Source: Azoarcus sp. CIB (GTDB taxonomy: Bacteria > Pseudomonadota > Gammaproteobacteria > Burkholderiales > Rhodocyclaceae). From it: 64,000 bases of DNA. The stretch is taken from NCBI RefSeq assembly GCF_001190925.1, contig NZ_CP011072.1, positions 1,984,001 through 2,048,000 on the forward strand. The letters are read 5' to 3'. Both the position numbers and the translations under genes were made by a program. How positions within the stretch are numbered: the stretch's first letter is position 1; each line of letters opens with the position of its first letter. Below are positions 1 through 64,000 of the stretch, piece by piece. The notes under the pieces were generated by a model, which was not told the origin of the DNA, searched no databases, and worked only from the letters and a program-made list of their open reading frames with translations.

Positions 1-82
1 GCTCCTCCCGCGCGAGCCGGAGGATCGCGGCCTCGACGTCCGGGCCGCGGCGCTCTTCTTCATGGCAGGCATCCAGGTTCAT
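1..82 (-). CDS. partial CDS, 5' end of an unidentified protein
   Basis: An open frame enters the window at its left edge on the minus strand. Its ATG is at 82-80, and the first 27 codons are open with the strong GC3 bias of the neighbours. The visible N-terminus (MNLDACHEEERRG...) is acidic and not recognisable. It would diverge from the GntR gene and share the intergenic region that holds the operator at 250-263. No clear Shine-Dalgarno sequence precedes the start, so either the start or the gene itself could be wrong. Confidence 0.3.
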   Translation of the reverse strand, partial: MNLDACHEEERRGPDVEAAILRLAREE

Positions 83-249
83 GCGCGTCACCCGATTGAT
101 TGGATATCCATCATAGCCAAGCCGTCGCCGTGGCGGCAAACTGCTGCAACGGCTTCCAGCGTCGCGGACTTCGATCGCCGGATCGGAGAATTCCCGGCGG
201 AAGCTCGTTCCCCGCCGCTGATGCAAAGAACACTTTACACCCAAAAAAA

Positions 250-263
250 TACTGTATACAGTA
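250..263. promoter_or_regulatory. 14-bp palindromic operator, probable GntR autoregulatory site
   Basis: TACTGTATACAGTA is a perfect palindrome, preceded by a run of A, about 50 bp upstream of the gntR start. GntR/FCD regulators typically bind short palindromes of this size in front of their own gene. Thirteen bases (AATACTGTATACA) recur in the same orientation relative to transcription upstream of the araC gene (26961-26973). That makes a shared regulon likely. Binding itself is inferred. Confidence 0.6.
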
Positions 264-314
264 CACATCAAATCGAAGCCGCTGCAAACAACAAAACATC
301 AAAGGCTCCAGAAA

Positions 315-998
315 ATGGTTTCCACGCTTCAGCCCGTCGAACGCCCCCTCGCCCTCGGTGAACGGGTCTATCACACCTTGCGCGATCACCTGCGTAACGG
401 TCAGATCGTCGCCGGCCAGCCGCTGCAGGAAGTCCAGCTCGCCGAAAAGCTCGGCGTTTCGCGCACCCCCGTACGCGAAGCGCTGCGGCGCCTCGCGAGC
501 GAAGGCTTGCTCGTCTCCGACAACCGCAGCTTCGTCGTGCCGTCGCTGACGCTGCAGGACGTCAACGACATCTACGAGATCCGCTTCCTCATCGAACCGG
601 CCGCAATCCGCAGCATCGCGCCGCTGACGCGTTCGCCCGAGCTCCGCCGTGGCATCGAGGACGCGCTCGCGGCAATCGTACGTGCCCACAAGGCCGGCGA
701 CGCCGCAGCCTTCCGGGAAGCGACGATCTGCTTCCGTGCGGCATGGCTCGCCCTGGTGCCGAATCCGCGGCTCGTGCGAATCGTCGAACAGTACGCCGAC
801 CACATGCAGCGCATCCGCACGCTGACGCTGGATGATCCCGAGATCCGCACGATCGTGCTGCGCGGCCTGAATCGCATCTCGTCCGCGCTGGCCGCGGGTG
901 ACGGCGACACCGCTGCCATGGCCATGCTCGACCATCTGGTCGAGGCGAAGCGGGCGTTCATCGCCGCCGTCGGCCTCAACGAAGACGACCCGGCCTGA
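315..998 (+). CDS. GntR-family (FadR/FCD) transcriptional regulator
   Basis: This 227-residue protein has an N-terminal winged helix-turn-helix at about residues 15-75, with the typical GntR signature SRTPVREALRRL followed by a beta-hairpin wing. The rest is a helical FCD ligand-binding domain, including an R-x-x-(I/L)-E-P-A-A stretch around residue 95 (EIRFLIEPAA). FCD regulators usually sense carboxylic acids or CoA-ester-related metabolites and often act as repressors. It is the first gene before the catabolic operon, 55 bp ahead of the thiolase, and a palindromic site lies upstream. It is therefore the likely local regulator of indoleacetate catabolism. The effector cannot be read from the sequence. 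Confidence 0.85.
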   Translation: MVSTLQPVERPLALGERVYHTLRDHLRNGQIVAGQPLQEVQLAEKLGVSRTPVREALRRLASEGLLVSDNRSFVVPSLTLQDVNDIYEIRFLIEPAAIRSIAPLTRSPELRRGIEDALAAIVRAHKAGDAAAFREATICFRAAWLALVPNPRLVRIVEQYADHMQRIRTLTLDDPEIRTIVLRGLNRISSALAAGDGDTAAMAMLDHLVEAKRAFIAAVGLNEDDPA

Positions 999-1053
999 CC
1001 CGGGCAGTCGCTCGCCGCATGACTAGAAGAATAAATTCCGGAGACCGCAGACG

Positions 1054-2262
1054 ATGACCCGTTACACCGCAGAGATCCCGTACGGTGCGTACTGGAGCAC
1101 GCCGTTCGCGCGCTGGCAGGGCAGCTTCGCGTCGCTGCACAGCGTTCGTTTTGCCGCACATGTGGCGAAGAACGAGCTTGCGAAACGGAACATCGACCCG
1201 CAGGCGATCGACTACGGCGTCCTGGGATTCTCCGTGCCGCAGCAGCACGCGTTCTACGGCCTGCCGTGGCTCACGGGACTGATCGGCGCGACCCGCGCGG
1301 GCGGGCCGACGATGATGCAGGCGTGCGCGACCGGCGTGCGCACGCTGCTCGCCGCGGCGCAGGAGATCGAGGCCGGCCTGTCCGAGGTGGCACTCGTGGT
1401 GAACTGCGACCGCACATCCAACGGCCCCCACCTCTATTACCCGAATCCGCGCGGCCCAGGCGGCACGGGTTCGTCCGAGGACTGGGTGCTCGACAACTTC
1501 GGCTGCGACCCGCTCGGCGGCCACTCCATGGTGCAGACGGCCGAGAACGTCGCCGCGAGGCATGGCGTCACGACCTCGCAGCAACACGAGCTCGTGCTGC
1601 GACGCGAGGCGCAATACGCCGACGCGCTGGAGGACGACTCCGCCTTCCTGCGCCGCTTCATGACCCTGCCCTTCGACGTGCCGAGCGCCGATTTCCGCAA
1701 GATCGCCGGCACGCTCGACGGCGACGAGGGCGTGTCCCACTCGACGGCCGACGGCCTCGCGAAGCTGAAGCCCGTCATGGAAGGTGGGACGGTGACGTTC
1801 GGCGGGCAGACGCATCCCGCGGACGGCAATGCGGCCATCGTCGTGACTACGCCCGAGCAGGCGAAGGCGCTGTCGAAGGATCCGGCGATCGCCGTGCGGC
1901 TTCGCGGCTTCGGCCTCGCCCGCACCGAGCTGGCCCACATGCCCGAAGCGATGATTCCGGCCGCACGGCGTGCGCTCGATCAGGCCGGACTCGACGTCGC
2001 CGACATGAGGGCGATCAAGACCCATAACCCGTTCGCGGTCAACGACATCGTCTTTGCGCGCGAGACCGGCGCAAAGCTCGATGCGATGAACAACTTCGGC
2101 TGCTCGCTCGTCTGGGGTCATCCGCAGGCACCCATGGGCACGCGCGCGATCATCGAATTGATCGAGGAACTCGCGCTGCGCGGGGGCGGCCTCGGCCTCT
2201 TCACCGGATGCGCCGCGGGCGACACGGCGATGGCGGTCGTCATCGAGGTCGGCGACCGGTAA
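1054..2262 (+). CDS. iaaA: thiolase-family protein, probable 3-oxoacyl-CoA thiolase of indoleacetate degradation
   Basis: This 402-residue thiolase-superfamily protein has the nucleophilic cysteine in MMQACATGVRT (C91). A later HNPFAVND segment corresponds to the NEAF-type motif, GHPQAPMGTR corresponds to the GHPxGxxG motif, and FTGCAAGDTAMAV corresponds to the C-terminal CGGGG-type motif, which here is altered. In the iaa pathway a thiolase should cleave 2-aminobenzoylacetyl-CoA with CoA to 2-aminobenzoyl-CoA and acetyl-CoA. That role is inferred from position at the head of the catabolic genes. The altered C-terminal motif fits an unusual aromatic 3-oxoacyl substrate, but a non-thiolytic member of the SCP2-thiolase type cannot be excluded. 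The symbol follows published iaa naming as I recall it. Confidence 0.75.
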   Translation: MTRYTAEIPYGAYWSTPFARWQGSFASLHSVRFAAHVAKNELAKRNIDPQAIDYGVLGFSVPQQHAFYGLPWLTGLIGATRAGGPTMMQACATGVRTLLAAAQEIEAGLSEVALVVNCDRTSNGPHLYYPNPRGPGGTGSSEDWVLDNFGCDPLGGHSMVQTAENVAARHGVTTSQQHELVLRREAQYADALEDDSAFLRRFMTLPFDVPSADFRKIAGTLDGDEGVSHSTADGLAKLKPVMEGGTVTFGGQTHPADGNAAIVVTTPEQAKALSKDPAIAVRLRGFGLARTELAHMPEAMIPAARRALDQAGLDVADMRAIKTHNPFAVNDIVFARETGAKLDAMNNFGCSLVWGHPQAPMGTRAIIELIEELALRGGGLGLFTGCAAGDTAMAVVIEVGDR

Positions 2263-2447
2263 GCGTTGCAAGCCCCGCGCCCTTTTCAAGGGATGCGCGG
2301 CGTACGGCAGTAAAGGATCACCGCCTCCCCGCCAACGGGAGACACGAGAGGCGCAAAAGCGCCCGGATGCAGCATCCCCAACCGGATTCAAACGAGTCAG
2401 TAGAGGCGCGCAAAGCGTCCGTGACCGAACCTGGAGGAGGAATGGGG

Positions 2448-3980
2448 ATGGACTTGTCCGAATGGATCGTCCGTCAGGCCGGGCTCGCGCCCGACAAGAC
2501 GGCGATCCGCTTTCCGGAGCGCGACCTGACGTACGCGGCGCTCGCCGCCGAGATCGATCGACTCGCGTCGGCGCTCCGCGTGTGTGGCGTGGAGCGCGGC
2601 GACTGCGTCGCGTTTCTCGCCTACAACCGTCCGGAAACGCTCGCGGCGCTGTTCGCCTGCGCTCGTCTGGGCGCGCTTTTCATGCCACTGAACTGGCGGC
2701 TCGCGGGCCCCGAGCACCGGCAATTGCTTGCCGACTGTCCGCCGAAGGTGCTGCTCGTGGAACCGCGCTTCGTCGGGCAGATCGACGCCTTCCGAGACGA
2801 GCTCGGCGCGGTGACGCTCGTGGCGTTCGGCGCCCCGCCGCAGGGCTGGATCGCCTTCGACGAGCTGATTGAGCGCGGCGGCGAGCCCGTGGCGGACGAC
2901 CCGCGCGTCGGACCCGACACGCCACTGCTTATCTGCTACACGTCCGGCACCACCGGCAAGGCGAAAGGCGCGCTCCTGACCCAGGACGCGCTCGCGTGGA
3001 ACGCCGCCAACAGCGCCGATCTGCACGGGCTCACGAGTGACGACCGCGTCCTGACGACGCTGCCGCTGTTCCACGTCGGCGGACTCAACAACCAGACGAC
3101 CCCCGCCCTGTCGCGCGGCGCCACCGTCGTCCTGCACCCGCGATTCGACGTCGATGAGACCTTCGATGCGATCGAAGGCGAGCGCATCACGCTGACCGTC
3201 CTCGTACCGGCGCAGATCGAGGCGATGGTGGCGCATCCCCGCTGGCCGAGCGCGGATCTCTCCCGCCTGCGGATGATCACGACGGGCTCGACGGTGGTGC
3301 CCGACCGGCTCTTCCGCGCAGTGCACGAACGCGGCATCCCGCTCGTGCAGATCTATGGCTCGACCGAAACCAGCCCGATCGCGGCCTATGTGAAGGCTGC
3401 CGACGCCTACACGCACGCCGGTTCGGCGGGACGTCCGGCGCGCCACTGCAGCGTTCGCGTTTCGGGCGAAGGTGGGGCGGACGCGAAGACGGGCGTCAGC
3501 GGCGAGATTCTCGTGCGCGGGCCCAACGTGATGGCGGGCTACTGGAACAACCCGCAGGCGAGCTCCGAGGCGCTGCGGGACGGCTGGTTCCACACCGGCG
3601 ACATGGGCCATTTCGATGCCGACGGCTGGCTGTGGGTGGACGGCCGCAAGAAGGAAATGATCATTTCCGGCGGCGAGAACATCTATCCCGCCGAGATCGA
3701 GAACCTCCTCATGGAGTCGCCCGACATCGCCGAAGTGGCCGTCGTGGGCCGCCCCGACGAGCGCTGGGGCGAATGCGTCGTGGCGGTCATCGTCACGCAC
3801 GAAGGCGCGACCCTCGATGCGGACGGCGTGCTCGGGCTCCTCGACGGCCGCATCGCCCGCTACAAGTTGCCCAAGGAAGTGTTGTTCATCGACGAACTCC
3901 CGCGCACCGCGCTGGGCAAGGTCCGCAAGGACGAAGTGCGGCGTCTGGTCGCGCGCAAAACGTTCATGGAGCACATCTGA
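2448..3980 (+). CDS. iaaB: AMP-forming acyl-CoA synthetase, probable indoleacetate-CoA ligase
   Basis: This 510-residue ANL-family ligase has the P-loop-like motif YTSGTTGKAKG (about 164-174), the acyl-adenylate motif IYGSTETSP, the hinge region TGDMGHFDADGWLWVDGR, KKEMIISGGENIYP, and the C-terminal catalytic lysine in LPRTALGKVRK. I chose the ATG at 2448 because GGAGGAGG at 2433-2440 gives 7-nt spacing; an upstream ATG at 2442 is too close. IaaB of Aromatoleum is an AMP-forming indoleacetate-CoA ligase, and this gene has the matching operon position. Its stop overlaps the next start (ATGA). It could accept other arylacetates. Confidence 0.85.
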   Translation: MDLSEWIVRQAGLAPDKTAIRFPERDLTYAALAAEIDRLASALRVCGVERGDCVAFLAYNRPETLAALFACARLGALFMPLNWRLAGPEHRQLLADCPPKVLLVEPRFVGQIDAFRDELGAVTLVAFGAPPQGWIAFDELIERGGEPVADDPRVGPDTPLLICYTSGTTGKAKGALLTQDALAWNAANSADLHGLTSDDRVLTTLPLFHVGGLNNQTTPALSRGATVVLHPRFDVDETFDAIEGERITLTVLVPAQIEAMVAHPRWPSADLSRLRMITTGSTVVPDRLFRAVHERGIPLVQIYGSTETSPIAAYVKAADAYTHAGSAGRPARHCSVRVSGEGGADAKTGVSGEILVRGPNVMAGYWNNPQASSEALRDGWFHTGDMGHFDADGWLWVDGRKKEMIISGGENIYPAEIENLLMESPDIAEVAVVGRPDERWGECVVAVIVTHEGATLDADGVLGLLDGRIARYKLPKEVLFIDELPRTALGKVRKDEVRRLVARKTFMEHI

Positions 3981-6106
3981 TGACATTGAAAATCGGAATC
4001 GACGTCGGCGGCACCTTCACCGATTTCGTCGTTACCCGCGACGGTGCCGAACCGGCGATCTTCAAGACGCTGTCGACGCCATCCGACCCCTCGATCGCGG
4101 TCGTCAACGGGCTTGCCGAGATCGCCGCGAGCATGCATCCGCCGATGACGCTCGAAGCCTTCGCGCCAACCATCGACACGATCGTGCACGGCACGACGGT
4201 GACGACCAACGCGACCCTGACGGGCACCGGCGCGAAGAGCGGCCTGCTGACCACCGAAGGGGTGCGCGACGCGCTGGAGATGCGCCGCGGCGTGCGCGAG
4301 GAGCAATACAACAACCGCTACACCAACGTGAAGCCGCTGGTGCCGCGCTACCTGCGGGCGGGCATACCCGGGCGCGTCGACCGTGACGGCAACGAGGCGG
4401 CGGCGCTCGACCTCGACGCGGTGCGAAGCGCGATCGAACTCTTCCGCGCCGAAGGTGTGCAGGCGGTGTCGATCTGCTTCCTGAACTCGTTCGCAAACCC
4501 GGCACACGAGCAGGCCGCGGCCGACATGGTGCGCCGCGAGCTGCCTGGCGCGTATCTGTCGGTGTCGACGGATCTGTTGCCGTCGATCCGGTTCTACGAG
4601 CGCGTCAGCACGACGGCGCTGAACTCCTATGTCGGGCCGAAGCTGAACCATTACCTGGACCAGCTCGTCGGCCGCCTGAAGGGCATCGGCTTCGACGGGC
4701 TGCTGCTGATCATGCAGTCGAACGGCGGCGTGATCTCGCCGCAGCTCGCGCGCGAAAAGGCGGCGCTGACGCTGCTATCCGGCCCTGCGGGCGGCCCGGG
4801 CGCGGGCCTGCATTACGTGCGCATCCACGGCCAGAACAAGTGCATCGTCACGGACATGGGCGGCACGAGCTTCGAGGCGTCCGTCGCCGTCGATGCGCCG
4901 ATGATCAAGAACGACGGCGAGATCGCGCGCCACAAGATCGCGCTGCCGATGCTCGACATCCACACCATCGGTGCCGGCGGCGGCTCGATCGGCTGGCTCG
5001 ACGAAGGCGGCCTGCTGCGCATGGGGCCGCAAAGCGCGGGCGCCGATCCCGGCCCGGCGTGCTACGGCAAGGGCGGCCGGCTGCCCGCGACGACCGATGC
5101 GAACGTCGTGCTGGGTTATCTCGACCCGGCGTTCTTCGCCGGCGGCAAGATGAAGCTCGACGTGGCCGCCGCGCGCGCTGTGATCGACGAACACATCGCG
5201 CAGCCAATGGGGCTCAGCATCGAGGAGGCCGCGGCCGGCATGTACCGAGTCGCGTGCAACAACATGGCGCAGGGCGTGCGCGAGGTGACGATCAAGCGCG
5301 GCTTCGATCCGCGCGAGTTCCCCTTCATCCCCGCGGGCGGCGCCGGCCCGATCCATTCGTGCCTGATCTGCGAGGAGCTCGAGATCCCGCTGCAGGTCGT
5401 GCCGCGCGAATCCTCGGTGCTGTGCGCGTTCGGCATGCTGATGAGCGAGCTCAAGCACGATTTCGTGCGCACTTTCGTATCGCGGCTCGACGCGGCCGAC
5501 TGGACGAAGCTCGCGGGCATCATCGCCGCGATGGCCGCCGACGGGGACCGCCAGCTCGACGAGGAGCGCATCCCCGAGGGACGCCGCCGTTTCGACGTCA
5601 AGCTCGACTGCCGCTACGTGAAGCAGTACCACGAGGTCTCCTTCGTCGTGCCGCAGGCCCTGATCGCCGCCGGCGACGCGCAAGGCATCGCGCGCGCCTT
5701 CCATGCCGAGCACAACCGCCTGTACGGCTACTCGCTGGAAGCGGAGAACACGCCGGTCGAGATCATCAACGTGCGCGTGCAGGCGATCGGCGTCACCGAC
5801 AAGCCGGTCGCGCGGCACGAGTCCTGGGCGGGCGAGGACGCGGCGCACGCGCTCAAGGGCCGGCGCGCCGTGTACATCCCCGAGACGCGTAAATTCCGCG
5901 AAGTGCCGGTCTATGACGGCCACCGCATGCGACACGGCAACCGCATCGAGGGGCCGGCGATGATCGAGCAGGAGACGACGGCGATCTTCGTGTCGGCGTC
6001 CTTCGACTGCGTCGTCGATGCGCTCGGCTCGTTCGCGCTGTATCAGAAAGGCCGCGCCGACCTCGTGGCGTCGTGCATCAAGGACATGAAGGAGGCGCTG
6101 GTATGA
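3980..6106 (+). CDS. iaaC: hydantoinase/oxoprolinase family subunit A, probable ATP-dependent 2-oxoindole-type lactamase
   Basis: This 708-residue HyuA-type subunit begins with the actin/hexokinase-like phosphate motif IDVGGTFTD (residues 7-15), followed by HGTTVTTNA. It continues with a second ATPase segment (TDMGGTSFEAS) and the GAGGGSIGW and GPQSAGADPGPACYG motifs. The family hydrolyses cyclic amides with ATP (5-oxoprolinase, hydantoinases, caprolactamase) or, with extra subunits, carboxylates ketones. Next to a molybdenum hydroxylase and a B12 mutase, lactam ring opening of the 2-oxo-indole intermediate to 2-aminophenylsuccinate is the best reading. Start ATG overlaps the ligase stop, and the stop overlaps the start of subunit B, indicating translational coupling. 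The symbol is from memory of the published operon. Confidence 0.85.
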   Translation: MTLKIGIDVGGTFTDFVVTRDGAEPAIFKTLSTPSDPSIAVVNGLAEIAASMHPPMTLEAFAPTIDTIVHGTTVTTNATLTGTGAKSGLLTTEGVRDALEMRRGVREEQYNNRYTNVKPLVPRYLRAGIPGRVDRDGNEAAALDLDAVRSAIELFRAEGVQAVSICFLNSFANPAHEQAAADMVRRELPGAYLSVSTDLLPSIRFYERVSTTALNSYVGPKLNHYLDQLVGRLKGIGFDGLLLIMQSNGGVISPQLAREKAALTLLSGPAGGPGAGLHYVRIHGQNKCIVTDMGGTSFEASVAVDAPMIKNDGEIARHKIALPMLDIHTIGAGGGSIGWLDEGGLLRMGPQSAGADPGPACYGKGGRLPATTDANVVLGYLDPAFFAGGKMKLDVAAARAVIDEHIAQPMGLSIEEAAAGMYRVACNNMAQGVREVTIKRGFDPREFPFIPAGGAGPIHSCLICEELEIPLQVVPRESSVLCAFGMLMSELKHDFVRTFVSRLDAADWTKLAGIIAAMAADGDRQLDEERIPEGRRRFDVKLDCRYVKQYHEVSFVVPQALIAAGDAQGIARAFHAEHNRLYGYSLEAENTPVEIINVRVQAIGVTDKPVARHESWAGEDAAHALKGRRAVYIPETRKFREVPVYDGHRMRHGNRIEGPAMIEQETTAIFVSASFDCVVDALGSFALYQKGRADLVASCIKDMKEALV

Positions 6107-7800
6107 GCAACGCGAAAATCGATCCCATCCTGCTGTCCGTGTACGCCCGGACCTTCCGCTCGATCACCGACGAGATGAGCATCTCGATGGAGCAGACGAC
6201 GCGCTCGCCGATCCTGTGCGAGGCGAAGGACTACGTCACGGGCCTGTACGACGGCGACGGCAACATGCTCGAGCAGACCGAGAACCTGCCGATCCTCGCG
6301 TTCTCGCTCGCGCCGGTATGCAAGTACATCAAGGAGTACTTTGGCGACGAGATCTACCCGGGCGACGTGATCTTCCACAACGACGTGTTCAGCCTGGGCA
6401 ACCAGAACAACGACGTCGCGGTGTTCAAGCCGGTGTTCTTCGAGGGCCAGCTCGTCGCCTGGACCGCGGTCAAGGGTCACCAGGCCGACATCGGCGGCAA
6501 TGTCGCCGGCGGCTACAACCCGAACGCGGTCGAGGTGTGGCAGGAGGCGCTGCGCATCCCGCCGGTGAAGGTCGTCGAGAAAGGAAAGCTGCGCAAGGAC
6601 GTGTGGAACCTGATCTTCGCCAACGTGCGCCTCGACATCGTGCAGCACGACATGAAGGCCGAGATGGGGGCGTGCACCGTCGGCGAGCGGCGCTTCCTCG
6701 AGCTGATCTCGAAGTACGGCGTGGCGAGCTACGACGCGCACAAGCAGGCGCTCTTCGACGCCACCCGCCGGATGATGGAAGCCGAGATCGCCAAGATCCC
6801 GAACGGCCGCTACTCGGGCGAAGGCAAGGTGTTCTACGACGGCCGCCACGTCGGCTCGCAATTCACGATCCGTGTCGATATCGAGGTGAAGGACAAGGCC
6901 ATCCGATTCGACTACTCGCGCACCGATCCGCAGACCAACGGCTTCGTGAACGGCACCTTCACGTCGAGCGCATCGGCCACCATCCTGACCCTGCTGCAGA
7001 TGGTGAACCCCGACATCCCGCACAACGAGGGCATGGTGCAGCCGATCGAGATCGTGATCCCGGAGGGCACGATCCTCAACGCGGCCTACCCGAAGGCGAC
7101 GACCTTCGGCAACCACCTGTGCCCGCCCAACGCCGACGCCATCCAGCGCGCACTCGCCCCGGTGATGCCCGAGCGCGTGACCGCGGGCTGGAACAATCTG
7201 CTCGCGAGCCTCACCACCGGCATCGACCCGAAGACCAACGAGAAATACGTCGACATCGGCTTCATGGGCCTGAAGGGCGGCTCGGGCGCGATGCTGGGCA
7301 CCGACGGCTACGACCACATCGGCATGATCGACGCGTCCGGCGGCGTGCTCGACCAGGACTACGAGATGTTCGAGCAGCAGACCCCGCATCGGCTCATCCG
7401 CCACGAGCTGCTCGCCGACTCGGCCGGCGCCGGCGAATGGCGCGGCGGGCTGGGCGTCGAGACGATCTTCGAGATCGGTTCCAACGACACGCAGCTCGTG
7501 ACTTTCGGCGACGGCGACTTCGAGCCGGCGTTCGGACTCTTCGGCGGCGGCGATGGCGGCCTGAACTTCATCCGCCTGCACTATCCCGACGGGCAGACCG
7601 TCGTGCCGAAGAACAAGGACCTGATCACCGGCGTCCCGAAAGGCACGATCTATCACCAGGTCGCGAGCGGCGGCGGCGGCTACGGCGATCCGAAGCGGCG
7701 CGACCGCAAGCTCCTCGCGGAGGAGATCCGCAACGGCGTGATCTCCGAGCAGGCGGCGCGCGAGCTGTACGGGTTCGAGCCCGGGCAGGTGACCGGATGA
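6103..7800 (+). CDS. iaaE: hydantoinase/oxoprolinase family subunit B
   Basis: This 565-residue HyuB-type subunit shows the family landmarks: an N-terminal R-x-I-x-D-E-M region (RSITDEMSISMEQTTRSP), the metal-binding-like GHQADIGG segment, and a glycine-rich C-terminus (SGGGGYGDPKRRD). It pairs with the preceding ATPase subunit to form the ring-opening amidohydrolase. The start is the ATG at 6103, preceded by GAAGGAGG and overlapping the upstream stop. Acetone carboxylase-type enzymes use homologous subunits, but their small third subunit is absent here. This supports hydrolysis rather than carboxylation. Confidence 0.85.
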   Translation: MSNAKIDPILLSVYARTFRSITDEMSISMEQTTRSPILCEAKDYVTGLYDGDGNMLEQTENLPILAFSLAPVCKYIKEYFGDEIYPGDVIFHNDVFSLGNQNNDVAVFKPVFFEGQLVAWTAVKGHQADIGGNVAGGYNPNAVEVWQEALRIPPVKVVEKGKLRKDVWNLIFANVRLDIVQHDMKAEMGACTVGERRFLELISKYGVASYDAHKQALFDATRRMMEAEIAKIPNGRYSGEGKVFYDGRHVGSQFTIRVDIEVKDKAIRFDYSRTDPQTNGFVNGTFTSSASATILTLLQMVNPDIPHNEGMVQPIEIVIPEGTILNAAYPKATTFGNHLCPPNADAIQRALAPVMPERVTAGWNNLLASLTTGIDPKTNEKYVDIGFMGLKGGSGAMLGTDGYDHIGMIDASGGVLDQDYEMFEQQTPHRLIRHELLADSAGAGEWRGGLGVETIFEIGSNDTQLVTFGDGDFEPAFGLFGGGDGGLNFIRLHYPDGQTVVPKNKDLITGVPKGTIYHQVASGGGGYGDPKRRDRKLLAEEIRNGVISEQAARELYGFEPGQVTG

Positions 7801-8926
7801 ACTTCGATCTCACCGACGAACAGCGCGCGATCCGGGACACCTTCGCGCGCTTCTGCGACGAGCGCATCGCGCCGCAAGCGGCCGCGCTCGACGAGGCGCG
7901 CGCGTTCCCGCGGGCGCTGTTCCGCGAGCTCGCCGAGCTCGGCTTCTTCGGCATGCGCTATCCCGAATCGGTCGGCGGCACCGGGCTCGCGCTCACCGAG
8001 TTCTGTCTCGCGCTGACCGAGGTCGCGCGCGGCTCGATGTCGCTCGCCGGCGCGGTCGCGATGCAGTCGCTGATGGGCACGAAGTTCCTGCAGCTCCTCG
8101 GCAACGCCGACATCGTCGAGCGCCTCTTCAAGCCGGCGCTTCGCGGCGACCGGATAGGCGCGATCTGCATGACCGAGCCGAACGCGGGCTCCGACCTCGA
8201 ATCGATCGCGACCACCGCGACCCGGGTCGACGGCGGCTACGTCCTCAATGGTCAGAAGACCTGGATCACATCCGCCCCGGTCGCGGACTTCTTCACGGTC
8301 TTTGCGCGCGCGGGTGAAGAGAAGAAGCTGACGATCTTCCTCGTCGAGAAGGAGTTCAAGGGCCTCGTCGTCGGCCGCGAGATCCACAAGATGGGCGTGT
8401 GGGCGCTGCCGACCTCCGAAGTCGCCTTCAACGACTGCTTCGTGCCGGACAGCCACCGCCTGTCGAAAGAGGAAGGCGACGGCGAGGGGCACCTGAGGAA
8501 GACGCTCGCCGAGATCCGCATCATCACCGGCGCGATGGCGCTCGGCGTCGCGCGCGCGGCGCTCGACGAGGCGGTGCGCTACGCCGGCGAGCGCCAGCAG
8601 TTCGGCAAGCCGATCAACCGCTTCCAGGCGATCCAGCTGAAGCTCGCCGAGATGGCGACCGGGCTGGAGGCCGCCACCGCCCTCGTCCACCGCGCCGCGT
8701 GGCTGTGCGACGCAAAGCGTCCGCACCACAAGGAGGCCGCGATGGCGAAGCTCTTCGCGACCGAAACCGCCGCATCGATCTGCGACCAGGCCGCACGCGT
8801 GCTCGCGTCCTATGGCTACGCGATGGAGTACCCCGTGCAGCGCTACCTGCGTGACGTGCGCTTCACGCTGATCGGCGGCGGCACCAGCGAAATCCTCAAA
8901 CTCGTCATTGCGAAGGAGGTGAGCGC

Positions 8927-8930
<4 letters not shown>
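7797..8930 (+). CDS. iaaF: acyl-CoA dehydrogenase, probable decarboxylating (2-amino)benzylmalonyl-CoA dehydrogenase
   Basis: This 377-residue acyl-CoA dehydrogenase has the FAD/substrate-binding motifs CMTEPNAGSD and TWITSAPVAD and a full C-terminal helical domain (ERQQFGKPINRFQ). The C-terminal GTSEI motif is intact. However, the glutamate that precedes GT in many family members (Y-E-G-T) is replaced by glycine (I-G-G-G-T, position about 361). IaaF of Aromatoleum couples oxidation of benzylmalonyl-CoA to loss of CO2, a reaction that does not need a base at C2, so the missing glutamate fits. The gene overlaps both neighbours by ATGA and directly precedes the mutase whose product it would use. 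Confidence 0.85.
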
Positions 8931-9351
<421 letters not shown>

Positions 9352-9355
<4 letters not shown>

Positions 9356-10965
9356 ACGACCGCGCCCAACCGACGCTGAAGCGCGTCACCAACGAATCCG
9401 GGCTCGAAGTCCAGCCGTTTTATACCGCGGCCGATGTCGCGGCGAGCGGCGGCGACGCGATGATCGGCCAGCCCGGCGAATTTCCCTTCACCCGCGGCAT
9501 CCACCGCGAGATGTACCGCAAGCAGCCGTGGACGATGCGCCAGTACGCGGGCTTCGGCAATCCGGCCGACACCAACCAGCGCTTCAAGTACCTGATCGCG
9601 AACGGGCAGACGGGGCTCAACGTCGCCTTCGACCTGCCGACGCAGATCGGCCTCGACTCGGACGACCCGCTCGCCCAGGGCGAGATCGGCCGCGTCGGCA
9701 TGTCGGTCGACACCCTGCGCGATTTCGAGATCGCATTCGACGGCATCGATCTCGACAAGATCACCGTGTCGATGACGATCAACGGTGCCGCGGCCATCGC
9801 GATCGCGATGTATCTCGCGATGGCCGAGAAGCGTGGCTACGATGTCAAGAAGCTGCGCGGCACCGCGCAGAACGACATCCTGAAGGAGTTCATCGGCCGC
9901 GGCACCTGGATCTTCCCGGTCGAGCCGTCGATCAAGCTCGTCGGCGACACGATCGAGTACTGCGCCGAGCACGCGCCCAAGTACAGCCCGGTGTCGGTGT
10001 GCGGCTACCACATCCGCGAATCGGGCGCGACGCCGGCGGAGGAAATGGCCTACGCCTTCTGCATCGCCCGCGCCTATGCCGACGAGGTGATCGCGCGGGG
10101 GCTCCACGTCGACGAGTTCGCCGGGCGGCTGTCGTACAACTTCAACATCTTCGGCAACCTCTTCGAGCAGGTCTGCAAGTTCCGCGCGGGGCGCAGCCTG
10201 TGGGCCAAGATCATGAAGGAGGAGTACAAGGCCGAAAAACCGGGCTCGATGTGGCTGCGCATGATCGCCGCGGGCGGCGGCGGCGGGCTGACCTTCGAGC
10301 AGCCCGAGCTCAACATCGTGCGCGGCGCCTACTACGCGCTGATCAGCGCGCTCTCGGGCACGCAGACGATGGCGCTGTGCTCGTACGACGAGGCCTACAC
10401 CATCCCGACAGAGTATTCGGCCCGCATCTCGCTGCGCACCATGCAGATCCTCATCGCGGAGATGGGCCTCACCGAGACGGTCGATCCGCTCGGCGGCTCG
10501 TACTACGTCGAGACGATGACGAACCAGATGCGCGACAAGATGGAAGAGATCATCGCCGAGACCGACGCGCAGGGCGGCATCGTCAAGCTGGTGTCCGAAG
10601 GCGCGATCCAGGCGAAGGTCTCCGCGCAGGCGTACAAGATGCAGCGCGACATCGAGAGCGGCGCGTTTCCCAAGGTCGGCGTCAATTGCTACCGCAACGA
10701 CCAGGAGGACGAGCACAAGGTCGATTTCCACCCCTACGACGAGGACGACGCGCGCGTGCAGATCGAGTCGCTGAATCGGGTGCGCGCCGAGCGCGACGCC
10801 GACCGCGTCGCCCACACGCTCGCGGGCGTCGGCGAGGCCGCGCGCGCGGGTGCCAACGTCATGCCGGCGATCGTCGAGGCGGTGAAGGCCTACGCGAGCG
10901 TCGGCGAGATCACGCAGGAACTGGTGAAAGTGTTCGGACGGTACCAGGAACCGATCCGCTTCTGA
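9352..10965 (+). CDS. iaaH: large subunit of a B12-dependent acyl-CoA mutase, probable (2-aminophenyl)succinyl-CoA mutase
   Basis: This 537-residue protein carries the MCM TIM-barrel domain: FPFTRGIHREMY, TMRQYAGF (tyrosine as in methylmalonyl-CoA mutase), AFDLPTQIG, GTAQNDILKEFIGRGTW, VCGYHIRESGA, and DPLGGSYYVE. Two active-site regions differ from methylmalonyl-CoA mutases as I remember them. The PSMR arginine that pairs with the substrate carboxylate is lysine here (PSIKLV). The THSQTSG loop is replaced by a run of five glycines (AAGGGGGLT), which would open space for a bulky aryl group. The context (hydantoinase, decarboxylating dehydrogenase) argues for the arylsuccinyl-CoA substrate rather than methylmalonyl-CoA. 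Confidence 0.88.
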
Positions 10966-10975
10966 GGGACATTCA

Positions 10976-11842
10976 ATGACCGCAATTGAAAGATACGCCG
11001 CGCCGCAGAGCCTCGACGAGGCGCTCGGCATCCTGCAGCAGGGCGAGGTGACCATCCTCGCAGGCGGCACCGACCTGATGCCGCAGACGAAAGCCGGCCG
11101 CATCGCGTTCAAGCCGACGCTGCTGAACATCGGCCGCGTCGCGGGACTGAAAGGGGTCAGCCTCGACGGCGCGTACCTGCGCATCGGGGCGCTCACCACG
11201 ATCAGCGAGCTCCTCCGCGATCCGCTCGTCGTGCAGCACGCGCCGGTGCTCGCCGAGGCCTGCGATCAGTTCGCGAGCGACCAGATCCGCAACGCAGGCA
11301 CGCTCGGGGGCAACATCAACAACGCTTCGCCCGCGGGCGACACGCTGGTGCCGCTGATCGTGCTCGACGCGGAGGTCGAGCTCGCGTCGAAGCCCAATGG
11401 CAGCGTCACCACGCGGCGCCTGCCGCTCGCCGAGTTCTTCACCGGCCCCGGCAGGACAAAGCGCGCCGCGAACGAGCTGCTCACCGCGGTGCGCATCCCA
11501 CTGCCTCGGCCCGGCCACGTCGCGCGCTTCTACAAGTTCGGCACGCGCCCCGCGCTGGATATCTCGACGATCTCCATCGGCATCGCCGGCATCAAGCGCG
11601 ACGGTGCGCTCACCGACATCCGCGTCGCCTTCGGCGCGGTTGCCCCGACGCCGGTCCGCGCGCCGCGCACCGAAGCCGCACTCGAAGGCCGTCCCCTCGA
11701 CGCCGAGGCCATCGAAGCCGCCGCCGACGCCGCCCGCGACGAGGTGAACCCCATCGACGACGTGCGCGCCAGCGCGTGGTACCGCAAGGAACTGATCCAC
11801 AACATGACCAGAAGGATGCTCGACCATGTTGCTCACGCATGA
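10976..11842 (+). CDS. molybdenum hydroxylase, FAD-binding (medium) subunit
   Basis: This 288-residue CoxM/XDH-type FAD subunit has ILAGGTDLMP near residue 30 and RNAGTLGGNINNASPAGD around residues 105-122, the two pyrophosphate-binding loops of this family. The C-terminal CO_deh_flav_C domain follows. It lacks the cysteine-containing insertion that gives 4-hydroxybenzoyl-CoA reductase an extra [4Fe-4S] cluster, so it is a hydroxylase-type subunit. It lies 10 bp after the mutase and its 3' end overlaps the iron-sulfur subunit by 17 nt. The enzyme is the best candidate for water-derived hydroxylation at C2 of the indole ring. By operon order these three genes probably match iaaI-K, but I am not certain of the published letters. 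Confidence 0.85.
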   Translation: MTAIERYAAPQSLDEALGILQQGEVTILAGGTDLMPQTKAGRIAFKPTLLNIGRVAGLKGVSLDGAYLRIGALTTISELLRDPLVVQHAPVLAEACDQFASDQIRNAGTLGGNINNASPAGDTLVPLIVLDAEVELASKPNGSVTTRRLPLAEFFTGPGRTKRAANELLTAVRIPLPRPGHVARFYKFGTRPALDISTISIGIAGIKRDGALTDIRVAFGAVAPTPVRAPRTEAALEGRPLDAEAIEAAADAARDEVNPIDDVRASAWYRKELIHNMTRRMLDHVAHA

Positions 11843-12299
11843 CATCGAATTCACGCTGAACGGCGTCAAAAAAAGGCTCACCATCGACGTCACGATGAAC
11901 GCGCTCGACTTGCTGCGAGACGTCGTCGGGCTGACCGGCACGAAATACGGCTGTGGCGAGGGCGAATGCGGCGCGTGCACGATTCGCGTCGACGGCGAGA
12001 CGCGCAACTCCTGCCTGATGTTCGCCGTGGACTTCGACGGGCGCGACATCGTAACGATCGAGGGACTCGCCGCCGACCCCAAGGCCGATGCACTGCGCGA
12101 GTCCTTCGTCGAGCACGGCGCGGTCCAATGCGGCTTCTGCACGCCGGGCATGGTCATGCAGGCCTCCCACATCCTCGAGACGCATCCGGACGCCGATGCC
12201 GAGACGATCAAGCGCGGCCTCGAAGGGAACCTGTGCCGCTGCACCGGCTACAAGAAGATCGTCGACGCGGTCGAGTCCGCGTGCTGCGGCGCGAAGTGA
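11826..12299 (+). CDS. molybdenum hydroxylase, [2Fe-2S] (small) subunit
   Basis: This 157-residue protein has both iron-sulfur cluster motifs of the XDH family. The N-terminal plant-ferredoxin-like site is CGEGECGACT with a further Cys about 20 residues on (RNSC). The C-terminal site is QCGFCTPGM plus GNLCRCTGY. It overlaps the FAD subunit by 17 nt and precedes the molybdopterin subunit by 10 nt. It carries electrons from the Mo centre to FAD. An added C-terminal ACCG pair of cysteines is not part of the canonical clusters. Confidence 0.9.
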   Translation: MLLTHDIEFTLNGVKKRLTIDVTMNALDLLRDVVGLTGTKYGCGEGECGACTIRVDGETRNSCLMFAVDFDGRDIVTIEGLAADPKADALRESFVEHGAVQCGFCTPGMVMQASHILETHPDADAETIKRGLEGNLCRCTGYKKIVDAVESACCGAK

Positions 12300-12309
12300 G
12301 GGGCCCACG

Positions 12310-14718
12310 ATGAACGTCGCAGAAAAACCCGTCATCACGGCCGAATCGCTGATCGGCCAGCGCATCCAGAAGAAGGACGCGCCCGAGAAGGCCGCCGGCA
12401 AGACGCGCTACATCCAGGACATGATCGTGCCGGGCATGCTGCACGCGAAGATCCTGCGTTCGGCCCGCGTGCACGCACGAATCAAGAGCATCGACACTTC
12501 CGCGGCGAAGGCCCTGCCCGGCGTGCATGTCGTCCTCACCGCGGCGGACGTGCCCGACCAGCAGCCGATCGGCGTCGCGCGCGACCACCTGCCGCTGAAG
12601 GGCGAGCGTGTCCGCAGCCTGCGCGACGAGATCGCCGCGGTGGCCGCCGACAGCGACGAGATCGCCGAAGCCGCGCTAAAGCTGATCCGCGTCGAATACG
12701 AGGACTTGCCGGTCATCGCGACGCCCGAGGACGCGATCAAGCCGGGCGCGCCGCTGATCCACCCCGCCCCGCTCGACGCCCACGGCCGCCCGAAGTCGCT
12801 GCCGCCCAAAACGCCGATCGCGTTCGCCGGCAAGCCCGACAACATCGCGATGCGCTTCGACTACACGCACGGCGACATCGCGCAGGCCGAGGCCGAGTCC
12901 GACGTCGTCGTCGAGGACAGCTTCCAGCTGCACTACGTGACGCACTGCTGCATGGGCGTGTCGGGTGTCATCGCCGAGTTCGACGCGTCGGGCAACCTGC
13001 TGATGTACTCCAACACGCAGGTGCCCTTCCTGCACAAGCGCGAGTTCGCCGAATACCTGAACATCGATCCGAGCCGCGTGCGCATCATCCAGCCGCCCAT
13101 CGGCGGCGGCTTCGGCTCGAAGCTCGACATCTATCCGTTCGAGGTCATCTGCATCTTCCTCGCGCGCGCCGCGAAGCGCCCCGTGAAGATGGTTTTTACG
13201 CGCGAAGAAGAGTTTCTGGCCTCGCCGACGCGCCAGCCGGTGCTGCTGACGCTGCGTTCGGGCTGCAAGAAGGACGGCACGCTGACCTTCCGCCAGGTGC
13301 ACACGCTGCACGACAACGGCGCCTACACGTCGTGGGGCGCGACGACGCCGTTCGTCATGATGCAGACCTTCTCGTCGCTGTACCGGGTGCCGGCCTGCGA
13401 CTACCACACGACCGTCGTGTACACGAACAACCCCTACGCCGGCTCCTTCCGCGGCTACGGCAACCTGCAGGCGACCTTCGCGATCGAGCAGCACATGGAC
13501 ATGCTGGCCGAGAAGATCGGCATGGATGCGCTCGACTTCCGGCTGAAGAACGCGCAGGACGCGGGCGAAGTAACCGGCCAGGGCATGACGTTCAAGAGCT
13601 GCGGCTTCAAGGAATGCCTGACTACGGCGGCCGAGCGCAGCGATTACCGGAAGAAGCACGCCGACAATATCGCGAACCGCAACGCGCGCGGCCCGGTCAA
13701 GCGCGGCATCGGCATCGCGTCGATGCTGCACGTCGGCGGCGGCGCGAAAATCTATCCGTCGGACGGCTGCGGCACGATCCTGAAGCTCGACGATTTTGCG
13801 AACATCACCCTCATCACCGGCGCGTCCGAGATCGGCCAGGGCTCGGAAACGGTCCTGTCGCAGCTGGTCTGCGAGGAGCTGGGGCTGCCGATCTCGGCGG
13901 TCACCGTGGTCAATAACGACACCGCGATCACGCCGTGGGACGTCGGCGTGCATGCGAGCCGCACGACCTTCATCGCCGGCAACTCCGCAATCGGCGCGGC
14001 GCGCAAGGCGAAGGCGAAGATCCTGGCGGCGGCAGCGAAGAAGCACGGCTGCGACGAAGGTGCGCTCGACCTGCGCGGCGGTTTCGTCGTCGTCGCCGAG
14101 ACCGGCGAGCCCGTGGTCGAGCTGGCGCGCCTGATGCGGAACCTGCACTTCTCCGACAAGGCCGAGCTCGTCATGACGACCTTCTACTACGAGCCGCCGA
14201 GCGTGCATCAGGACAAGGCCTTCAAGGGCGACGTGTCGGCCGCCTACGCGTGGGCCGCCCAGGTCGTCGAGGTCGAGGTCGATACCGACACCGGCATCGT
14301 GAAGATGACGAAAGTCACCGGCACGCACGACGTCGGCCGCGTGCTCAACCGCCTCGGCCTCGAAGGGCAGATCGAAGGCGGCGTCGTCATGGGCCAGGGC
14401 TACGCGCTGACCGAGAACCTGATCGTCGAGAACGGCGTCACGCGCAACCCGAACTTCCGCGACTACAAGCTCGTGACCGCGCCCGAGATCCCGGAGATGG
14501 ACATCACCTTCGTCGAGTCGATGGACGGCGAAGGGCCGCAGGGCGCCAAGGGCGTCGGCGAGGCGCCGGCGATCTGCATCGCCGCGGCCGCCGCGAACGC
14601 GATCTACAACGCGACCGGCGTGAGGATGTTCGCCCTGCCCTTCACGCCGGAAGCGGTGTACCGGGCCTTACGCGGCGCGGCGCCGAAACCCCACTGGCCC
14701 GCGTGGAAACCGGAATGA
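12310..14718 (+). CDS. molybdenum hydroxylase, molybdopterin (large) subunit
   Basis: This 802-residue XDH-family catalytic subunit has PIGGGFGSK (MPT-cytosine-dinucleotide contact), AGSFRGYGN, the SEIGQGSET glutamine loop, and the catalytic glutamate in [10 protein letters not shown] near the C-terminus. There is no twin-arginine signal, so it is cytoplasmic. It is the likely indoleacetate (or indoleacetyl-CoA) 2-hydroxylase. Maturation should need an XdhC-type sulfuration/insertion factor, which is present in the opposing operon as a fusion with MeaB. The stop overlaps the start of the CoA-transferase gene. Confidence 0.88.
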
Positions 14719-15911
14719 AGCCGCGCACCGTACTCTCGATGGAGCAGGCGCTGTCGATGCCCTACGCGACGCTGCGCTTCGCGCAGCTCGGCTGGCGCGT
14801 GATCCGCCTCGAATCGACGCCATCGGGGGATGGCCTGCCCGGCGATCCCAACCGCTACATCGGCGGCAAGGTCGCCGACGACGACCGGCGCACCTACTTC
14901 ATTGCGCCCAACGTCGGCAAGGAGGCGATCGCGCTCAACCTCAAGGAGCCCGACGGCCAGGCGCTGCTCAGGCGTCTGCTGGTCGAGCTCGACGTCGACG
15001 TGTTCTGCTGCAACACCGTGCCGCGCCGCTACAAACAGCTCGGCATCGACTACGACACGCTCGCCGCGGCGAAGCCGGACCTGATCTGGGCGGGGATTTC
15101 GGCGATGGGCCCGGACTACCCGGATGCCCCCGGCTACGATCCGGTGATCCAGGCGATGGCCGGCTACATGGAACTCACCGGTGCGGCCGACGGGCCGCCG
15201 ACGCTCGCCGGCGTGCCGATCATCGACCTCAAGGCGGGCGACGAGGTCTATGCAAATGTGATGATGGCGCTGCTCGAGCGCGCCGAGAGCGGCAAGGGCA
15301 CGCGCATCGACGTCTCCATGCTGCAGGCCGCCGCGTCGTGGCTCATCACGACGCTGCCGCTGCTCGATTTCGACTGCCAGCCGTCGGAGATCACGCGCTG
15401 CGGCAACGAGCACCGCAAGTTCATCCCGACGAACGTCTATCCGACGGCCGACGGATTCATCTACATGGCGATCGGCAGCGACGTGCAGTGGAAGCGCCTG
15501 TGCGAGATCGCGAAGTTCGCATCGATCGGCAACGCCGCGCGCACGACCAACGAAGGTCGCAATCGAGAGCGCGACACAATCCACCGTGACGTCGCGGCCG
15601 TCACGCAGCGTTATCCGACCGCCGAGATCGTCGCCGACTTCCGCGATGCGACGATCCCGCACGCGCCGATCCACGACATCCCGGCCGTGCGCGAGATGGA
15701 AGCCATCCGACGGCGATTGACGACCACGCGCATGCCCGGCGGCATGCTCGTGCATATGCAGCCGATGGCGGTCGACGTCGCCGCTACCCATGGCGGAGAG
15801 CTGCCGTTCGCGCCGCGCTACGGCCAGCACACCGATGCGGTGCTGCGCGAGGCCGGATGCAGCGAGGACGAAATCGCGCTGCTTCATGCGCGAGGAATCG
15901 TCGCCGGCTGA
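14715..15911 (+). CDS. iaaL: family III (CaiB/BaiF) CoA-transferase, probable phenylsuccinyl-CoA:arylacetate CoA-transferase
   Basis: This 398-residue CaiB/BaiF-family protein shows [14 protein letters not shown] near the N-terminus, [32 protein letters not shown], and the candidate catalytic aspartate D171 in VPIIDLKAG. The C-terminal half contains the RTTNEGR-type small-domain segment and PIHDIPAV. The N-terminus is a little shorter than the usual family start. IaaL of Aromatoleum exchanges CoA between indoleacetyl-CoA and (2-aminophenyl)succinate, and the position here matches. It is coupled by ATGA to the molybdenum subunit. Confidence 0.85.
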
Positions 15912-16068
15912 GCCCGGGCACCGCATCGTCATGCGGCGCCCCACGGGGAGGGGCGCCGCTCCCGACTCACGAACCCCGGAAACCATCGACGGCGAGAGGA
16001 GCGCGCGGACCCGATCCGCACGCGCGACAAGAGGTCCTTGTGGTGCACACCGTAGGAGACATCAGAAC

Positions 16069-17217
16069 ATGAAGATGCTTGGCATTCGATTGGCGCTGTC
16101 CGGACTCGTTCTGGCGGCGTCGTTGTCGGCGCACGCGCAGGTGAAGATCGGCGTCGTGTCCTCGGCGACCGGGCCGACCGCGCTGGTCGGCATTCCGCAA
16201 AAGAACACGGTGGCGCTGCTGCCGGCGAAGATCGGCGATCTCAGCGTCGAGTACATCGCGCTCGACGACGCGAGCGATCCCACCGCGTCGGTCACCGCCG
16301 TAAAGAAACTGATCTCGGAGCAGAACGTCGATGCGATCATCGGGCCCTCGGGCTCGCCCAACGCGATGGGCGTGATCCAGTTCATCGCCGACGCGGGCGT
16401 GCCGCTGCTCGCGCCGGTGGGCACCGCCGCCGTCGTGACCCCGATGGACGACAAGAAGAAGTGGGTGTTCAAGACCACCCAGAACGACGACATCATCGCG
16501 ACGGCGCTGGTCGAGCACATGGTCAGGAAGGGCGTGAAGACGGTCGGCTTCATCGGCGTCGGCGACCCCTACGGCGAGAACTGGTACAAGGTGTTCTCGG
16601 CGCTCGCGGACAAGAACGGCATGAAGATCGTCGCCAACGAGCGCTTCCAGCGCCAGGATGCGTCGGTCACCGGCCAGAGCCTGAAGATCCTCGGCGCCGC
16701 GCCGGACGCGGTGCTCGTCGCCGCCGCCGGCGGCCCCGCCGTGCTGCCGCAGACCACGCTCGTCGAGCAGGGCTACAAGGGACAGATCTACCAGACGCAC
16801 GGCGCCGCGCTGCCCGACTTCCTCAAGCTCGGCGGCAAGAAGGTCGAGGGCACGGTCCTCGCCGCGAGCCTGATGCTGGTGCTGCCCGAGATCGCCGACA
16901 ACCACCCCTCGAAGAAGATCGCCGCCGACTACATCGCCGCCTACGAGAAGGCGCACGGCACGAAACCGGCGACCTTCGGCGCGAACGTCTTCGATGCCGG
17001 CCTGCTGCTGCAGCAGGCGATCCCGGCCGCGGCGAAGGTGGCCAAACCCGGCACAAAGGAGTTCCGCGCGGCGCTGCGCGACAGCCTCGAGCAGACCCGC
17101 GAGCTCGTCGGCACCCAGGGCATCTACAACATGAGCGCCACCGACCACAGCGGCTTCGACGAGCGTGGCCGCGTCCTCATCGCCGTCAGGGACGGCGGCT
17201 GGACGCTCGCAAAGTAA
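16069..17217 (+). CDS. branched-chain amino acid ABC-type periplasmic substrate-binding protein
   Basis: This 382-residue protein has a Sec signal peptide (MKMLGIRLALSG... ending SAHA-Q, cleavage near residue 23) and the LivJ-type periplasmic fold: KIGVVSSATGPTALVG, IIGPSGSPNAMGV, GDPYGENWYK. GTAG-like start context TAGGAGAC precedes the ATG at 16069. It is the last gene of the plus-strand catabolic operon. Binding proteins of this class often carry aromatic acids, so indoleacetate capture is a reasonable guess. No permease or ATPase genes accompany it in the window, so it must share a transporter encoded elsewhere or act as a sensor. Confidence 0.8.
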   Translation: MKMLGIRLALSGLVLAASLSAHAQVKIGVVSSATGPTALVGIPQKNTVALLPAKIGDLSVEYIALDDASDPTASVTAVKKLISEQNVDAIIGPSGSPNAMGVIQFIADAGVPLLAPVGTAAVVTPMDDKKKWVFKTTQNDDIIATALVEHMVRKGVKTVGFIGVGDPYGENWYKVFSALADKNGMKIVANERFQRQDASVTGQSLKILGAAPDAVLVAAAGGPAVLPQTTLVEQGYKGQIYQTHGAALPDFLKLGGKKVEGTVLAASLMLVLPEIADNHPSKKIAADYIAAYEKAHGTKPATFGANVFDAGLLLQQAIPAAAKVAKPGTKEFRAALRDSLEQTRELVGTQGIYNMSATDHSGFDERGRVLIAVRDGGWTLAK

Positions 17218-17255
17218 GCGGCCGACCCGGCCTCCCCCGCGAAGCCGCCCTACAA

Positions 17256-17293
17256 ACGGGCCCGCGCCACGGAAGGACCGTGCGCGGGCCCGT
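17256..17293 (+). terminator. strong GC hairpin after the catabolic operon
   Basis: ACGGGCCCGCGCCACGG and CCGTGCGCGGGCCCGT pair over 16 bp with one bulged C and a 5-nt loop, 38 bp after the stop of the binding-protein gene. There is no following T-run, so it could be a Rho-assisted terminator or an mRNA-stabilising hairpin. Confidence 0.55.
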
Positions 17294-17468
17294 CGTCGTC
17301 CAGCCCGTATAAACCTCCCGCTCCCGCAAGCGAACGCGTGCGCAGCAAGGATCATCCGTAGCGGAAGAAACTTTCGCCGCGACCGTCGCGTCCTTTGACG
17401 CCGGACAGAAACTCCGACCCGTATCGCCCCTAGACTGAAGCGGTTCAAACAATTTCACGGCCAACTAA

Positions 17469-18674
17469 ATGTTCGCGACCGCGTCCCGATTGTTTCCGGC
17501 AGCGCTATGGGTGAGCGCGTTCCGCCCCTTCTTCCTGCTCGGCACGCTGTATGCGCCGCTCCTCATCGGCGCCTGGCTGGGGGCGGGGTTCGGATGGTGG
17601 AGCGGGCCGGTCGGCGACATGCCGGGCGCGCTGTGGCACGGCCACGAAATGATCTTTGGCTTCTCGTCCGCGATCATCCTCGGTATCGTGCTCACCGCGT
17701 TGCCCAGCTGGGCCGGCACCGAGGAAATCCACGGCGCCCGTCTCGCGCTCCTCGTCGCCGCCTGGCTCGCGGGCCGGCTCGCGTTCTGGGCGCTGCCGCT
17801 GTTGCCGGCCACCGTTGCGGCGGTGACCGACTGCCTGCTCTTTCCGCTGGTGTTCGCCACCGTCGCACCGCAATTGCTGCAGGTGAAGAACCGGTTGTAC
17901 CTGCTGCTGCTGCCGGTTCTCGCGGCCTTCTTCGCGGCCAACCTCGCCTTTCATCTGGGCATCGGCGCGGGCAACCCCGCTTTCGCCACGATCGCCCTGC
18001 ACGGCGGGGTCTATACGATCCTCACCCTGTACGTGCTCAAGGGGGGCGTGCTGACACCCGTCTTCACGGGAAACGCCCTGCGGGAGAAGGGGCGCGGGGA
18101 ACAGGCACCGTTCCGGATATGGCTCGACGTCACCGCGGTGGGCCTCGTAGTCGCCCTCGCCGCGCTCGACCTCGCCGGCGCCCCGGCCCGCTGGGTCGGT
18201 CTCACCGCCCTCGCCTGCACGCTCGTCCATGCCTGGCGCGTCGGACGCTGGCAAGGCTGGCGCGTGGCCGACGTCCCCCTCCTCCTCGTCATGCATCTCG
18301 GCTTCGCCTGGCTGATCCTCGCCTTCGCACTCAAGGCGCTCGCAGGCCTAACCGGCCTCGTTTCGCACACGATGTGGCTGCACGCCTTCACGGTCGGAAG
18401 CCTCGGCATGATGATGCTCGGCCTGATGACCCGCGTGACCCTTCGCCACACCGGCCGTCCCCTGAAGCTGCCGGCCGCGATGCGCTTAGCCTGCGCCCTC
18501 GTGTTCACCGCGGCGATCGCGCGGCTCGCGCTGTCGATGCCCGACCTGCGCCCGGCCGCGATCACCGTCGCCGCGGTGCTTTGGGCGGCAGCTTTCGCGA
18601 TCTACGTGTCCAGGTTCGGCCCGCTGCTCGCCGTGCCGAGCCTCCCGCGCAAAGCCGGTGTTCTTAACAAATAA
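17469..18674 (+). CDS. nnrS: NnrS family membrane protein
   Basis: This 401-residue polytopic protein has about 12 hydrophobic segments and typical NnrS features: an N-terminal FRPFFLLGT motif, ALWHGHEMIFGFSSAII with conserved histidines, and HTMWLHAFTVGSLGMMMLGLMTRV. NnrS is a haem- and copper-associated membrane protein linked to NO and nitrosative stress in denitrifiers. It lies between the two converging operons, about 250 bp after the catabolic genes, and is probably transcribed separately. Its presence supports a denitrifying host but does not prove a role in indoleacetate catabolism. Confidence 0.88.
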   Translation: MFATASRLFPAALWVSAFRPFFLLGTLYAPLLIGAWLGAGFGWWSGPVGDMPGALWHGHEMIFGFSSAIILGIVLTALPSWAGTEEIHGARLALLVAAWLAGRLAFWALPLLPATVAAVTDCLLFPLVFATVAPQLLQVKNRLYLLLLPVLAAFFAANLAFHLGIGAGNPAFATIALHGGVYTILTLYVLKGGVLTPVFTGNALREKGRGEQAPFRIWLDVTAVGLVVALAALDLAGAPARWVGLTALACTLVHAWRVGRWQGWRVADVPLLLVMHLGFAWLILAFALKALAGLTGLVSHTMWLHAFTVGSLGMMMLGLMTRVTLRHTGRPLKLPAAMRLACALVFTAAIARLALSMPDLRPAAITVAAVLWAAAFAIYVSRFGPLLAVPSLPRKAGVLNK

Positions 18675-18744
18675 CGGCGAAAACTCGCAATCGGATTGAG
18701 TTGGGCGGAGCTGTGGTCCTTCTTATCTGCGCCAAACGATCGCG

Positions 18745-19167
18745 TTAGCCGCCAGCGAGTGCGATCGTCAGGGCTTCGAAGGGAATCATCACGCACCCAT
18801 GCCGGCTACGATAGCCATGCACCGCCGCGAACAGAGCGATCTCGTCGGCCCCTTCGGGCATACCGGACACCTCCCCGGCGGCCAGCATCGCCGCCATGCG
18901 CGCGCGCAACCGTTCGACCTCGCCCGGCGTGCGGCCGAGAGCATGCAGGCCGAGCAGCGACGCCGATGCCCGACACAGGAGGCAACCCTTGACCTCGTGC
19001 GCGATCGCCGCGATGCGGCCGTCGACGAGTTCGACATCGATCCGCACGCGATCGCCGCACATGGGGCTGTCGCGAAGCGCCGAACCCGTCGGGGCGGTCA
19101 GGCGGCCGGCGCCGTGGGCGGCGTCGGCAAGTTCGCGGATGCCTTTGTTGTAGAGGACTTCGATCAT
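18745..19167 (-). CDS. IscU/SufU-like iron-sulfur cluster scaffold protein
   Basis: This 140-residue protein has the cysteine and aspartate pattern of SufU/IscU scaffolds: SPMCGDRVR (C37, D39), GCLLCRASAS (C62, C65), and RHGCVMIPFEAL (C125). The extra Cys in GCLLC is unusual. The start is the ATG at 19167, overlapping the stop of the upstream molybdopterin-binding gene. It is the last gene of the minus-strand accessory operon. A dedicated scaffold fits the many Fe-S subunits in this locus. A SufS-type desulfurase at 49.4-50.7 kb could be its sulfur donor. Confidence 0.75.
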   Translation of the reverse strand: MIEVLYNKGIRELADAAHGAGRLTAPTGSALRDSPMCGDRVRIDVELVDGRIAAIAHEVKGCLLCRASASLLGLHALGRTPGEVERLRARMAAMLAAGEVSGMPEGADEIALFAAVHGYRSRHGCVMIPFEALTIALAGG

Positions 19168-20238
19168 CGGACTGGAGTCGCCATGCTTACGGTCGCGGCG
19201 TGGGCGGGAACTCGTGCAGAGTGGCCGGCCCCGTCGTTGTCGGGGTTCGCATCGTCGCCCTCGTCCGGTGCGCTGCGAATCAGGCCGCCGACGCCCATGC
19301 GCATGATGTCTTCGCGCGTCGGGGGGATGCCGGCCATCAGGCGCGGCAGCACGAGGTCGAGGCCGTTGCTCTTTCGGGAGCGGCCACAGCCGGGCAGGAT
19401 CACGACCGGCACGGCGCCGATGCGTCCGAGCACGAGCATGTTGCCGGGCTCGACGGGCATGCCGAAATGCTCGATCGTGCCGCCGACCGCCGTCACGGCG
19501 GCGGGGGCGATGTCCTTGCGGTCCTTGGCGACGGTGGCGCCGCACACCATCACGAGTTCGCAACCGGCCGCGAGCGCCTGGTGCAGCATGGATTCGAGGG
19601 CGTCGCGGCGTGGGGCCGCGCAGCGCGAGCGCGAGCCGGCCGCCGAGGGCCTCGACCCGCTCGCGCGTGACCTTCGCGGTCGCCCCGAAAATCGAGTCTT
19701 TCATGCCGGGCAGTTCGGTCTGGATCAGCGCCGCGCGGCAGGGCTTCAATTCGGCGACGGCGATCGGCGGGGCGCCGGCGGCGATCGCGCGGCACCCATC
19801 GAGCAGGCGCCGCGGCACGGCGAACGGGATGATCTTCACGGTGGCGACGACCTGGCCGGGACGGACGACCGCATGCGGCGGCAGCGTCCCGATGGCGATG
19901 GCCTCGTCGAGCAGGTTCATCCGGTGGATGCCTTCGGCGTCGATGCGCAGCACGCCGGCTGCCAACGCGTGGAGGTTCCCGCGGCCGGCGCGCGGAGGGC
20001 GTGTCTCCATGTTCGCGCCGACGAGGAGCGCGGCCAGTTCGGCTGCGGCGACGTCCTCGGCGACGTCGTCCGGCCCCAGCCGGGCGCCGGCGACGGTCGA
20101 GAAACCCTCGTCGTCGAGCAGATCGAGGTCGCGCGCCGACAGCACGCGGCCCTTCTTCAGCGTCCGTCCGCCGAGCTTCAGCGTGTGGGCGAGCATCACG
20201 CCTTCGGCGGCGGTCAGGGGAAATTCGTCGAAGATCAT
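19164..20238 (-). pseudogene. molybdopterin-binding (MoeA/CinA-like) protein, interrupted by one frameshift
   Basis: Two frames together make one protein of about 358 residues. The first (from ATG 20238) reads MIFDEFPLTAAEG, LKKGRVLSARDLDLL, ARLGPDDVAEDVAA, VVATVKIIPFAVP and runs to about 19610. The second frame continues with ALESMLHQALAAGCELVMVCG, DRKDIAPAAV, GGTIEHFGMPVEPGNML and PGCGRSRKSNG, ending at 19164. This is the molybdopterin-binding domain found in Moco cytidylyltransferase-type proteins, without the C-terminal nucleotidyltransferase part. One surplus base near 19600-19625, in a GC-rich run, separates the halves. The rest is uneroded, so a sequencing error is as likely as a true mutation. 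Starts and stops overlap both neighbours. Confidence 0.75.
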
Positions 20239-20444
20239 CGGACACTCCTCCGGGCGCGTCGCGGCCCATTCAGGCGCGACGCTTCAGGCAGCAAGGCGGC
20301 TTCGGCGCTCAACAGCGCGGCTTCGCCGAGCAGGGTTCGAGCCGGTACGGGTCGAGCCGGAGTCGGGGCCAGCAGTCCCGCAACAGGTCGATCGCTCATC
20401 ATTTCGTCCTCGTGATGAAGCCCATTTCCGGCGACGTCGATCAT
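20235..20444 (-). CDS. small translationally coupled ORF, unknown function
   Basis: This 69-residue ORF starts with an ATG that overlaps the stop of the MeaB-XdhC gene and ends with a TGA that overlaps the next start. Both junctions are ATGA, the same coupling as in the rest of the operon. The sequence is rich in Pro, Ala and Arg (LLAPTPARPVPARTLLGE), has no membrane segment and no recognisable domain. An internal start at MMSD is possible. It may instead be spacer DNA that keeps ribosomes moving between its neighbours. Confidence 0.45.
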   Translation of the reverse strand: MIDVAGNGLHHEDEMMSDRPVAGLLAPTPARPVPARTLLGEAALLSAEAALLPEASRLNGPRRARRSVR

Positions 20445-22264
20445 CGGCCGTGCCTCGCCTGGATCACCTCGGCGAGGATCGCGACCGCGATCTCGGCGGG
20501 CGCGCGGCCGCCCAGATCGAGGCCGACGGGCGCGCGGATGCGCGGAATCGCGTCGGCCAGTCCTGCCTCGGTGAGCCGTGCGACGCGCTTCGCGTGCGTG
20601 CGCGTGCTGCCGAGCGAGCCGATGTAGAAGGCGGGGCTCGTGAGCGCGATCGTCAGCGCCGGATCGTCGAGCTTGGGGTCGTGCGTCAGCGTGATGACAG
20701 CAGTCTGAGCGTCTAGCTTCAGGCGTTCGAGAGCCTCGTCCGGCCACTCCGTCGACACCTCGACGTTCGGCAGCCGTTCAGCCGTCGCGAACGCACGGCG
20801 CGGGTCGACGACCACGACGTCGAATCCGGCAATGGCCGCCATCGGCGCGAGCGCCTGGGTGATGTGCACCGCACCGACGATGATCATGCGCGGCGCGCCG
20901 ACGTGGCAGCGCACGAAGAGCGCGGCCTCATTCGCCCCCTCATTTGCCCCCTCCCCCACGGCGAGCGCACCGCTGCGGTTCGCGGCGAGCCGCGCGCGCG
21001 TCTCGGCGAGCTGGGCGTCATCGAGGGGGAGCGCGCCTGCGACGGCGTCGTCGAAGACTAGCGCGTGCGCGCCGTCGCCGAGCCGGGTTACGACCACGAC
21101 CGGGCGTTTTTCGCGCCGCGCGGCCAGGAGCGGAGCGAACAAATCGTCATCGACGCGCTCGACGAGCACCTGCACGCGACCGCCGCACGCCAGCCCCACT
21201 TCCCACGCCTGCTCGTCGCTGACGCCGAATTCCAGTAGCCGCGCCTTGCCGTCGGCGATCGAATCCTGCGCCTCGCCGATCACGGCGCCCTCGATGCAGC
21301 CGCCCGAGACCGAACCGACGAAGGCGCCGCCCTGCTCGACCGCGAGGTGGCTCCCATCGGGGCGCGGGGACGATCCCCAAGTGCGCACGACGGTCGCGAG
21401 CGCGACGCCGCGGCCCTCGGCGCGCCAGCGCTCGAGCTGGGCGAAGAGCTGGTCGTCCGTCGCCGGCGCGGACGGGGTGGGCGCCGGCGCGGCGCTGCGG
21501 GTTTTGAGGCGTCGAGCGACGCCCGCTACCTGCGCATGAGAATCGATGCGGTCCGCCAGCGCCGCCACGCCCTCGCCGCGCGTCGCCACCGTGGTCAGGA
21601 CGGGCACCTCCCAGCCTTCGCCGCGCGCGCCGCCGCGCGCTTCGAGGTCGCGCACGGTGGCCGCGGCGACCGGCGAATCGGCCTTGTTCACGACGAGAAT
21701 ATCGGCGATCTCGAGCACGCCGGCCTTGATCGCCTGCACCTCGTCGCCGAGGCCTGGCGCGCATACGACAATGCGCGTGTCGGCCAGGCGTGCGACTTCG
21801 ACTTCCGACTGGCCGACGCCGACGGTCTCGACGATGACGACGTCGAAGCCGGCTGCGTCGAAAAGGTCCACCGCCCGAGCGCTTGTCCGGGACAGCCCGC
21901 CGAGCTGGCCGCGCGACGACAGCGAGCGGATGAAGACGCGCTCGTCACTGCCGTGCGTGCCCATGCGTACCCGGTCGCCAAGCAAGGCGCCGCCGCTGAC
22001 CGGACTCGAAGGATCGACGGCGACGACGGCGACACGCTTGCCACGTAGCACCAGTTCGCCGAGCAAGACGTTGATCAGGGTCGACTTGCCGACGCCTGGC
22101 GCCCCGGTGATGCCAACCACGTGCGCGCGGCCCATTCGGCCGGCGAGCGACGCGAGCAAGGCGTCGGCGCCGGGCAGATCATTCTCGATCGCAGTCAATG
22201 CGCGGGCGAGCGCCGGGCGCGAACCGGCCGCGATCTCGTCGGGGAGCGGGCTTGGCGGATGCAT
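20441..22264 (-). CDS. fusion protein: MeaB/ArgK-type GTPase chaperone + XdhC/CoxI molybdenum-hydroxylase maturation factor
   Basis: This 607-residue protein joins two maturation factors. Residues about 1-250 form a MeaB G-protein: P-loop GAPGVGKST (54-62), DPSSP (84-88), ETVGVGQSE (146-154) and NKAD (193-196). MeaB loads and protects B12 mutases. After a Pro/Ala-rich linker (about 255-270), residues 275-607 are XdhC: RTWGSSPRPDGSHLAV, GSVSGGCIEGAV, GLACGGRVQVLVE, then a Rossmann segment (MIIVGAVHITQAL) and YIGSLGSTRTHAKR. XdhC sulfurates and inserts Moco into XDH-family enzymes. The operon opposite encodes exactly one B12 mutase and one XDH-type hydroxylase. The usual C-terminal dimerisation arm of MeaB is replaced by XdhC. 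Confidence 0.9.
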   Translation of the reverse strand: MHPPSPLPDEIAAGSRPALARALTAIENDLPGADALLASLAGRMGRAHVVGITGAPGVGKSTLINVLLGELVLRGKRVAVVAVDPSSPVSGGALLGDRVRMGTHGSDERVFIRSLSSRGQLGGLSRTSARAVDLFDAAGFDVVIVETVGVGQSEVEVARLADTRIVVCAPGLGDEVQAIKAGVLEIADILVVNKADSPVAAATVRDLEARGGARGEGWEVPVLTTVATRGEGVAALADRIDSHAQVAGVARRLKTRSAAPAPTPSAPATDDQLFAQLERWRAEGRGVALATVVRTWGSSPRPDGSHLAVEQGGAFVGSVSGGCIEGAVIGEAQDSIADGKARLLEFGVSDEQAWEVGLACGGRVQVLVERVDDDLFAPLLAARREKRPVVVVTRLGDGAHALVFDDAVAGALPLDDAQLAETRARLAANRSGALAVGEGANEGANEAALFVRCHVGAPRMIIVGAVHITQALAPMAAIAGFDVVVVDPRRAFATAERLPNVEVSTEWPDEALERLKLDAQTAVITLTHDPKLDDPALTIALTSPAFYIGSLGSTRTHAKRVARLTEAGLADAIPRIRAPVGLDLGGRAPAEIAVAILAEVIQARHGR

Positions 22265-22362
22265 TGGACGCCTTCAATCAGTGGGAGATCCCATTATCTT
22301 GCGCAGTTGGGTGTTCGGGGAAGTTTCCGTGTATCAGATTCATTCCTGGGCAGCCTGCCGAG

Positions 22363-22755
22363 TCAATGGCGCGGAAACACCAGCCCGAAATCCTCGACGA
22401 AGTCCGCGAGGCCGGCGGCCTCCAGTCCGTCGAGCGACCTGAGCATGTAGGGATGGAGCCTGCCGCGTCGCACGAGCTGCGGCACCTCCGCGAGGCCCTG
22501 CTCCAACACCGCGGCCAGCGCATCCTGATCGGCGACGAGCAGCATCGCGACGTCGGCATCGAAATCTCCGCAGAAATCGCGCAGCGCGACGCTCGCTCCG
22601 TCCGGTGTTCCCCGCCACACGAGGACCCGGCCGCGGCGCGCGGAAAACGCGTCCTTCGTCAGCACGCCGACGGAGGCGTCCGCCGCGGCGAGCCCCTCGC
22701 GATCGAGCATCGCCTTCCATGCCGCGCAATCGAGCGCCGTTCCGGCCGTTTCCAT
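22363..22755 (-). CDS. hypothetical protein
   Basis: This 130-residue acidic, soluble protein lies 9 bp after the RidA-like gene and about 100 bp before MeaB-XdhC. Codon use matches its neighbours, so it is almost certainly real. It contains VGVLTKDAF, RGRVLVWRGTPDG, FDADVAMLLVADQDAL and a C-terminal ADFVEDFGLVFP. I recognise no family. The alternating beta and helix pattern suggests a small alpha/beta fold. It could be a partner of the flavoprotein or RidA-like protein of the same operon. Confidence 0.6.
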   Translation of the reverse strand: METAGTALDCAAWKAMLDREGLAAADASVGVLTKDAFSARRGRVLVWRGTPDGASVALRDFCGDFDADVAMLLVADQDALAAVLEQGLAEVPQLVRRGRLHPYMLRSLDGLEAAGLADFVEDFGLVFPRH

Positions 22756-22764
22756 CGCCTGCCC

Positions 22765-23157
22765 CTACGCCGGCAACATCGCGGTCACTTCGATCTCGAC
22801 CTTCGCGCCGTGCTCGACGAAGCCGGCGACCTGCAAGGCCGTCATCGCCGGGAAATGCTTGCCGATCAGCTCGCGATAGACCGCGCCGATCTCGGGGAGC
22901 CGCGCGTTGTATTCCGCCGCGTCGCCGAGATACCAGTTCATGCGCACGATGTTCGACGGGCGCGCATCGGCCTGCGCGAGGATCGCGACGATGTTGGTCA
23001 GCGCCTGGCGGACCTGGCCGACGAGGTCGTCGGTCTGGAACTTCTCGTTCTCGTCCCAGCCGACCTGGCCCGCGACGAACACCATGCGGCCGCTCGTGGC
23101 GACGCCGTTCGAATAGCCTTTCGGGCGAACCCAGCCGGGCGGTTGCAGGAATTGCAT
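22765..23157 (-). CDS. RidA/YjgF-family protein lacking the catalytic arginine
   Basis: This 130-residue YjgF-fold protein shows SGRMVFVAGQVGWDEN, QVRQALTNIVAILAQA and NIVRMNWYLGD. In true RidA enamine/imine deaminases an arginine in PARS (Arg105 of E. coli) is essential. Here that segment reads PAMTALQV, so the residue is Met and the protein belongs to a non-canonical Rid subgroup. It lies 69 bp after the flavoprotein gene. Rid proteins near aromatic pathways often act on unstable enamine or imine intermediates, which could arise from a 2-amino-substituted ring. Without the arginine a binding or different hydrolytic role is possible. Confidence 0.8.
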   Translation of the reverse strand: MQFLQPPGWVRPKGYSNGVATSGRMVFVAGQVGWDENEKFQTDDLVGQVRQALTNIVAILAQADARPSNIVRMNWYLGDAAEYNARLPEIGAVYRELIGKHFPAMTALQVAGFVEHGAKVEIEVTAMLPA

Positions 23158-23225
23158 CGGTAGTTCTCCTCGTGGGTAGGAAGGGACGACCGCCGTCTCG
23201 GGCGGCCGCCTTTTCCGTGAAACGC

Positions 23226-25196
23226 TCAGATCCGCACGCCCAGCCGGTAGCCCTCGTGGATCGACGCGTCGAGCCCGCGCGGTATGACCGCGTCGCCGGC
23301 GCCGTGCAGCTCGTCCACCATCCACTGGAACTCGTGGAAGAGGTCGTGGTTCGCCTTGCGCGGCCCGGACACGAGCACCGTGTCGGCCTCGACGAAAGTC
23401 TCCTCGCCCTTCGCGTTGCGGATCATCGCGCCCTCGTTGGTGACGCCGGCGAGCATCGACGACGTCAGCGTGCGGATCTCGAGCTCCTCGATCCACGCCG
23501 AGTGGCGCCACTTGAAGGACGGCATGACATCGCCGGCGATGCGCTTGTCCTCTTCGACGATGACCACCTCGTGGCCCTGCTTGCACAGCGACTCGGCGAG
23601 CGTGAGGCCGATCTTGCCCGCCCCGACCATGACGATGCGCTTGCCCGGCTTCGCCTTGCCGGTCGCGACATCGAGCGCATCGACCAACTTGTCGTGGCCC
23701 GGGATGTGACGGTACGCGTTCATGTCGGTGCGCGAGCCGGCGGCGACGATGCACACGTCGAACTGGTGCAGGATGCTGCGCATGAACTTGGCGTTGGCCT
23801 CGGTGTTGAAGCGCACGTCGATCTCCATCTTGCGCGCCATCGTCTCGTAGTACTTGATCACCGAGATCAGGTCGTCGGGCCGCGCGAGGTCGTTCGACGC
23901 GTAGCCGACGAGGCTGCCGCCGATACGGTCGCCCTTCTCGAACACGGTGACGTCGTGGCCGCGGCGCTTCGCGGTGATCGCGGCCTCCATGCCGGCGGGT
24001 CCGGCGCCGATGATCATGATCTTCTTCTTCACCGCGGCGGGCGTGACGTGGTACTCGGGCTCGACCTCGTGGCCGAGCGTGGGGTTCATCGCGCAGGTGT
24101 AGGGCAGGTCGCGGAAGAGCCGCGACAGGCAGTTCAGCGAGCCGATGCAGCGGCGCACCTCGTCGAGCCGGTCCTCGGCCGCCTTGTGCAGCAGCTCGGG
24201 GTCGGCGAGCATCGGGCGGCACACCTCCCAGTAGTCGAAGACGCCGTCGGCGATGCACTGGTTCGCCATGACGGGGTCGGGCAGGCGGTTGCCGAAGGTG
24301 ATCAACGTGTTCGGGAAGAGCTTCTTCGCCTTCGCCGAGAGGTAGTTCCAGTGGCCGGGGGCGACGTCACGGCCGATCGACGATTCGGGCGCTTCCTGCC
24401 AGCCGACCGTCACGGAAATCATGTCGACGCCGCAGTCGACCGCCTGCTGCATCAGCTCGAAGCACTCGTCCTCGCTGTTGCCACCCCAGCGGTCCATCAG
24501 CTCGGCGCCGTTCAGGCGCACGACGAGCGGATGCTCCGGCGTGGCCTGCTTGATCGAGTCGATGAGTTCGCGCATGAAGCGGCCGCGGTTCTCGATCGAG
24601 CCGCCGTATTCGTCGGTGCGCTGGTTGGTGAAGCGCGAGTTGAAGTTCGCGAGCAGGTAGCCCATGAAGCTCGTCACTTCGGTGCCGTCGAAACCGGCGC
24701 GGATCGCGCGCTTGGCAGCGTCGGCGTGCTGCATGACGATCGCGCGGATCTGCTCCTTCGTCAGCTCGCGCGGCGGACGGAAGTGCGGCAGCGTCTGCGG
24801 CACCACCGACGGCTGGATGCAGTAGCCCAGGTCGATGCCGCCGTAGCGGCCGGCGTGCAGGATCTGCTGGATCGCGACGGCGCCGTTGTCGTGGATGTAC
24901 TGCGCGATGGTCTCGAACTGCGGCAGGAACTTGTCGTCGAAGATCGCGACCTGGCGGAAGTAGGCCTTGCCCTCGCCGAGGGGATCCGGATAGGCGCCCT
25001 GGTTCGTGATGATGCCCGCGCCGGTGCCGGCGATGACTCGGGTGCGGGCGAGCTCCCGCGGCGTGATGTAGCCGTCGCGCGTGTTGTAGTTCGAGACGCA
25101 GCAGGCCCCGTACTTGACCATGTTCTTGGTCTCGTATTTGCCGATCTTGCCGGGTTTGAACAGGTGGGGGAGCTTGAGCTCGCCGGGTCGGGTCAT
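23226..25196 (-). CDS. Old Yellow Enzyme/TMADH-family NADH:flavin oxidoreductase with atypical active site
   Basis: This 656-residue protein has an N-terminal FMN TIM barrel (residues 1-345) with TDEYGGSIENRGRF, an Fe-S segment, and a C-terminal FAD/NAD domain (IMIIGAGPAGMEA at 393; MVGAGKIGLTLAES later). It matches the 2,4-dienoyl-CoA reductase, TMADH and type III aryl-CoA reductase architecture. The Fe-S motif reads C350-I-G-S353-L-N-C356 ... C368, with Ser where the second Cys normally is. The barrel motif usually reading H-x-x-H-G-Y-L-L is T-S-F-M-G-Y-L-L, so both active-site His are gone. It is not an ordinary enone reductase. Reduction of 2-aminobenzoyl-CoA or a derivative is an inference from context. 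Confidence 0.85.
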   Translation of the reverse strand: MTRPGELKLPHLFKPGKIGKYETKNMVKYGACCVSNYNTRDGYITPRELARTRVIAGTGAGIITNQGAYPDPLGEGKAYFRQVAIFDDKFLPQFETIAQYIHDNGAVAIQQILHAGRYGGIDLGYCIQPSVVPQTLPHFRPPRELTKEQIRAIVMQHADAAKRAIRAGFDGTEVTSFMGYLLANFNSRFTNQRTDEYGGSIENRGRFMRELIDSIKQATPEHPLVVRLNGAELMDRWGGNSEDECFELMQQAVDCGVDMISVTVGWQEAPESSIGRDVAPGHWNYLSAKAKKLFPNTLITFGNRLPDPVMANQCIADGVFDYWEVCRPMLADPELLHKAAEDRLDEVRRCIGSLNCLSRLFRDLPYTCAMNPTLGHEVEPEYHVTPAAVKKKIMIIGAGPAGMEAAITAKRRGHDVTVFEKGDRIGGSLVGYASNDLARPDDLISVIKYYETMARKMEIDVRFNTEANAKFMRSILHQFDVCIVAAGSRTDMNAYRHIPGHDKLVDALDVATGKAKPGKRIVMVGAGKIGLTLAESLCKQGHEVVIVEEDKRIAGDVMPSFKWRHSAWIEELEIRTLTSSMLAGVTNEGAMIRNAKGEETFVEADTVLVSGPRKANHDLFHEFQWMVDELHGAGDAVIPRGLDASIHEGYRLGVRI

Positions 25197-25265
25197 TGTT
25201 GTCTCCTCGTCAATTCCGTGTGGCTGGAAGGTATTGGTGGATCGTCGTTCAGCCGTCGGCCCGTT

Positions 25266-25505
25266 TCAGGCCGGGACGGCGTTACGCGGCGCCTGCACGG
25301 GCGGCAGCGTCGCGATGAATTCGCGCAGGCTTTCGCCCCGCAATTCGCGGATGCACCCGAGCACGTCGCCAAGCGACGAGGCGCACACGCAGGAACAGGC
25401 AGCGGGAAAGGTGAAGCCGCTTCTTCCCGGGGTTTCCCCCTTCGCGGCGCCTTCCTCTTCCTGGAGTTCCTGAACCAATGCCATCACGTTTCCCAGTGCT
25501 GTCAT
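25266..25505 (-). CDS. small cysteine-containing protein, unknown function
   Basis: This 79-residue ORF has a good Shine-Dalgarno (GAGGAGAA) before its ATG at 25505 and lies 70 bp ahead of the flavoprotein gene. It carries a CSCVC motif (residues 38-42) plus C51 in a mixed hydrophobic context (FTFPAACSCVCASSLGDVLG), with an acidic helix before it (MALVQELQEEEG). The clustered cysteines suggest metal or Fe-S binding, or a redox partner for the flavoprotein. No known family is evident. Confidence 0.6.
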   Translation of the reverse strand: MTALGNVMALVQELQEEEGAAKGETPGRSGFTFPAACSCVCASSLGDVLGCIRELRGESLREFIATLPPVQAPRNAVPA

Positions 25506-25762
25506 GTTGTTCTCCTCGAACGAATCGGCCCGGATCCCCGGAACCGTTGTACGTGGAGTCAATGTATCGGGCCCCTCGCGGCGAATCCCCCCCCACCCGG
25601 TATGGGTCGAACGAGCCGAAGTGGGGAGTTGCGAAAAGCCTCGAAATGGCGCGCACGAACGCATTCCTCCCGCCTGTGCGGGTAACTCGTATTGCAGATT
25701 CAGGCCGTCACGTCCGCCGCAAGGAGCCCGCCGCGGGGCGGCGGCGGAAGGGCGGGGTCGGC

Positions 25763-26827
25763 TCAGGCCACGGCCCGCTCCCGCGTGCGCGACGGCGATT
25801 CGCCGAACCTCGCCTTGTAGGCGGTTCCGAAGTGGCCGAGATGGTGGAATCCCCAGCGCGTCGCGATGCAGGTCACGGTCTTGTCGGCCGAGCTCGGGTC
25901 GCGCAGTTCGTCATGCACGCGCTGCATCCGCACCGATTTCAGGTAGGCCATCGGGGTCGTGTTGCGGAACTCGCGAAAACCGGCGAACAGCGCGCTGGTG
26001 CTGACGTTGGCGTGTGCTGCCAGATCGCCGACGGTCAGTTCCCGGTCGGCATGGGCGTCGATGTATTCCTCTACGCGGCGCACGTGGCGTGGCGCGATCG
26101 ACTGCGGCGGGCTCACGAGTTCGTCGCGATAGTTGTTCGGCTGGATCATCAGCAGCGTGGTGACGAGCAGATGCTCGATCTGCGCCGCGACGAGCGAGGA
26201 CGCGAGCATCGGCGATTGATGCTCCAGTTCCGACACGAGGTAGGACACCAGCGCCTGCCAGCTCACGCCGCCCTGGCTGGACATCGTGAGGCCGAGACTG
26301 AATTCGAGCGGCTTGCGCAGGGGGTGGCCGAGGTGTTGCGCGCAGATGTTCTCGAGGAGCGTGCGATCGATCTTGACCATGATCTGGTCGCACTCGTCGT
26401 AGATCGTCTCCCACAGCGGCAGCGTGGGCGTGACGACCGATGCGAGGTCCGGCGTCGAGTGGATCGTTAGCCCGCCGCAGCGTACGTCGGCATGTCCCGA
26501 CAAGGGCATCATCACGAGCAGGAAATCGTTCAGGCAGCCCGCGTCGATCGCCACCGTCGCACCGTAGCCGAGGCGGTTGATCGACACGCCGCGAATCGGC
26601 GCGTGCTGCATTCGCGTGTTGACGCGACTATCGCCGCCGGCGAACTTCAGGTCGTGCGGACAGAACACCCCCGCCACGCGGTTGCGGGCCTCGTCGAGGT
26701 CCCGCGTATTGAAAAGCGTGAAACGGGAGAGCACATCGCGCCCTCCCAGCGACGTCATCAACGCCTGGGTCATGTTGCTCCTCCTCCTCCGGTGTGTATT
26801 CCGTGCCTTGTTATTGCTGCGAGGCAT
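25763..26827 (-). CDS. AraC/XylS-family transcriptional activator
   Basis: This 354-residue regulator has an N-terminal AraC_binding_2-type sensing domain and a C-terminal double helix-turn-helix at about residues 245-345: LTVGDLAAHANVSTSALFAGF for the first HTH, and TRWGFHHLGHFGTAYKARFG with the usual G-F-x-H-x-G-x-F core for the second. XylS relatives bind tandem direct repeats ending in GGNTA about 21 bp apart and overlapping the -35 region. Three promoters in the neighbouring pad region have such repeats, making this protein the obvious candidate. It is itself preceded by a copy of the GntR operator. It may start the accessory operon or be monocistronic (257 bp to the next gene). Confidence 0.85.
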   Translation of the reverse strand: MPRSNNKARNTHRRRRSNMTQALMTSLGGRDVLSRFTLFNTRDLDEARNRVAGVFCPHDLKFAGGDSRVNTRMQHAPIRGVSINRLGYGATVAIDAGCLNDFLLVMMPLSGHADVRCGGLTIHSTPDLASVVTPTLPLWETIYDECDQIMVKIDRTLLENICAQHLGHPLRKPLEFSLGLTMSSQGGVSWQALVSYLVSELEHQSPMLASSLVAAQIEHLLVTTLLMIQPNNYRDELVSPPQSIAPRHVRRVEEYIDAHADRELTVGDLAAHANVSTSALFAGFREFRNTTPMAYLKSVRMQRVHDELRDPSSADKTVTCIATRWGFHHLGHFGTAYKARFGESPSRTRERAVA

Positions 26828-26960
26828 CGGAATCGTGCGAACGCGTGCGGTCTGCGCCGTCGTACACGTCCTGTTCAGCGTCTATCGTCGAACCTCCTGT
26901 TGCTTCAGGTGAGGTGCCGCACCGACCAGGACCTCGGCGCGAGCTAGGGGAGTCGGTCAA

Positions 26961-26973
26961 TGTATACAGTATT
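26961..26973 (-). promoter_or_regulatory. second copy of the GntR operator-like sequence, upstream of araC
   Basis: On the minus strand this reads AATACTGTATACA, identical over 13 bases to the site upstream of gntR and in the same orientation relative to transcription. The core TGTATACA is palindromic, but the right arm differs (TTGAC instead of GTACA). It lies about 135 bp upstream of the araC start, in a locally AT-rich stretch. A shared GntR regulator is inferred. Confidence 0.5.
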
Positions 26974-27015
26974 CTTGTATATCCTTCTGCATAGTAGGGC
27001 CTTCCACGGGGACCG

Positions 27016-28410
27016 TTACTGATCCAGGTCAACTGCCATCAAATCAGATTGATGTCCAACTACTTTTCGGCCCTCGCCCGGACGCATCGCGGCCAGTTCA
27101 CGCAGCACCTGCGCCTGCTCGGCGACGTGCCGCTCGATGTGGGCAATCTGCGCGGCGTCGAGGTGCCGGAACTTGCCGAGCAGCTTCAGGTAGTCGATGA
27201 CCGGCAGCGGGTCGTCGATGTCGCGCGAGAGCCTGAGCCCGTGCTCGCGGCGGTACTCCCACAGCACCGCGAAGTTCGTCTCCACGGCCTTGCGCGCGAC
27301 GTCGATGTTGCTCGCCGACGGAAAGCGCCAGCCGGACGTGCAGGGGGAATACAGGTGCAGGTACGCGAAGCCGCGTTCTGACGCGTCGAGTGCCGCCTCG
27401 AGCTTTGCGTAGAAGTCCTCCATGAACGCGGTGGAGGCCGTAGCAACGTATTCGCAGCCGTGCCACATCATCAGCAGCGGGAGGTTCTTGGCGTCCTGGG
27501 CCTTGCCGCGGGCGCTCCCGCCGATGGGCGTCGTCGCCGTCCACGCGCCGTAAGTGGTGCTGCCCGAGCGCTGCGCGCCGGTGTTCATGTAGCCCTCGTT
27601 GTCCACGCAGACGAAGAGGATCTGTTCACCGCGCTCGGCCGCGCCCGACAGCGACTGGAAGCCGACGTCGCCCGCGCCGCCGTCGCCCGCCAGCGCGAGC
27701 GCGGTCACGTTGCGCCCCTTGCGCTTGTGCTGGCGGCGGATGCCGGTGAGCATCGACGCGGTGTTGGTGAGCAGCGGATGGAAGACCGGGACCTTGCAGC
27801 CGAGCATGCCGTTGTAGCCGACCGAGCCCATGCCCGGTATGCAGCCGGGCGGGGTCGCGAGGACGGTGTTCGGCCCGACGCGGCGCAGCGTGTGGCGCAT
27901 GATGAGCTCGGTGTTGCAACCCTGGCAGCCGCCCAGGCCCGGCACGAACAGGTCCTCGAGCTCGCCCCAGCGGTTGAAGAGCTTCGCAGCCGTGACGTAG
28001 CGCAGCGCGCCGCGCGTGCAGGCCGCCACGCATTGCGGGGCGCCCGCGTGCTGGTCGCTGCACTGGTCGCATTTGACGATATGGCCTTCGTCCGGGCTGA
28101 ACGCGATGCCGCCGAAGGTGCAGCCTGCGGTGCAGATCAGGCAGTTCACGCAGCGTTCGGCATCCCACGCGACGATGCCGTCATCGCCCTTCGCGAGCGC
28201 CGCCGCCGGACAGACCGACGCGCAGCGCGGGTCGCCGCACTGGCGGCACTGGGCGACGCCCCAGTGCCCCGCCTCCTCGTCGCGCACGATGCGGATCCGC
28301 GATTGCGCGGGGTTTCCGTCGGTCGATTTCGCGCTCGCGCAGGCGCTCATGCAGTCGCCGCAGCCGTCGCAGCGCGCGGCGTCGAAGGCGATGGTAGGGG
28401 TCGCGCTCAT
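27016..28410 (-). CDS. padI: phenylglyoxylate:acceptor oxidoreductase, TPP-binding beta-type subunit with ferredoxin domain
   Basis: This 464-residue protein has an N-terminal ferredoxin-like region (residues about 10-140) with multiple Cys motifs (CDGCGDCMSAC, CRQCGDPRCASVC, CVNCLICTAGC, CDQC). The 2-oxoacid oxidoreductase TPP domain follows: GDGGAGDVGFQSLSG, then NEGYMNTGAQRSG. This fused arrangement matches PadI of the five-subunit phenylglyoxylate dehydrogenase, which converts phenylglyoxylate, CoA and NAD+ to benzoyl-CoA and CO2. It is the last gene of the pad series, 4 bp after padH. Indolepyruvate or other aryl-oxoacid oxidoreductases are less likely given the PadH subunit. Confidence 0.85.
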   Translation of the reverse strand: MSATPTIAFDAARCDGCGDCMSACASAKSTDGNPAQSRIRIVRDEEAGHWGVAQCRQCGDPRCASVCPAAALAKGDDGIVAWDAERCVNCLICTAGCTFGGIAFSPDEGHIVKCDQCSDQHAGAPQCVAACTRGALRYVTAAKLFNRWGELEDLFVPGLGGCQGCNTELIMRHTLRRVGPNTVLATPPGCIPGMGSVGYNGMLGCKVPVFHPLLTNTASMLTGIRRQHKRKGRNVTALALAGDGGAGDVGFQSLSGAAERGEQILFVCVDNEGYMNTGAQRSGSTTYGAWTATTPIGGSARGKAQDAKNLPLLMMWHGCEYVATASTAFMEDFYAKLEAALDASERGFAYLHLYSPCTSGWRFPSASNIDVARKAVETNFAVLWEYRREHGLRLSRDIDDPLPVIDYLKLLGKFRHLDAAQIAHIERHVAEQAQVLRELAAMRPGEGRKVVGHQSDLMAVDLDQ

Positions 28411-28414
28411 TGAT

Positions 28415-29689
28415 TCATCTCCACAGTCCGGACATCAACGCACGCGCGGTGTCTTGCGGGTTTTCGAGCAGCGCATCGCGCCGCGTGCCGATTTCGACGC
28501 GGCGCAGGATCAGCTCCCACATGATCCCCGGGTCGAACAGCACGTCGACGCCGAAGATGCCCTGCAGCCGTCCGTCGCGCAGCACGAGCTTCAGGTAGCC
28601 CTCGGCGCCCTCCCCGTCGCGCACGAGCACCGCCCACTCCGGCCCGGCCTGCTCGGGGGCGTCGCGTCCGACCGACAGCGCGCGCCGGCCGAAGAAGCCG
28701 TAGGTGTTGAGCGATACGCCCCCGGGGTAGGGACGCAGGGCCGGATCGCCCGCCATGCTCATGCCGGCGGTGCGACCCTGCTCGACGGCGTCCGGCAGGA
28801 TGCCGCCCGCGGGCGTGCCGTCGCCGAAGAAGCTGGGGGTCTGCACGACGTCGCCCGCCGCCCAGACGTTGGACGCGGCGGTGCGCATGAACGCGTCGAC
28901 GACGATGCCGCGCTCGACCGCAACTGCGGAACCCGCGAGATACGAGACTTCCGGCCGCACCCCTGCGGCGACGAGCAGCAGATCGGCTTCACGCGCCTCG
29001 CCGCCGTCGAGCAGCACCACGCAGCCCTCGCCGCGCCGCGCCAGCTGTTCGACACGGCGGCCGGTCAGCACCTCGACGCCCTTGTCGCGGAACACCGCCT
29101 CGATGCGCGCCGCGGCCGCGCGGTCGAAGTAGCCGGGCAGCACCTGGCCGCGCATCTCGACGATCGTCACGCGGGCGCCCGCACGCACCAGATTCTCGGC
29201 CGCGTGCATGCCGACCAGCCCCGCGCCGAGGACGACCGCCCGGCCCGCCGAACGGCCCGCCTCACTTGCAACATCTCGCAGCGCGAGCGCGTCGGCTAGC
29301 GTGCGCAGCACGTGAAAGCGTACGTCCGACAAACCTTCGATCGGCGGGAGCGCCGGCGCGGCTCCGGTCGCGAGCAGCAGTTTGCCGTAGCCGATCTCGC
29401 GACCGTCGGCCAGACGCAGCCTTGAGCGGGCGGCGTCGAGCGCGGCGGCGGTCGCCTGCTGCCGGTAGTCGACGCGCTGCGCGTCGAACCAGTTGCGCTC
29501 GCGCAGCGCGATGCGGTCCTCGGCGCACTTGCCTGACACCACGTAGGGCAGCACCGTCGGCGACACCGGCAGGCGCGCCTCGCGCTCGAGCACCGCGATG
29601 CTGCCATCCGCATCGTGCGCGCGGATCGCCCGCAGCGCCTCGAGACCGGCGTGGCTCGCACCGAGCACGACGTAGTCGAACTGTTCCAT
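28415..29689 (-). CDS. padH: phenylglyoxylate:acceptor oxidoreductase, FAD/NAD subunit
   Basis: This 424-residue protein belongs to the FAD-dependent pyridine nucleotide-disulfide oxidoreductase family. It has an N-terminal FAD motif (VVLGASHAGLEA), the central NAD motif VVLGAGLVGMHAAE near residue 150, and the VWAAGDVVQTP FAD-binding aspartate. A rubredoxin-reductase-like C-terminal domain follows. PadH lets phenylglyoxylate dehydrogenase use NAD+ instead of ferredoxin, a hallmark of the Aromatoleum/Azoarcus enzyme. Its ATG directly follows the padG stop. Confidence 0.85.
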   Translation of the reverse strand: MEQFDYVVLGASHAGLEALRAIRAHDADGSIAVLEREARLPVSPTVLPYVVSGKCAEDRIALRERNWFDAQRVDYRQQATAAALDAARSRLRLADGREIGYGKLLLATGAAPALPPIEGLSDVRFHVLRTLADALALRDVASEAGRSAGRAVVLGAGLVGMHAAENLVRAGARVTIVEMRGQVLPGYFDRAAAARIEAVFRDKGVEVLTGRRVEQLARRGEGCVVLLDGGEAREADLLLVAAGVRPEVSYLAGSAVAVERGIVVDAFMRTAASNVWAAGDVVQTPSFFGDGTPAGGILPDAVEQGRTAGMSMAGDPALRPYPGGVSLNTYGFFGRRALSVGRDAPEQAGPEWAVLVRDGEGAEGYLKLVLRDGRLQGIFGVDVLFDPGIMWELILRRVEIGTRRDALLENPQDTARALMSGLWR

Positions 29690-30982
29690 TCATCGATCCT
29701 CGGCGTTGAGCCACACGGGGGTGCGCGGACAGGGGCCATCGAAGAGCTTCGCGGTTTCGGCAATCGCGCGCTCGAAATGCGTCTGGGTCAGATCCGCCCC
29801 GGCGAGGCCGCCGATCAGCGACAGGCACGGGATGCGGTGGCGGCAGTACTGCAGCGCGGCCAGCGTCTCCTGATGCACCGGGCCGCTGTTCCAGCCGTAG
29901 GACACGGCGCGGTCCACGACGCCGACCGCATGCACCTTGTCGAGCGCCGCGACCATCGCGTCGACCGGGAACGGCCGCAGCGTCTTGATGCGGATGAGGC
30001 CGACGCGCTCCCCGCGGTCGCGCGCGGCATCGACCGCATCCTTGGCCGCGCCCGCCATGCTGCCGATGGTGACGAGCGCATGGTCGGCGTCGTCGAGCCG
30101 GTATTCCTCGACCAGCGGCGCGTAGCGGCGACCGAAGCGCCGCGCCCATTCATCGTGCACTTCGACGATCACGCGCAAGGCGTTCTGCATGCCTTCGCAA
30201 TGCCCGCGCCGGTAGCCGACGAAGAGCGCGGGCCCCGGCCCCGTGGCGCCGCCGGTGAGCGGATCGACGCCCATCGGCCGGTCGGGGTCGAGCGCCGCAT
30301 GCCAATTCACGTCCGGCGTGCCGAGGAAGTCGTCGACCTCGCCCTGGTCCGGCAGCTCGATGCGGACGATGCCGTTCGAAAGGTAGTTGCCGTCGTGATT
30401 GACGTTGACGGGTAGCATCACCGAGCGGTCCTCGGCGATGCGGTAAGCCATGACGACGGTGTCGAGCACCTCCTGCACCGTCTCGCAGAAGAGCTGCACC
30501 CAGCCGACCTCGCGCACCGTCATCGCGTCCTGCTGGCCGCCCCACACGCACTGCGGCGTGATGCCGTCGCGGTTGACGATGGACATGACGATCGGCAGGC
30601 GCAGGTTGGGCGTGCGGAAGTAGGGCTCGAACATGAACGCCAGGCCCTGACCACAGCTCGCGGTGTAGGTACGCCCGCCAGCCAGCGCCGCGCCGTGCAG
30701 CACCGACAGCACGCTGTGCTCGCCCTCCGCCTCGACGAGCTCGGCATCTAGGACGCCGTCGGCGACGAACTGCGCGACGTACTCGGCGAGCGAGGACTGC
30801 GGCGTGATCGGGTACACCGCGACCATGTCCGGCCGCGACAGCACGACGCCCCACGCCGCCGCCTCGTTGCCGTCGCAGACGAGGACCTTCGGTTCCTTCT
30901 TCACGACGGCGGCATCGCAGGCGCGAGCGTTCCGGCCACTCGCGTCGGCGACCAGCGCAGTCATTTCGGCGACCTCGTTCAT
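29690..30982 (-). CDS. padG: phenylglyoxylate:acceptor oxidoreductase, alpha subunit
   Basis: This 430-residue PorA-type subunit has the conserved VYPITPQSSLAEYVA motif (residues about 56-70), EGEHSVLSVLHGAALAGGRTYTA, and a C-terminal domain with RIKTLRPFP. It forms the 2-oxoacid-binding half of the dehydrogenase with padI. The first 30 residues are an extra stretch before the PorA fold. A downstream start is possible, but the ATG at 30982 fits the spacing to padF (13 bp). Confidence 0.85.
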   Translation of the reverse strand: MNEVAEMTALVADASGRNARACDAAVVKKEPKVLVCDGNEAAAWGVVLSRPDMVAVYPITPQSSLAEYVAQFVADGVLDAELVEAEGEHSVLSVLHGAALAGGRTYTASCGQGLAFMFEPYFRTPNLRLPIVMSIVNRDGITPQCVWGGQQDAMTVREVGWVQLFCETVQEVLDTVVMAYRIAEDRSVMLPVNVNHDGNYLSNGIVRIELPDQGEVDDFLGTPDVNWHAALDPDRPMGVDPLTGGATGPGPALFVGYRRGHCEGMQNALRVIVEVHDEWARRFGRRYAPLVEEYRLDDADHALVTIGSMAGAAKDAVDAARDRGERVGLIRIKTLRPFPVDAMVAALDKVHAVGVVDRAVSYGWNSGPVHQETLAALQYCRHRIPCLSLIGGLAGADLTQTHFERAIAETAKLFDGPCPRTPVWLNAEDR

Positions 30983-30995
30983 GTCATTTCCTCGT

Positions 30996-31286
30996 TCATT
31001 CCTCTTCGGGCACCATCGCGATCGCGCGCTGCGGGCATTCGCGCGCGCAGATGCCGCAGCCCTTGCAGGTGGCGAGGTTCATGTCGAACCAGCCGGCGCG
31101 CTCGACGACGCACTGCACGGGGCAGTACAGCCAGCACACCGCGCATTTCACGCACTTGCGGCGGTCGACGACCGGCCGCATCGAGCGCCAGTCGCCCGGC
31201 AGCATGCGGTTGTACTCGGTCGCGATCGGGCACAAGGTCCTGGGGATCGCGCTCGCGTCGAAGAGCGGCTGCGCCTGTTTCTTCAT
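30996..31286 (-). CDS. padF: phenylglyoxylate:acceptor oxidoreductase, two-[4Fe-4S] ferredoxin-type delta subunit
   Basis: This 96-residue PorD-type protein has two classic cluster motifs: CVKCAVCWLYCPVQC and CKGCGICARECP. The start is the ATG at 31286, overlapping the padE stop (ATGA). It passes electrons from the TPP centre toward PadH. Confidence 0.85.
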   Translation of the reverse strand: MKKQAQPLFDASAIPRTLCPIATEYNRMLPGDWRSMRPVVDRRKCVKCAVCWLYCPVQCVVERAGWFDMNLATCKGCGICARECPQRAIAMVPEEE

Positions 31287-31855
31287 GCCGCCTCCCGCCG
31301 GGGAGTGGGATAGACGACGGTGCGCGCATAACCCAGCGCCAGCGCACGCCGGTTCTGCACCAGGCCACCGTCGCGGAAGCTCGTCTCTTCCAGCGCGCTC
31401 GCCAGCGCTTCGATCGACACCAGGCCGGTCGCGCGCGCGAACGCGGCGAGCATCACGGTATTGGTGATCGGGCGCCCGAAAACCTCGCGGGCGATGCCCA
31501 CCGCGTCGCACACGGCAACCGTCGCGACCGACTCCGGCACCGCGATGTCCTGCGGCGCGAGGCTGCTCGCCTGCACCAGCGTGCCGCCGGCGCGCAGCCC
31601 GGCAAAGATGTCGACGACGCGCGGCAGGGACGAGTCGATGCAGACGACGCAGTCCGGCGCGTAGATGTTCGTCATCGCCCGCATCGGCGTGTCGGACGCG
31701 CGCAGGTAGGCCGCAACGGGCGCGCCCCGGCGCTCGAAGCCGAACTGCGGCACCGCGACGACGTGCTTGCCCTCCGCGACCAGCGCTTTCGCGAGTATTC
31801 CGGCGGCGAGCACCGTGCCTTGGCCGCCGCGTCCGTGCAATCGCACCTCGAACAT
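31283..31855 (-). CDS. padE: phenylglyoxylate:acceptor oxidoreductase, gamma subunit
   Basis: This 190-residue PorG-type subunit begins with VRLHGRGGQGTVLAAGILA and has PQFGFERRGAPVAAYLR, both diagnostic for this family (pyruvate ferredoxin/flavodoxin oxidoreductase gamma). It is the first of the five padE-I genes in the order known from Azoarcus evansii. It lies 10 bp after the cyclase-family gene. Confidence 0.85.
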   Translation of the reverse strand: MFEVRLHGRGGQGTVLAAGILAKALVAEGKHVVAVPQFGFERRGAPVAAYLRASDTPMRAMTNIYAPDCVVCIDSSLPRVVDIFAGLRAGGTLVQASSLAPQDIAVPESVATVAVCDAVGIAREVFGRPITNTVMLAAFARATGLVSIEALASALEETSFRDGGLVQNRRALALGYARTVVYPTPRREAA

Positions 31856-31865
31856 GCGGCCTCCG

Positions 31866-32654
31866 TCACGCCGGGACGAGCGCGAGCACGCGCAGGGGGC
31901 TGCCGGAGCCGCCGACGAGCTTCAGCGGCGACGCGACGACGACGGCCCCGGTCGGCGGCAGGCGGTCGAGGTTCGCGAGGCTCGCGAGCCCGAACTTGCC
32001 GTTGCCCTGCATGATGTGATGCGTCCAGAACGGCGGATCGAAGCTGTGCGCCTGGCCCGCGTCGGTGCCCACCGTCTCGACGCCGACACCCAGCACGTCA
32101 CGTTCGAGCGCAAGGAGTTCGGTCGCGCCGCGGTCGAAGCCCGGCGAATGCGGCCCGTCCTCGCGGCAGTTCAGGAATTCGGCGACGCCGACCCGCTTCG
32201 ACCAGTCGCTACGCAGCAGCACCCACGACTTCGGCGGGATGCGCCCGTGCTTCGCCTCCCACGCGAGCACCCCGTCGCGCGTCAGCAGGTAGTCCGGATT
32301 CGTCGCGGCCTCGCGGCTGATGTCGATGACGCACGCGGGGCCGACGAAGCGCTCCGCCGGGATCGTGTCGAGCGTGTTGTCGGGCTGGTCCTTGCCGCTG
32401 ACCCAGTGCACCGGCGCGTCGAAGTGCGTGCCGGTGTGCTCGCCCATGCGGATCGTGCGCCAGTACCACGCAGGCCCCTTGTCGTCGTACTGCGAGATCG
32501 TCTCGAAGCTCACGCCCGGCGAGTTCGCGAACGGCGGGGGCAGCGCCAGCACCGGGGTGTCGGGGCCGAGCGGCTGCGTCAGGTCGACGACCCCGATCGA
32601 GCCGCGGGCGAGCTCCGCGGCGAGCTGCGTCAGGATGTGGCCGTTGGATGTCAT
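31866..32654 (-). CDS. cyclase-family (kynurenine formamidase-like) metal-dependent hydrolase
   Basis: This 262-residue protein contains the metal-binding motif HTGTHFDAPVHW (H-x-G-T-H-x-D-x-P-x-H) and a later DxTxG-like region typical of the cyclase family. Members hydrolyse amides, lactones or thioesters. It sits between fdhD and padE in the pad operon, 9 bp after fdhD. Its place between the phenylacetyl-CoA oxidase and phenylglyoxylate dehydrogenase suggests hydrolysis of a pathway intermediate or of a by-product CoA ester. The substrate is not evident. Confidence 0.75.
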   Translation of the reverse strand: MTSNGHILTQLAAELARGSIGVVDLTQPLGPDTPVLALPPPFANSPGVSFETISQYDDKGPAWYWRTIRMGEHTGTHFDAPVHWVSGKDQPDNTLDTIPAERFVGPACVIDISREAATNPDYLLTRDGVLAWEAKHGRIPPKSWVLLRSDWSKRVGVAEFLNCREDGPHSPGFDRGATELLALERDVLGVGVETVGTDAGQAHSFDPPFWTHHIMQGNGKFGLASLANLDRLPPTGAVVVASPLKLVGGSGSPLRVLALVPA

Positions 32655-32663
32655 GTTTTCTCC

Positions 32664-33635
32664 TCAGTCGTCGATCGTGAAAGGGACCACGGGGGCGCGC
32701 GCCGCTGGAGCGGCCTCGCGCGCCGGAACGCAGTCCCGGATGCGTTGCGGATGCGTATAGACGGTCGCCGAGTCGCCGCGCACGAAACCGCACAGCGTGA
32801 TGCCGACGCGTTCGGCGAGCGCGATCGCGAGCGAGGTCGGCGCGGACACCGCGGCAACGAGCTCGAAGCCGGCGCGCGCGGCCTTCGCGACCATCTCGTA
32901 GCTCAGGCGCGACGACAGCACGACGCCGCAGCCGGCGAGCGGCAGCTCGCGCAGCAGGCATTCGCCGACCACCTTGTCCAGCGCGTTGTGACGGCCGAGA
33001 TCCTCGGCAACGGCGACGATGCCGGCCTGAGCCGAGAACACGGCGGCCGCGTGCGCCCCGCCGGTCGTGCGGAAGAGGCGTTGCCGGCGCTGCATGGCCG
33101 CCATCAGCGCGGCGAGCTCCGACGCCGCGAGGCGCAGCCGCGTTGTGACCGGGGCGAAGTCGTCGAAGCCATCCTCGATCGCGTCGCGTCCGCCGCATAC
33201 GCCGCAGGAGCTGGCAACGATCACATCGCGCCGCTTCACCGTGACGCGCTCGGGCGCCTGGAGGCGCATCCGCACCACGTTGCGCCGATCGGGACAGACC
33301 GCCATCGTCGCGATATCGGCGAGGCTGTCGATGATTCCTTCCGAATAGGCGAAGCCTGCCGCGAGCGCGAGCCGCTCGGGCACCCTCTCGGACACCACCT
33401 CGTCGCCCAGCACGCCCTCGCCGGTGACGAAGCCGGCCGCCCCGTCTCTCTCGTCACCGTCGGCCGGCGTCCACATCAGCGTGTAGCGTCCGACGCCTTC
33501 GACGTCGATCGTCAGCGCGTCCTCTTCGATGATGCAGCAGGTCGCTTCGCCCTGCGCGCCCCCGGCGGACAGGCGCAGCGCAGGCACCGCTCGGCTGCCG
33601 CTCGCCGGCCACGGGCGGTCCATGCTGGTATGCAT
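32664..33635 (-). CDS. fdhD: FdhD-type sulfurtransferase for molybdenum cofactor activation
   Basis: This 323-residue FdhD-family protein has the C-x-x-C sulfur-carrier motif in SSCGVCGG, TTGGAHAAA and EDLGRHNALDKVVG. FdhD moves sulfur from a cysteine desulfurase to the Mo of DMSO-reductase-family enzymes, classically formate dehydrogenase. In this operon it lies 22 bp after the membrane subunit of the padBCD-like enzyme. It is therefore most likely devoted to that enzyme. Confidence 0.88.
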   Translation of the reverse strand: MHTSMDRPWPASGSRAVPALRLSAGGAQGEATCCIIEEDALTIDVEGVGRYTLMWTPADGDERDGAAGFVTGEGVLGDEVVSERVPERLALAAGFAYSEGIIDSLADIATMAVCPDRRNVVRMRLQAPERVTVKRRDVIVASSCGVCGGRDAIEDGFDDFAPVTTRLRLAASELAALMAAMQRRQRLFRTTGGAHAAAVFSAQAGIVAVAEDLGRHNALDKVVGECLLRELPLAGCGVVLSSRLSYEMVAKAARAGFELVAAVSAPTSLAIALAERVGITLCGFVRGDSATVYTHPQRIRDCVPAREAAPAARAPVVPFTIDD

Positions 33636-33657
33636 CGGGCGTCTCCGTCGCGACCGA

Positions 33658-34557
33658 TCAGTGCCGAAACCGGTACGCGAGGCTCAGCGCGGGGTCGTAG
33701 CCCCCCGCCTTGAACATGAGCACGCGAAACGCGTAATAGCCGGTGAGTTCAAGGCCGGCGACCGCGAGCATCCACGCGAAGTCCGGCGGCGCGGCCAGCA
33801 TCATCAGCGCGGAGACGACAAAGCCCGCGCCGATCACGAGCGGCACGAACCAGCGCGCGAAGCCGCCCTGCAGCAGCAGCGCGACCGATTGCCGCCCTGC
33901 TTCGGAGGCGTGGCGCGCGCCGTGCAGCAGGCTCAGCACCGTGACCAGCCCGTAGAGCATCAGCGCGATCGCGAGGACCTGAAGCAGCCGCACGGAGTCG
34001 GGACGGTTCGCGAGGAAGGGCTCGTCGGCGCCCAGCACCAGGGTCAGCAGCACGCCGTTCAACAGCGCGTAGGTCAGGCTCGCGAGCGGCATCAGCCCGC
34101 CGCTCCACAGCGTTATCGCCGATGAATGCGACATCGCGAAGCCCTGGTAGATCATGATGACGAAGCACGCCGCGAGCGCGACCGCGGCCACGAGCTGCGA
34201 CACCCCGGCCGGCAGCAGGCCGGCACGCAGGTCGATGAGGTGCAGCGCGCCGGCAACCACGAACAGCACGATCGCCGCGAGTCCGCGACTCACCCACGAG
34301 GTGCGCACCTTCGTCAGCGCCCGCCAGCCGCGCAAGGGCTGCCCGAGGTGCAGGATGTGTCCGCCGGCCTTGCCGAACAGGACCATCACGAGGCCGGCGA
34401 ACATGCCGAGCGCAAAATCGAAGAACTGCGCGACGAAATACAGTCCGGCGCCGGCCTCGCCGAAGAAGAACGCGGTGGCCATCTGCACGCCCCACGCCTT
34501 CTGCAGGCCGACGCCGACGCGGAAGCTGCCGTCCGCAATCCGGTTGCTCGCGATCAT
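33658..34557 (-). CDS. padD: NrfD/DmsC-type membrane anchor, probable phenylacetyl-CoA:acceptor oxidoreductase subunit
   Basis: This 299-residue protein has about eight hydrophobic helices of the DmsC/NrfD kind, starting after a WGVQMATAFFFGEAGAGLYF segment, with HLGQPLRGWRALTKVRTSWVSRG between helices. It would anchor the two molybdenum/iron-sulfur subunits to the cytoplasmic membrane and pass electrons to quinone. The gene is 11 bp after the Fe-S subunit. The assignment to pad rests on the neighbouring padE-I genes. Confidence 0.75.
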   Translation of the reverse strand: MIASNRIADGSFRVGVGLQKAWGVQMATAFFFGEAGAGLYFVAQFFDFALGMFAGLVMVLFGKAGGHILHLGQPLRGWRALTKVRTSWVSRGLAAIVLFVVAGALHLIDLRAGLLPAGVSQLVAAVALAACFVIMIYQGFAMSHSSAITLWSGGLMPLASLTYALLNGVLLTLVLGADEPFLANRPDSVRLLQVLAIALMLYGLVTVLSLLHGARHASEAGRQSVALLLQGGFARWFVPLVIGAGFVVSALMMLAAPPDFAWMLAVAGLELTGYYAFRVLMFKAGGYDPALSLAYRFRH

Positions 34558-34568
34558 GTGCTTCCCCT

Positions 34569-35183
34569 TCAGTCGATGTAAAAGACGCGTGGGTTGGTGT
34601 GCTTTTCGGGCAGTGGCTGGCGCCCGCGGCGCTCCAGGATCAGCTGCCGCGGCCGGCTCGTCGGGTCGTCGAGGTCGCCGAAGATCCGCGCCTCGGTCGG
34701 ACAGGTCGCGACGCAGGCGGGCATCTGGCCGGCGTCGACGCGTTCATGGCAGAACGTGCATTTGACGACGGTCCCGACCGTGAAGCGCCCGAAGCCCTGC
34801 TCCTCGAACGGCGTCAGCCGTCCGCCGCCGAACAGCCCCTCGTTCAGCATTTCCGGCTCCAGGCGCGTGCGCTGGTCGTACGGGCACGCGACGATGCAGG
34901 TCCCGCAACCGATGCATTTGTTGCGGTCGACCATGACGATGCCGTCGGGACGCGTGTAGGTCGCGCCCGTCGGACAGGCGCGCTCGCACGGTGCGTCCTC
35001 GCAGTGATTGCAGATCGTCGGCACATAGCTGCGCGTCACGTCGGGATACTCGCCGACCTCCTCCGACAGCGTCTTCGTGAAGAACACGCCGTCGGGCAGG
35101 CTGTTCTCCTGCTTGCAGGCGACCGCGCAGGCGTTGCAGCCGATGCAGCGGCGCAGATCGAAAACCATCCCCCACTTGGCCAT
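34569..35183 (-). CDS. padC: four-cluster [4Fe-4S] subunit of a DMSO-reductase-family enzyme, probable phenylacetyl-CoA:acceptor oxidoreductase
   Basis: This 204-residue DmsB/NrfC-type ferredoxin shows four Cys clusters: CIGCNACAVACK, CNHCEDAPCERACPTGA, CIGCGTCIVACPYD and a CTFCHERVDAG...CVATCP pair. The start is the ATG at 35183, coupled to the stop of the catalytic subunit. It is the electron relay between the Mo subunit and the membrane anchor. Confidence 0.8.
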   Translation of the reverse strand: MAKWGMVFDLRRCIGCNACAVACKQENSLPDGVFFTKTLSEEVGEYPDVTRSYVPTICNHCEDAPCERACPTGATYTRPDGIVMVDRNKCIGCGTCIVACPYDQRTRLEPEMLNEGLFGGGRLTPFEEQGFGRFTVGTVVKCTFCHERVDAGQMPACVATCPTEARIFGDLDDPTSRPRQLILERRGRQPLPEKHTNPRVFYID

Positions 35184-37822
35184 CAGTGCGCCCTCCCCTT
35201 GCCGCCGTTCTGCCCGCTCAGCTGCCCACTCAGCTGCCCAAACACCGAGTTGCCCGCGGCGATCTCCCCGGGCACTGCGGCGAGCTTGGTCAGCCTGACT
35301 TTCGCGACCGTCTCCGGCTGTCCGCTGCACGCGTCGGTGTTCCGCAGGTTTGCCGGCAGCAGCTGGTTGAAGTTGCCGCCTCCGTGGCGCACGCCGGTGT
35401 TCTGCGTCACCACGCGCGACAGCGCGTTCGACACGCACACCGCATCGGGATGGACGCCCTCGGACAGCCCGAGCTTCGCGACGATCGAGCCGTACGGCGA
35501 CTCGATGCGCACGATGTCGCCCTCGTCCAGCCTTCGGTCACGCGCCGTCTTCGGGTTCAGCAGCACCGCCGTATGCACCGGGTCCTTGAACACGATGTCG
35601 TTGATCCACGGGTTGCCGATGCTCTCGCCGAAGTTGATCTGGATGTCCTTGAAGGTGATCGCGTACAGGTCGAAGTCGGCCGGCTCCAGGTGCACCGGGT
35701 CGGGCACCGCCGTCGGCAGCGGCTGGTAGTCGCCCCACTCCCACTCGTGACGGAAGGGCACGTCGGCCGCCTCCATCTTCTGGCGCAGCGTGTCGCGTGC
35801 GCGCACGATGTCCTCCAGGTAGAAATGCAGCCGCAACCCGTCCCACGGCCGGTACCACTTCTCCGGCCGGCGCGGCGTCACCGCGTGGCCGTGCTCGACG
35901 TACCAGTCGAGATCCTTGCCGTTCCACAACTTGCCCTTGCGCTCGGCGATCTCGCGGTCGCTGTACTTGCGGTTCGGCTCGAGCAACAGCTCGGGCTTCT
36001 GTTGGAAGCCGTTGACGAAGTTGAGGATGCCGTTCCAGGTCTCGAGGACGCCGAGCCGCTCGGAGATCTCGTAGAAGATCTCCTCCTCGCTCTTCGTGTC
36101 GTACAGCGGCGGCGTCGCGGGCTGGCGCAGGCACATGCCTTCGTGGTGCGGCGGCTCGATCATCGTCATGTTCCATGACTCGAGCAGGTCGTGCGACGGC
36201 AGGATCACGTCGGCCCACTCGTTCGATTCGTTGGGCAGGATGTCGATCGCGACGATGAAGCGCATCGAGCGCAGCAGCGCGTACCACTGCGCGCGGTCGC
36301 CGGGCAGGTTCCACAACGGATTCGAGTGGCACATCAACAGCGTGTCGGGCCGGTAGTCGAGCCCGAACTTCTCGGCGTTCGCGAGCGTGTGCTGCGTCAG
36401 GTGCCCCGGATCGACGCCGATCGGGAAGAAGCCCATCAGGTGCGTCTCGTTCGGCGGCCAGGAGAACGGCACCTCGGGATGGAGCTGGTGCGGCATCGTC
36501 TGCAGCATGCCGTTCTCGCCGGCCTGGATCGTGCCGAAGCCGCCGCGGATGTCCTGCATCTGGTCGTCGAGCGTCACGCCGACGTGCCCTCCCGGCGTGT
36601 CGATCGCGCCGACGAGGAAATTCACCAGCTTGAACGCCTGGTTCGCCATCGCGCTGTACTTGTGGCCCTGCGCGCCGCGGTAGTAGTTGTACGCGGCGGG
36701 GCGCAAGGGCAGGATGCGCCCGTCGATCTCGATGAAGGAACCGATCTGGGCCGCCTTCGCGAACTCTCGTGCGATGCGCCGCGTGGTCGCCGCGGGCACC
36801 GTCGTCAGCGTCTCCATCTGCTCGGGCGAGCAGTCGGCGAGGACGTCTTTGAACTTCTGGAACGCCGGCCGGCAGGGGATGCCATCGACCGTGTACGTCC
36901 CTTCGAGCGCGAAGTCCTTGAGCTCGGGGTCGTCCCACAGGCGGGCACGATTGTCGACGGCGTCCCACACGTAGATCCTGCCTTCGCCGTTGCGCACGAA
37001 ATACCCGTCCGGCCCGACGAGGTAGGGCGCGTTCGTATCCTTCTTCAGGAATTTCGCGTCGTAGAGCTTCTCGGCGACGAGCACGTGGGCGAGGCCCAGC
37101 GCGAACTGGCGATCCGTGGCCGGCCGGATCGGCACCCATTCGTTCGCCTTCGCGGCGCCGATCGACAGGCGCGGCTCGACGACGACGACGCGCATGTTGC
37201 GCTCCACGCGCGCCTTCGCGACGTGGTTCGCCTGTGCCGCCGTGTGCAGGTGCGACGAGAAGCCGTCGCCGCCGCCGTTGTTGATCCAGTAGTTGCAGTA
37301 ATTGACGTCGTTCGCCGCGGCAAAGGCCGCGTGGATGAAGCCGTTCATCGGGTGGTAGCCGCCACCGCAGAAGTTGCCCACCGACGACAGGTAGTTCGCG
37401 TTGCCGAGCGCAGCGGGCCAGGCCCACAGGAAGAGCTTCTGGAAGTCGTTGATCGCCGGCATCAGCTTGCGCGGATCCTCGTCGAGCGTTTTCTTCAGCT
37501 CGCGGGCGACGAGATCCAGCGCCTCGTCCCAGCCGATCGGCTCCCACTTCGGATCGACGCCGGGCCCCTTCTGCGGATTCGTGCGCCGCAGCGGCGTCCC
37601 GAAGCGCGCGGGATCGTAGTGGCGCAGAATTGCCGCGTTGCCCTTCGGGCACAGCCGCCCGTTGTTGCTGGGGCTCGTGGGGTTACCCTCGATCTTGTTG
37701 ATGACGCCGTCCTCAGTGACGTGGATCCGCGTCGTACAGGAGTGGATGCACATCTTGCAGCTCGAATTGAGCCACTTGCCCGGTTTCATCGAGTTCTGCA
37801 CCGGCTGCGTGAGAGTCTCCAT
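35183..37822 (-). CDS. padB: molybdopterin oxidoreductase catalytic subunit, probable phenylacetyl-CoA:acceptor oxidoreductase
   Basis: This 879-residue DMSO-reductase-family subunit has an N-terminal [4Fe-4S] motif (SCKMCIHSC ... RLCPKG), a candidate Mo-ligand cysteine in GNFCGGGYHP, a central MPT-binding core, and a C-terminal molydop_binding domain (DEGDIVRIESPYGS, HGGGNFNQL). There is no twin-arginine signal, so it should face the cytoplasm, as needed for a CoA-ester substrate. Size and subunit set match the Azoarcus/Thauera enzyme that oxidises phenylacetyl-CoA to phenylglyoxylate. The tail contains a short GQLSGQLSGQ repeat. No phenylacetate-CoA ligase (padJ) is in the window. Confidence 0.78.
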   Translation of the reverse strand: METLTQPVQNSMKPGKWLNSSCKMCIHSCTTRIHVTEDGVINKIEGNPTSPSNNGRLCPKGNAAILRHYDPARFGTPLRRTNPQKGPGVDPKWEPIGWDEALDLVARELKKTLDEDPRKLMPAINDFQKLFLWAWPAALGNANYLSSVGNFCGGGYHPMNGFIHAAFAAANDVNYCNYWINNGGGDGFSSHLHTAAQANHVAKARVERNMRVVVVEPRLSIGAAKANEWVPIRPATDRQFALGLAHVLVAEKLYDAKFLKKDTNAPYLVGPDGYFVRNGEGRIYVWDAVDNRARLWDDPELKDFALEGTYTVDGIPCRPAFQKFKDVLADCSPEQMETLTTVPAATTRRIAREFAKAAQIGSFIEIDGRILPLRPAAYNYYRGAQGHKYSAMANQAFKLVNFLVGAIDTPGGHVGVTLDDQMQDIRGGFGTIQAGENGMLQTMPHQLHPEVPFSWPPNETHLMGFFPIGVDPGHLTQHTLANAEKFGLDYRPDTLLMCHSNPLWNLPGDRAQWYALLRSMRFIVAIDILPNESNEWADVILPSHDLLESWNMTMIEPPHHEGMCLRQPATPPLYDTKSEEEIFYEISERLGVLETWNGILNFVNGFQQKPELLLEPNRKYSDREIAERKGKLWNGKDLDWYVEHGHAVTPRRPEKWYRPWDGLRLHFYLEDIVRARDTLRQKMEAADVPFRHEWEWGDYQPLPTAVPDPVHLEPADFDLYAITFKDIQINFGESIGNPWINDIVFKDPVHTAVLLNPKTARDRRLDEGDIVRIESPYGSIVAKLGLSEGVHPDAVCVSNALSRVVTQNTGVRHGGGNFNQLLPANLRNTDACSGQPETVAKVRLTKLAAVPGEIAAGNSVFGQLSGQLSGQNGGKGRAH

Positions 37823-37862
37823 TACCGCTCCTCGGTGAATTGCGCGCCTGCTTCGAGCATTG

Positions 37863-37914
37863 AGATTACGGGGGGCGCCCCCCTCGAACTATCCCGCGAT
37901 TACGACGCCTATCC
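37863..37914 (-). promoter_or_regulatory. padB promoter: tandem GGATAG activator sites and -10 candidate
   Basis: On the minus strand two copies of CGSGGATAG lie 20 bp apart (forward TATCC at 37910-37914 and 37890-37894). The proximal one is followed after exactly 20 nt by TAATCT (37868-37863), a -10 candidate. A 14-bp G6CGC6-type palindrome (37870-37883) fills the spacer. The same layout occurs at 44892-44943 and 48917-48968. It resembles the XylS-type operator arrangement. Confidence 0.65.
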
Positions 37915-37962
37915 GCGGACTGTCGATGTTTGTGCGGGACGCCCGGGAAGGCGGAACACAAG

Positions 37963-37987
37963 AAAAAGGGGCACCCCGGGGCGCCCC
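37963..37987 (-). terminator. Rho-independent terminator after the DUF1329 gene
   Basis: On the minus strand GGGGC pairs with GCCCC around a GC-rich loop and is followed by TTTTTC. It lies about 25 bp after the DUF1329 stop, separating the transport operon from padB, which has its own promoter. Confidence 0.65.
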
Positions 37988-38010
37988 TGTGCCGGTCTTG
38001 CGTCGCGCCC

Positions 38011-39309
38011 TCAGCTGCCGCGCATGTACTGCACCGAGAACAGCTTCGTCGGGCTCATCTCCTGATCCAGATGCACCTTGAACTTGCCCGTCGTGCAGTG
38101 TTTCGCCTGCACGTCGATGATGCTGAAACCGTCGTTGATCGCCACCCCGCGGCCGGCGTTCTTCGGCAAATGGTTCTCCGAGTCGGTGTAGGCGACCACG
38201 AAGGTCTTCCACAGCTCGCCCTTGCGGTCGTAGATCTCGTTCAGGCTCAGCGCGAAGGTCTCGGCATCGACGTAATGCACGCGCTTGCTGATGACGTGGT
38301 CGGGATTGACCGGCACCGACTCGATGACGTAGGTCTTGCGCAGCTGCCACGTCACGTTCGGGAAGCAGTTGCCTTCGCCACCGAAGTCGATGAACTTGAA
38401 GTCGGGCTCCTTCGGCTCCTCGGCGAGCTTCTGCTTGTTGTGGGCGTAGAAGGGCACCAGCAGGTCGCGCGTGCCCTTGTATTCCCACTTCATGTCGCGC
38501 ATGCGGCCGTTGTAGCCCTCGAAATCCTCGACCATCAGGTCGGAGCCGAGGAAGGGGTCGGTCACCTGGTTCGACGCGAGGCGGCGCACGCGGCGCTGGA
38601 AGCCGAGGTAGAGATACACCTCATCGAGCTTCGCGTCGTCGGAGAAGCGGCTGATCAGCAGCTGCGTGTCCTTCAGGTCCTGCGGCTCGTGCACCTTCAG
38701 GTAGCCCGAGCGCAGCAGCTGGGCCGGGTTCGGCTCGACCTCCGGGCGCGGCTCCTGATCGACGCGGTGCTTCCACTGGATGATGTGGTACTCCTGCTTC
38801 AGCGTGCGCTCGACCTTGGCGCTGGCCATGTTCTTGTATTCCATGTACCACGGCCAGATCGTGTAGCTGTCGCCGATGCGGTTGTTGTGCTGGAAGTTCC
38901 AGAACACCTTCTCGCCGGAGCGCGCGTCCTTCGCGTCGGGCTCCTGCGGGAAGGGCCGGCCGGCGACGTAGCCCACCAGATCGCCGACGTTGGGCCCCAG
39001 CGACACCTTGTTGAGGTTCTTGCGCGTCGCATCGATGTAGTTCTTGCTGATGCCGAACGAGTAGGTCTCGCCCACCGCGAGGGTGGTCTGCCCGCTCTTG
39101 ATGAACTGCGCCATGCTCGGGATCAGCGCGCCCTTGGCGGCGTCGACGTTGTTCTTGTCGATGACCGTGCCGGGCTTGACGCCGGGAACCGTCGGCACGC
39201 CGCTCTTGTACGGGCCGAAGCTCTTGTCGACGTCGGCCTCGGTCGCGGCATGCGCCGCCCCGAAAACGCCGGCCGCCAGCAGCATCGATGTCATTGTCCT
39301 CATCTTCAT
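38011..39309 (-). CDS. DUF1329 domain protein, exported
   Basis: This 432-residue protein has a clear signal peptide (MKMRTMTSMLLAAGVFGAAHA) and is otherwise soluble, with beta-rich DUF1329 features (YTIWPWYMEYKNM, RRVRRLASNQVTDPFLGSD, DFEGYNG). DUF1329 proteins are LolB/LolA-like and are encoded next to DUF1302 outer-membrane proteins and MMPL exporters in hydrocarbon, steroid and alkylphenol degraders. GGAGGAAG precedes the ATG. A periplasmic carrier of a hydrophobic substrate or lipid is the likely role. Confidence 0.8.
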   Translation of the reverse strand: MKMRTMTSMLLAAGVFGAAHAATEADVDKSFGPYKSGVPTVPGVKPGTVIDKNNVDAAKGALIPSMAQFIKSGQTTLAVGETYSFGISKNYIDATRKNLNKVSLGPNVGDLVGYVAGRPFPQEPDAKDARSGEKVFWNFQHNNRIGDSYTIWPWYMEYKNMASAKVERTLKQEYHIIQWKHRVDQEPRPEVEPNPAQLLRSGYLKVHEPQDLKDTQLLISRFSDDAKLDEVYLYLGFQRRVRRLASNQVTDPFLGSDLMVEDFEGYNGRMRDMKWEYKGTRDLLVPFYAHNKQKLAEEPKEPDFKFIDFGGEGNCFPNVTWQLRKTYVIESVPVNPDHVISKRVHYVDAETFALSLNEIYDRKGELWKTFVVAYTDSENHLPKNAGRGVAINDGFSIIDVQAKHCTTGKFKVHLDQEMSPTKLFSVQYMRGS

Positions 39310-39326
39310 TGTCTTCCTCCTCCGGA

Positions 39327-41333
39327 TCAGAATTTGTACTGCATTACGAATTGCAGCTCGTCTTCTTCCTGCGCCATGCCGATCGGGCCGGACCGGAAGC
39401 GGCCGAGCGGCTCGAACCCGCCCAGGCCCAGCGACCCGTCGTTCGCCCCTTGCCCCGGCGAGGCGGAGAACGGATGGAAGGGGTTGCAGGTGCGGCAGTC
39501 GTCGAACTTGCGCGCGCCGCGGCCGACCTTGAGGTTGGCGCCGATCGTGAGCTTCAGGTTGTCGTTGACGAGCCAGTCGAGCGACGGCGCGATCGTGGTC
39601 GCCTCGCCGCGGAAGTCGTGCGCCATGATCACCTGCGGGCTCAGCCGGTCGTTCATGTAGAAGCCTTTCAGGAGCAGCGTGAAGATGTTGTTGTCCTTCC
39701 AGTCGGGCATGCCGACCTTGCCCAAGGGCCGGTCCTCCAGCTCGTGGTCGAGCAGGTGCTGGCCGAACAGCTGCGCCGAGATCAGGAAGGCGCGCGACTT
39801 GTTGAGGAAGGGGATGAAGGTCGGGCGATCCCAGCCGACCACGTAGCGGAACACGCGCGACTCCGAGAACAGGCGCTTGCGCAAGCCGTTCGGGAACTCC
39901 TCGCCCTCGGTCAGCGCGGCCTCGAGCCGGAACACCGACTTGATCGCATCCACCTGCAGGTCCATCGATCCGCCGATCAGGTTCACGCGCGGGAAATGCA
40001 CGTCGAAGGCGATCAGGTAGGGGTAGGGATGCGGCTGCGGCTGCGTGTCGACTGCGCCCACGGGATCGAACGGATTGCGCGCCGGAATGCCGCCGCGCAG
40101 CGAAGGCAGCTGTGAGCGGTAGGTGAGCGCGTTGAGCGAGAAGCCGACGCCGCTCTTCTGGCCTTCGAGCTTGACGCCGAGCTGCGTGTTCGCCAGCGAC
40201 CAGCTTGGCAGATGCGCCTTGCGGATGCCGATCTGGTTCGGGCCAAAGTCGGTCGCCGCCAGCCCCGGCATGCCGAGGTTGGCGAAGTTCGCGACCGTGC
40301 CGCCGTTGTCCCACAGGTTCTTCATGCCGCGCATGAAGCAGCCCGCATCGAGGATCACGTTCGGGCTGCCGCACTGGCCGATGTTGTGCGGGCGGAACTT
40401 GTCGAAGTTCCACACGAGGGCGAAGTTCAGGTCGTCGAAGGTCTCGGTGGCCCCCGCGCGGTACTCCGCCTGCATGATCCACATCGGGATGCGGATGTCC
40501 TGGAGCTCGTCGTAGATGTTGTTGCGCGAGTAGTCGACGGGGTTGATGACGTCGAGCACGCGGAAAAGGTCGGTGCGCCCCCACACCACCTGCTGCTTGC
40601 CGACCTTCATGAACACGCTCGAACCGTCGTCGAAGGGCACGGAGCCGGTGACGTAGGCCTCGCGGATGAAGTCCCAGCGGTCGTTGAACTCCGGCGACTC
40701 CAGTTCCTGCCGGCTCGCATCGAGATAATCCTTGATGCAGCCGCGCGAGTCCTTGTCGCACGGGCGCACCGGCACCGCGAACGCGACGCCGCCGTCGGTG
40801 CGGTGCAGGTGTTCGCCCAGCACGACCATCCCCTCGTTGGGGTTGTAGCGCGGCGCGGACGGGTCGGTCGAGTTGAAGCCGAAGGCGCCGCCGCCGGGCA
40901 GGCCCGCGAGCCCGCCCGTGAGCGGATTGGTCGGGCTCCCGAGGCCGTCGCCGTGCGCCACGCTCGGCCCCGGGATGCCCACGGTGTTCTCGAGCCGCAC
41001 CGCGCCGCCGGCCTTGTTGCCGTAGTGGTCTTCGTTGAGGCGATAGACGCCGTCGAACGTGCCGCGCAGCTTCAGGTTCACGCCCACGTCGTCGAACGCG
41101 CCGCGCCGGCCGAGCTGGCGGTCGATGTCCACCTTCAGCGTATTGCGGAACTTCGACAGCCCCACGTCGCGGCGCGCGAAGGTCGCGTTCTCATAGACCA
41201 CGTCGACCCGCGCCTCCTCGTTCGGAATGTCACCGGCCACGACCGTGCCCGTGTGGGCAACGCCCACGGCGAGCGTCAGCATTCCGGCCGCAAGCGGTGC
41301 GTTGCGGCGATCCTTCTTTGCGGATTTCCTCAC
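39327..41333 (-). CDS. DUF1302 outer-membrane beta-barrel-type protein
   Basis: This 668-residue protein has a basic N-terminus and signal peptide (RKSAKKDRRNAPLAAGMLTLAVGVAH...), then long alternating beta-strand sequence ending in an aromatic C-terminal residue (LQFVMQYKF), typical of outer-membrane barrels. A GTG start at 41333 is chosen because GGGGAGGA lies 5 nt upstream. DUF1302 proteins are thought to let hydrophobic compounds through the outer membrane. It contains a pair of CGSPN/C...C segments around residue 340-350 and a CDKDSRGC pair near 230. It lies 17 bp before the DUF1329 gene. Confidence 0.8.
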   Translation of the reverse strand: MRKSAKKDRRNAPLAAGMLTLAVGVAHTGTVVAGDIPNEEARVDVVYENATFARRDVGLSKFRNTLKVDIDRQLGRRGAFDDVGVNLKLRGTFDGVYRLNEDHYGNKAGGAVRLENTVGIPGPSVAHGDGLGSPTNPLTGGLAGLPGGGAFGFNSTDPSAPRYNPNEGMVVLGEHLHRTDGGVAFAVPVRPCDKDSRGCIKDYLDASRQELESPEFNDRWDFIREAYVTGSVPFDDGSSVFMKVGKQQVVWGRTDLFRVLDVINPVDYSRNNIYDELQDIRIPMWIMQAEYRAGATETFDDLNFALVWNFDKFRPHNIGQCGSPNVILDAGCFMRGMKNLWDNGGTVANFANLGMPGLAATDFGPNQIGIRKAHLPSWSLANTQLGVKLEGQKSGVGFSLNALTYRSQLPSLRGGIPARNPFDPVGAVDTQPQPHPYPYLIAFDVHFPRVNLIGGSMDLQVDAIKSVFRLEAALTEGEEFPNGLRKRLFSESRVFRYVVGWDRPTFIPFLNKSRAFLISAQLFGQHLLDHELEDRPLGKVGMPDWKDNNIFTLLLKGFYMNDRLSPQVIMAHDFRGEATTIAPSLDWLVNDNLKLTIGANLKVGRGARKFDDCRTCNPFHPFSASPGQGANDGSLGLGGFEPLGRFRSGPIGMAQEEDELQFVMQYKF

Positions 41334-41367
41334 CTTCGTCCTCCCCTCGTTGTTGTCGGTCGCCGCA

Positions 41368-43743
41368 TCAGGCCGCCTGCAGCACACCGTCTTCGTCGAG
41401 CCGCGCCTTCGTGATGAAGACGGGCTTGAACATCACGACCCACGCCGGCATCAGCAGCATCGCGGCGAGCGCGTTGAGCACCAGCATCAGCGTCAGCAGC
41501 AGCGCGGAATCCGCCTGGAAGCGCAGATCGGACAGGAGGACCCACATGATCACGCCCGCGATCAGCGTCACCGCCGTGAACACCACCGCAAAGCCCGTCG
41601 TGCCCGCCGCGGTGCGCACCGCCTGGCCGAGGTCGCCGCAAGCGGCCATCTCCTCGCGGATGCGGTTCATGATGTAGATCGCGTAGTCGATGCCGACGCC
41701 GATTCCCACGGCGATGACCGGTACCGTATTGACGTTGATGCCGATGCCCATGGCGCCCATGTAGGCATAGGTCATGACCGTGGCGAACAGCATGGGTAGC
41801 ACCATCAGCCAGCCGGCATGAAGGGAGCCGTAGGACAGGGTCACGAAGACGAACGCCAGCGCGATCACGAGCGGCACGATGAGGCGGTTGTCGTCGTCGA
41901 CAGCATCGTTGATCGCCGCGTTGACCCCAATCGCGCCGCCGCCCAGACGCAGCTCGAAGCCGTCCAACGCGCCGAGCTGGGCGATGCCCTCCTCGGCCAC
42001 ATGCACCGCGCGCCGGATCGTGTCCGCCTGCTTGTCCTTGTAGTAGAAGACGAGGTTCGCATCGCGCTCGTCGGCATCGAGGAACTCGGCGAGCGCGCCC
42101 GGGATGGGGCTCGCCGCCATGTAGGCGAAGAGCAGTCCGCCGACCGCCGAAGCCGACTCGGGGATCTGGTTCCAGCGCGGGTCGGTGTTGTGGATGAGGC
42201 CGTTGACCGCGCGCACCAGCCCCGGCAGCGCCTTGGTGCCGCCGAGCGCCGGGTCGAGCAGCATGTAGTGCTGGAACTGCTCGATCGCGCGCAGCACCTC
42301 GGGCCGCTTCAGGCCGCCCTTCTCCTCGGTGCGCGCGACGATGTAGAGCTCCTCGGAGCCCGGAAAGCGCGCGTTGATCGCGCGCGACGACACGTTGTAG
42401 TCGTGGTCGGGATACAGCAGCGGCGAACCGGCCTCGGCCTCGCCGATCTTGACCCGTGCGGCGAGCCCGCCGCCGCCGACGAGCAGGAGCGCGGCGACTC
42501 CCAGCACCGCTGCCGCGGCGCGTCGGCCGGCCACGGCGCCGAACACCCGCTCGACCGCGGCATGCGCCCAGCCGCGGCGGTTCTCGGTATTGCGCGGCGC
42601 GGGCAGCAGCCACAGCAGCAAGGGCACGACCAACAGCACCGTGAAGAACACCGAGAACGCCCAGAATCCGGCGTAGTAACCGAGTTTCGTGTTGATCGGC
42701 GCCGCGCCGAGCGCCAGCACAGCGATGCCGATCGCATCGACCGCGATCGCGAGCGAGCCGGGTCGGAACAGGTCCTCGAACGACGCGCGGGCAGCCATCC
42801 GCCCGTCGCGGCTCGTCGCAAGCTCCGCGTAGTAGCGCTCGACGAGCTGAATGCTGTGCGACATCGCGCGCGCGGCGATCAGGAACGGGATCACGAGCGA
42901 CAGCGGATCGAGGTTCCAGCCCATCTTCGACACGAAGCCCAGGCCCCAGATCGACGACAGCGCGATGCCCACGAGCGGCAGCGCGACGCCGTAGAAGCGG
43001 CGGAAATAGGCGACCAGCAGCCCGACCATCAGCAGCAGCGTGTACAGGAAGATCTGCAGGATCTGCGGCAGGTAGGTGTAGACCCAACCGATCAGCACCG
43101 GCTGACCGGTGGCGTGGATCCGCGTGCCGGCCGTCTGCTCGTTGGCGCGCGCCGCCTGCAGCTCGGCGAAGATCTTCTCGTAGTCGATCGCGCTGGCTTC
43201 GTTCATCTGCGCCTTGACCAGCGCCGCCTTGGCATCGGGCGACACGAGCAGGCCATAGATGCGCGGATTGGCGCGGACCTCGTTGCCGAGCGCCTCGAGC
43301 TCGTCGGCCGACAGCGCCGGGCGCTGCGGATCGAAATACGGCTGCGAGCGCATCTCGCCGTCCTCGGTCAGCCAGATCTTGCGCGCGGTGCGATGCGTGA
43401 GGCTGGAGACGAGGTTGTGATTCACCCCGGACAGGCTGTCGACGGCCTGCGTGACGCGGTGGATCCGTGCGAGCGTGTCGTTGGTGAAGATCGTGCCGTC
43501 CTCGACCTCGATGGCGACGACGATCTGGTTCGCGCCGCCGAAGGTGTCGCGGATCTCGTTGTGCAGGCGGATGAACGCGTGACCCTGCGGCAGCAGGTCG
43601 GCGAAGTCGGTGTGCATCTTCAGTGCCGGGATCTGCAGCGCGAAGTACGCGGTGACCGCGAGAATCGCCGCCAGCACGAGGCGCGGGAACGCGAAGATCT
43701 TCAGTTCGAGTTCGTGCAGCGCGTGGGTGAATTGGTGTCGCAC
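41368..43743 (-). CDS. RND/MMPL-family transporter
   Basis: This 791-residue protein has two repeats of one plus five transmembrane helices (MMPL type, as in hopanoid transporter HpnN and mycobacterial MmpL), with large periplasmic loops and the transmembrane G-x-x-x-D-Y (GVGIGVGIDYAIYIMNRI) proton-relay motif in the second half. The corresponding site of the first half reads FLIAARAMSHSIQL, so the first-half Asp is missing. It is coupled to the DUF1302 and YCF48 genes and would export or exchange a hydrophobic compound. Confidence 0.85.
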   Translation of the reverse strand: MRHQFTHALHELELKIFAFPRLVLAAILAVTAYFALQIPALKMHTDFADLLPQGHAFIRLHNEIRDTFGGANQIVVAIEVEDGTIFTNDTLARIHRVTQAVDSLSGVNHNLVSSLTHRTARKIWLTEDGEMRSQPYFDPQRPALSADELEALGNEVRANPRIYGLLVSPDAKAALVKAQMNEASAIDYEKIFAELQAARANEQTAGTRIHATGQPVLIGWVYTYLPQILQIFLYTLLLMVGLLVAYFRRFYGVALPLVGIALSSIWGLGFVSKMGWNLDPLSLVIPFLIAARAMSHSIQLVERYYAELATSRDGRMAARASFEDLFRPGSLAIAVDAIGIAVLALGAAPINTKLGYYAGFWAFSVFFTVLLVVPLLLWLLPAPRNTENRRGWAHAAVERVFGAVAGRRAAAAVLGVAALLLVGGGGLAARVKIGEAEAGSPLLYPDHDYNVSSRAINARFPGSEELYIVARTEEKGGLKRPEVLRAIEQFQHYMLLDPALGGTKALPGLVRAVNGLIHNTDPRWNQIPESASAVGGLLFAYMAASPIPGALAEFLDADERDANLVFYYKDKQADTIRRAVHVAEEGIAQLGALDGFELRLGGGAIGVNAAINDAVDDDNRLIVPLVIALAFVFVTLSYGSLHAGWLMVLPMLFATVMTYAYMGAMGIGINVNTVPVIAVGIGVGIDYAIYIMNRIREEMAACGDLGQAVRTAAGTTGFAVVFTAVTLIAGVIMWVLLSDLRFQADSALLLTLMLVLNALAAMLLMPAWVVMFKPVFITKARLDEDGVLQAA

Positions 43744-43752
43744 GGCCTCTCC

Positions 43753-44718
43753 TTACTTCGGCGTGGCAGGGGTGGGGGAAACGATGTCGAGCGTGCCGGC
43801 GCCGCCGGCGACGAGGAGCCCGCGTCCGGCGAGCGGGATGGCGCTGCGCAGGTAGGGCGCGGCGCGTCCCTCCACCGGCCGCCACTGCCCGTCGTCGAGC
43901 GCGAGCACCAGCCCGTTGGCGCCGAGCGCGAACACGCGCTCTTCGTTGCGGACGAGGCCGTACATCGGGGCACCGGTGGGATTGGGCTGCTTCTGCCAGC
44001 TCGCGCCGCCATCGGTGGTGTGCAGGATCGTGCCGGCGAGCCCGCTGACCCAGCCGGTCTGCGTATCGGTGAAGAGCGCGCCGTACGGATAGAAGTCGTT
44101 CGGGATCGGGGCGCCCACCTGCCAGTTCGCACCGCCGTCCTGTGTCGTCAGGAAGCTGCCGAACTCGCCGGTGATGATCCCGTGCTGCGCATCGACGAAC
44201 TGCACCGTCGCCAGCATCCGGTCCTCGCCGAGCGAGGCATCCCGCCACGTCGCACCCCGGTCCGCGCTGGACAGGATCGCGCTCTCGCTGCCGACGACCC
44301 ACACCTGCCCGTTCGGATCGCAGGCGACCGCGAGCGGGGTGGCCTCGCTCGTGATTGGGCGTGCGCTCCAGCTGCTCGCCGCGGCGTCGGCGATCCACAC
44401 GCGGCGGCCAAAATCGAGGGCGACGAAGGCCCCATCCGGGCACACCGCGACGCCGATCAGCGAGGCGGCGGCATCGACGACCTGGCGCCGCCAGCTCTTG
44501 CCGCCGTCGGCCGACGACACGACGACGCCGTTCGCGCCGACTGCGACGAGCACGTCCGGGTTCGCGGCGGTCGCCTGGAACTGGTCGGAACGCAAGACCG
44601 GCGCAGACTGCGTCTCGGCCGTTGCGGGGAGGTTGGCCGACGCGCTGCAGCCGAGCAGACCGGACTGCGCGAGCGCGAACGGCAAAATCAAGGTACGAAT
44701 GCGGTCAATCCCAGTCAT
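43753..44718 (-). CDS. YCF48/BNR-repeat lipoprotein
   Basis: This 321-residue protein has a signal peptide ending in a lipobox (SGLLGC, Cys24), then six to seven beta-propeller repeats with the S-x-D-x-G-x-x-W pattern (SSADGGKSWRR, SSADRGATWRD, TTQDGGANWQV, HTTDGGASWQK), as in YCF48/HCF136-type and Vps10-type propellers. It precedes the MMPL transporter by 9 bp, a pairing common in aromatic and steroid degraders. It may be an assembly factor or a periplasmic adaptor of the exporter. Confidence 0.8.
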   Translation of the reverse strand: MTGIDRIRTLILPFALAQSGLLGCSASANLPATAETQSAPVLRSDQFQATAANPDVLVAVGANGVVVSSADGGKSWRRQVVDAAASLIGVAVCPDGAFVALDFGRRVWIADAAASSWSARPITSEATPLAVACDPNGQVWVVGSESAILSSADRGATWRDASLGEDRMLATVQFVDAQHGIITGEFGSFLTTQDGGANWQVGAPIPNDFYPYGALFTDTQTGWVSGLAGTILHTTDGGASWQKQPNPTGAPMYGLVRNEERVFALGANGLVLALDDGQWRPVEGRAAPYLRSAIPLAGRGLLVAGGAGTLDIVSPTPATPK

Positions 44719-44891
44719 GAAGTCCCCTTGCGATCAGCAATGACGCCCCCTTCAAGGGGCAGCGAACTCTTGGGCTGGGGCTGGATGTCCCGACGCGCAC
44801 GACAGCTGCAGGCCGGCGCATCTGCGACTCGGCCGATTCCGCTTCCGGCTCTGGGATCGGGGTCACCTCCCGACGTCGCGCGACATCGGAA

Positions 44892-44943
44892 AGGTAAGGA
44901 TTTCGGGGTGGAGGCCGCTATCCGCGGAATGCCGCGCATATCC
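44892..44943 (-). promoter_or_regulatory. promoter of the exporter operon: tandem GGATA(G/T) activator sites
   Basis: Forward TATCC copies at 44919-44923 and 44939-44943 are 20 bp apart. On the minus strand the proximal GGATAG is followed after 20 nt by TTACCT (44897-44892). The spacing is identical to that of the padB promoter. The predicted 5' leader to the lipoprotein start is about 170 nt. Confidence 0.6.
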
Positions 44944-45002
44944 GCCGACTACGGATCGTTTCAAATGCCTACCGGGGCGGGCTTCCGGATGCCGCACAAA
45001 CG

Positions 45003-45028
45003 GCACGGCCGCCCGAAGGCGGCCGTGC
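45003..45028 (-). terminator. hairpin terminator with UUCG tetraloop after the second molybdenum-hydroxylase operon
   Basis: GCACGGCCGCC and GGCGGCCGTGC form an 11-bp perfect stem. On the minus strand the loop is C(UUCG)G, the most stable tetraloop. It starts 20 bp after the stop of the molybdopterin subunit. The T-run is weak (GTTTG). Confidence 0.6.
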
Positions 45029-45047
45029 ACAAGCGAACTGCAGGCGT

Positions 45048-47426
45048 TCAGCTGCGGCGCAGCGCCGTGTATTCCTGCACCCCCTTCTCCAGGATGCCCT
45101 TCAACACCTTCTCCGGCGTGATCGGCGCCTCGGTGAACTGGATGCCGGTCGCATGGAAGATCGCATTCGCAACCGCGCCGATCGGACTCACGAGCCCCGA
45201 CTCGCCGACGCTCTTCGCGCCGAACGGGCCGACCGGATCGCCGTCCTCGACGAGGATCGTGGTGATCTTCGGCATATCCTCAGGGCCGAACATCTTGTAG
45301 TCGGTGAAGCTGTTGTTCTGCACCCGTCCGGCGGCGTCGTAGTCGATCTCCTCGCTCAACACGAACCCGAGGCCCTGCTGGATGCCGCCTTCGAGCTGCC
45401 CTTCGACCGCGGCCGGGTTGATCGCGCGGCCTATGTCGTGCGCATTGACGAGCTCGATGACGCGCACCTCGCCGGTCTCGGTGTCGACCTCGACCTCAGC
45501 GAAGGACGCGCCGAAGGGGGGCGAGTTGTGCGGCGCGAAGAAGCTCACGTAGCCCTGGATCTGGCCCGGCACCCCCTCCGCTTCGCCGGTCACGGGATCG
45601 ACGAAGTGGTACACGCCGGCGCGCGTGATCGCCTCGGCCTCGATGCCGTGCGAAGGGTCCGCCCTGACGAAGATCCGCTTGTCGCGGATGTCGAGCTCGT
45701 CGGCGGAAACGCCGAGCTGCGGCGACGCGCGCTCGAAGAGCTGGCGCTTCACCTCCTCGCAAGCCTTCTTCACCGCCGCGCCGCCCACGTAGATCGTGCG
45801 GCTCGCGTGCGCGCCGATGTCGAAGCCGGAGACGTCCGACGTGCCGCCCGACAACTGCACATGCTCGTACGGGAAGCCCAGCGTCTCGGCCGCGATCTGC
45901 TTCAAGGCCGTGTGCGAGCCCTGCCCCATGTCCGAGCAGGCGAAGAGGACCTCGGCGGTCGCGTCCTCGTTGAGCTTCACCGTGCAGGCCGTGTGCTCCA
46001 GCAGCATCGGCATCGCCCCGCTGGTGTGGTTCATCACCGCGACGCCGACGCCGCGCCGGATCGTCCCTTCCTGCTTCGCGTACTTGCGGCGCTTCTCGGT
46101 CCAGCCGATCGCCGCGGCACCGCGGTCCAGACACTCGTCCAGCGCGCACGAGGGATAGGTGACGCCTGGACACCAGCCGTCGTCGCCCACACCCTTGTGC
46201 CATTTCTTGCGCCATTCGACCGGATCGGCGCCAAGCTCCGCGCACCCGCGGTCAATCAGCTGTTCGAGCACGAAGTTCGTCTGCGGATTGCCGTAGCCGC
46301 GGAAGGCGCCGGTCAGGCCCTGGTTGGTGAAGTAGGACTCGCCGCGGTAGCGCAGCGCCGGGAAGCGGTACATGCCGCCGAGCCATGCGCCAGCCGTGAA
46401 GGCGGTGCCGGAGGCATCGAGGTAGTAGGCGCCCTTGTAGTTCTCGAAGCGAGCGTCGCACGCGACTGGCGTGCCGTCGCGCTTGAAGCCGATCCTCATC
46501 CAGTACTTGCCGGGATGGCGGCTCGGCGAGATCACCCAGTCCTCCTCGCGCAAGGTCTGCAGCTTCACCGGGTGGCCCGGCACCGCCAGCGCCATCGCGC
46601 AGGCCTGCGGCTCCGAGATCATGCCCAGGCGCGTGCCAAACCCGCCGCCGATCACCGTCGGAACGATCTTGACGAGGTTCATCGGCAGGTCGAAGAGCTT
46701 CGAGAGCTTGCGCTGCACGAGCTTGGGCATCTGCGACGAGGTCCAGCACGTGAGCCGCCCGCCGCTGTCGACTTTCGCGACGTACGCGTGCGGCTCCATC
46801 TGGCATTGCTTCTGTTTCGGCACATAGAACGAGTCTTCGACGATGACGTCGGCCTCCCCCATCGCCCCCTCGACATCGCCGCCGCCCAGCGCGTTGTTCG
46901 GGAACATCGCCTCGGGCAGCTGGAACGCCAGGTTGCCCGGTTTTTCCGGCGTGAACTGCACCGCCCCAGGCGCCCGCGAAGCCTCGGCGGTCAGGTACAC
47001 CGGCAGCGGCTCGTACTCGACGACGATCTTCGCCGCGGCGCGCTCGGCCGCCTCCTCGGAACGCGCGATGATCCCGCAGATCGCATCGCCCTGGTACTTC
47101 ACGTGCTCGGTGAAGATCGGCTGGTCGTCGATGTCGCCGAGCATGTCGTGCATCGACTCGGACACCATCAGGTCCATCACCGAGGAGTTGTAGCGCTTCG
47201 GCGTCACGTCCTTCGGACCGATCACGCGCACGACCCCCGGCGAAGCCGCCGCCGCCGAAAGATCCAGCCGCTTCACGCGCGCGTGGGCATGTTCCCAGCA
47301 GCGCACCACCTTGCCGTACAGCATGCCCGGCAGCTGGATGTCGCCCGCGTACTGCGCCTGCCCGGTCGCCTTCTCGCGCACATCCACGCGCGGCGCGTTC
47401 GTGCCGACGATCGTTTGCTCGCTCAT
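45048..47426 (-). CDS. second XDH-family molybdenum hydroxylase, molybdopterin subunit
   Basis: This 792-residue CoxL/XDH-type catalytic subunit has TVIGGGFGTRLG, GAFRGYGNPQ, SDMGQGSHTALKQ and the catalytic glutamate in GAKSVGESG. It is coupled by ATGA to the [2Fe-2S] subunit. It shares only the family framework with the molybdopterin subunit at 12310-14718. Promoter architecture puts it in the same regulon as padB, so it should act on a compound feeding the phenylacetate/phenylglyoxylate route, for instance aldehyde oxidation or ring or side-chain hydroxylation. The substrate is not readable from the sequence. Confidence 0.85.
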   Translation of the reverse strand: MSEQTIVGTNAPRVDVREKATGQAQYAGDIQLPGMLYGKVVRCWEHAHARVKRLDLSAAAASPGVVRVIGPKDVTPKRYNSSVMDLMVSESMHDMLGDIDDQPIFTEHVKYQGDAICGIIARSEEAAERAAAKIVVEYEPLPVYLTAEASRAPGAVQFTPEKPGNLAFQLPEAMFPNNALGGGDVEGAMGEADVIVEDSFYVPKQKQCQMEPHAYVAKVDSGGRLTCWTSSQMPKLVQRKLSKLFDLPMNLVKIVPTVIGGGFGTRLGMISEPQACAMALAVPGHPVKLQTLREEDWVISPSRHPGKYWMRIGFKRDGTPVACDARFENYKGAYYLDASGTAFTAGAWLGGMYRFPALRYRGESYFTNQGLTGAFRGYGNPQTNFVLEQLIDRGCAELGADPVEWRKKWHKGVGDDGWCPGVTYPSCALDECLDRGAAAIGWTEKRRKYAKQEGTIRRGVGVAVMNHTSGAMPMLLEHTACTVKLNEDATAEVLFACSDMGQGSHTALKQIAAETLGFPYEHVQLSGGTSDVSGFDIGAHASRTIYVGGAAVKKACEEVKRQLFERASPQLGVSADELDIRDKRIFVRADPSHGIEAEAITRAGVYHFVDPVTGEAEGVPGQIQGYVSFFAPHNSPPFGASFAEVEVDTETGEVRVIELVNAHDIGRAINPAAVEGQLEGGIQQGLGFVLSEEIDYDAAGRVQNNSFTDYKMFGPEDMPKITTILVEDGDPVGPFGAKSVGESGLVSPIGAVANAIFHATGIQFTEAPITPEKVLKGILEKGVQEYTALRRS

Positions 47427-47935
47427 TGCACGACCTCCTTGCAGGGTTCGACCGCCGCCGCTCGGCCCGGCATCGTCTGCGCCGCCTTCTTCACCGCCTT
47501 CACGATCTTTTCGTAGCCGGTGCAGCGGCAGATGTTGCCCTCCAGCGCGTGGCGGATCTCGGCCTCGCTCGGGTCGGGGTTCTTCGCGAGCAGGCTCGCC
47601 GTCTTGAGGACCATGCCCGGCGTGCAATAGCCGCACTGGATCGCGGCTTCGTCGACGAAGGCCTGCTGGATGTGGTCGAGCCGGCCGAAGTCGGCCCGCC
47701 CTGCTGCCGTCGTGATGCGCTTGCCGTCCATCGTCGCGGCGAGGGTCAGGCAGGAATTGATGGCCTTGTCCTCGATCAGCACCGTGCAGGCCCCGCATTC
47801 GCCCGTGCCGCAGCCGTATTTCGTCTCCGTCATGCCGAGCTCGTCGCGCAGCACGTCGAGCAGGGTGCGGTTGACGGCGACGTTCAGCCTGTACTCCTCG
47901 CCGTTGATGTGGAGGGTGATGTCCCGGTTCTTCAT
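47423..47935 (-). CDS. second XDH-family molybdenum hydroxylase, [2Fe-2S] subunit
   Basis: This 170-residue protein has the two [2Fe-2S] sites: [10 protein letters not shown] with a later NSC, and QCGYCTPGM with GNICRCTGY. The C-terminus carries a 25-residue extension with an extra Cys (VEPCKEVVQ). The ATG at 47935 is preceded by AAGGAGAC. It overlaps the large subunit start and lies 32 bp after the FAD subunit. Confidence 0.88.
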
Positions 47936-47967
47936 TCTCGTCTCCTTGTATTTTTCTGCCGCGTCGC

Positions 47968-48849
47968 TCACGCGGCGCCGCATGCTTCCTGGATTGCGCG
48001 CCTCAGCAGCACACCCGACACCTGCCTGCGGTATTCCGCGGTGGAGCGCTTGTCGTCGATGGGGCTGATCTCCCCCGGTACCGACGCGGCGGCGCGTTGC
48101 AGCACCTCCGCCGTGAGCTCCCGGCCCTTCAGCAGCGCCTCGGTTTTGGTCAGCCGCAGCGGCGTGGGTGCGACGCAGCCCATGGCGAGGCGTGCATCGA
48201 TGCACGTGTTGCCCGACATCTCGAGCCGGACCGCCACGTTGAGCTTGGCCAGATCCTCGCTCACACGCGTCATGCGCTTGAACGCGGAGCGCGAGCCGGC
48301 GGCGGGCGGCGGCAGGATCAGTTCGACGGCGAGTTCGTCGGGTTGGCGCGCGGTGACGCCGTACGACAGCCAGAAGTCGTCGATGTCGACCTCGCGGCTG
48401 CCGCCCGGCCCGTGCAGCACAAGGGCGCCCCCGAGCGCGTAGATTGCGCAGCTGCAGTCACCGGCAGGCGACGCACGCAGCAGGTTGCCCAGCACCGTGG
48501 CCGTATTGCGCACCTGTCCGGTCGCGAAGGTCCGCGCGGCATTCCAGAGGGCACGGTAATGCTGTTTCACCTCGGGCTGCACAAGCAGCTCGGCCACCGT
48601 CGCCTTCGCGCCGATGCGCAGGCCCTTTTCGGGGTCGAACAGCACGTAACCGAGACCGGGGACGTTCTCGAGGCTCATCACGAACTCGGGCAACTGGGCG
48701 GGCGACCGCGCGAACTTCATCGCGACCATGACGTCGGTTCCCCCGGCCATCACGGTGATCCGGTTGCGATGCGTCGACAGCAGCTCGACCGCCTCGGCGA
48801 CGCTCTGCGGCAGCAACAGGTTAAAGTCCGGCAATATTCGACTGCTCAT
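47968..48849 (-). CDS. second XDH-family molybdenum hydroxylase, FAD subunit
   Basis: This 293-residue CoxM-type FAD subunit has VMAGGTDVMVAMK, RNTATVLGNLLRASPAGDCSC and the C-terminal CO_deh_flav_C domain. It lacks the Cys insertion of 4-hydroxybenzoyl-CoA reductase, although a CSC follows the second FAD loop. It is the first gene of the operon; its promoter with tandem GGATAG sites lies at 48917-48968. Confidence 0.85.
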   Translation of the reverse strand: MSSRILPDFNLLLPQSVAEAVELLSTHRNRITVMAGGTDVMVAMKFARSPAQLPEFVMSLENVPGLGYVLFDPEKGLRIGAKATVAELLVQPEVKQHYRALWNAARTFATGQVRNTATVLGNLLRASPAGDCSCAIYALGGALVLHGPGGSREVDIDDFWLSYGVTARQPDELAVELILPPPAAGSRSAFKRMTRVSEDLAKLNVAVRLEMSGNTCIDARLAMGCVAPTPLRLTKTEALLKGRELTAEVLQRAAASVPGEISPIDDKRSTAEYRRQVSGVLLRRAIQEACGAA

Positions 48850-48916
48850 GGAGACACTCCTTCGCGAGAGGCAGGTGGGGTGGATCGGACGGCACGGGCG
48901 GCCCCGAACTCCCGTA

Positions 48917-48968
48917 TTGATACGGCGAGGGCACGGAAGCGGCTATCCGCGAGCTGCGGCAGCTATCC
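48917..48968 (-). promoter_or_regulatory. promoter of the second molybdenum-hydroxylase operon: tandem GGATAG sites
   Basis: Forward TATCC copies at 48944-48948 and 48964-48968 are 20 bp apart. On the minus strand the proximal GGATAG is followed after 20 nt by TATCAA (48922-48917). This intergenic region is shared with the divergent small ORF and sufS-like gene, so both directions may respond to the same activator. Confidence 0.6.
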
Positions 48969-49118
48969 CCATAGTTCGGAAACTTCACTTCGCGGCCGAA
49001 TGCGAACCGCGCGCGCCGCCCATACCCCGTGGGGGGGACGCTGCAGGCGGTGGATGGCTATAGTCACCTCACGTTCCACCGCATCGACGCTGCGTCGATT
49101 CACACGAGGAGAAACGCC

Positions 49119-49331
49119 ATGGCTTCCCGATATGATCCGATGGTCTCGCTGATGGATTCCGACGGTGAGGACACCGATGTGGCGGGCATTCCGTTTCCCG
49201 CCCCGCACTGCGCCGCGACGCCGGACTTCCCGGCCATGCCGGACGGCGATTCCTTCCTCGGCGAAGTGCTGGCGTTCATCCGCGACACCGCCGAGCGTGC
49301 GGGCGGCGGTGCGGCGGCGGACCGCGCCTGA
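49119..49331 (+). CDS. small acidic protein, unknown function
   Basis: This 70-residue ORF has a strong Shine-Dalgarno (CGAGGAGA) 6 nt before its ATG and precedes the desulfurase gene by 64 bp. It is acidic and proline-rich (MDSDGEDTDVAGIPFPAPHC), with a short C-terminal amphipathic helix (FLGEVLAFIRDTAERAG). No family is recognised. The spacing and RBS argue that it is translated. Confidence 0.55.
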   Translation: MASRYDPMVSLMDSDGEDTDVAGIPFPAPHCAATPDFPAMPDGDSFLGEVLAFIRDTAERAGGGAAADRA

Positions 49332-49395
49332 CACCCGGCGAGCGCCGCCTGGGTGACAATGACGGCAGGGACTGCACTCAGGAGAGGGAAGGAAG

Positions 49396-50664
49396 ATGAC
49401 GAAGGTCGCGATGGACAGCAGTGAGATCGCCTCCGGCACCATGCGGTGCGATCTCGCCCAGGCGCGCGCCGATTTCCCCATCCTGCGCACGCACGTGAAC
49501 GGTCACCCCTTGGCCTACCTCGACAATGCGGCGACGACGCAGAAACCCGACGCGGTCATCGATGCCGAGGCGGATTTCTACCGCAATGCCAATGCCAACG
49601 TGCACCGCGGCGTGCATGCCCTGAGCCAGCGGGCCACGGACGCCTACGAGGCCGCGCGCCACAAGGTCCGGTCATTCATCAATGCGCATGCCGATGCCGA
49701 AATCATCTTCGCGCGCGGCACGACCGAGGCCATCAACCTCGTCGCGCAAGGCTTCGCGGAGCCGCGCCTGGCTGCCGGCGACGAAGTCATCGTCAGCGCG
49801 ATGGAACACCATTCCAACATCGTGCCGTGGCAGATGGCGTGCCGCCGCACTGGCGCCGTGCTGCGCGTGGTGCCCGTCGACGATGCCGGCGAATTCGACC
49901 TCGACGCGTATGCCGAACTACTCAACGCGCGCACCCGCCTCGTGGCCGTGACCCACCTGTCGAACGCGCTGGGGACGATCACCCCGGTTCGCCGCATCAT
50001 CGACCTCGCCCATGCGCGGGGCGTGCCGGTGCTGGTCGACGGCGCGCAGGCGGTCTCGCATCTGCCAATCGACGTGCGCGCGCTCGACTGCGACTTCTAT
50101 GCGTTCTCCGCGCACAAGCTGTACGGCCCGACCGGCATCGGCGTGCTGTACGGCAAGACGGAGCACCTGCAGGCGATGACGCCGTGCCAGGGCGGCGGCG
50201 ACATGATCCGTTCGGTGAGCTTTGACGCGACCGAGTACAACGAGCTTCCCTACCGGCTCGAAGCCGGCACGCCCCACATCGCGGGCGTCGTCGGACTGGG
50301 GGCCGCGCTCGACTACGTGAGCGCGATCGGCATCGACCGCATCGCCGCCCACGAAAGCGAACTGCTGCACTACGCGACGCGACAGGTGACCGGCATTCCA
50401 GGGTTGCGCATCGTCGGGACCGCTGCGGAAAAGGCGGGCATCCTGTCCTTCACCCTCGCCGGCATCCATCCTCACGACATCGGCACGATGCTCGACGATT
50501 GCGGGATCGCAATCCGCGCCGGCCACCACTGCGCAATGCCGCTGATGCAGCGCCTCGGCGTCGACGGCACCGCACGCGCATCCTTTGCGCTGTACAACAC
50601 GCACGACGATGTGGACCGGCTCGTTGCGGGCATTCGGCGGGTCTGCGCCACGCTCCGCTCATGA
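49396..50664 (+). CDS. SufS-type cysteine desulfurase
   Basis: This 422-residue group II cysteine desulfurase has NAATTQKP, HHSNIVPWQ, DGAQAVSH, the PLP lysine in FSAHKLYGPTG, and the active-site Cys in RAGHHCAMPLM. No other suf gene is next to it. In the regulatory context of the molybdenum enzymes it may supply sulfur for FdhD/XdhC-dependent Mo sulfuration and Fe-S assembly, perhaps with the IscU-like protein at 18.7 kb. That partnership is inferred. Confidence 0.88.
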   Translation: MTKVAMDSSEIASGTMRCDLAQARADFPILRTHVNGHPLAYLDNAATTQKPDAVIDAEADFYRNANANVHRGVHALSQRATDAYEAARHKVRSFINAHADAEIIFARGTTEAINLVAQGFAEPRLAAGDEVIVSAMEHHSNIVPWQMACRRTGAVLRVVPVDDAGEFDLDAYAELLNARTRLVAVTHLSNALGTITPVRRIIDLAHARGVPVLVDGAQAVSHLPIDVRALDCDFYAFSAHKLYGPTGIGVLYGKTEHLQAMTPCQGGGDMIRSVSFDATEYNELPYRLEAGTPHIAGVVGLGAALDYVSAIGIDRIAAHESELLHYATRQVTGIPGLRIVGTAAEKAGILSFTLAGIHPHDIGTMLDDCGIAIRAGHHCAMPLMQRLGVDGTARASFALYNTHDDVDRLVAGIRRVCATLRS

Positions 50665-50777
50665 GTTCGATACAGATCGCGTCTACACGTCATCTGGCAG
50701 GCCGTTGAAAAACGCATGTTGAAAGCGAAGTCCGCCCTCGTTTTTCGATCCACATCGCTGTCTGCAGCGCCGGCGCG

Positions 50778-50948
50778 GAGGCCGAAGCACTGCTGTGCCA
50801 CGTACATCCGCAGCATCCGATCCAGTCCGATCGGCGGACGGCCGTGCCCTTCAGCCCTCGGGTAGAACGGTTCGAGCTCGGCCACCATCGCCGACCACGA
50901 TGTCATCGCCTCGATCTCAGTAAGAAACCTGCCGCGCCGCGTCAGCTT
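50778..50948 (-). pseudogene. IS5-family transposase fragment (N-terminal)
   Basis: The minus strand reads KLTRRGRFLTEIEAMTSWS, then FYPRAEGHGRPPIGLDRML and RMYVAQQCFGL. This is the N-terminal domain of IS5-type transposases, cut off after QQCFGL, with an in-frame stop just upstream. Only about 57 codons remain, and no catalytic DDE residues are present. Confidence 0.75.
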
Positions 50949-51115
50949 CTACGTCCCAGCGAACTCGCGCTCCGAAAAGCTCGATTGCATGCTGGGCCGC
51001 GATGTCCGACAGGTTCACGAATTATCTCAAACGCATCGATCCCGCAGGGCGATGGCGTCCGAATAAATCAGCGGTCCCTTTGGTTTGAAGCAGCTAAACA
51101 TCGCATGCTCACCGA

Positions 51116-51387
51116 TTTACCGTCATCAGGCTCCCTTGAGCGGACCCCGTCCATCACCTCCTCTTCGGGCGCGGGATTCGACGCCGGAGACCGTAGCGGA
51201 CCATCATGATTCGTCGTTGATCACCGGTCTGGTTTACCGTCAGATCGCCTCTGCTGGCAATTTCCCGAAAACCCTTGGCGGGCTTGGGATTGCGCCGCAG
51301 TTTACCGTCAAATATGTCATAGGTATTCTGACGGTAAACGAGCAACTCCCCAACAACTCGCGGCGTATACCGTCAAAAATACCGTCA
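51116..51387. repeat. six dispersed WTACCGTCA repeats, possible integrase arm-type sites
   Basis: TTTACCGTCA occurs at 51116-51125, 51233-51242 and 51301-51310 and inverted at 51329-51338. The variants TATACCGTCA and AATACCGTCA lie at 51366-51375 and 51378-51387. Spacing is irregular, unlike CRISPR. Clusters of short direct repeats beside an insertion point are typical of tyrosine-integrase arm sites, here 150-420 bp from the 3' end of guaA. Confidence 0.55.
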
Positions 51388-51431
51388 GTTCGAGCCGGTT
51401 CGCCTCGACGATTGGCGGGGTCCAGAAAGCA

Positions 51432-51459
51432 AGAAGCCCCAGCGTTTGCCGGGGCTTCT
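51432..51459 (-). terminator. hairpin terminator downstream of guaA
   Basis: AGAAGCCCC and GGGGCTTCT pair over 9 bp with a 10-nt loop. On the minus strand the stem is followed by TGCTTTC. It lies about 80 bp after the guaA stop, separated from it by the possible attachment region. Confidence 0.5.
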
Positions 51460-51536
51460 GCTCGTTGATAATTCGTTCCGCATCATCAACGACAATCACG
51501 TAGCTACTTGATTCTTAAAACATTTTTTTGTAACCG

Positions 51537-53102
51537 TCACTCCCACTCAATCGTCGCCGGCGGCTTTCCCGAAATGTCGTACACGACGCGATTGATGCCG
51601 CGTACCTCGTTGATGATGCGATTCGACACCTTCCCCAGCAGGCTGTGCGGCAGCTCGGCCCAGTGTGCGGTCATGAAGTCCTGCGTCTGCACCGCGCGCA
51701 GCGCGACGACGTACTCGTAGGTCCGGCCGTCGCCCATCACGCCGACGCTCTTCACCGGCAGGAAGACCGCGAAGGCCTGGCTGGTCTTGTCGTACCAGTC
51801 GGCGGCGCGCAGCTCGTCGATGAAGATCGCGTCCGCACGGCGCAGAAGGTCGGCAAAGTCCTTCTTCACCTCGCCGAGGATGCGCACGCCGAGGCCCGGG
51901 CCGGGGAAAGGATGGCGATACACCATGTCGTGCGGCAGACCCAGTGCGATACCCAGTTCGCGCACTTCGTCCTTGAACAGCTCGCGCAGCGGCTCGAGCA
52001 GCTTCAGGTTCAGCGTATCGGGCAGCCCGCCGACGTTGTGGTGACTCTTGATCGTGTGCGCCTTGCCGGTCTTCGAGCCGGCGGACTCGATCACGTCGGG
52101 ATAGATCGTCCCCTGCGCCAGCCACTTCGCGTTCGGCAGCTTTTTCGCCTCGGCCTGGAAGACCTCGACGAACTCACGGCCGATGATTTTGCGCTTCGCC
52201 TCCGGATCCGAGACGCCCTTGAGATGGCCCATGAACTGCTCGGTCGCATCCACATGGATCACCTTGACGCCGAGATTGCGCGAGAAGGTCTCCATCACTT
52301 GCTCGGCCTCGTTCAGGCGCAGCAGTCCGTTGTCGACGAACACGCAGGTCAGCTGCTCGCCGATCGCGCGATGCAGCAGTGCCGCGACCACCGAGGAATC
52401 GACACCGCCGGACAGACCGAGTATGACCTCCTCGTCGCCGACTTGGGCGCGCACCTTCTCGATCGCCTCGTTTACGTAGTCGGGCATGTTCCAGTCATGG
52501 CCGCAACCGCAGATCTCATGCACGAAACGGGCGATCATTTCCTTGCCCTTGATCGTGTGCGTGACCTCGGGATGGAACTGAACGGCATAGAACTTGCGCA
52601 CTTCGTCGGCCATCGCTGCAACCGGGCAGGATTCGTTGCTCGCGATCACCTTGAAGCCCGGCGGCAGCTCGGTCACCTTGTCGCCGTGGCTCATCCATAC
52701 GTCGAGAAGCCCATGCCCATCGTCGTTCGTGCGGTCCTGGATGCCACGGAAGAGCTCGGAGTGCCCGCGGGCGCGGATCTCGGCATAGCCGAACTCGCGC
52801 TTGCCGGAGCTCTCGACCTTGCCTCCGAGCTGCTGCGCCATCGTCTGCATGCCGTAGCAGATCCCAAGCACTGGGACACCGAGTTCGAAGACGGCCTGCG
52901 GCGCCTTCCACTCCTGTGCCTCGTAAACCGAATTCGGCCCGCCCGACAGGATGACGCCGGTGGGTGCGAACCCGCGCACGAAATCATCGGATACGTCGAA
53001 GGGATGAAGTTCGCAATACACCTGTTGCTCGCGCACGCGACGGGCGATGAGCTGGGTGACCTGGGAACCGAAATCGAGGATGAGGATTTTCTGGTGAGCC
53101 AT
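51537..53102 (-). CDS. guaA: GMP synthase (glutamine-hydrolysing)
   Basis: This 521-residue protein is full length. The N-terminal class I glutamine amidotransferase has its catalytic Cys in [11 protein letters not shown]. The ATP pyrophosphatase domain has the PP-loop [11 protein letters not shown], and the C-terminal dimerisation domain ends KPPATIEWE. It converts XMP to GMP. It follows guaB by 68 bp with a terminator hairpin between. The 3' end of guaA is a well-known integration target for genomic islands, and repeat-rich scar DNA lies directly downstream here. Confidence 0.97.
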
Positions 53103-53121
53103 GGCAACGGTCTCGGGCTAC

Positions 53122-53154
53122 GAAAAAGGAAAGGCGGCCCGAGCGGGCCGCCTT
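53122..53154 (-). terminator. Rho-independent terminator between guaB and guaA
   Basis: AAGGCGGCCC and GGGCCGCCTT form a perfect 10-bp stem with a 4-nt loop, followed on the minus strand by TCCTTTTTC. It lies 17 bp after guaB, so guaA is likely read partly by read-through or from its own promoter. Confidence 0.7.
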
Positions 53155-53170
53155 CTGTGTCGGGATCGGA

Positions 53171-54697
<1,527 letters not shown>

Positions 54698-54714
54698 TCA
54701 ATGGAGTCCGTCCG

Positions 54715-55263
54715 ATGCGTCGCCTTAGCCTGCTCGTCCTGAGCCTGACCCTTGCACTGCCCGCTGCAGCACAGGTGTATCAATGGCGCGACGCGCAGGG
54801 ACGGATCAACTATTCGGACTCGCCCCCTCCTGCCGGAGCGGCGAAGACCGTCAAGCCCGCGAGCCGGCCCAAGGCGCCGGTGGCCGATGACGTCGCACCG
54901 GATCAATCGGCCGAGGCGGCGTCGCAGAGCCCCGCGACCGACGCTGCTGCGGGCGAAACCGGCAAGCCGGCGGGGGAAAAGGCCGATCCGTCCAAGCCGA
55001 AGACGATGGCGGAGAAGGAAACCGAATTCCGCCAGCGCAAAGTGGCCGCCGCCGAGGCCGAAGCCAAGGCCGAAAAGGAACGCCAAAAGGCGGCCGAACT
55101 CGCACGCTACTGCGACCAGGCGCGCAGCCAGATCGCAGGACTGAAGAATAGCCGCCGAATCACGCGTTTCAACAGCGAAGGGCAGCGCGAACTGATGGAC
55201 GATGCCGAACGCACGGCCGAGATCGATCGCACGCAGCGCAACATCGACCAGAACTGCAAGTAA
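54715..55263 (+). CDS. DUF4124 domain exported protein
   Basis: This 182-residue protein has a signal peptide (MRRLSLLVLSLTLALPAAAQ), followed at once by the DUF4124 motif VYQWRDAQGRINYSD. An Ala/Pro/Lys-rich linker and a charged coiled-coil stretch (about 100-135) follow. The C-terminal part contains YCDQARSQI and ends QNC. Such periplasmic proteins are common in betaproteobacteria, function unknown. It is divergent from guaB. Confidence 0.85.
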   Translation: MRRLSLLVLSLTLALPAAAQVYQWRDAQGRINYSDSPPPAGAAKTVKPASRPKAPVADDVAPDQSAEAASQSPATDAAAGETGKPAGEKADPSKPKTMAEKETEFRQRKVAAAEAEAKAEKERQKAAELARYCDQARSQIAGLKNSRRITRFNSEGQRELMDDAERTAEIDRTQRNIDQNCK

Positions 55264-55302
55264 GCGCCGCTGCCGGATTCATCCGGCGCAGGCGCACGGC
55301 CC

Positions 55303-55623
55303 TCATTCTTCGGCCGGACCGCCACCCTTCTTCATCACCTTGCCTTCCTCGGCACGCTTCTTCCGCACCGCCTTGGGATCGGCAATGAGCGGCCGGTAAA
55401 TCTCCACCCGGTCGCGGTCGCGCAGCTCGGTATCGAGACGCGTCAGCTTGGCGAAAACCCCGACCTTGTTGCGGCCGTCGATCTCGATATCGGGGTGCTT
55501 CACGAGCACTCCGGACGCTTCGATCGCATCGCGCACCGTCGCACCTTCGGCCACCCGGACCTTGATCAGCTCCTGCTTCGACGGCAATGCGTAGGAGACT
55601 TCCACGTCGATGAATGCGGCCAT
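55303..55623 (-). CDS. rnfH: RnfH family ubiquitin-like protein
   Basis: This 106-residue RnfH-type protein shows [27 protein letters not shown] and [21 protein letters not shown]. It is the second gene of the ratA-rnfH pair, starting 2 nt after the ratA stop (TGACAATG). An ATG two codons earlier would have no room for a Shine-Dalgarno. Confidence 0.9.
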
Positions 55624-55625
55624 TG

Positions 55626-56063
55626 TCATCCCTTCGGGTACACCTGCTGCGCGCGTTTGATGAACGATTCCACGAAAGTGTTCGCAATGTGGCTGAACAC
55701 CGGACCGAGCACCTTTTCGAGCAGCTTGCTCGAAAACTGGTAATGCAGGTTGAACTCGACCTTGCACGCGGTATCGCCGAGGGCGGTGAATCGCCACAGG
55801 CCGTCGAGATGTGTGAAGGGGCCTTCGCGGAGGCCGATCTTCATCTCGCCCGGAAATACCTTCGCGTTCTCGGTCGTGAAATTCGCCTTGATGCCGTGAT
55901 AGCTGATGTGCAGCGTCGCAACCGTCTTGTTATCCGTGCGCTCCTGCACTTCCGCTCCTCCGCACCACGGGAGGAATTGCGGATAGTCCTCGCAGCGGTC
56001 GACGAGCTCGAACATCTGCGTGGGGGTGAACTCGATCAGAACCTGCTTCCTGACTTCAGCCAT
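55626..56063 (-). CDS. ratA: RatA-type START-like (Coq10-family) protein
   Basis: This 145-residue polyketide-cyclase/START-fold protein has [30 protein letters not shown] and a C-terminal [16 protein letters not shown] helix. In betaproteobacteria it sits with rnfH opposite smpB, as here. It has been described both as a ribosome-association toxin and as a Coq10-like quinone-binding protein. Confidence 0.9.
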
Positions 56064-56177
56064 GTGCGTGTGGGACCGGCGCTTTGCCGACCTGCTAAAA
56101 TGCGCAATTCTACCGCAACGCACCGCCAACGACCGCTTCCCGCGGACCCGCCGCGAGGCACAGGATCCAGAACCCGC

Positions 56178-56624
56178 ATGAGCATCATCGACAACCGCAA
56201 GGCGTACCACGACTACTTCATCGAGGAGAAGTACGAAGCCGGGCTCGTGCTCGAGGGCTGGGAGGTCAAGGCGATTCGGGCCGGCCGCGCGAACATCAAG
56301 GAAGCCTACGTGGTCATCCGCAACGCGGAAATCTTCATCCTCGGCATGCACATCACGGCCCTGGCCGCGGCTTCATCGCACATCCAGCCGGACCCCGTGC
56401 GCACGCGCAAGCTCCTTCTCCATGGCAACGAGATTTCCAAGCTCATCGGCAAGGTCGAACGCGCCGGCTATGCGCTCGTGCCGCTCGACCTTCACTACAC
56501 CAAGGGCCGCATCAAGGCGCTGATCGGTCTCGCGAAAGGCAAGAAGCAGTACGACAAGCGCGAAGATGCGAAGGAGCGCGACTGGGAACGCGACAAGGCG
56601 CGCTTGATGAAGACCAAGGTCTGA
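56178..56624 (+). CDS. smpB: SsrA-binding protein
   Basis: This 148-residue protein has [30 protein letters not shown], the central beta-barrel, and a basic C-terminal tail ([17 protein letters not shown]). It binds tmRNA for trans-translation. The length is normal. It is divergent from ratA. Confidence 0.96.
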
Positions 56625-56636
56625 CGCGAACCTGCC

Positions 56637-58196
<1,560 letters not shown>

Positions 58197-58278
58197 TATG
58201 TAGTGATGCTTGGGGTTGGGGGCTGCCCGTATGAGACGGCAGTGGCCGCGCTTGGTTCGCGGACGCCGTCCGCTGCGC

Positions 58279-59694
58279 TCAGGAGCGGCGCGGATCGAAG
58301 GCGTCGCGCACGACGTCGGCGAACAGGTTCGCCGACAGCACGAGCACGAACATGAAGGCGAAGGCGGCCATCAGCGACCACCACACCGCGGGCTCGCGTG
58401 CGAGTTCGGCTCGCGCCATATTGATCATCGTGCCGAAGCTGATCGTAGTCGGATCGACGCCGATGCCCACATAGGAAAGTACCGCCTCGGCCAGCACCAG
58501 ACCGGAAAAGTCCATGACCAGCGCGATCAGCACGATGTGCATCACGTTGGGCAAGACATGACGCCGCAGGATGGCGGAGGTGCCTACCCCGAAGGCGCGG
58601 GCTGCCTGCACGTATTCCAGTTCGCGCAGCTTCAGCGTCTCGCCGCGCAGCAGACGGCACAGCCCGGTCCAGCTCGTTATGCCGAGGATCAGGCACAAGG
58701 CCAGGAGCCGCGCGTCGGCACGCTCGGCTGCGGTCGAGAACCACTGCGGATGGGTGTCGATCACCACCTGCATCATCAGCACCGCCGCGGCGATCAGCAG
58801 CACACCGGGAATGGCATTGAGGACCGTATAGACGTACTGGATCACGTCGTCGACCCAGCCTCCGAGATACCCCGCCATGATGCCCAGCGCGACAGCGAAC
58901 GGCAGCATCACGAGCGTCGTCAGCGTCCCGATGATCAGCGCGGTGCGCACGCTCTTGAGCGACAGGTAAAGCACGTCCTGTCCGACCTTGTCGGTACCGA
59001 AGACGTGGTAGTACGGCGCAAGCTTGATCGCCAGAATCGTCACCACGAGCACGCAGGCGAAGGTGACGAGCGCAGCCCGCCACGCCAGATCCGTCTCGCC
59101 GCGCCACAGGGCGCGAGCGGCCTCCCCCATCCCTTTCCCGCGCCTGCGCGCCAGCATGACGACGAGGATTGCCGTGACGGCGATCCAGACTTCCATCGCG
59201 CCGGCAACGCCGGTCGCGATCCGTCGCGCGACATCGTCATCGCGCTCGTCGGTCGCCTCACCCAGGTGAGCCCCGGCCCACGCGAGCCGCGGGTAGATGC
59301 GCGCCTGCCCTCCCCCGGGAAGTTCGACCGTCTCGCGTGCATACAACTCCGTCGCGAAGGGCGCCGAATAGGTCTTCTCGACACGCGTACGCAGGGGGGC
59401 GAGCAGGACATCCAGTGCGCTCAGCACCTCGGACGAGTGGGCGACCGGCGCATTCTCCGCCGCGCCGTTGGCAACTGGCAGCAGCGGCCGGAAATGGAGG
59501 CTGTCGACGATGCCGATGGCGAGGAAAGCGAGCAGGATCACCGCCGAAGCCATGCCGCTGGCGCGGCCGCCCACCCTGCCCCAGGCGGCACGCAGCGGGG
59601 CCTCCCTGCGGACATGGACGACCGTTGCGACGCCGATCGCAAGCAGCAGGAAGAACAGCACATCGGTCCACAGCAGAACGGGCAGGAATCCCAT
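58279..59694 (-). CDS. peptide-type ABC transporter permease (DppC/YejE-like)
   Basis: This 471-residue permease has an N-terminal extra pair of helices and a periplasmic loop with [14 protein letters not shown]. The core of six helices follows, with the EAA motif region [24 protein letters not shown]. It is longer than usual DppC proteins (about 300 aa), closer to YejE. It follows the first permease by 3 bp. No ATPase genes are within the window. Confidence 0.85.
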
Positions 59695-59697
59695 CGC

Positions 59698-60675
59698 CTA
59701 CTCCAGCCTCACGCGCGGATCGACCAGCGTATAGGAAATGTCGGTCAGGATCAGGCCGACGATGTATAGCACCGAACCGATGAACACCATCGCCCGCACG
59801 ACGGCGAAGTCCTGCGCGTTGATGGCGTCGATCGTGTAACTGCCCAGGCCGGGGATGCCGAAGAACGACTCGACCAGCAGGCTGCCCATGAAAAGCAGCG
59901 GAATGACCACGACGACACCGGTCAGGATCGGGATCATCGCGTTCTTCAGCACGTGCCGGAACAGCACGACTCGCTCGGAGAGCCCCTTCGCGCGCGCGGT
60001 TCGCACGTAATCGCGCGAGATCTCCTCGAGGAAGATCGTCCGGTACCATCGCGCATTGGAACCCACCCCGGCGATCACGCTGATCACCACCGGCAGTACG
60101 AGGAAGCGCGACGCGTCGAGACCCGGCGCATAACCCGAAATCGGCACCAGCGCCCACAGCTTGGAGACCAGCCACTGCCCGCCGATGATGTAGAAGAGGC
60201 TCGAGATCGACATCATCGCCACGCACAGCACGACGCCCCAGAAATCCAGGTAGCTCGCACGGAAGAACACCAGGATCAGCGCGAACGTGACGGATGCGAA
60301 CAGGCCCAGGACGAAGGTCGGCAACGCCAGGGCAAGCGAGGGTCCCATGCGGTCGCGCATCTCCTGCGCGATGTCGCGTCCGTCATCGGCGCGCCCGAAC
60401 TCAAACGTGAACATCCGCAGGGACTTCTGGAAGAAGATCGTCTCCGTGACCTGTCCACTCCCCTGCGCACCGGCATTGAAGAACAGCGGCCGATCGTAAC
60501 CGCGCTCGACCTTCCAGCGCTCGATCGCTTCGGGCGTCACTCGCTTCACGCCGAGCTGCATGCGCGCCATGTCGTCGGGCGAATTGACGACAAAGAACAG
60601 CCCGAAGGTCACGAGATTGACGCCGATCAGGATGGGCAGCGCATACAGCAACCGGCGCAGCACGTACGCGAACAT
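59698..60675 (-). CDS. peptide-type ABC transporter permease (DppB/YejB-like)
   Basis: This 325-residue permease starts with the typical MFAYVLRRLLYALPILIGV helix and has the EAA region DYVRTARAKGLSERVVLFRHVLKNA. The ATG at 60675 overlaps the stop of the binding-protein gene. It pairs with the downstream DppC/YejE-type permease. Confidence 0.9.
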   Translation of the reverse strand: MFAYVLRRLLYALPILIGVNLVTFGLFFVVNSPDDMARMQLGVKRVTPEAIERWKVERGYDRPLFFNAGAQGSGQVTETIFFQKSLRMFTFEFGRADDGRDIAQEMRDRMGPSLALALPTFVLGLFASVTFALILVFFRASYLDFWGVVLCVAMMSISSLFYIIGGQWLVSKLWALVPISGYAPGLDASRFLVLPVVISVIAGVGSNARWYRTIFLEEISRDYVRTARAKGLSERVVLFRHVLKNAMIPILTGVVVVIPLLFMGSLLVESFFGIPGLGSYTIDAINAQDFAVVRAMVFIGSVLYIVGLILTDISYTLVDPRVRLE

Positions 60676-62846
60676 CAGCGGCCGCCTCCCAATGCCGTCG
60701 CGCGCTCGCGCCGCCGGTAATGGATGAACGCCGGTGCAATCGCGGCCGCCGCGAGCGCACCCAGCAGTATCAGCGGCCACACGATCGGCCGATTCCATTG
60801 CGCCCGCGCGGCGTCGCGCCGCTCGATGTCGATGCGCTGGTACTTCAGCGTGTTGCGCACCATGCTCCCGGTCTTGCGATTGAGCACCCAGCCGTGTTGC
60901 AGCGAATACGCCTTCGGATGGAAGCCGAAAATCCACGGCGCGTCGTGCTGCAGGATCGCGACCATGCGATCGATGACCGCCTGCCGCTCGGGACCATCGG
61001 GCATGCTCTTCATCTTCTCGAACAGTCGGTCGTACTCCACGTTCACGTAGTTGGCCGCGTTCTGGCCCGAATCCTTCACCTTCGCCTGGGCGCCGTGCAG
61101 CAGGAAGAGCATGTTTTCCGGATCCGGATAGTCGGCATTCCAGCCGAAGAAGAACAATTGCGCGTTGCCCTCGCGGATCTTGTCCTGGAAGCGGTTGTAG
61201 TCGGTCGCGCGCACCACGAACTGCACCCCGAGCTCGCGGAATTGCTTAGCCAGCCAGTCGGAACGCGCCTTGTCGCCCAGGCCGCCGGGCGTCGTGTCGA
61301 GGTTGAGGATCAGGGGCTCCCCGGTCTTCGCATCGCGCCCGTCCGGGTACCCCGCCTCGGCCAGCAGGCGGCGCGCCACGTCCTTGCTGCGCCGCATGGC
61401 ATGGCCGTCGCGCCATTCGTACACCACCGGATTGATCCCGGCCTCACCTTCACGCGCGCCGAATATGCCCGGCGGAATCGGATGCATCGCCGTCACCCCG
61501 CGCCCGTTCAGGAATATCGACACGAACTCGTCCATGTCCAGCGCGACCGAGATCGCTTGTCGCAGTTTGCGCGCCCGCGCCTGTCCCTCGGCACCGGCTC
61601 CGCCACCGACGACGCTGTCGAGCATGTTGAAGCCGAGGTAGAAGATGGACGGTGACACCGAGGTCAGTAGCTGGATCCCCCGATCGCGCATGTCATCCGA
61701 AAGTGACACCTCGCCCTGACTCGTCATCGACACAGCCTGATCGAAGTTGTCCGACGAAACGCCGGAAGCGTCGTAATAGCCCTGCAGGAACTTGTTCCAG
61801 TACGGAATGCCCTCGCGCTCGCGCGTGAACACTATCTTGTCGATAAAGGGCATCGTCTTGCCACAGTCAACAAGCAGGCCCGCCTCCCGATCGTCCGGCT
61901 CGCCTTCGCACGGGAAGCTCTCGCCGCGGAAATTGGGATTCCGCGCGAGCACCATGCGTGCATTCGGATTGTTCTCCGACAGCATGTACGGGCCCGTCCC
62001 GATCGGCCACCAGTCCAGCGTCAGGTTGCGCTCGACCATGCCCGGCTGGCTATAGAAGCGATCGGCCTCCGGCGGGACCGGAGCGAAAAATGGCATCGAC
62101 AACCAATACAGAAACTGCGGATAAGCCCCCTTCAGCGTGATCCGATACGTGTAGCGATCAACGATCTCGATGCCCGGAACGGCATGACGTTCCAGATCAA
62201 GTGCGCCGGATGTCCGGGAAGCCTCCTCGGCAAGCACTTTCTGCAAATTCTTGAGGCCTGGCAGGTACTCGGCGATCAGCTCGAAAATCGGCGAGTGCAG
62301 TCGCGGATGCGCGAGCCGCTTGATCTGATGAACGAAATCACCGGCTTCCAGCTCGCGCGTGCCCGTTTCGGCAAAATCGGTAAGGCCGCGCACGTCCTCG
62401 AGGTCGGCCGCCGACAAGGCCGCATAGCGCAGCGTGCCGTCCGCCCGCCGGGCGAGCGCCGGGTGCGGCTGGTAAAGGATTCCCGGCCGGATGCGGATCT
62501 CATAGACGCTCTTCGCAACCTGCGACGCCGGGGCGCTGTCCGGCAGTTCGCGCCCTGCTTTGTCATAGCGCCGCACCACCGGCATTGCCGCCGCGCTGCC
62601 CGGAGCCAGCGTGTACGGCCGCTTCAGGTAGTGATACTGAAGCGGCGGCTCATAGATCTGGTACAGGAAGGTGGCCTCATCCTCGCTGTACGACTGCACC
62701 GGGTCTAGGTGCTTCGGGCGATCCGTGAATGCCGAGTACATGATATTGCGCCCCTGCTCCGACGCCGGGTAGGGGTCGTTCCACACCGGCCCGCAGGCAG
62801 CGAGGAAGGCGCAAAACACCAGCAGGAGCGGGAAACGGCGCAACAT
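60675..62846 (-). CDS. peptide-type ABC transporter substrate-binding lipoprotein with C-terminal membrane helix
   Basis: This 723-residue SBP_bac_5 protein has a lipobox (FLAACGP, Cys18) and motifs RPKHLDPVQSYSEDE, WWPIGTGPYMLSENN, AISVALDMDEFVS and FFGWNADYPDPENM. Unlike most such proteins it ends in an additional hydrophobic helix (IVWPLILLGALAAAAIAP) followed by a basic tail. It would therefore be held at both ends. The ATG at 62846 gives the signal peptide directly; upstream in-frame codons are unlikely. Confidence 0.88.
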   Translation of the reverse strand: MLRRFPLLLVFCAFLAACGPVWNDPYPASEQGRNIMYSAFTDRPKHLDPVQSYSEDEATFLYQIYEPPLQYHYLKRPYTLAPGSAAAMPVVRRYDKAGRELPDSAPASQVAKSVYEIRIRPGILYQPHPALARRADGTLRYAALSAADLEDVRGLTDFAETGTRELEAGDFVHQIKRLAHPRLHSPIFELIAEYLPGLKNLQKVLAEEASRTSGALDLERHAVPGIEIVDRYTYRITLKGAYPQFLYWLSMPFFAPVPPEADRFYSQPGMVERNLTLDWWPIGTGPYMLSENNPNARMVLARNPNFRGESFPCEGEPDDREAGLLVDCGKTMPFIDKIVFTREREGIPYWNKFLQGYYDASGVSSDNFDQAVSMTSQGEVSLSDDMRDRGIQLLTSVSPSIFYLGFNMLDSVVGGGAGAEGQARARKLRQAISVALDMDEFVSIFLNGRGVTAMHPIPPGIFGAREGEAGINPVVYEWRDGHAMRRSKDVARRLLAEAGYPDGRDAKTGEPLILNLDTTPGGLGDKARSDWLAKQFRELGVQFVVRATDYNRFQDKIREGNAQLFFFGWNADYPDPENMLFLLHGAQAKVKDSGQNAANYVNVEYDRLFEKMKSMPDGPERQAVIDRMVAILQHDAPWIFGFHPKAYSLQHGWVLNRKTGSMVRNTLKYQRIDIERRDAARAQWNRPIVWPLILLGALAAAAIAPAFIHYRRRERATALGGGR

Positions 62847-62974
62847 GGCAGCCGATTCTACCTGCAAGCCGGCACGCTTCGCGCCCCGAAGCGATATGAT
62901 CGTGGTTGCGCACGTCGACCATCGGCGCCCATCGGCTATAATCCGCCGACCATCAAGACGGAGCATTACCGAAA

Positions 62975-63766
62975 ATGGGCTTTCTCGCCGGAAAACGCAT
63001 TCTGATCACCGGACTGCTCAGCAATCGCTCGATTTCGTACGGCATCGCCAAAGCCATGCACCGTGAAGGTGCGGAACTCGCCTTCACGTACCAGAACGAA
63101 CGCTTCCAGGACCGCGTAGCCAAAATGGCTGCCGAATTCGATTCGGACCTCATCTTCGCGTGCGACGTGCAGAACGACGAGGAAATCACCTCGCTGTTCG
63201 ACCAGTTGTCGCAGAAATGGGATGGCCTCGACGGCCTCGTCCATTCGATCGCCTTTGCCCCGGGTGACGCCCTGGAAGGCGACTTCCTCGAAGGCTTCTC
63301 ACGCGAAGCGTTCCGTATCTCCCAGGAAATCAGTGCCGGCAGCTTCCCGCTGCTCGCCAAGGCAGCACGCCCGATGATGAAGGGCCGCAGGGGCGCGCTC
63401 CTGACGATGTCCTACCTCGGCGCCGTGCGCACGATGCCCAACTACAACATCATGGGCATGGCCAAGGCAAGCCTCGAGAGCGCGGTGCGCTATCTCGCCG
63501 TCTGCCTCGGTCCGGAAGGCACCCGTGTTAACGCGGTCTCCGCCGGCCCGATCAAGACGCTGGCGGCATCGGGCATCGGCAACTTCAGCAAGCTGCTGTC
63601 GTTCAACGAGCACAACGCCCCGCTACGTCGCAACGTCACCATCGAGGAAGTCGGCAACGCCGCGGCCTTCCTCTGTTCGGATCTCGCAAGCGGCGTCACC
63701 GGCGAGATCATGTACGTTGACGGCGGCTTCAACACCACCGCGCTCGGCAACTCGGAACAGCCCTGA
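62975..63766 (+). CDS. fabI: enoyl-ACP reductase (NADH)
   Basis: This 263-residue FabI has [20 protein letters not shown] (nucleotide binding), [15 protein letters not shown] and the catalytic Y-x6-K in [10 protein letters not shown]. It completes the fatty acid elongation cycle. A strong terminator hairpin follows. Its neighbour downstream on the other strand is a ppiD-like gene, a common betaproteobacterial arrangement. Confidence 0.96.
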
Positions 63767-63810
63767 CGCCAAGCCTCACGGTGGGCCGTGCGTTGCGCGG
63801 CCGTTAGTCA

Positions 63811-63852
63811 AAACAAGAACGCCCGATGCTCATGCATCGGGCGTTCTTGTTT
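63811..63852. terminator. bidirectional terminator between fabI and the ppiD-like gene
   Basis: A 19-bp perfect stem (AAACAAGAACGCCCGATGC with its complement, loop TCAT) has A-rich and T-rich ends on both strands. It lies 45 bp after fabI and 45 bp after the stop of the convergent gene, so it can serve both. Confidence 0.8.
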
Positions 63853-63897
63853 GTACCTGAGGCAAGGGCCGCGCTTCGGCGTGCCCTTGTGGATCGC

Positions 63898-64000
63898 TTA
63901 CTGCTGTTGCGGCCTGACGGCAGCCGTATTGATGTTCACGGCGTAACGTCCGCGGAGCGACGTCAGGAAGGCGTTGAAATCGCGCTCCGCAACCAGACGC
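63898..64000 (-). CDS. partial CDS, C-terminus of a probable PpiD-type periplasmic foldase
   Basis: The last 33 codons of a minus-strand gene enter from the right edge, ending with TAA at 63900-63898. The visible end reads RLVAERDFNAFLTSLRGRY and finishes PQQQ. The DFNAFLTSLRGRY ending resembles the C-terminus of SurA/PpiD-type peptidyl-prolyl isomerases, and ppiD often neighbours fabI in betaproteobacteria. The rest lies outside the window. Confidence 0.55.
   Translation of the reverse strand, partial: RLVAERDFNAFLTSLRGRYAVNINTAAVRPQQQ

Follow-up and report, generated by a model that had tools for sequence, protein, structure and literature searches.

The window, by which we mean the whole 64,000-nucleotide stretch of DNA that we analysed, belongs to a genome assembled as a single contig of 5,257,030 bp. 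It opens with a plus-strand operon (315-17217) whose make-up looks like that of an iaa cluster, the predicted function of which is anaerobic indoleacetate degradation; the iaa pathway is the anaerobic breakdown of this plant hormone, auxin. The first part of the operon (315-8930) encodes a GntR regulator, a thiolase, a CoA ligase, hydantoinase-like A and B proteins (the A part named by eye), and an IaaF-like acyl-CoA dehydrogenase (7797-8930). These are followed by the B12-binding (8927-9355) and catalytic (9352-10965) subunits of an iaa-type mutase, the FAD (10976-11842), [2Fe-2S] (11826-12299), and Mo-binding (12310-14718) subunits of a Mo-hydroxylase, and a family III CoA-transferase with a periplasmic binding protein (14721-17217). 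Near its C terminus the dehydrogenase carries IGGGTSEI, in which GGG replaces the YEG of acyl-CoA dehydrogenases; a GGG motif is described for IaaF (PMC8360864). The operon shares its CoA ligase, mutase, IaaF-like GGG dehydrogenase, CoA transferase, and binding protein with the iaa operon of Aromatoleum aromaticum (PMC8360864). The words chaperone, maturation, XdhC, and molybd are absent from the main text of that paper, which calls iaaD a non-functional truncated protein.

Outside this operon and facing it lies a gene of 607 codons on the minus strand (20441-22264; ATG at 22264, stop at 20441-20443) whose frame is uninterrupted. MeaB is a helper that loads vitamin B12 into a mutase, and XdhC is a helper that loads the molybdenum cofactor. 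The protein joins the two. Residues 1-252 (21509-22264) form a MeaB GTPase domain with Walker A, switch I, II, and III, and NKAD motifs; residues 253-269 (21458-21508) form a variable Pro/Ala-rich linker; residues 270-372 (21149-21457) form the N-terminal XdhC_CoxI domain; and residues 373-607 (20444-21148) form the C-terminal Rossmann domain of XdhC. All three Pfam families scored above their curated cut-offs: MeaB (PF03308) with 290.7 bits against 23.1 over residues 19-258, XdhC_CoxI (PF02625) with 83.6 bits over residues 280-347, and XdhC_C (PF13478) with 133.5 bits over residues 460-600. No mutase or B12-binding domain was found in the chain by Pfam scan. Against the NCBIfam models, the MeaB half lies above the cut-off of TIGR00750 (303.2, cut-off 240.75) and below that of NF006958 (242.4, cut-off 329), and the XdhC half falls short of the equivalog thresholds set for NF045664 and TIGR02964. 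The single polypeptide and the Pro/Ala linker announced in the earlier note are thus both borne out.

The G1, G3 (with its E), and G4 motifs are all present in the MeaB half. Across 28 aligned fusion proteins ETVGxGQS is invariant, Walker A is invariant save at one position, and in NKAD the K and D are invariant while the N and A vary in some. C323 and C360 of the XdhC N-domain are likewise invariant; the conserved cysteine of R. capsulatus XdhC is C82. An AlphaFold2 model of the fusion (mean pLDDT 84.9, pTM 0.57; pLDDT below 50 at linker residues 259-265) matched the XdhC homologue 2we8 (E 5e-29) and MeaB 4jyb (E 1e-20) in a fold search, with 8dpb also matched. The fusion therefore resembles the XdhC/CoxI factors in both Pfam domains, in its fold match, and in the existence of two-ORF forms, and differs from them in its N-terminal MeaB. 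Its other half resembles the standalone chaperones MeaB and MMAA in G-domain motifs, switch III residues, TIGR00750 match, and fold.

Several small genes surround the fusion. NnrS (17469-18674, plus strand) lies between it and the iaa operon; several relatives also have NnrS close to the fusion or to the operon. A NifU_N-like small protein (18745-19173, minus strand, start approximate) ends the cassette. Downstream of the fusion is a molybdopterin-binding-like gene (19164-20238, minus strand), labelled by eye and with no Pfam match. The window has it in two frames and the 64 remaining loci of the 65 compared have it in a single one, which reflects either a real frame break or a sequencing error in this genome. 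On the other side, a 130-aa protein with no Pfam match (22363-22755, minus strand) is found again next to the fusion in several relatives and next to some unfused XdhC cassettes.

Conservation of the fusion and its two forms

Could the two genes have been joined by a sequencing or assembly error? The neighbouring molybdopterin-like gene, frame-broken in the window alone, gives this idea its one point of support. It is refuted, however, to the point of being practically negligible, because seven further loci in six genomes beyond the window (L001-L007) keep all three domains in the same single frame, and purifying selection acts on the domains in the tested pairs. In four pairs, all from Aromatoleum, dN/dS was 0.12-0.25 for MeaB, 0.03-0.09 for the XdhC N-domain, and 0.15-0.18 for the XdhC C-domain; for the linker it reached 0.64. 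The fusion is real and conserved, and it adds to the known MeaB fusions. Like IcmF it is a natural MeaB fusion; unlike IcmF, which joins the chaperone to its client, it joins MeaB to the chaperone of another cofactor. We found no treatment of MeaB and XdhC together in the open-access literature (subscription literature lies mostly outside this search).

The survey scanned one genome per species and took the best 80 of 506 loci, so its fusion counts are lower bounds. Among these 80, at least 20 loci have MeaB joined to XdhC (L001-L018, L028, and L050); two of the 20 are put down as fusions by inference, L028 (genome G018) being cut by a contig end and L050 (G019) having a frame-broken MeaB. Next to the seven three-domain loci, 11 (L008-L018) have MeaB joined to the XdhC N-domain only, with the Rossmann domain as a second ORF. 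The N-domain-only form is the commoner among the carriers listed, and the three-domain form appears to be a late derivative rather than the basic arrangement. No fusion was found on plasmids, where nine records match by the XdhC part only.

In split loci the second ORF mostly begins at a 4-nt (A/G)TGA that overlaps the first stop. With MeaB-fused and unfused loci pooled, this overlap occurs in 25 of 28 split-type loci that have both XdhC pieces; among the 25, L182 and L190 repeat L012 and L017, seven loci have no MeaB, and L050 has its broken MeaB. It is absent from L013, L014, and L185. In three more loci (L183, L184, and L186) this comparison found no second XdhC piece, and they fall outside the 28. 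The Rossmann piece lies kilobases away from the first piece in L013, L014, G484, and G428.

In an XdhC tree of 85 rows the window's group, with its joined form, and other Aromatoleum, with their split form, are sisters (support 100/96), as are the joined L007 and the split L240 (100/90). Some free XdhC proteins outside the fusion group are likewise joined, and two-ORF XdhC also exists without MeaB. The simplest reading is that the two XdhC pieces would have been joined on two separate occasions, in a tree that counts changes and is blind to gain versus loss. The tree omits second copies of included loci and loci without both pieces; it also omits L183-L185, whose genomes are entered as L236, L238, and L240, and it labels L050, with its broken MeaB, as free. 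We also considered whether an ATGA relic at the joined junction could prove which way the joining went. ATGA occurs there in the window, L001-L003, and L006, and its spacing gives no clean single step. The direction of joining rests on the tree for this reason.

Co-occurrence with the iaa mutase and clients of the two halves

An iaa-type mutase is present in 18 of 19 fusion genomes, at 82-99% identity among the matches listed and in three of the 18 only in pieces; the exception is a MAG (G014) with the fusion and no iaa-type mutase above 45%. The 19 include G018 and G019, whose fusions are the two put down by inference. From the other side, the fusion occurs in 13 of 27 iaa-mutase genomes (one full, 12 N-domain only) versus 0 of 30 without the mutase, and the XdhC subfamily (57-93% identical) occurs in 21 of the 27 versus 0 of the 30, in comparisons whose Fisher tests ignore kinship. 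The 27 are matches at E 1e-170 from 5 of 399 order genomes and 22 of 199 family genomes and exclude the window's own genome; the mutase coordinates of G375, G451, and G546 are identical to those of G011, G016, and G005, so the counts of 19 and 27 overlap. The 30 are a hand-picked, non-random set from the same surveys: their best XdhC matches are at most 47% identical, 15 of them have another XdhC at 38-47%, and in one (G438) a free MeaB matches at 55%. Within the window's genus, G458, G510, and G546 have both mutase and fusion and G575 and G599 have neither, and in Aromatoleum evansii both the fusion and the iaa mutase are present twice. The distance from fusion to mutase is 9-56 kb in the nine genomes measured, the window's included, all with both genes on one contig. 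The architecture is associated with iaa clusters, and it does not accompany all of them, the MeaB-XdhC(N) fusion being absent from 14 of the 27.

Which enzymes does the fusion serve? The earlier note had named the facing operon as the source of both clients. Its coordinates for them, 8927-10965 for the mutase and 12310-14718 for the Mo subunit, were right. It had also counted exactly one client of each type, which holds for the operon and not for the window, where a second, XDH-like Mo-hydroxylase lies at 45051-48849 (minus strand).

For the MeaB half the proposed pairing is strong. The window's genome has three MM_CoA_mutase genes and three MeaB domains above the cut-off, with a fourth match below it. 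One mutase is adjacent to a MeaB gene at 4.56 Mb, and another shares a single 1607-codon, IcmF-like open frame with MeaB at 4.545 Mb. With two of the three mutase/MeaB pairs linked, the iaa mutase is therefore left with the fusion, and this elimination makes it very likely that the MeaB half serves the iaa B12 mutase. Elimination is a stronger argument for the MeaB client than the gene at the operon head. In G526, G559, and G588, which have unfused XdhC, the head of the iaa operon has a divergent free MeaB beside it; G458 and G484, both with the fusion, have none in this place. None lies within 3-11 kb of the operon head in the unfused G528, G030, G337, G435, and G424 either, so that 3 of 8 unfused iaa genomes examined have MeaB in this position. 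In L225, L256, and L257, free MeaBs at the operon head end in a tail that stands where the usual C-terminal extension would be.

From co-occurrence only, the probable client of the XdhC half is the iaa Mo-hydroxylase. Elimination fails here, as the window's genome has seven MoCoBD_1 proteins, one of them at 45051-48849, and four XdhC_C places. The iaa Mo subunit is itself of two kinds, 79-97% and 56-58% identical to the window's, beneath very similar chaperones. For example, the Mo subunit is 56% identical in A. buckelii (L131) and 91% in A. anaerobium (L124), with very similar fusion proteins, and perhaps the hydroxylase was replaced under one chaperone between these two. The kind of Mo subunit does not explain splitting: full-fusion genomes all have the 79-97% kind, and split genomes have either.

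An alternative keeps the iaa mutase as client of the MeaB half and gives the XdhC half another Mo-hydroxylase, either CoxL-like or the XDH-like enzyme at 45-48.8 kb, with the join reflecting gene neighbourhood. The surplus of MoCoBD_1 proteins in the genome and the second Mo-hydroxylase in the window would fit this. So would a CoxL-like Mo-hydroxylase operon that separates the N piece of XdhC from the C piece in G484 and G428, and other Mo-hydroxylases that adjoin some unfused relatives, including Pollutimonas L053, whose unfused XdhC pieces adjoin another hydroxylase and which has no iaa-type mutase. We nevertheless consider this alternative unlikely. The XdhC subfamily follows the iaa mutase in the genome comparison, the iaa hydroxylase is the nearer of the window's two to the fusion, and no Mo subunit lies by the unfused cassette within the stretches examined of G419, G467, G526, G528, and G559 (G424, whose stretch ends 0.8 kb beyond the cassette, is excluded from this check). 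The CoxL-like genes between the XdhC pieces occupy L236:5049-8678 and L238:8972-12601; the large subunit of L236, the only one scanned, is below the CODH cut-off (668 vs 991).

Loss of the MeaB dimerisation extension

The earlier note described complete GTPase motifs and a complete XdhC. Both descriptions hold, and the MeaB as a whole is not complete: TIGR00750 covers only 1-249 of its 300 positions in the window's fusion, and the C-terminal dimerisation extension is gone, its place taken by the linker. The note overlooked both this loss and the exchange of partners at the same end. The TIGR00750 match ends at 235-254 in five other fusions and reaches 294-299 in three free MeaBs. In MeaB the extension serves dimerisation, the active GTPase state is at the dimer, and switch III residues reach across the dimer in that state (PMC9974510). 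The residues with these roles are kept in the fusion, seven out of seven (roles as given in PMC9974510): D84, R100, E146, Q152, D174, Q177, and K180 are invariant in 28 fusion proteins and correspond, by alignment to 8dpb, to D92, R108, E154, Q160, D182, Q185, and K188 of MeaB. The next residue of MeaB, K189, which contacts the mutase (PMC9974510), is A181 in the window's fusion by the same alignment. The missing extension, the XdhC that follows, and this alanine set the fusion apart from MeaB/MMAA.

R. capsulatus XdhC is a dimer (PMC2997495). An extension that is lost, cross-dimer residues that are kept, and a dimeric XdhC family together suggest that the XdhC half most likely holds the G domains together, an argument that is weakest for the N-domain-only fusions. 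It is possible, if on the doubtful side, that the two halves are independent modules on a flexible linker, each doing its usual job, and that the fusion is neutral or just fixes co-expression. The linker is of low confidence in the model, whose pTM is 0.57, it varies in length, and its sequence is little conserved; moreover, fused, split, and separate forms all accompany iaa clusters. Independence is at odds, however, with the absence of the MeaB extension from all six fusions scanned, with the cross-dimer residues kept, and with a 52-row MeaB tree in which the 32 Mo-linked rows cluster (support 91/82, not starred).

We therefore favor, at a probability of roughly 55%, a dual cofactor-maturation protein of the iaa-type pathway that arose by stepwise fusion and has an XdhC-aided dimer. 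The MeaB half would act as a G-protein chaperone dedicated to the iaa B12 mutase, and the XdhC half would bind the molybdenum cofactor and deliver it to the iaa Mo-hydroxylase (10976-14718). On the simplest account, the first step would have been a fusion of MeaB with the leading ORF of a two-ORF XdhC, in which the N-domain is coupled to a Rossmann ORF, and the two XdhC pieces would have been joined later, in the window's Aromatoleum lineage. The XdhC half would also hold the MeaB G domains together, replacing the lost extension. That the two loading reactions are coupled, or coordinated in stoichiometry or in space as the earlier note proposed, is a hypothesis.

Why would two such helpers be joined? 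Metallochaperones are usually conceived as serving one cofactor and one client. Here, two unrelated metal-cofactor services may be wired together for one pathway, and, if so, a conserved protein serving both cofactors would represent a novel means of matching how the two are loaded. The fusion also offers a natural test of the MeaB mechanism, as the dimer extension is lost and every tested cross-dimer residue (PMC9974510) is kept. Finally, for anaerobic auxin breakdown it offers a candidate chaperone of both the mutase and the Mo-hydroxylase, and goes unmentioned in the main text of PMC8360864.

Partner exchange at the MeaB C-terminal end

XdhC is not the only partner found at this end of MeaB. 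The Mo-linked rows of the MeaB tree comprise 21 N-domain fusions, eight full fusions, two XdhC_C-like forms, and one MocA-like form; the tree omits L028, L050, L116, L117, matches below 120 bits, and repeats. The two XdhC_C-like tails (L061 and L065) score 22.4 and 22.5, below the Pfam cut-off of 29.7, and L065 aligns with the window's protein over 85 aa at 35% identity (pairwise E 7e-11). The MocA-like form is an 813-aa protein of G435 (L248:1997-4438, minus strand) made of MeaB, a middle part named molybdopterin-binding by eye, and a MocA-like part that passes Pfam NTP_transf_3 and is below the MocA equivalog cut-off (108.7 vs 186.45). Both G435 and G103, the latter with an XdhC_C-like form, carry the iaa mutase and lack the MeaB-XdhC(N) fusion.

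Other related MeaBs carry at the same end a nitroreductase (L048, and weakly L194, at 29.9 bits with no stretch passing alone) or a 4HBT thioesterase (L059, L064, and L213); the tails of L067 and L195 are thioesterase-like by eye. Thioesterases and nitroreductases are generally known to dimerise. IcmF G domains are monomeric at rest (PMC10481361). Speculatively, the MeaB extension could be a swappable socket, replaced by self-dimerising parts (XdhC, thioesterase, or nitroreductase) or by Mo-cofactor parts, with assembly of the partner controlling the G-domain dimer. In the window's protein, delivery of the Mo cofactor would then license B12 loading, as a checkpoint across cofactors. We regard this extended proposal as rather improbable.

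Some minor observations concern these other forms. L048, L064, L213, and the MeaB of L194's genome (L233) adjoin other mutase genes. The tails of L068 and L201 belong to no Pfam family, and the galT label of L068 in the tree was given by eye. The 813-aa gene of G435 is divergent from a gene that, by eye, resembles indolepyruvate ferredoxin oxidoreductase.
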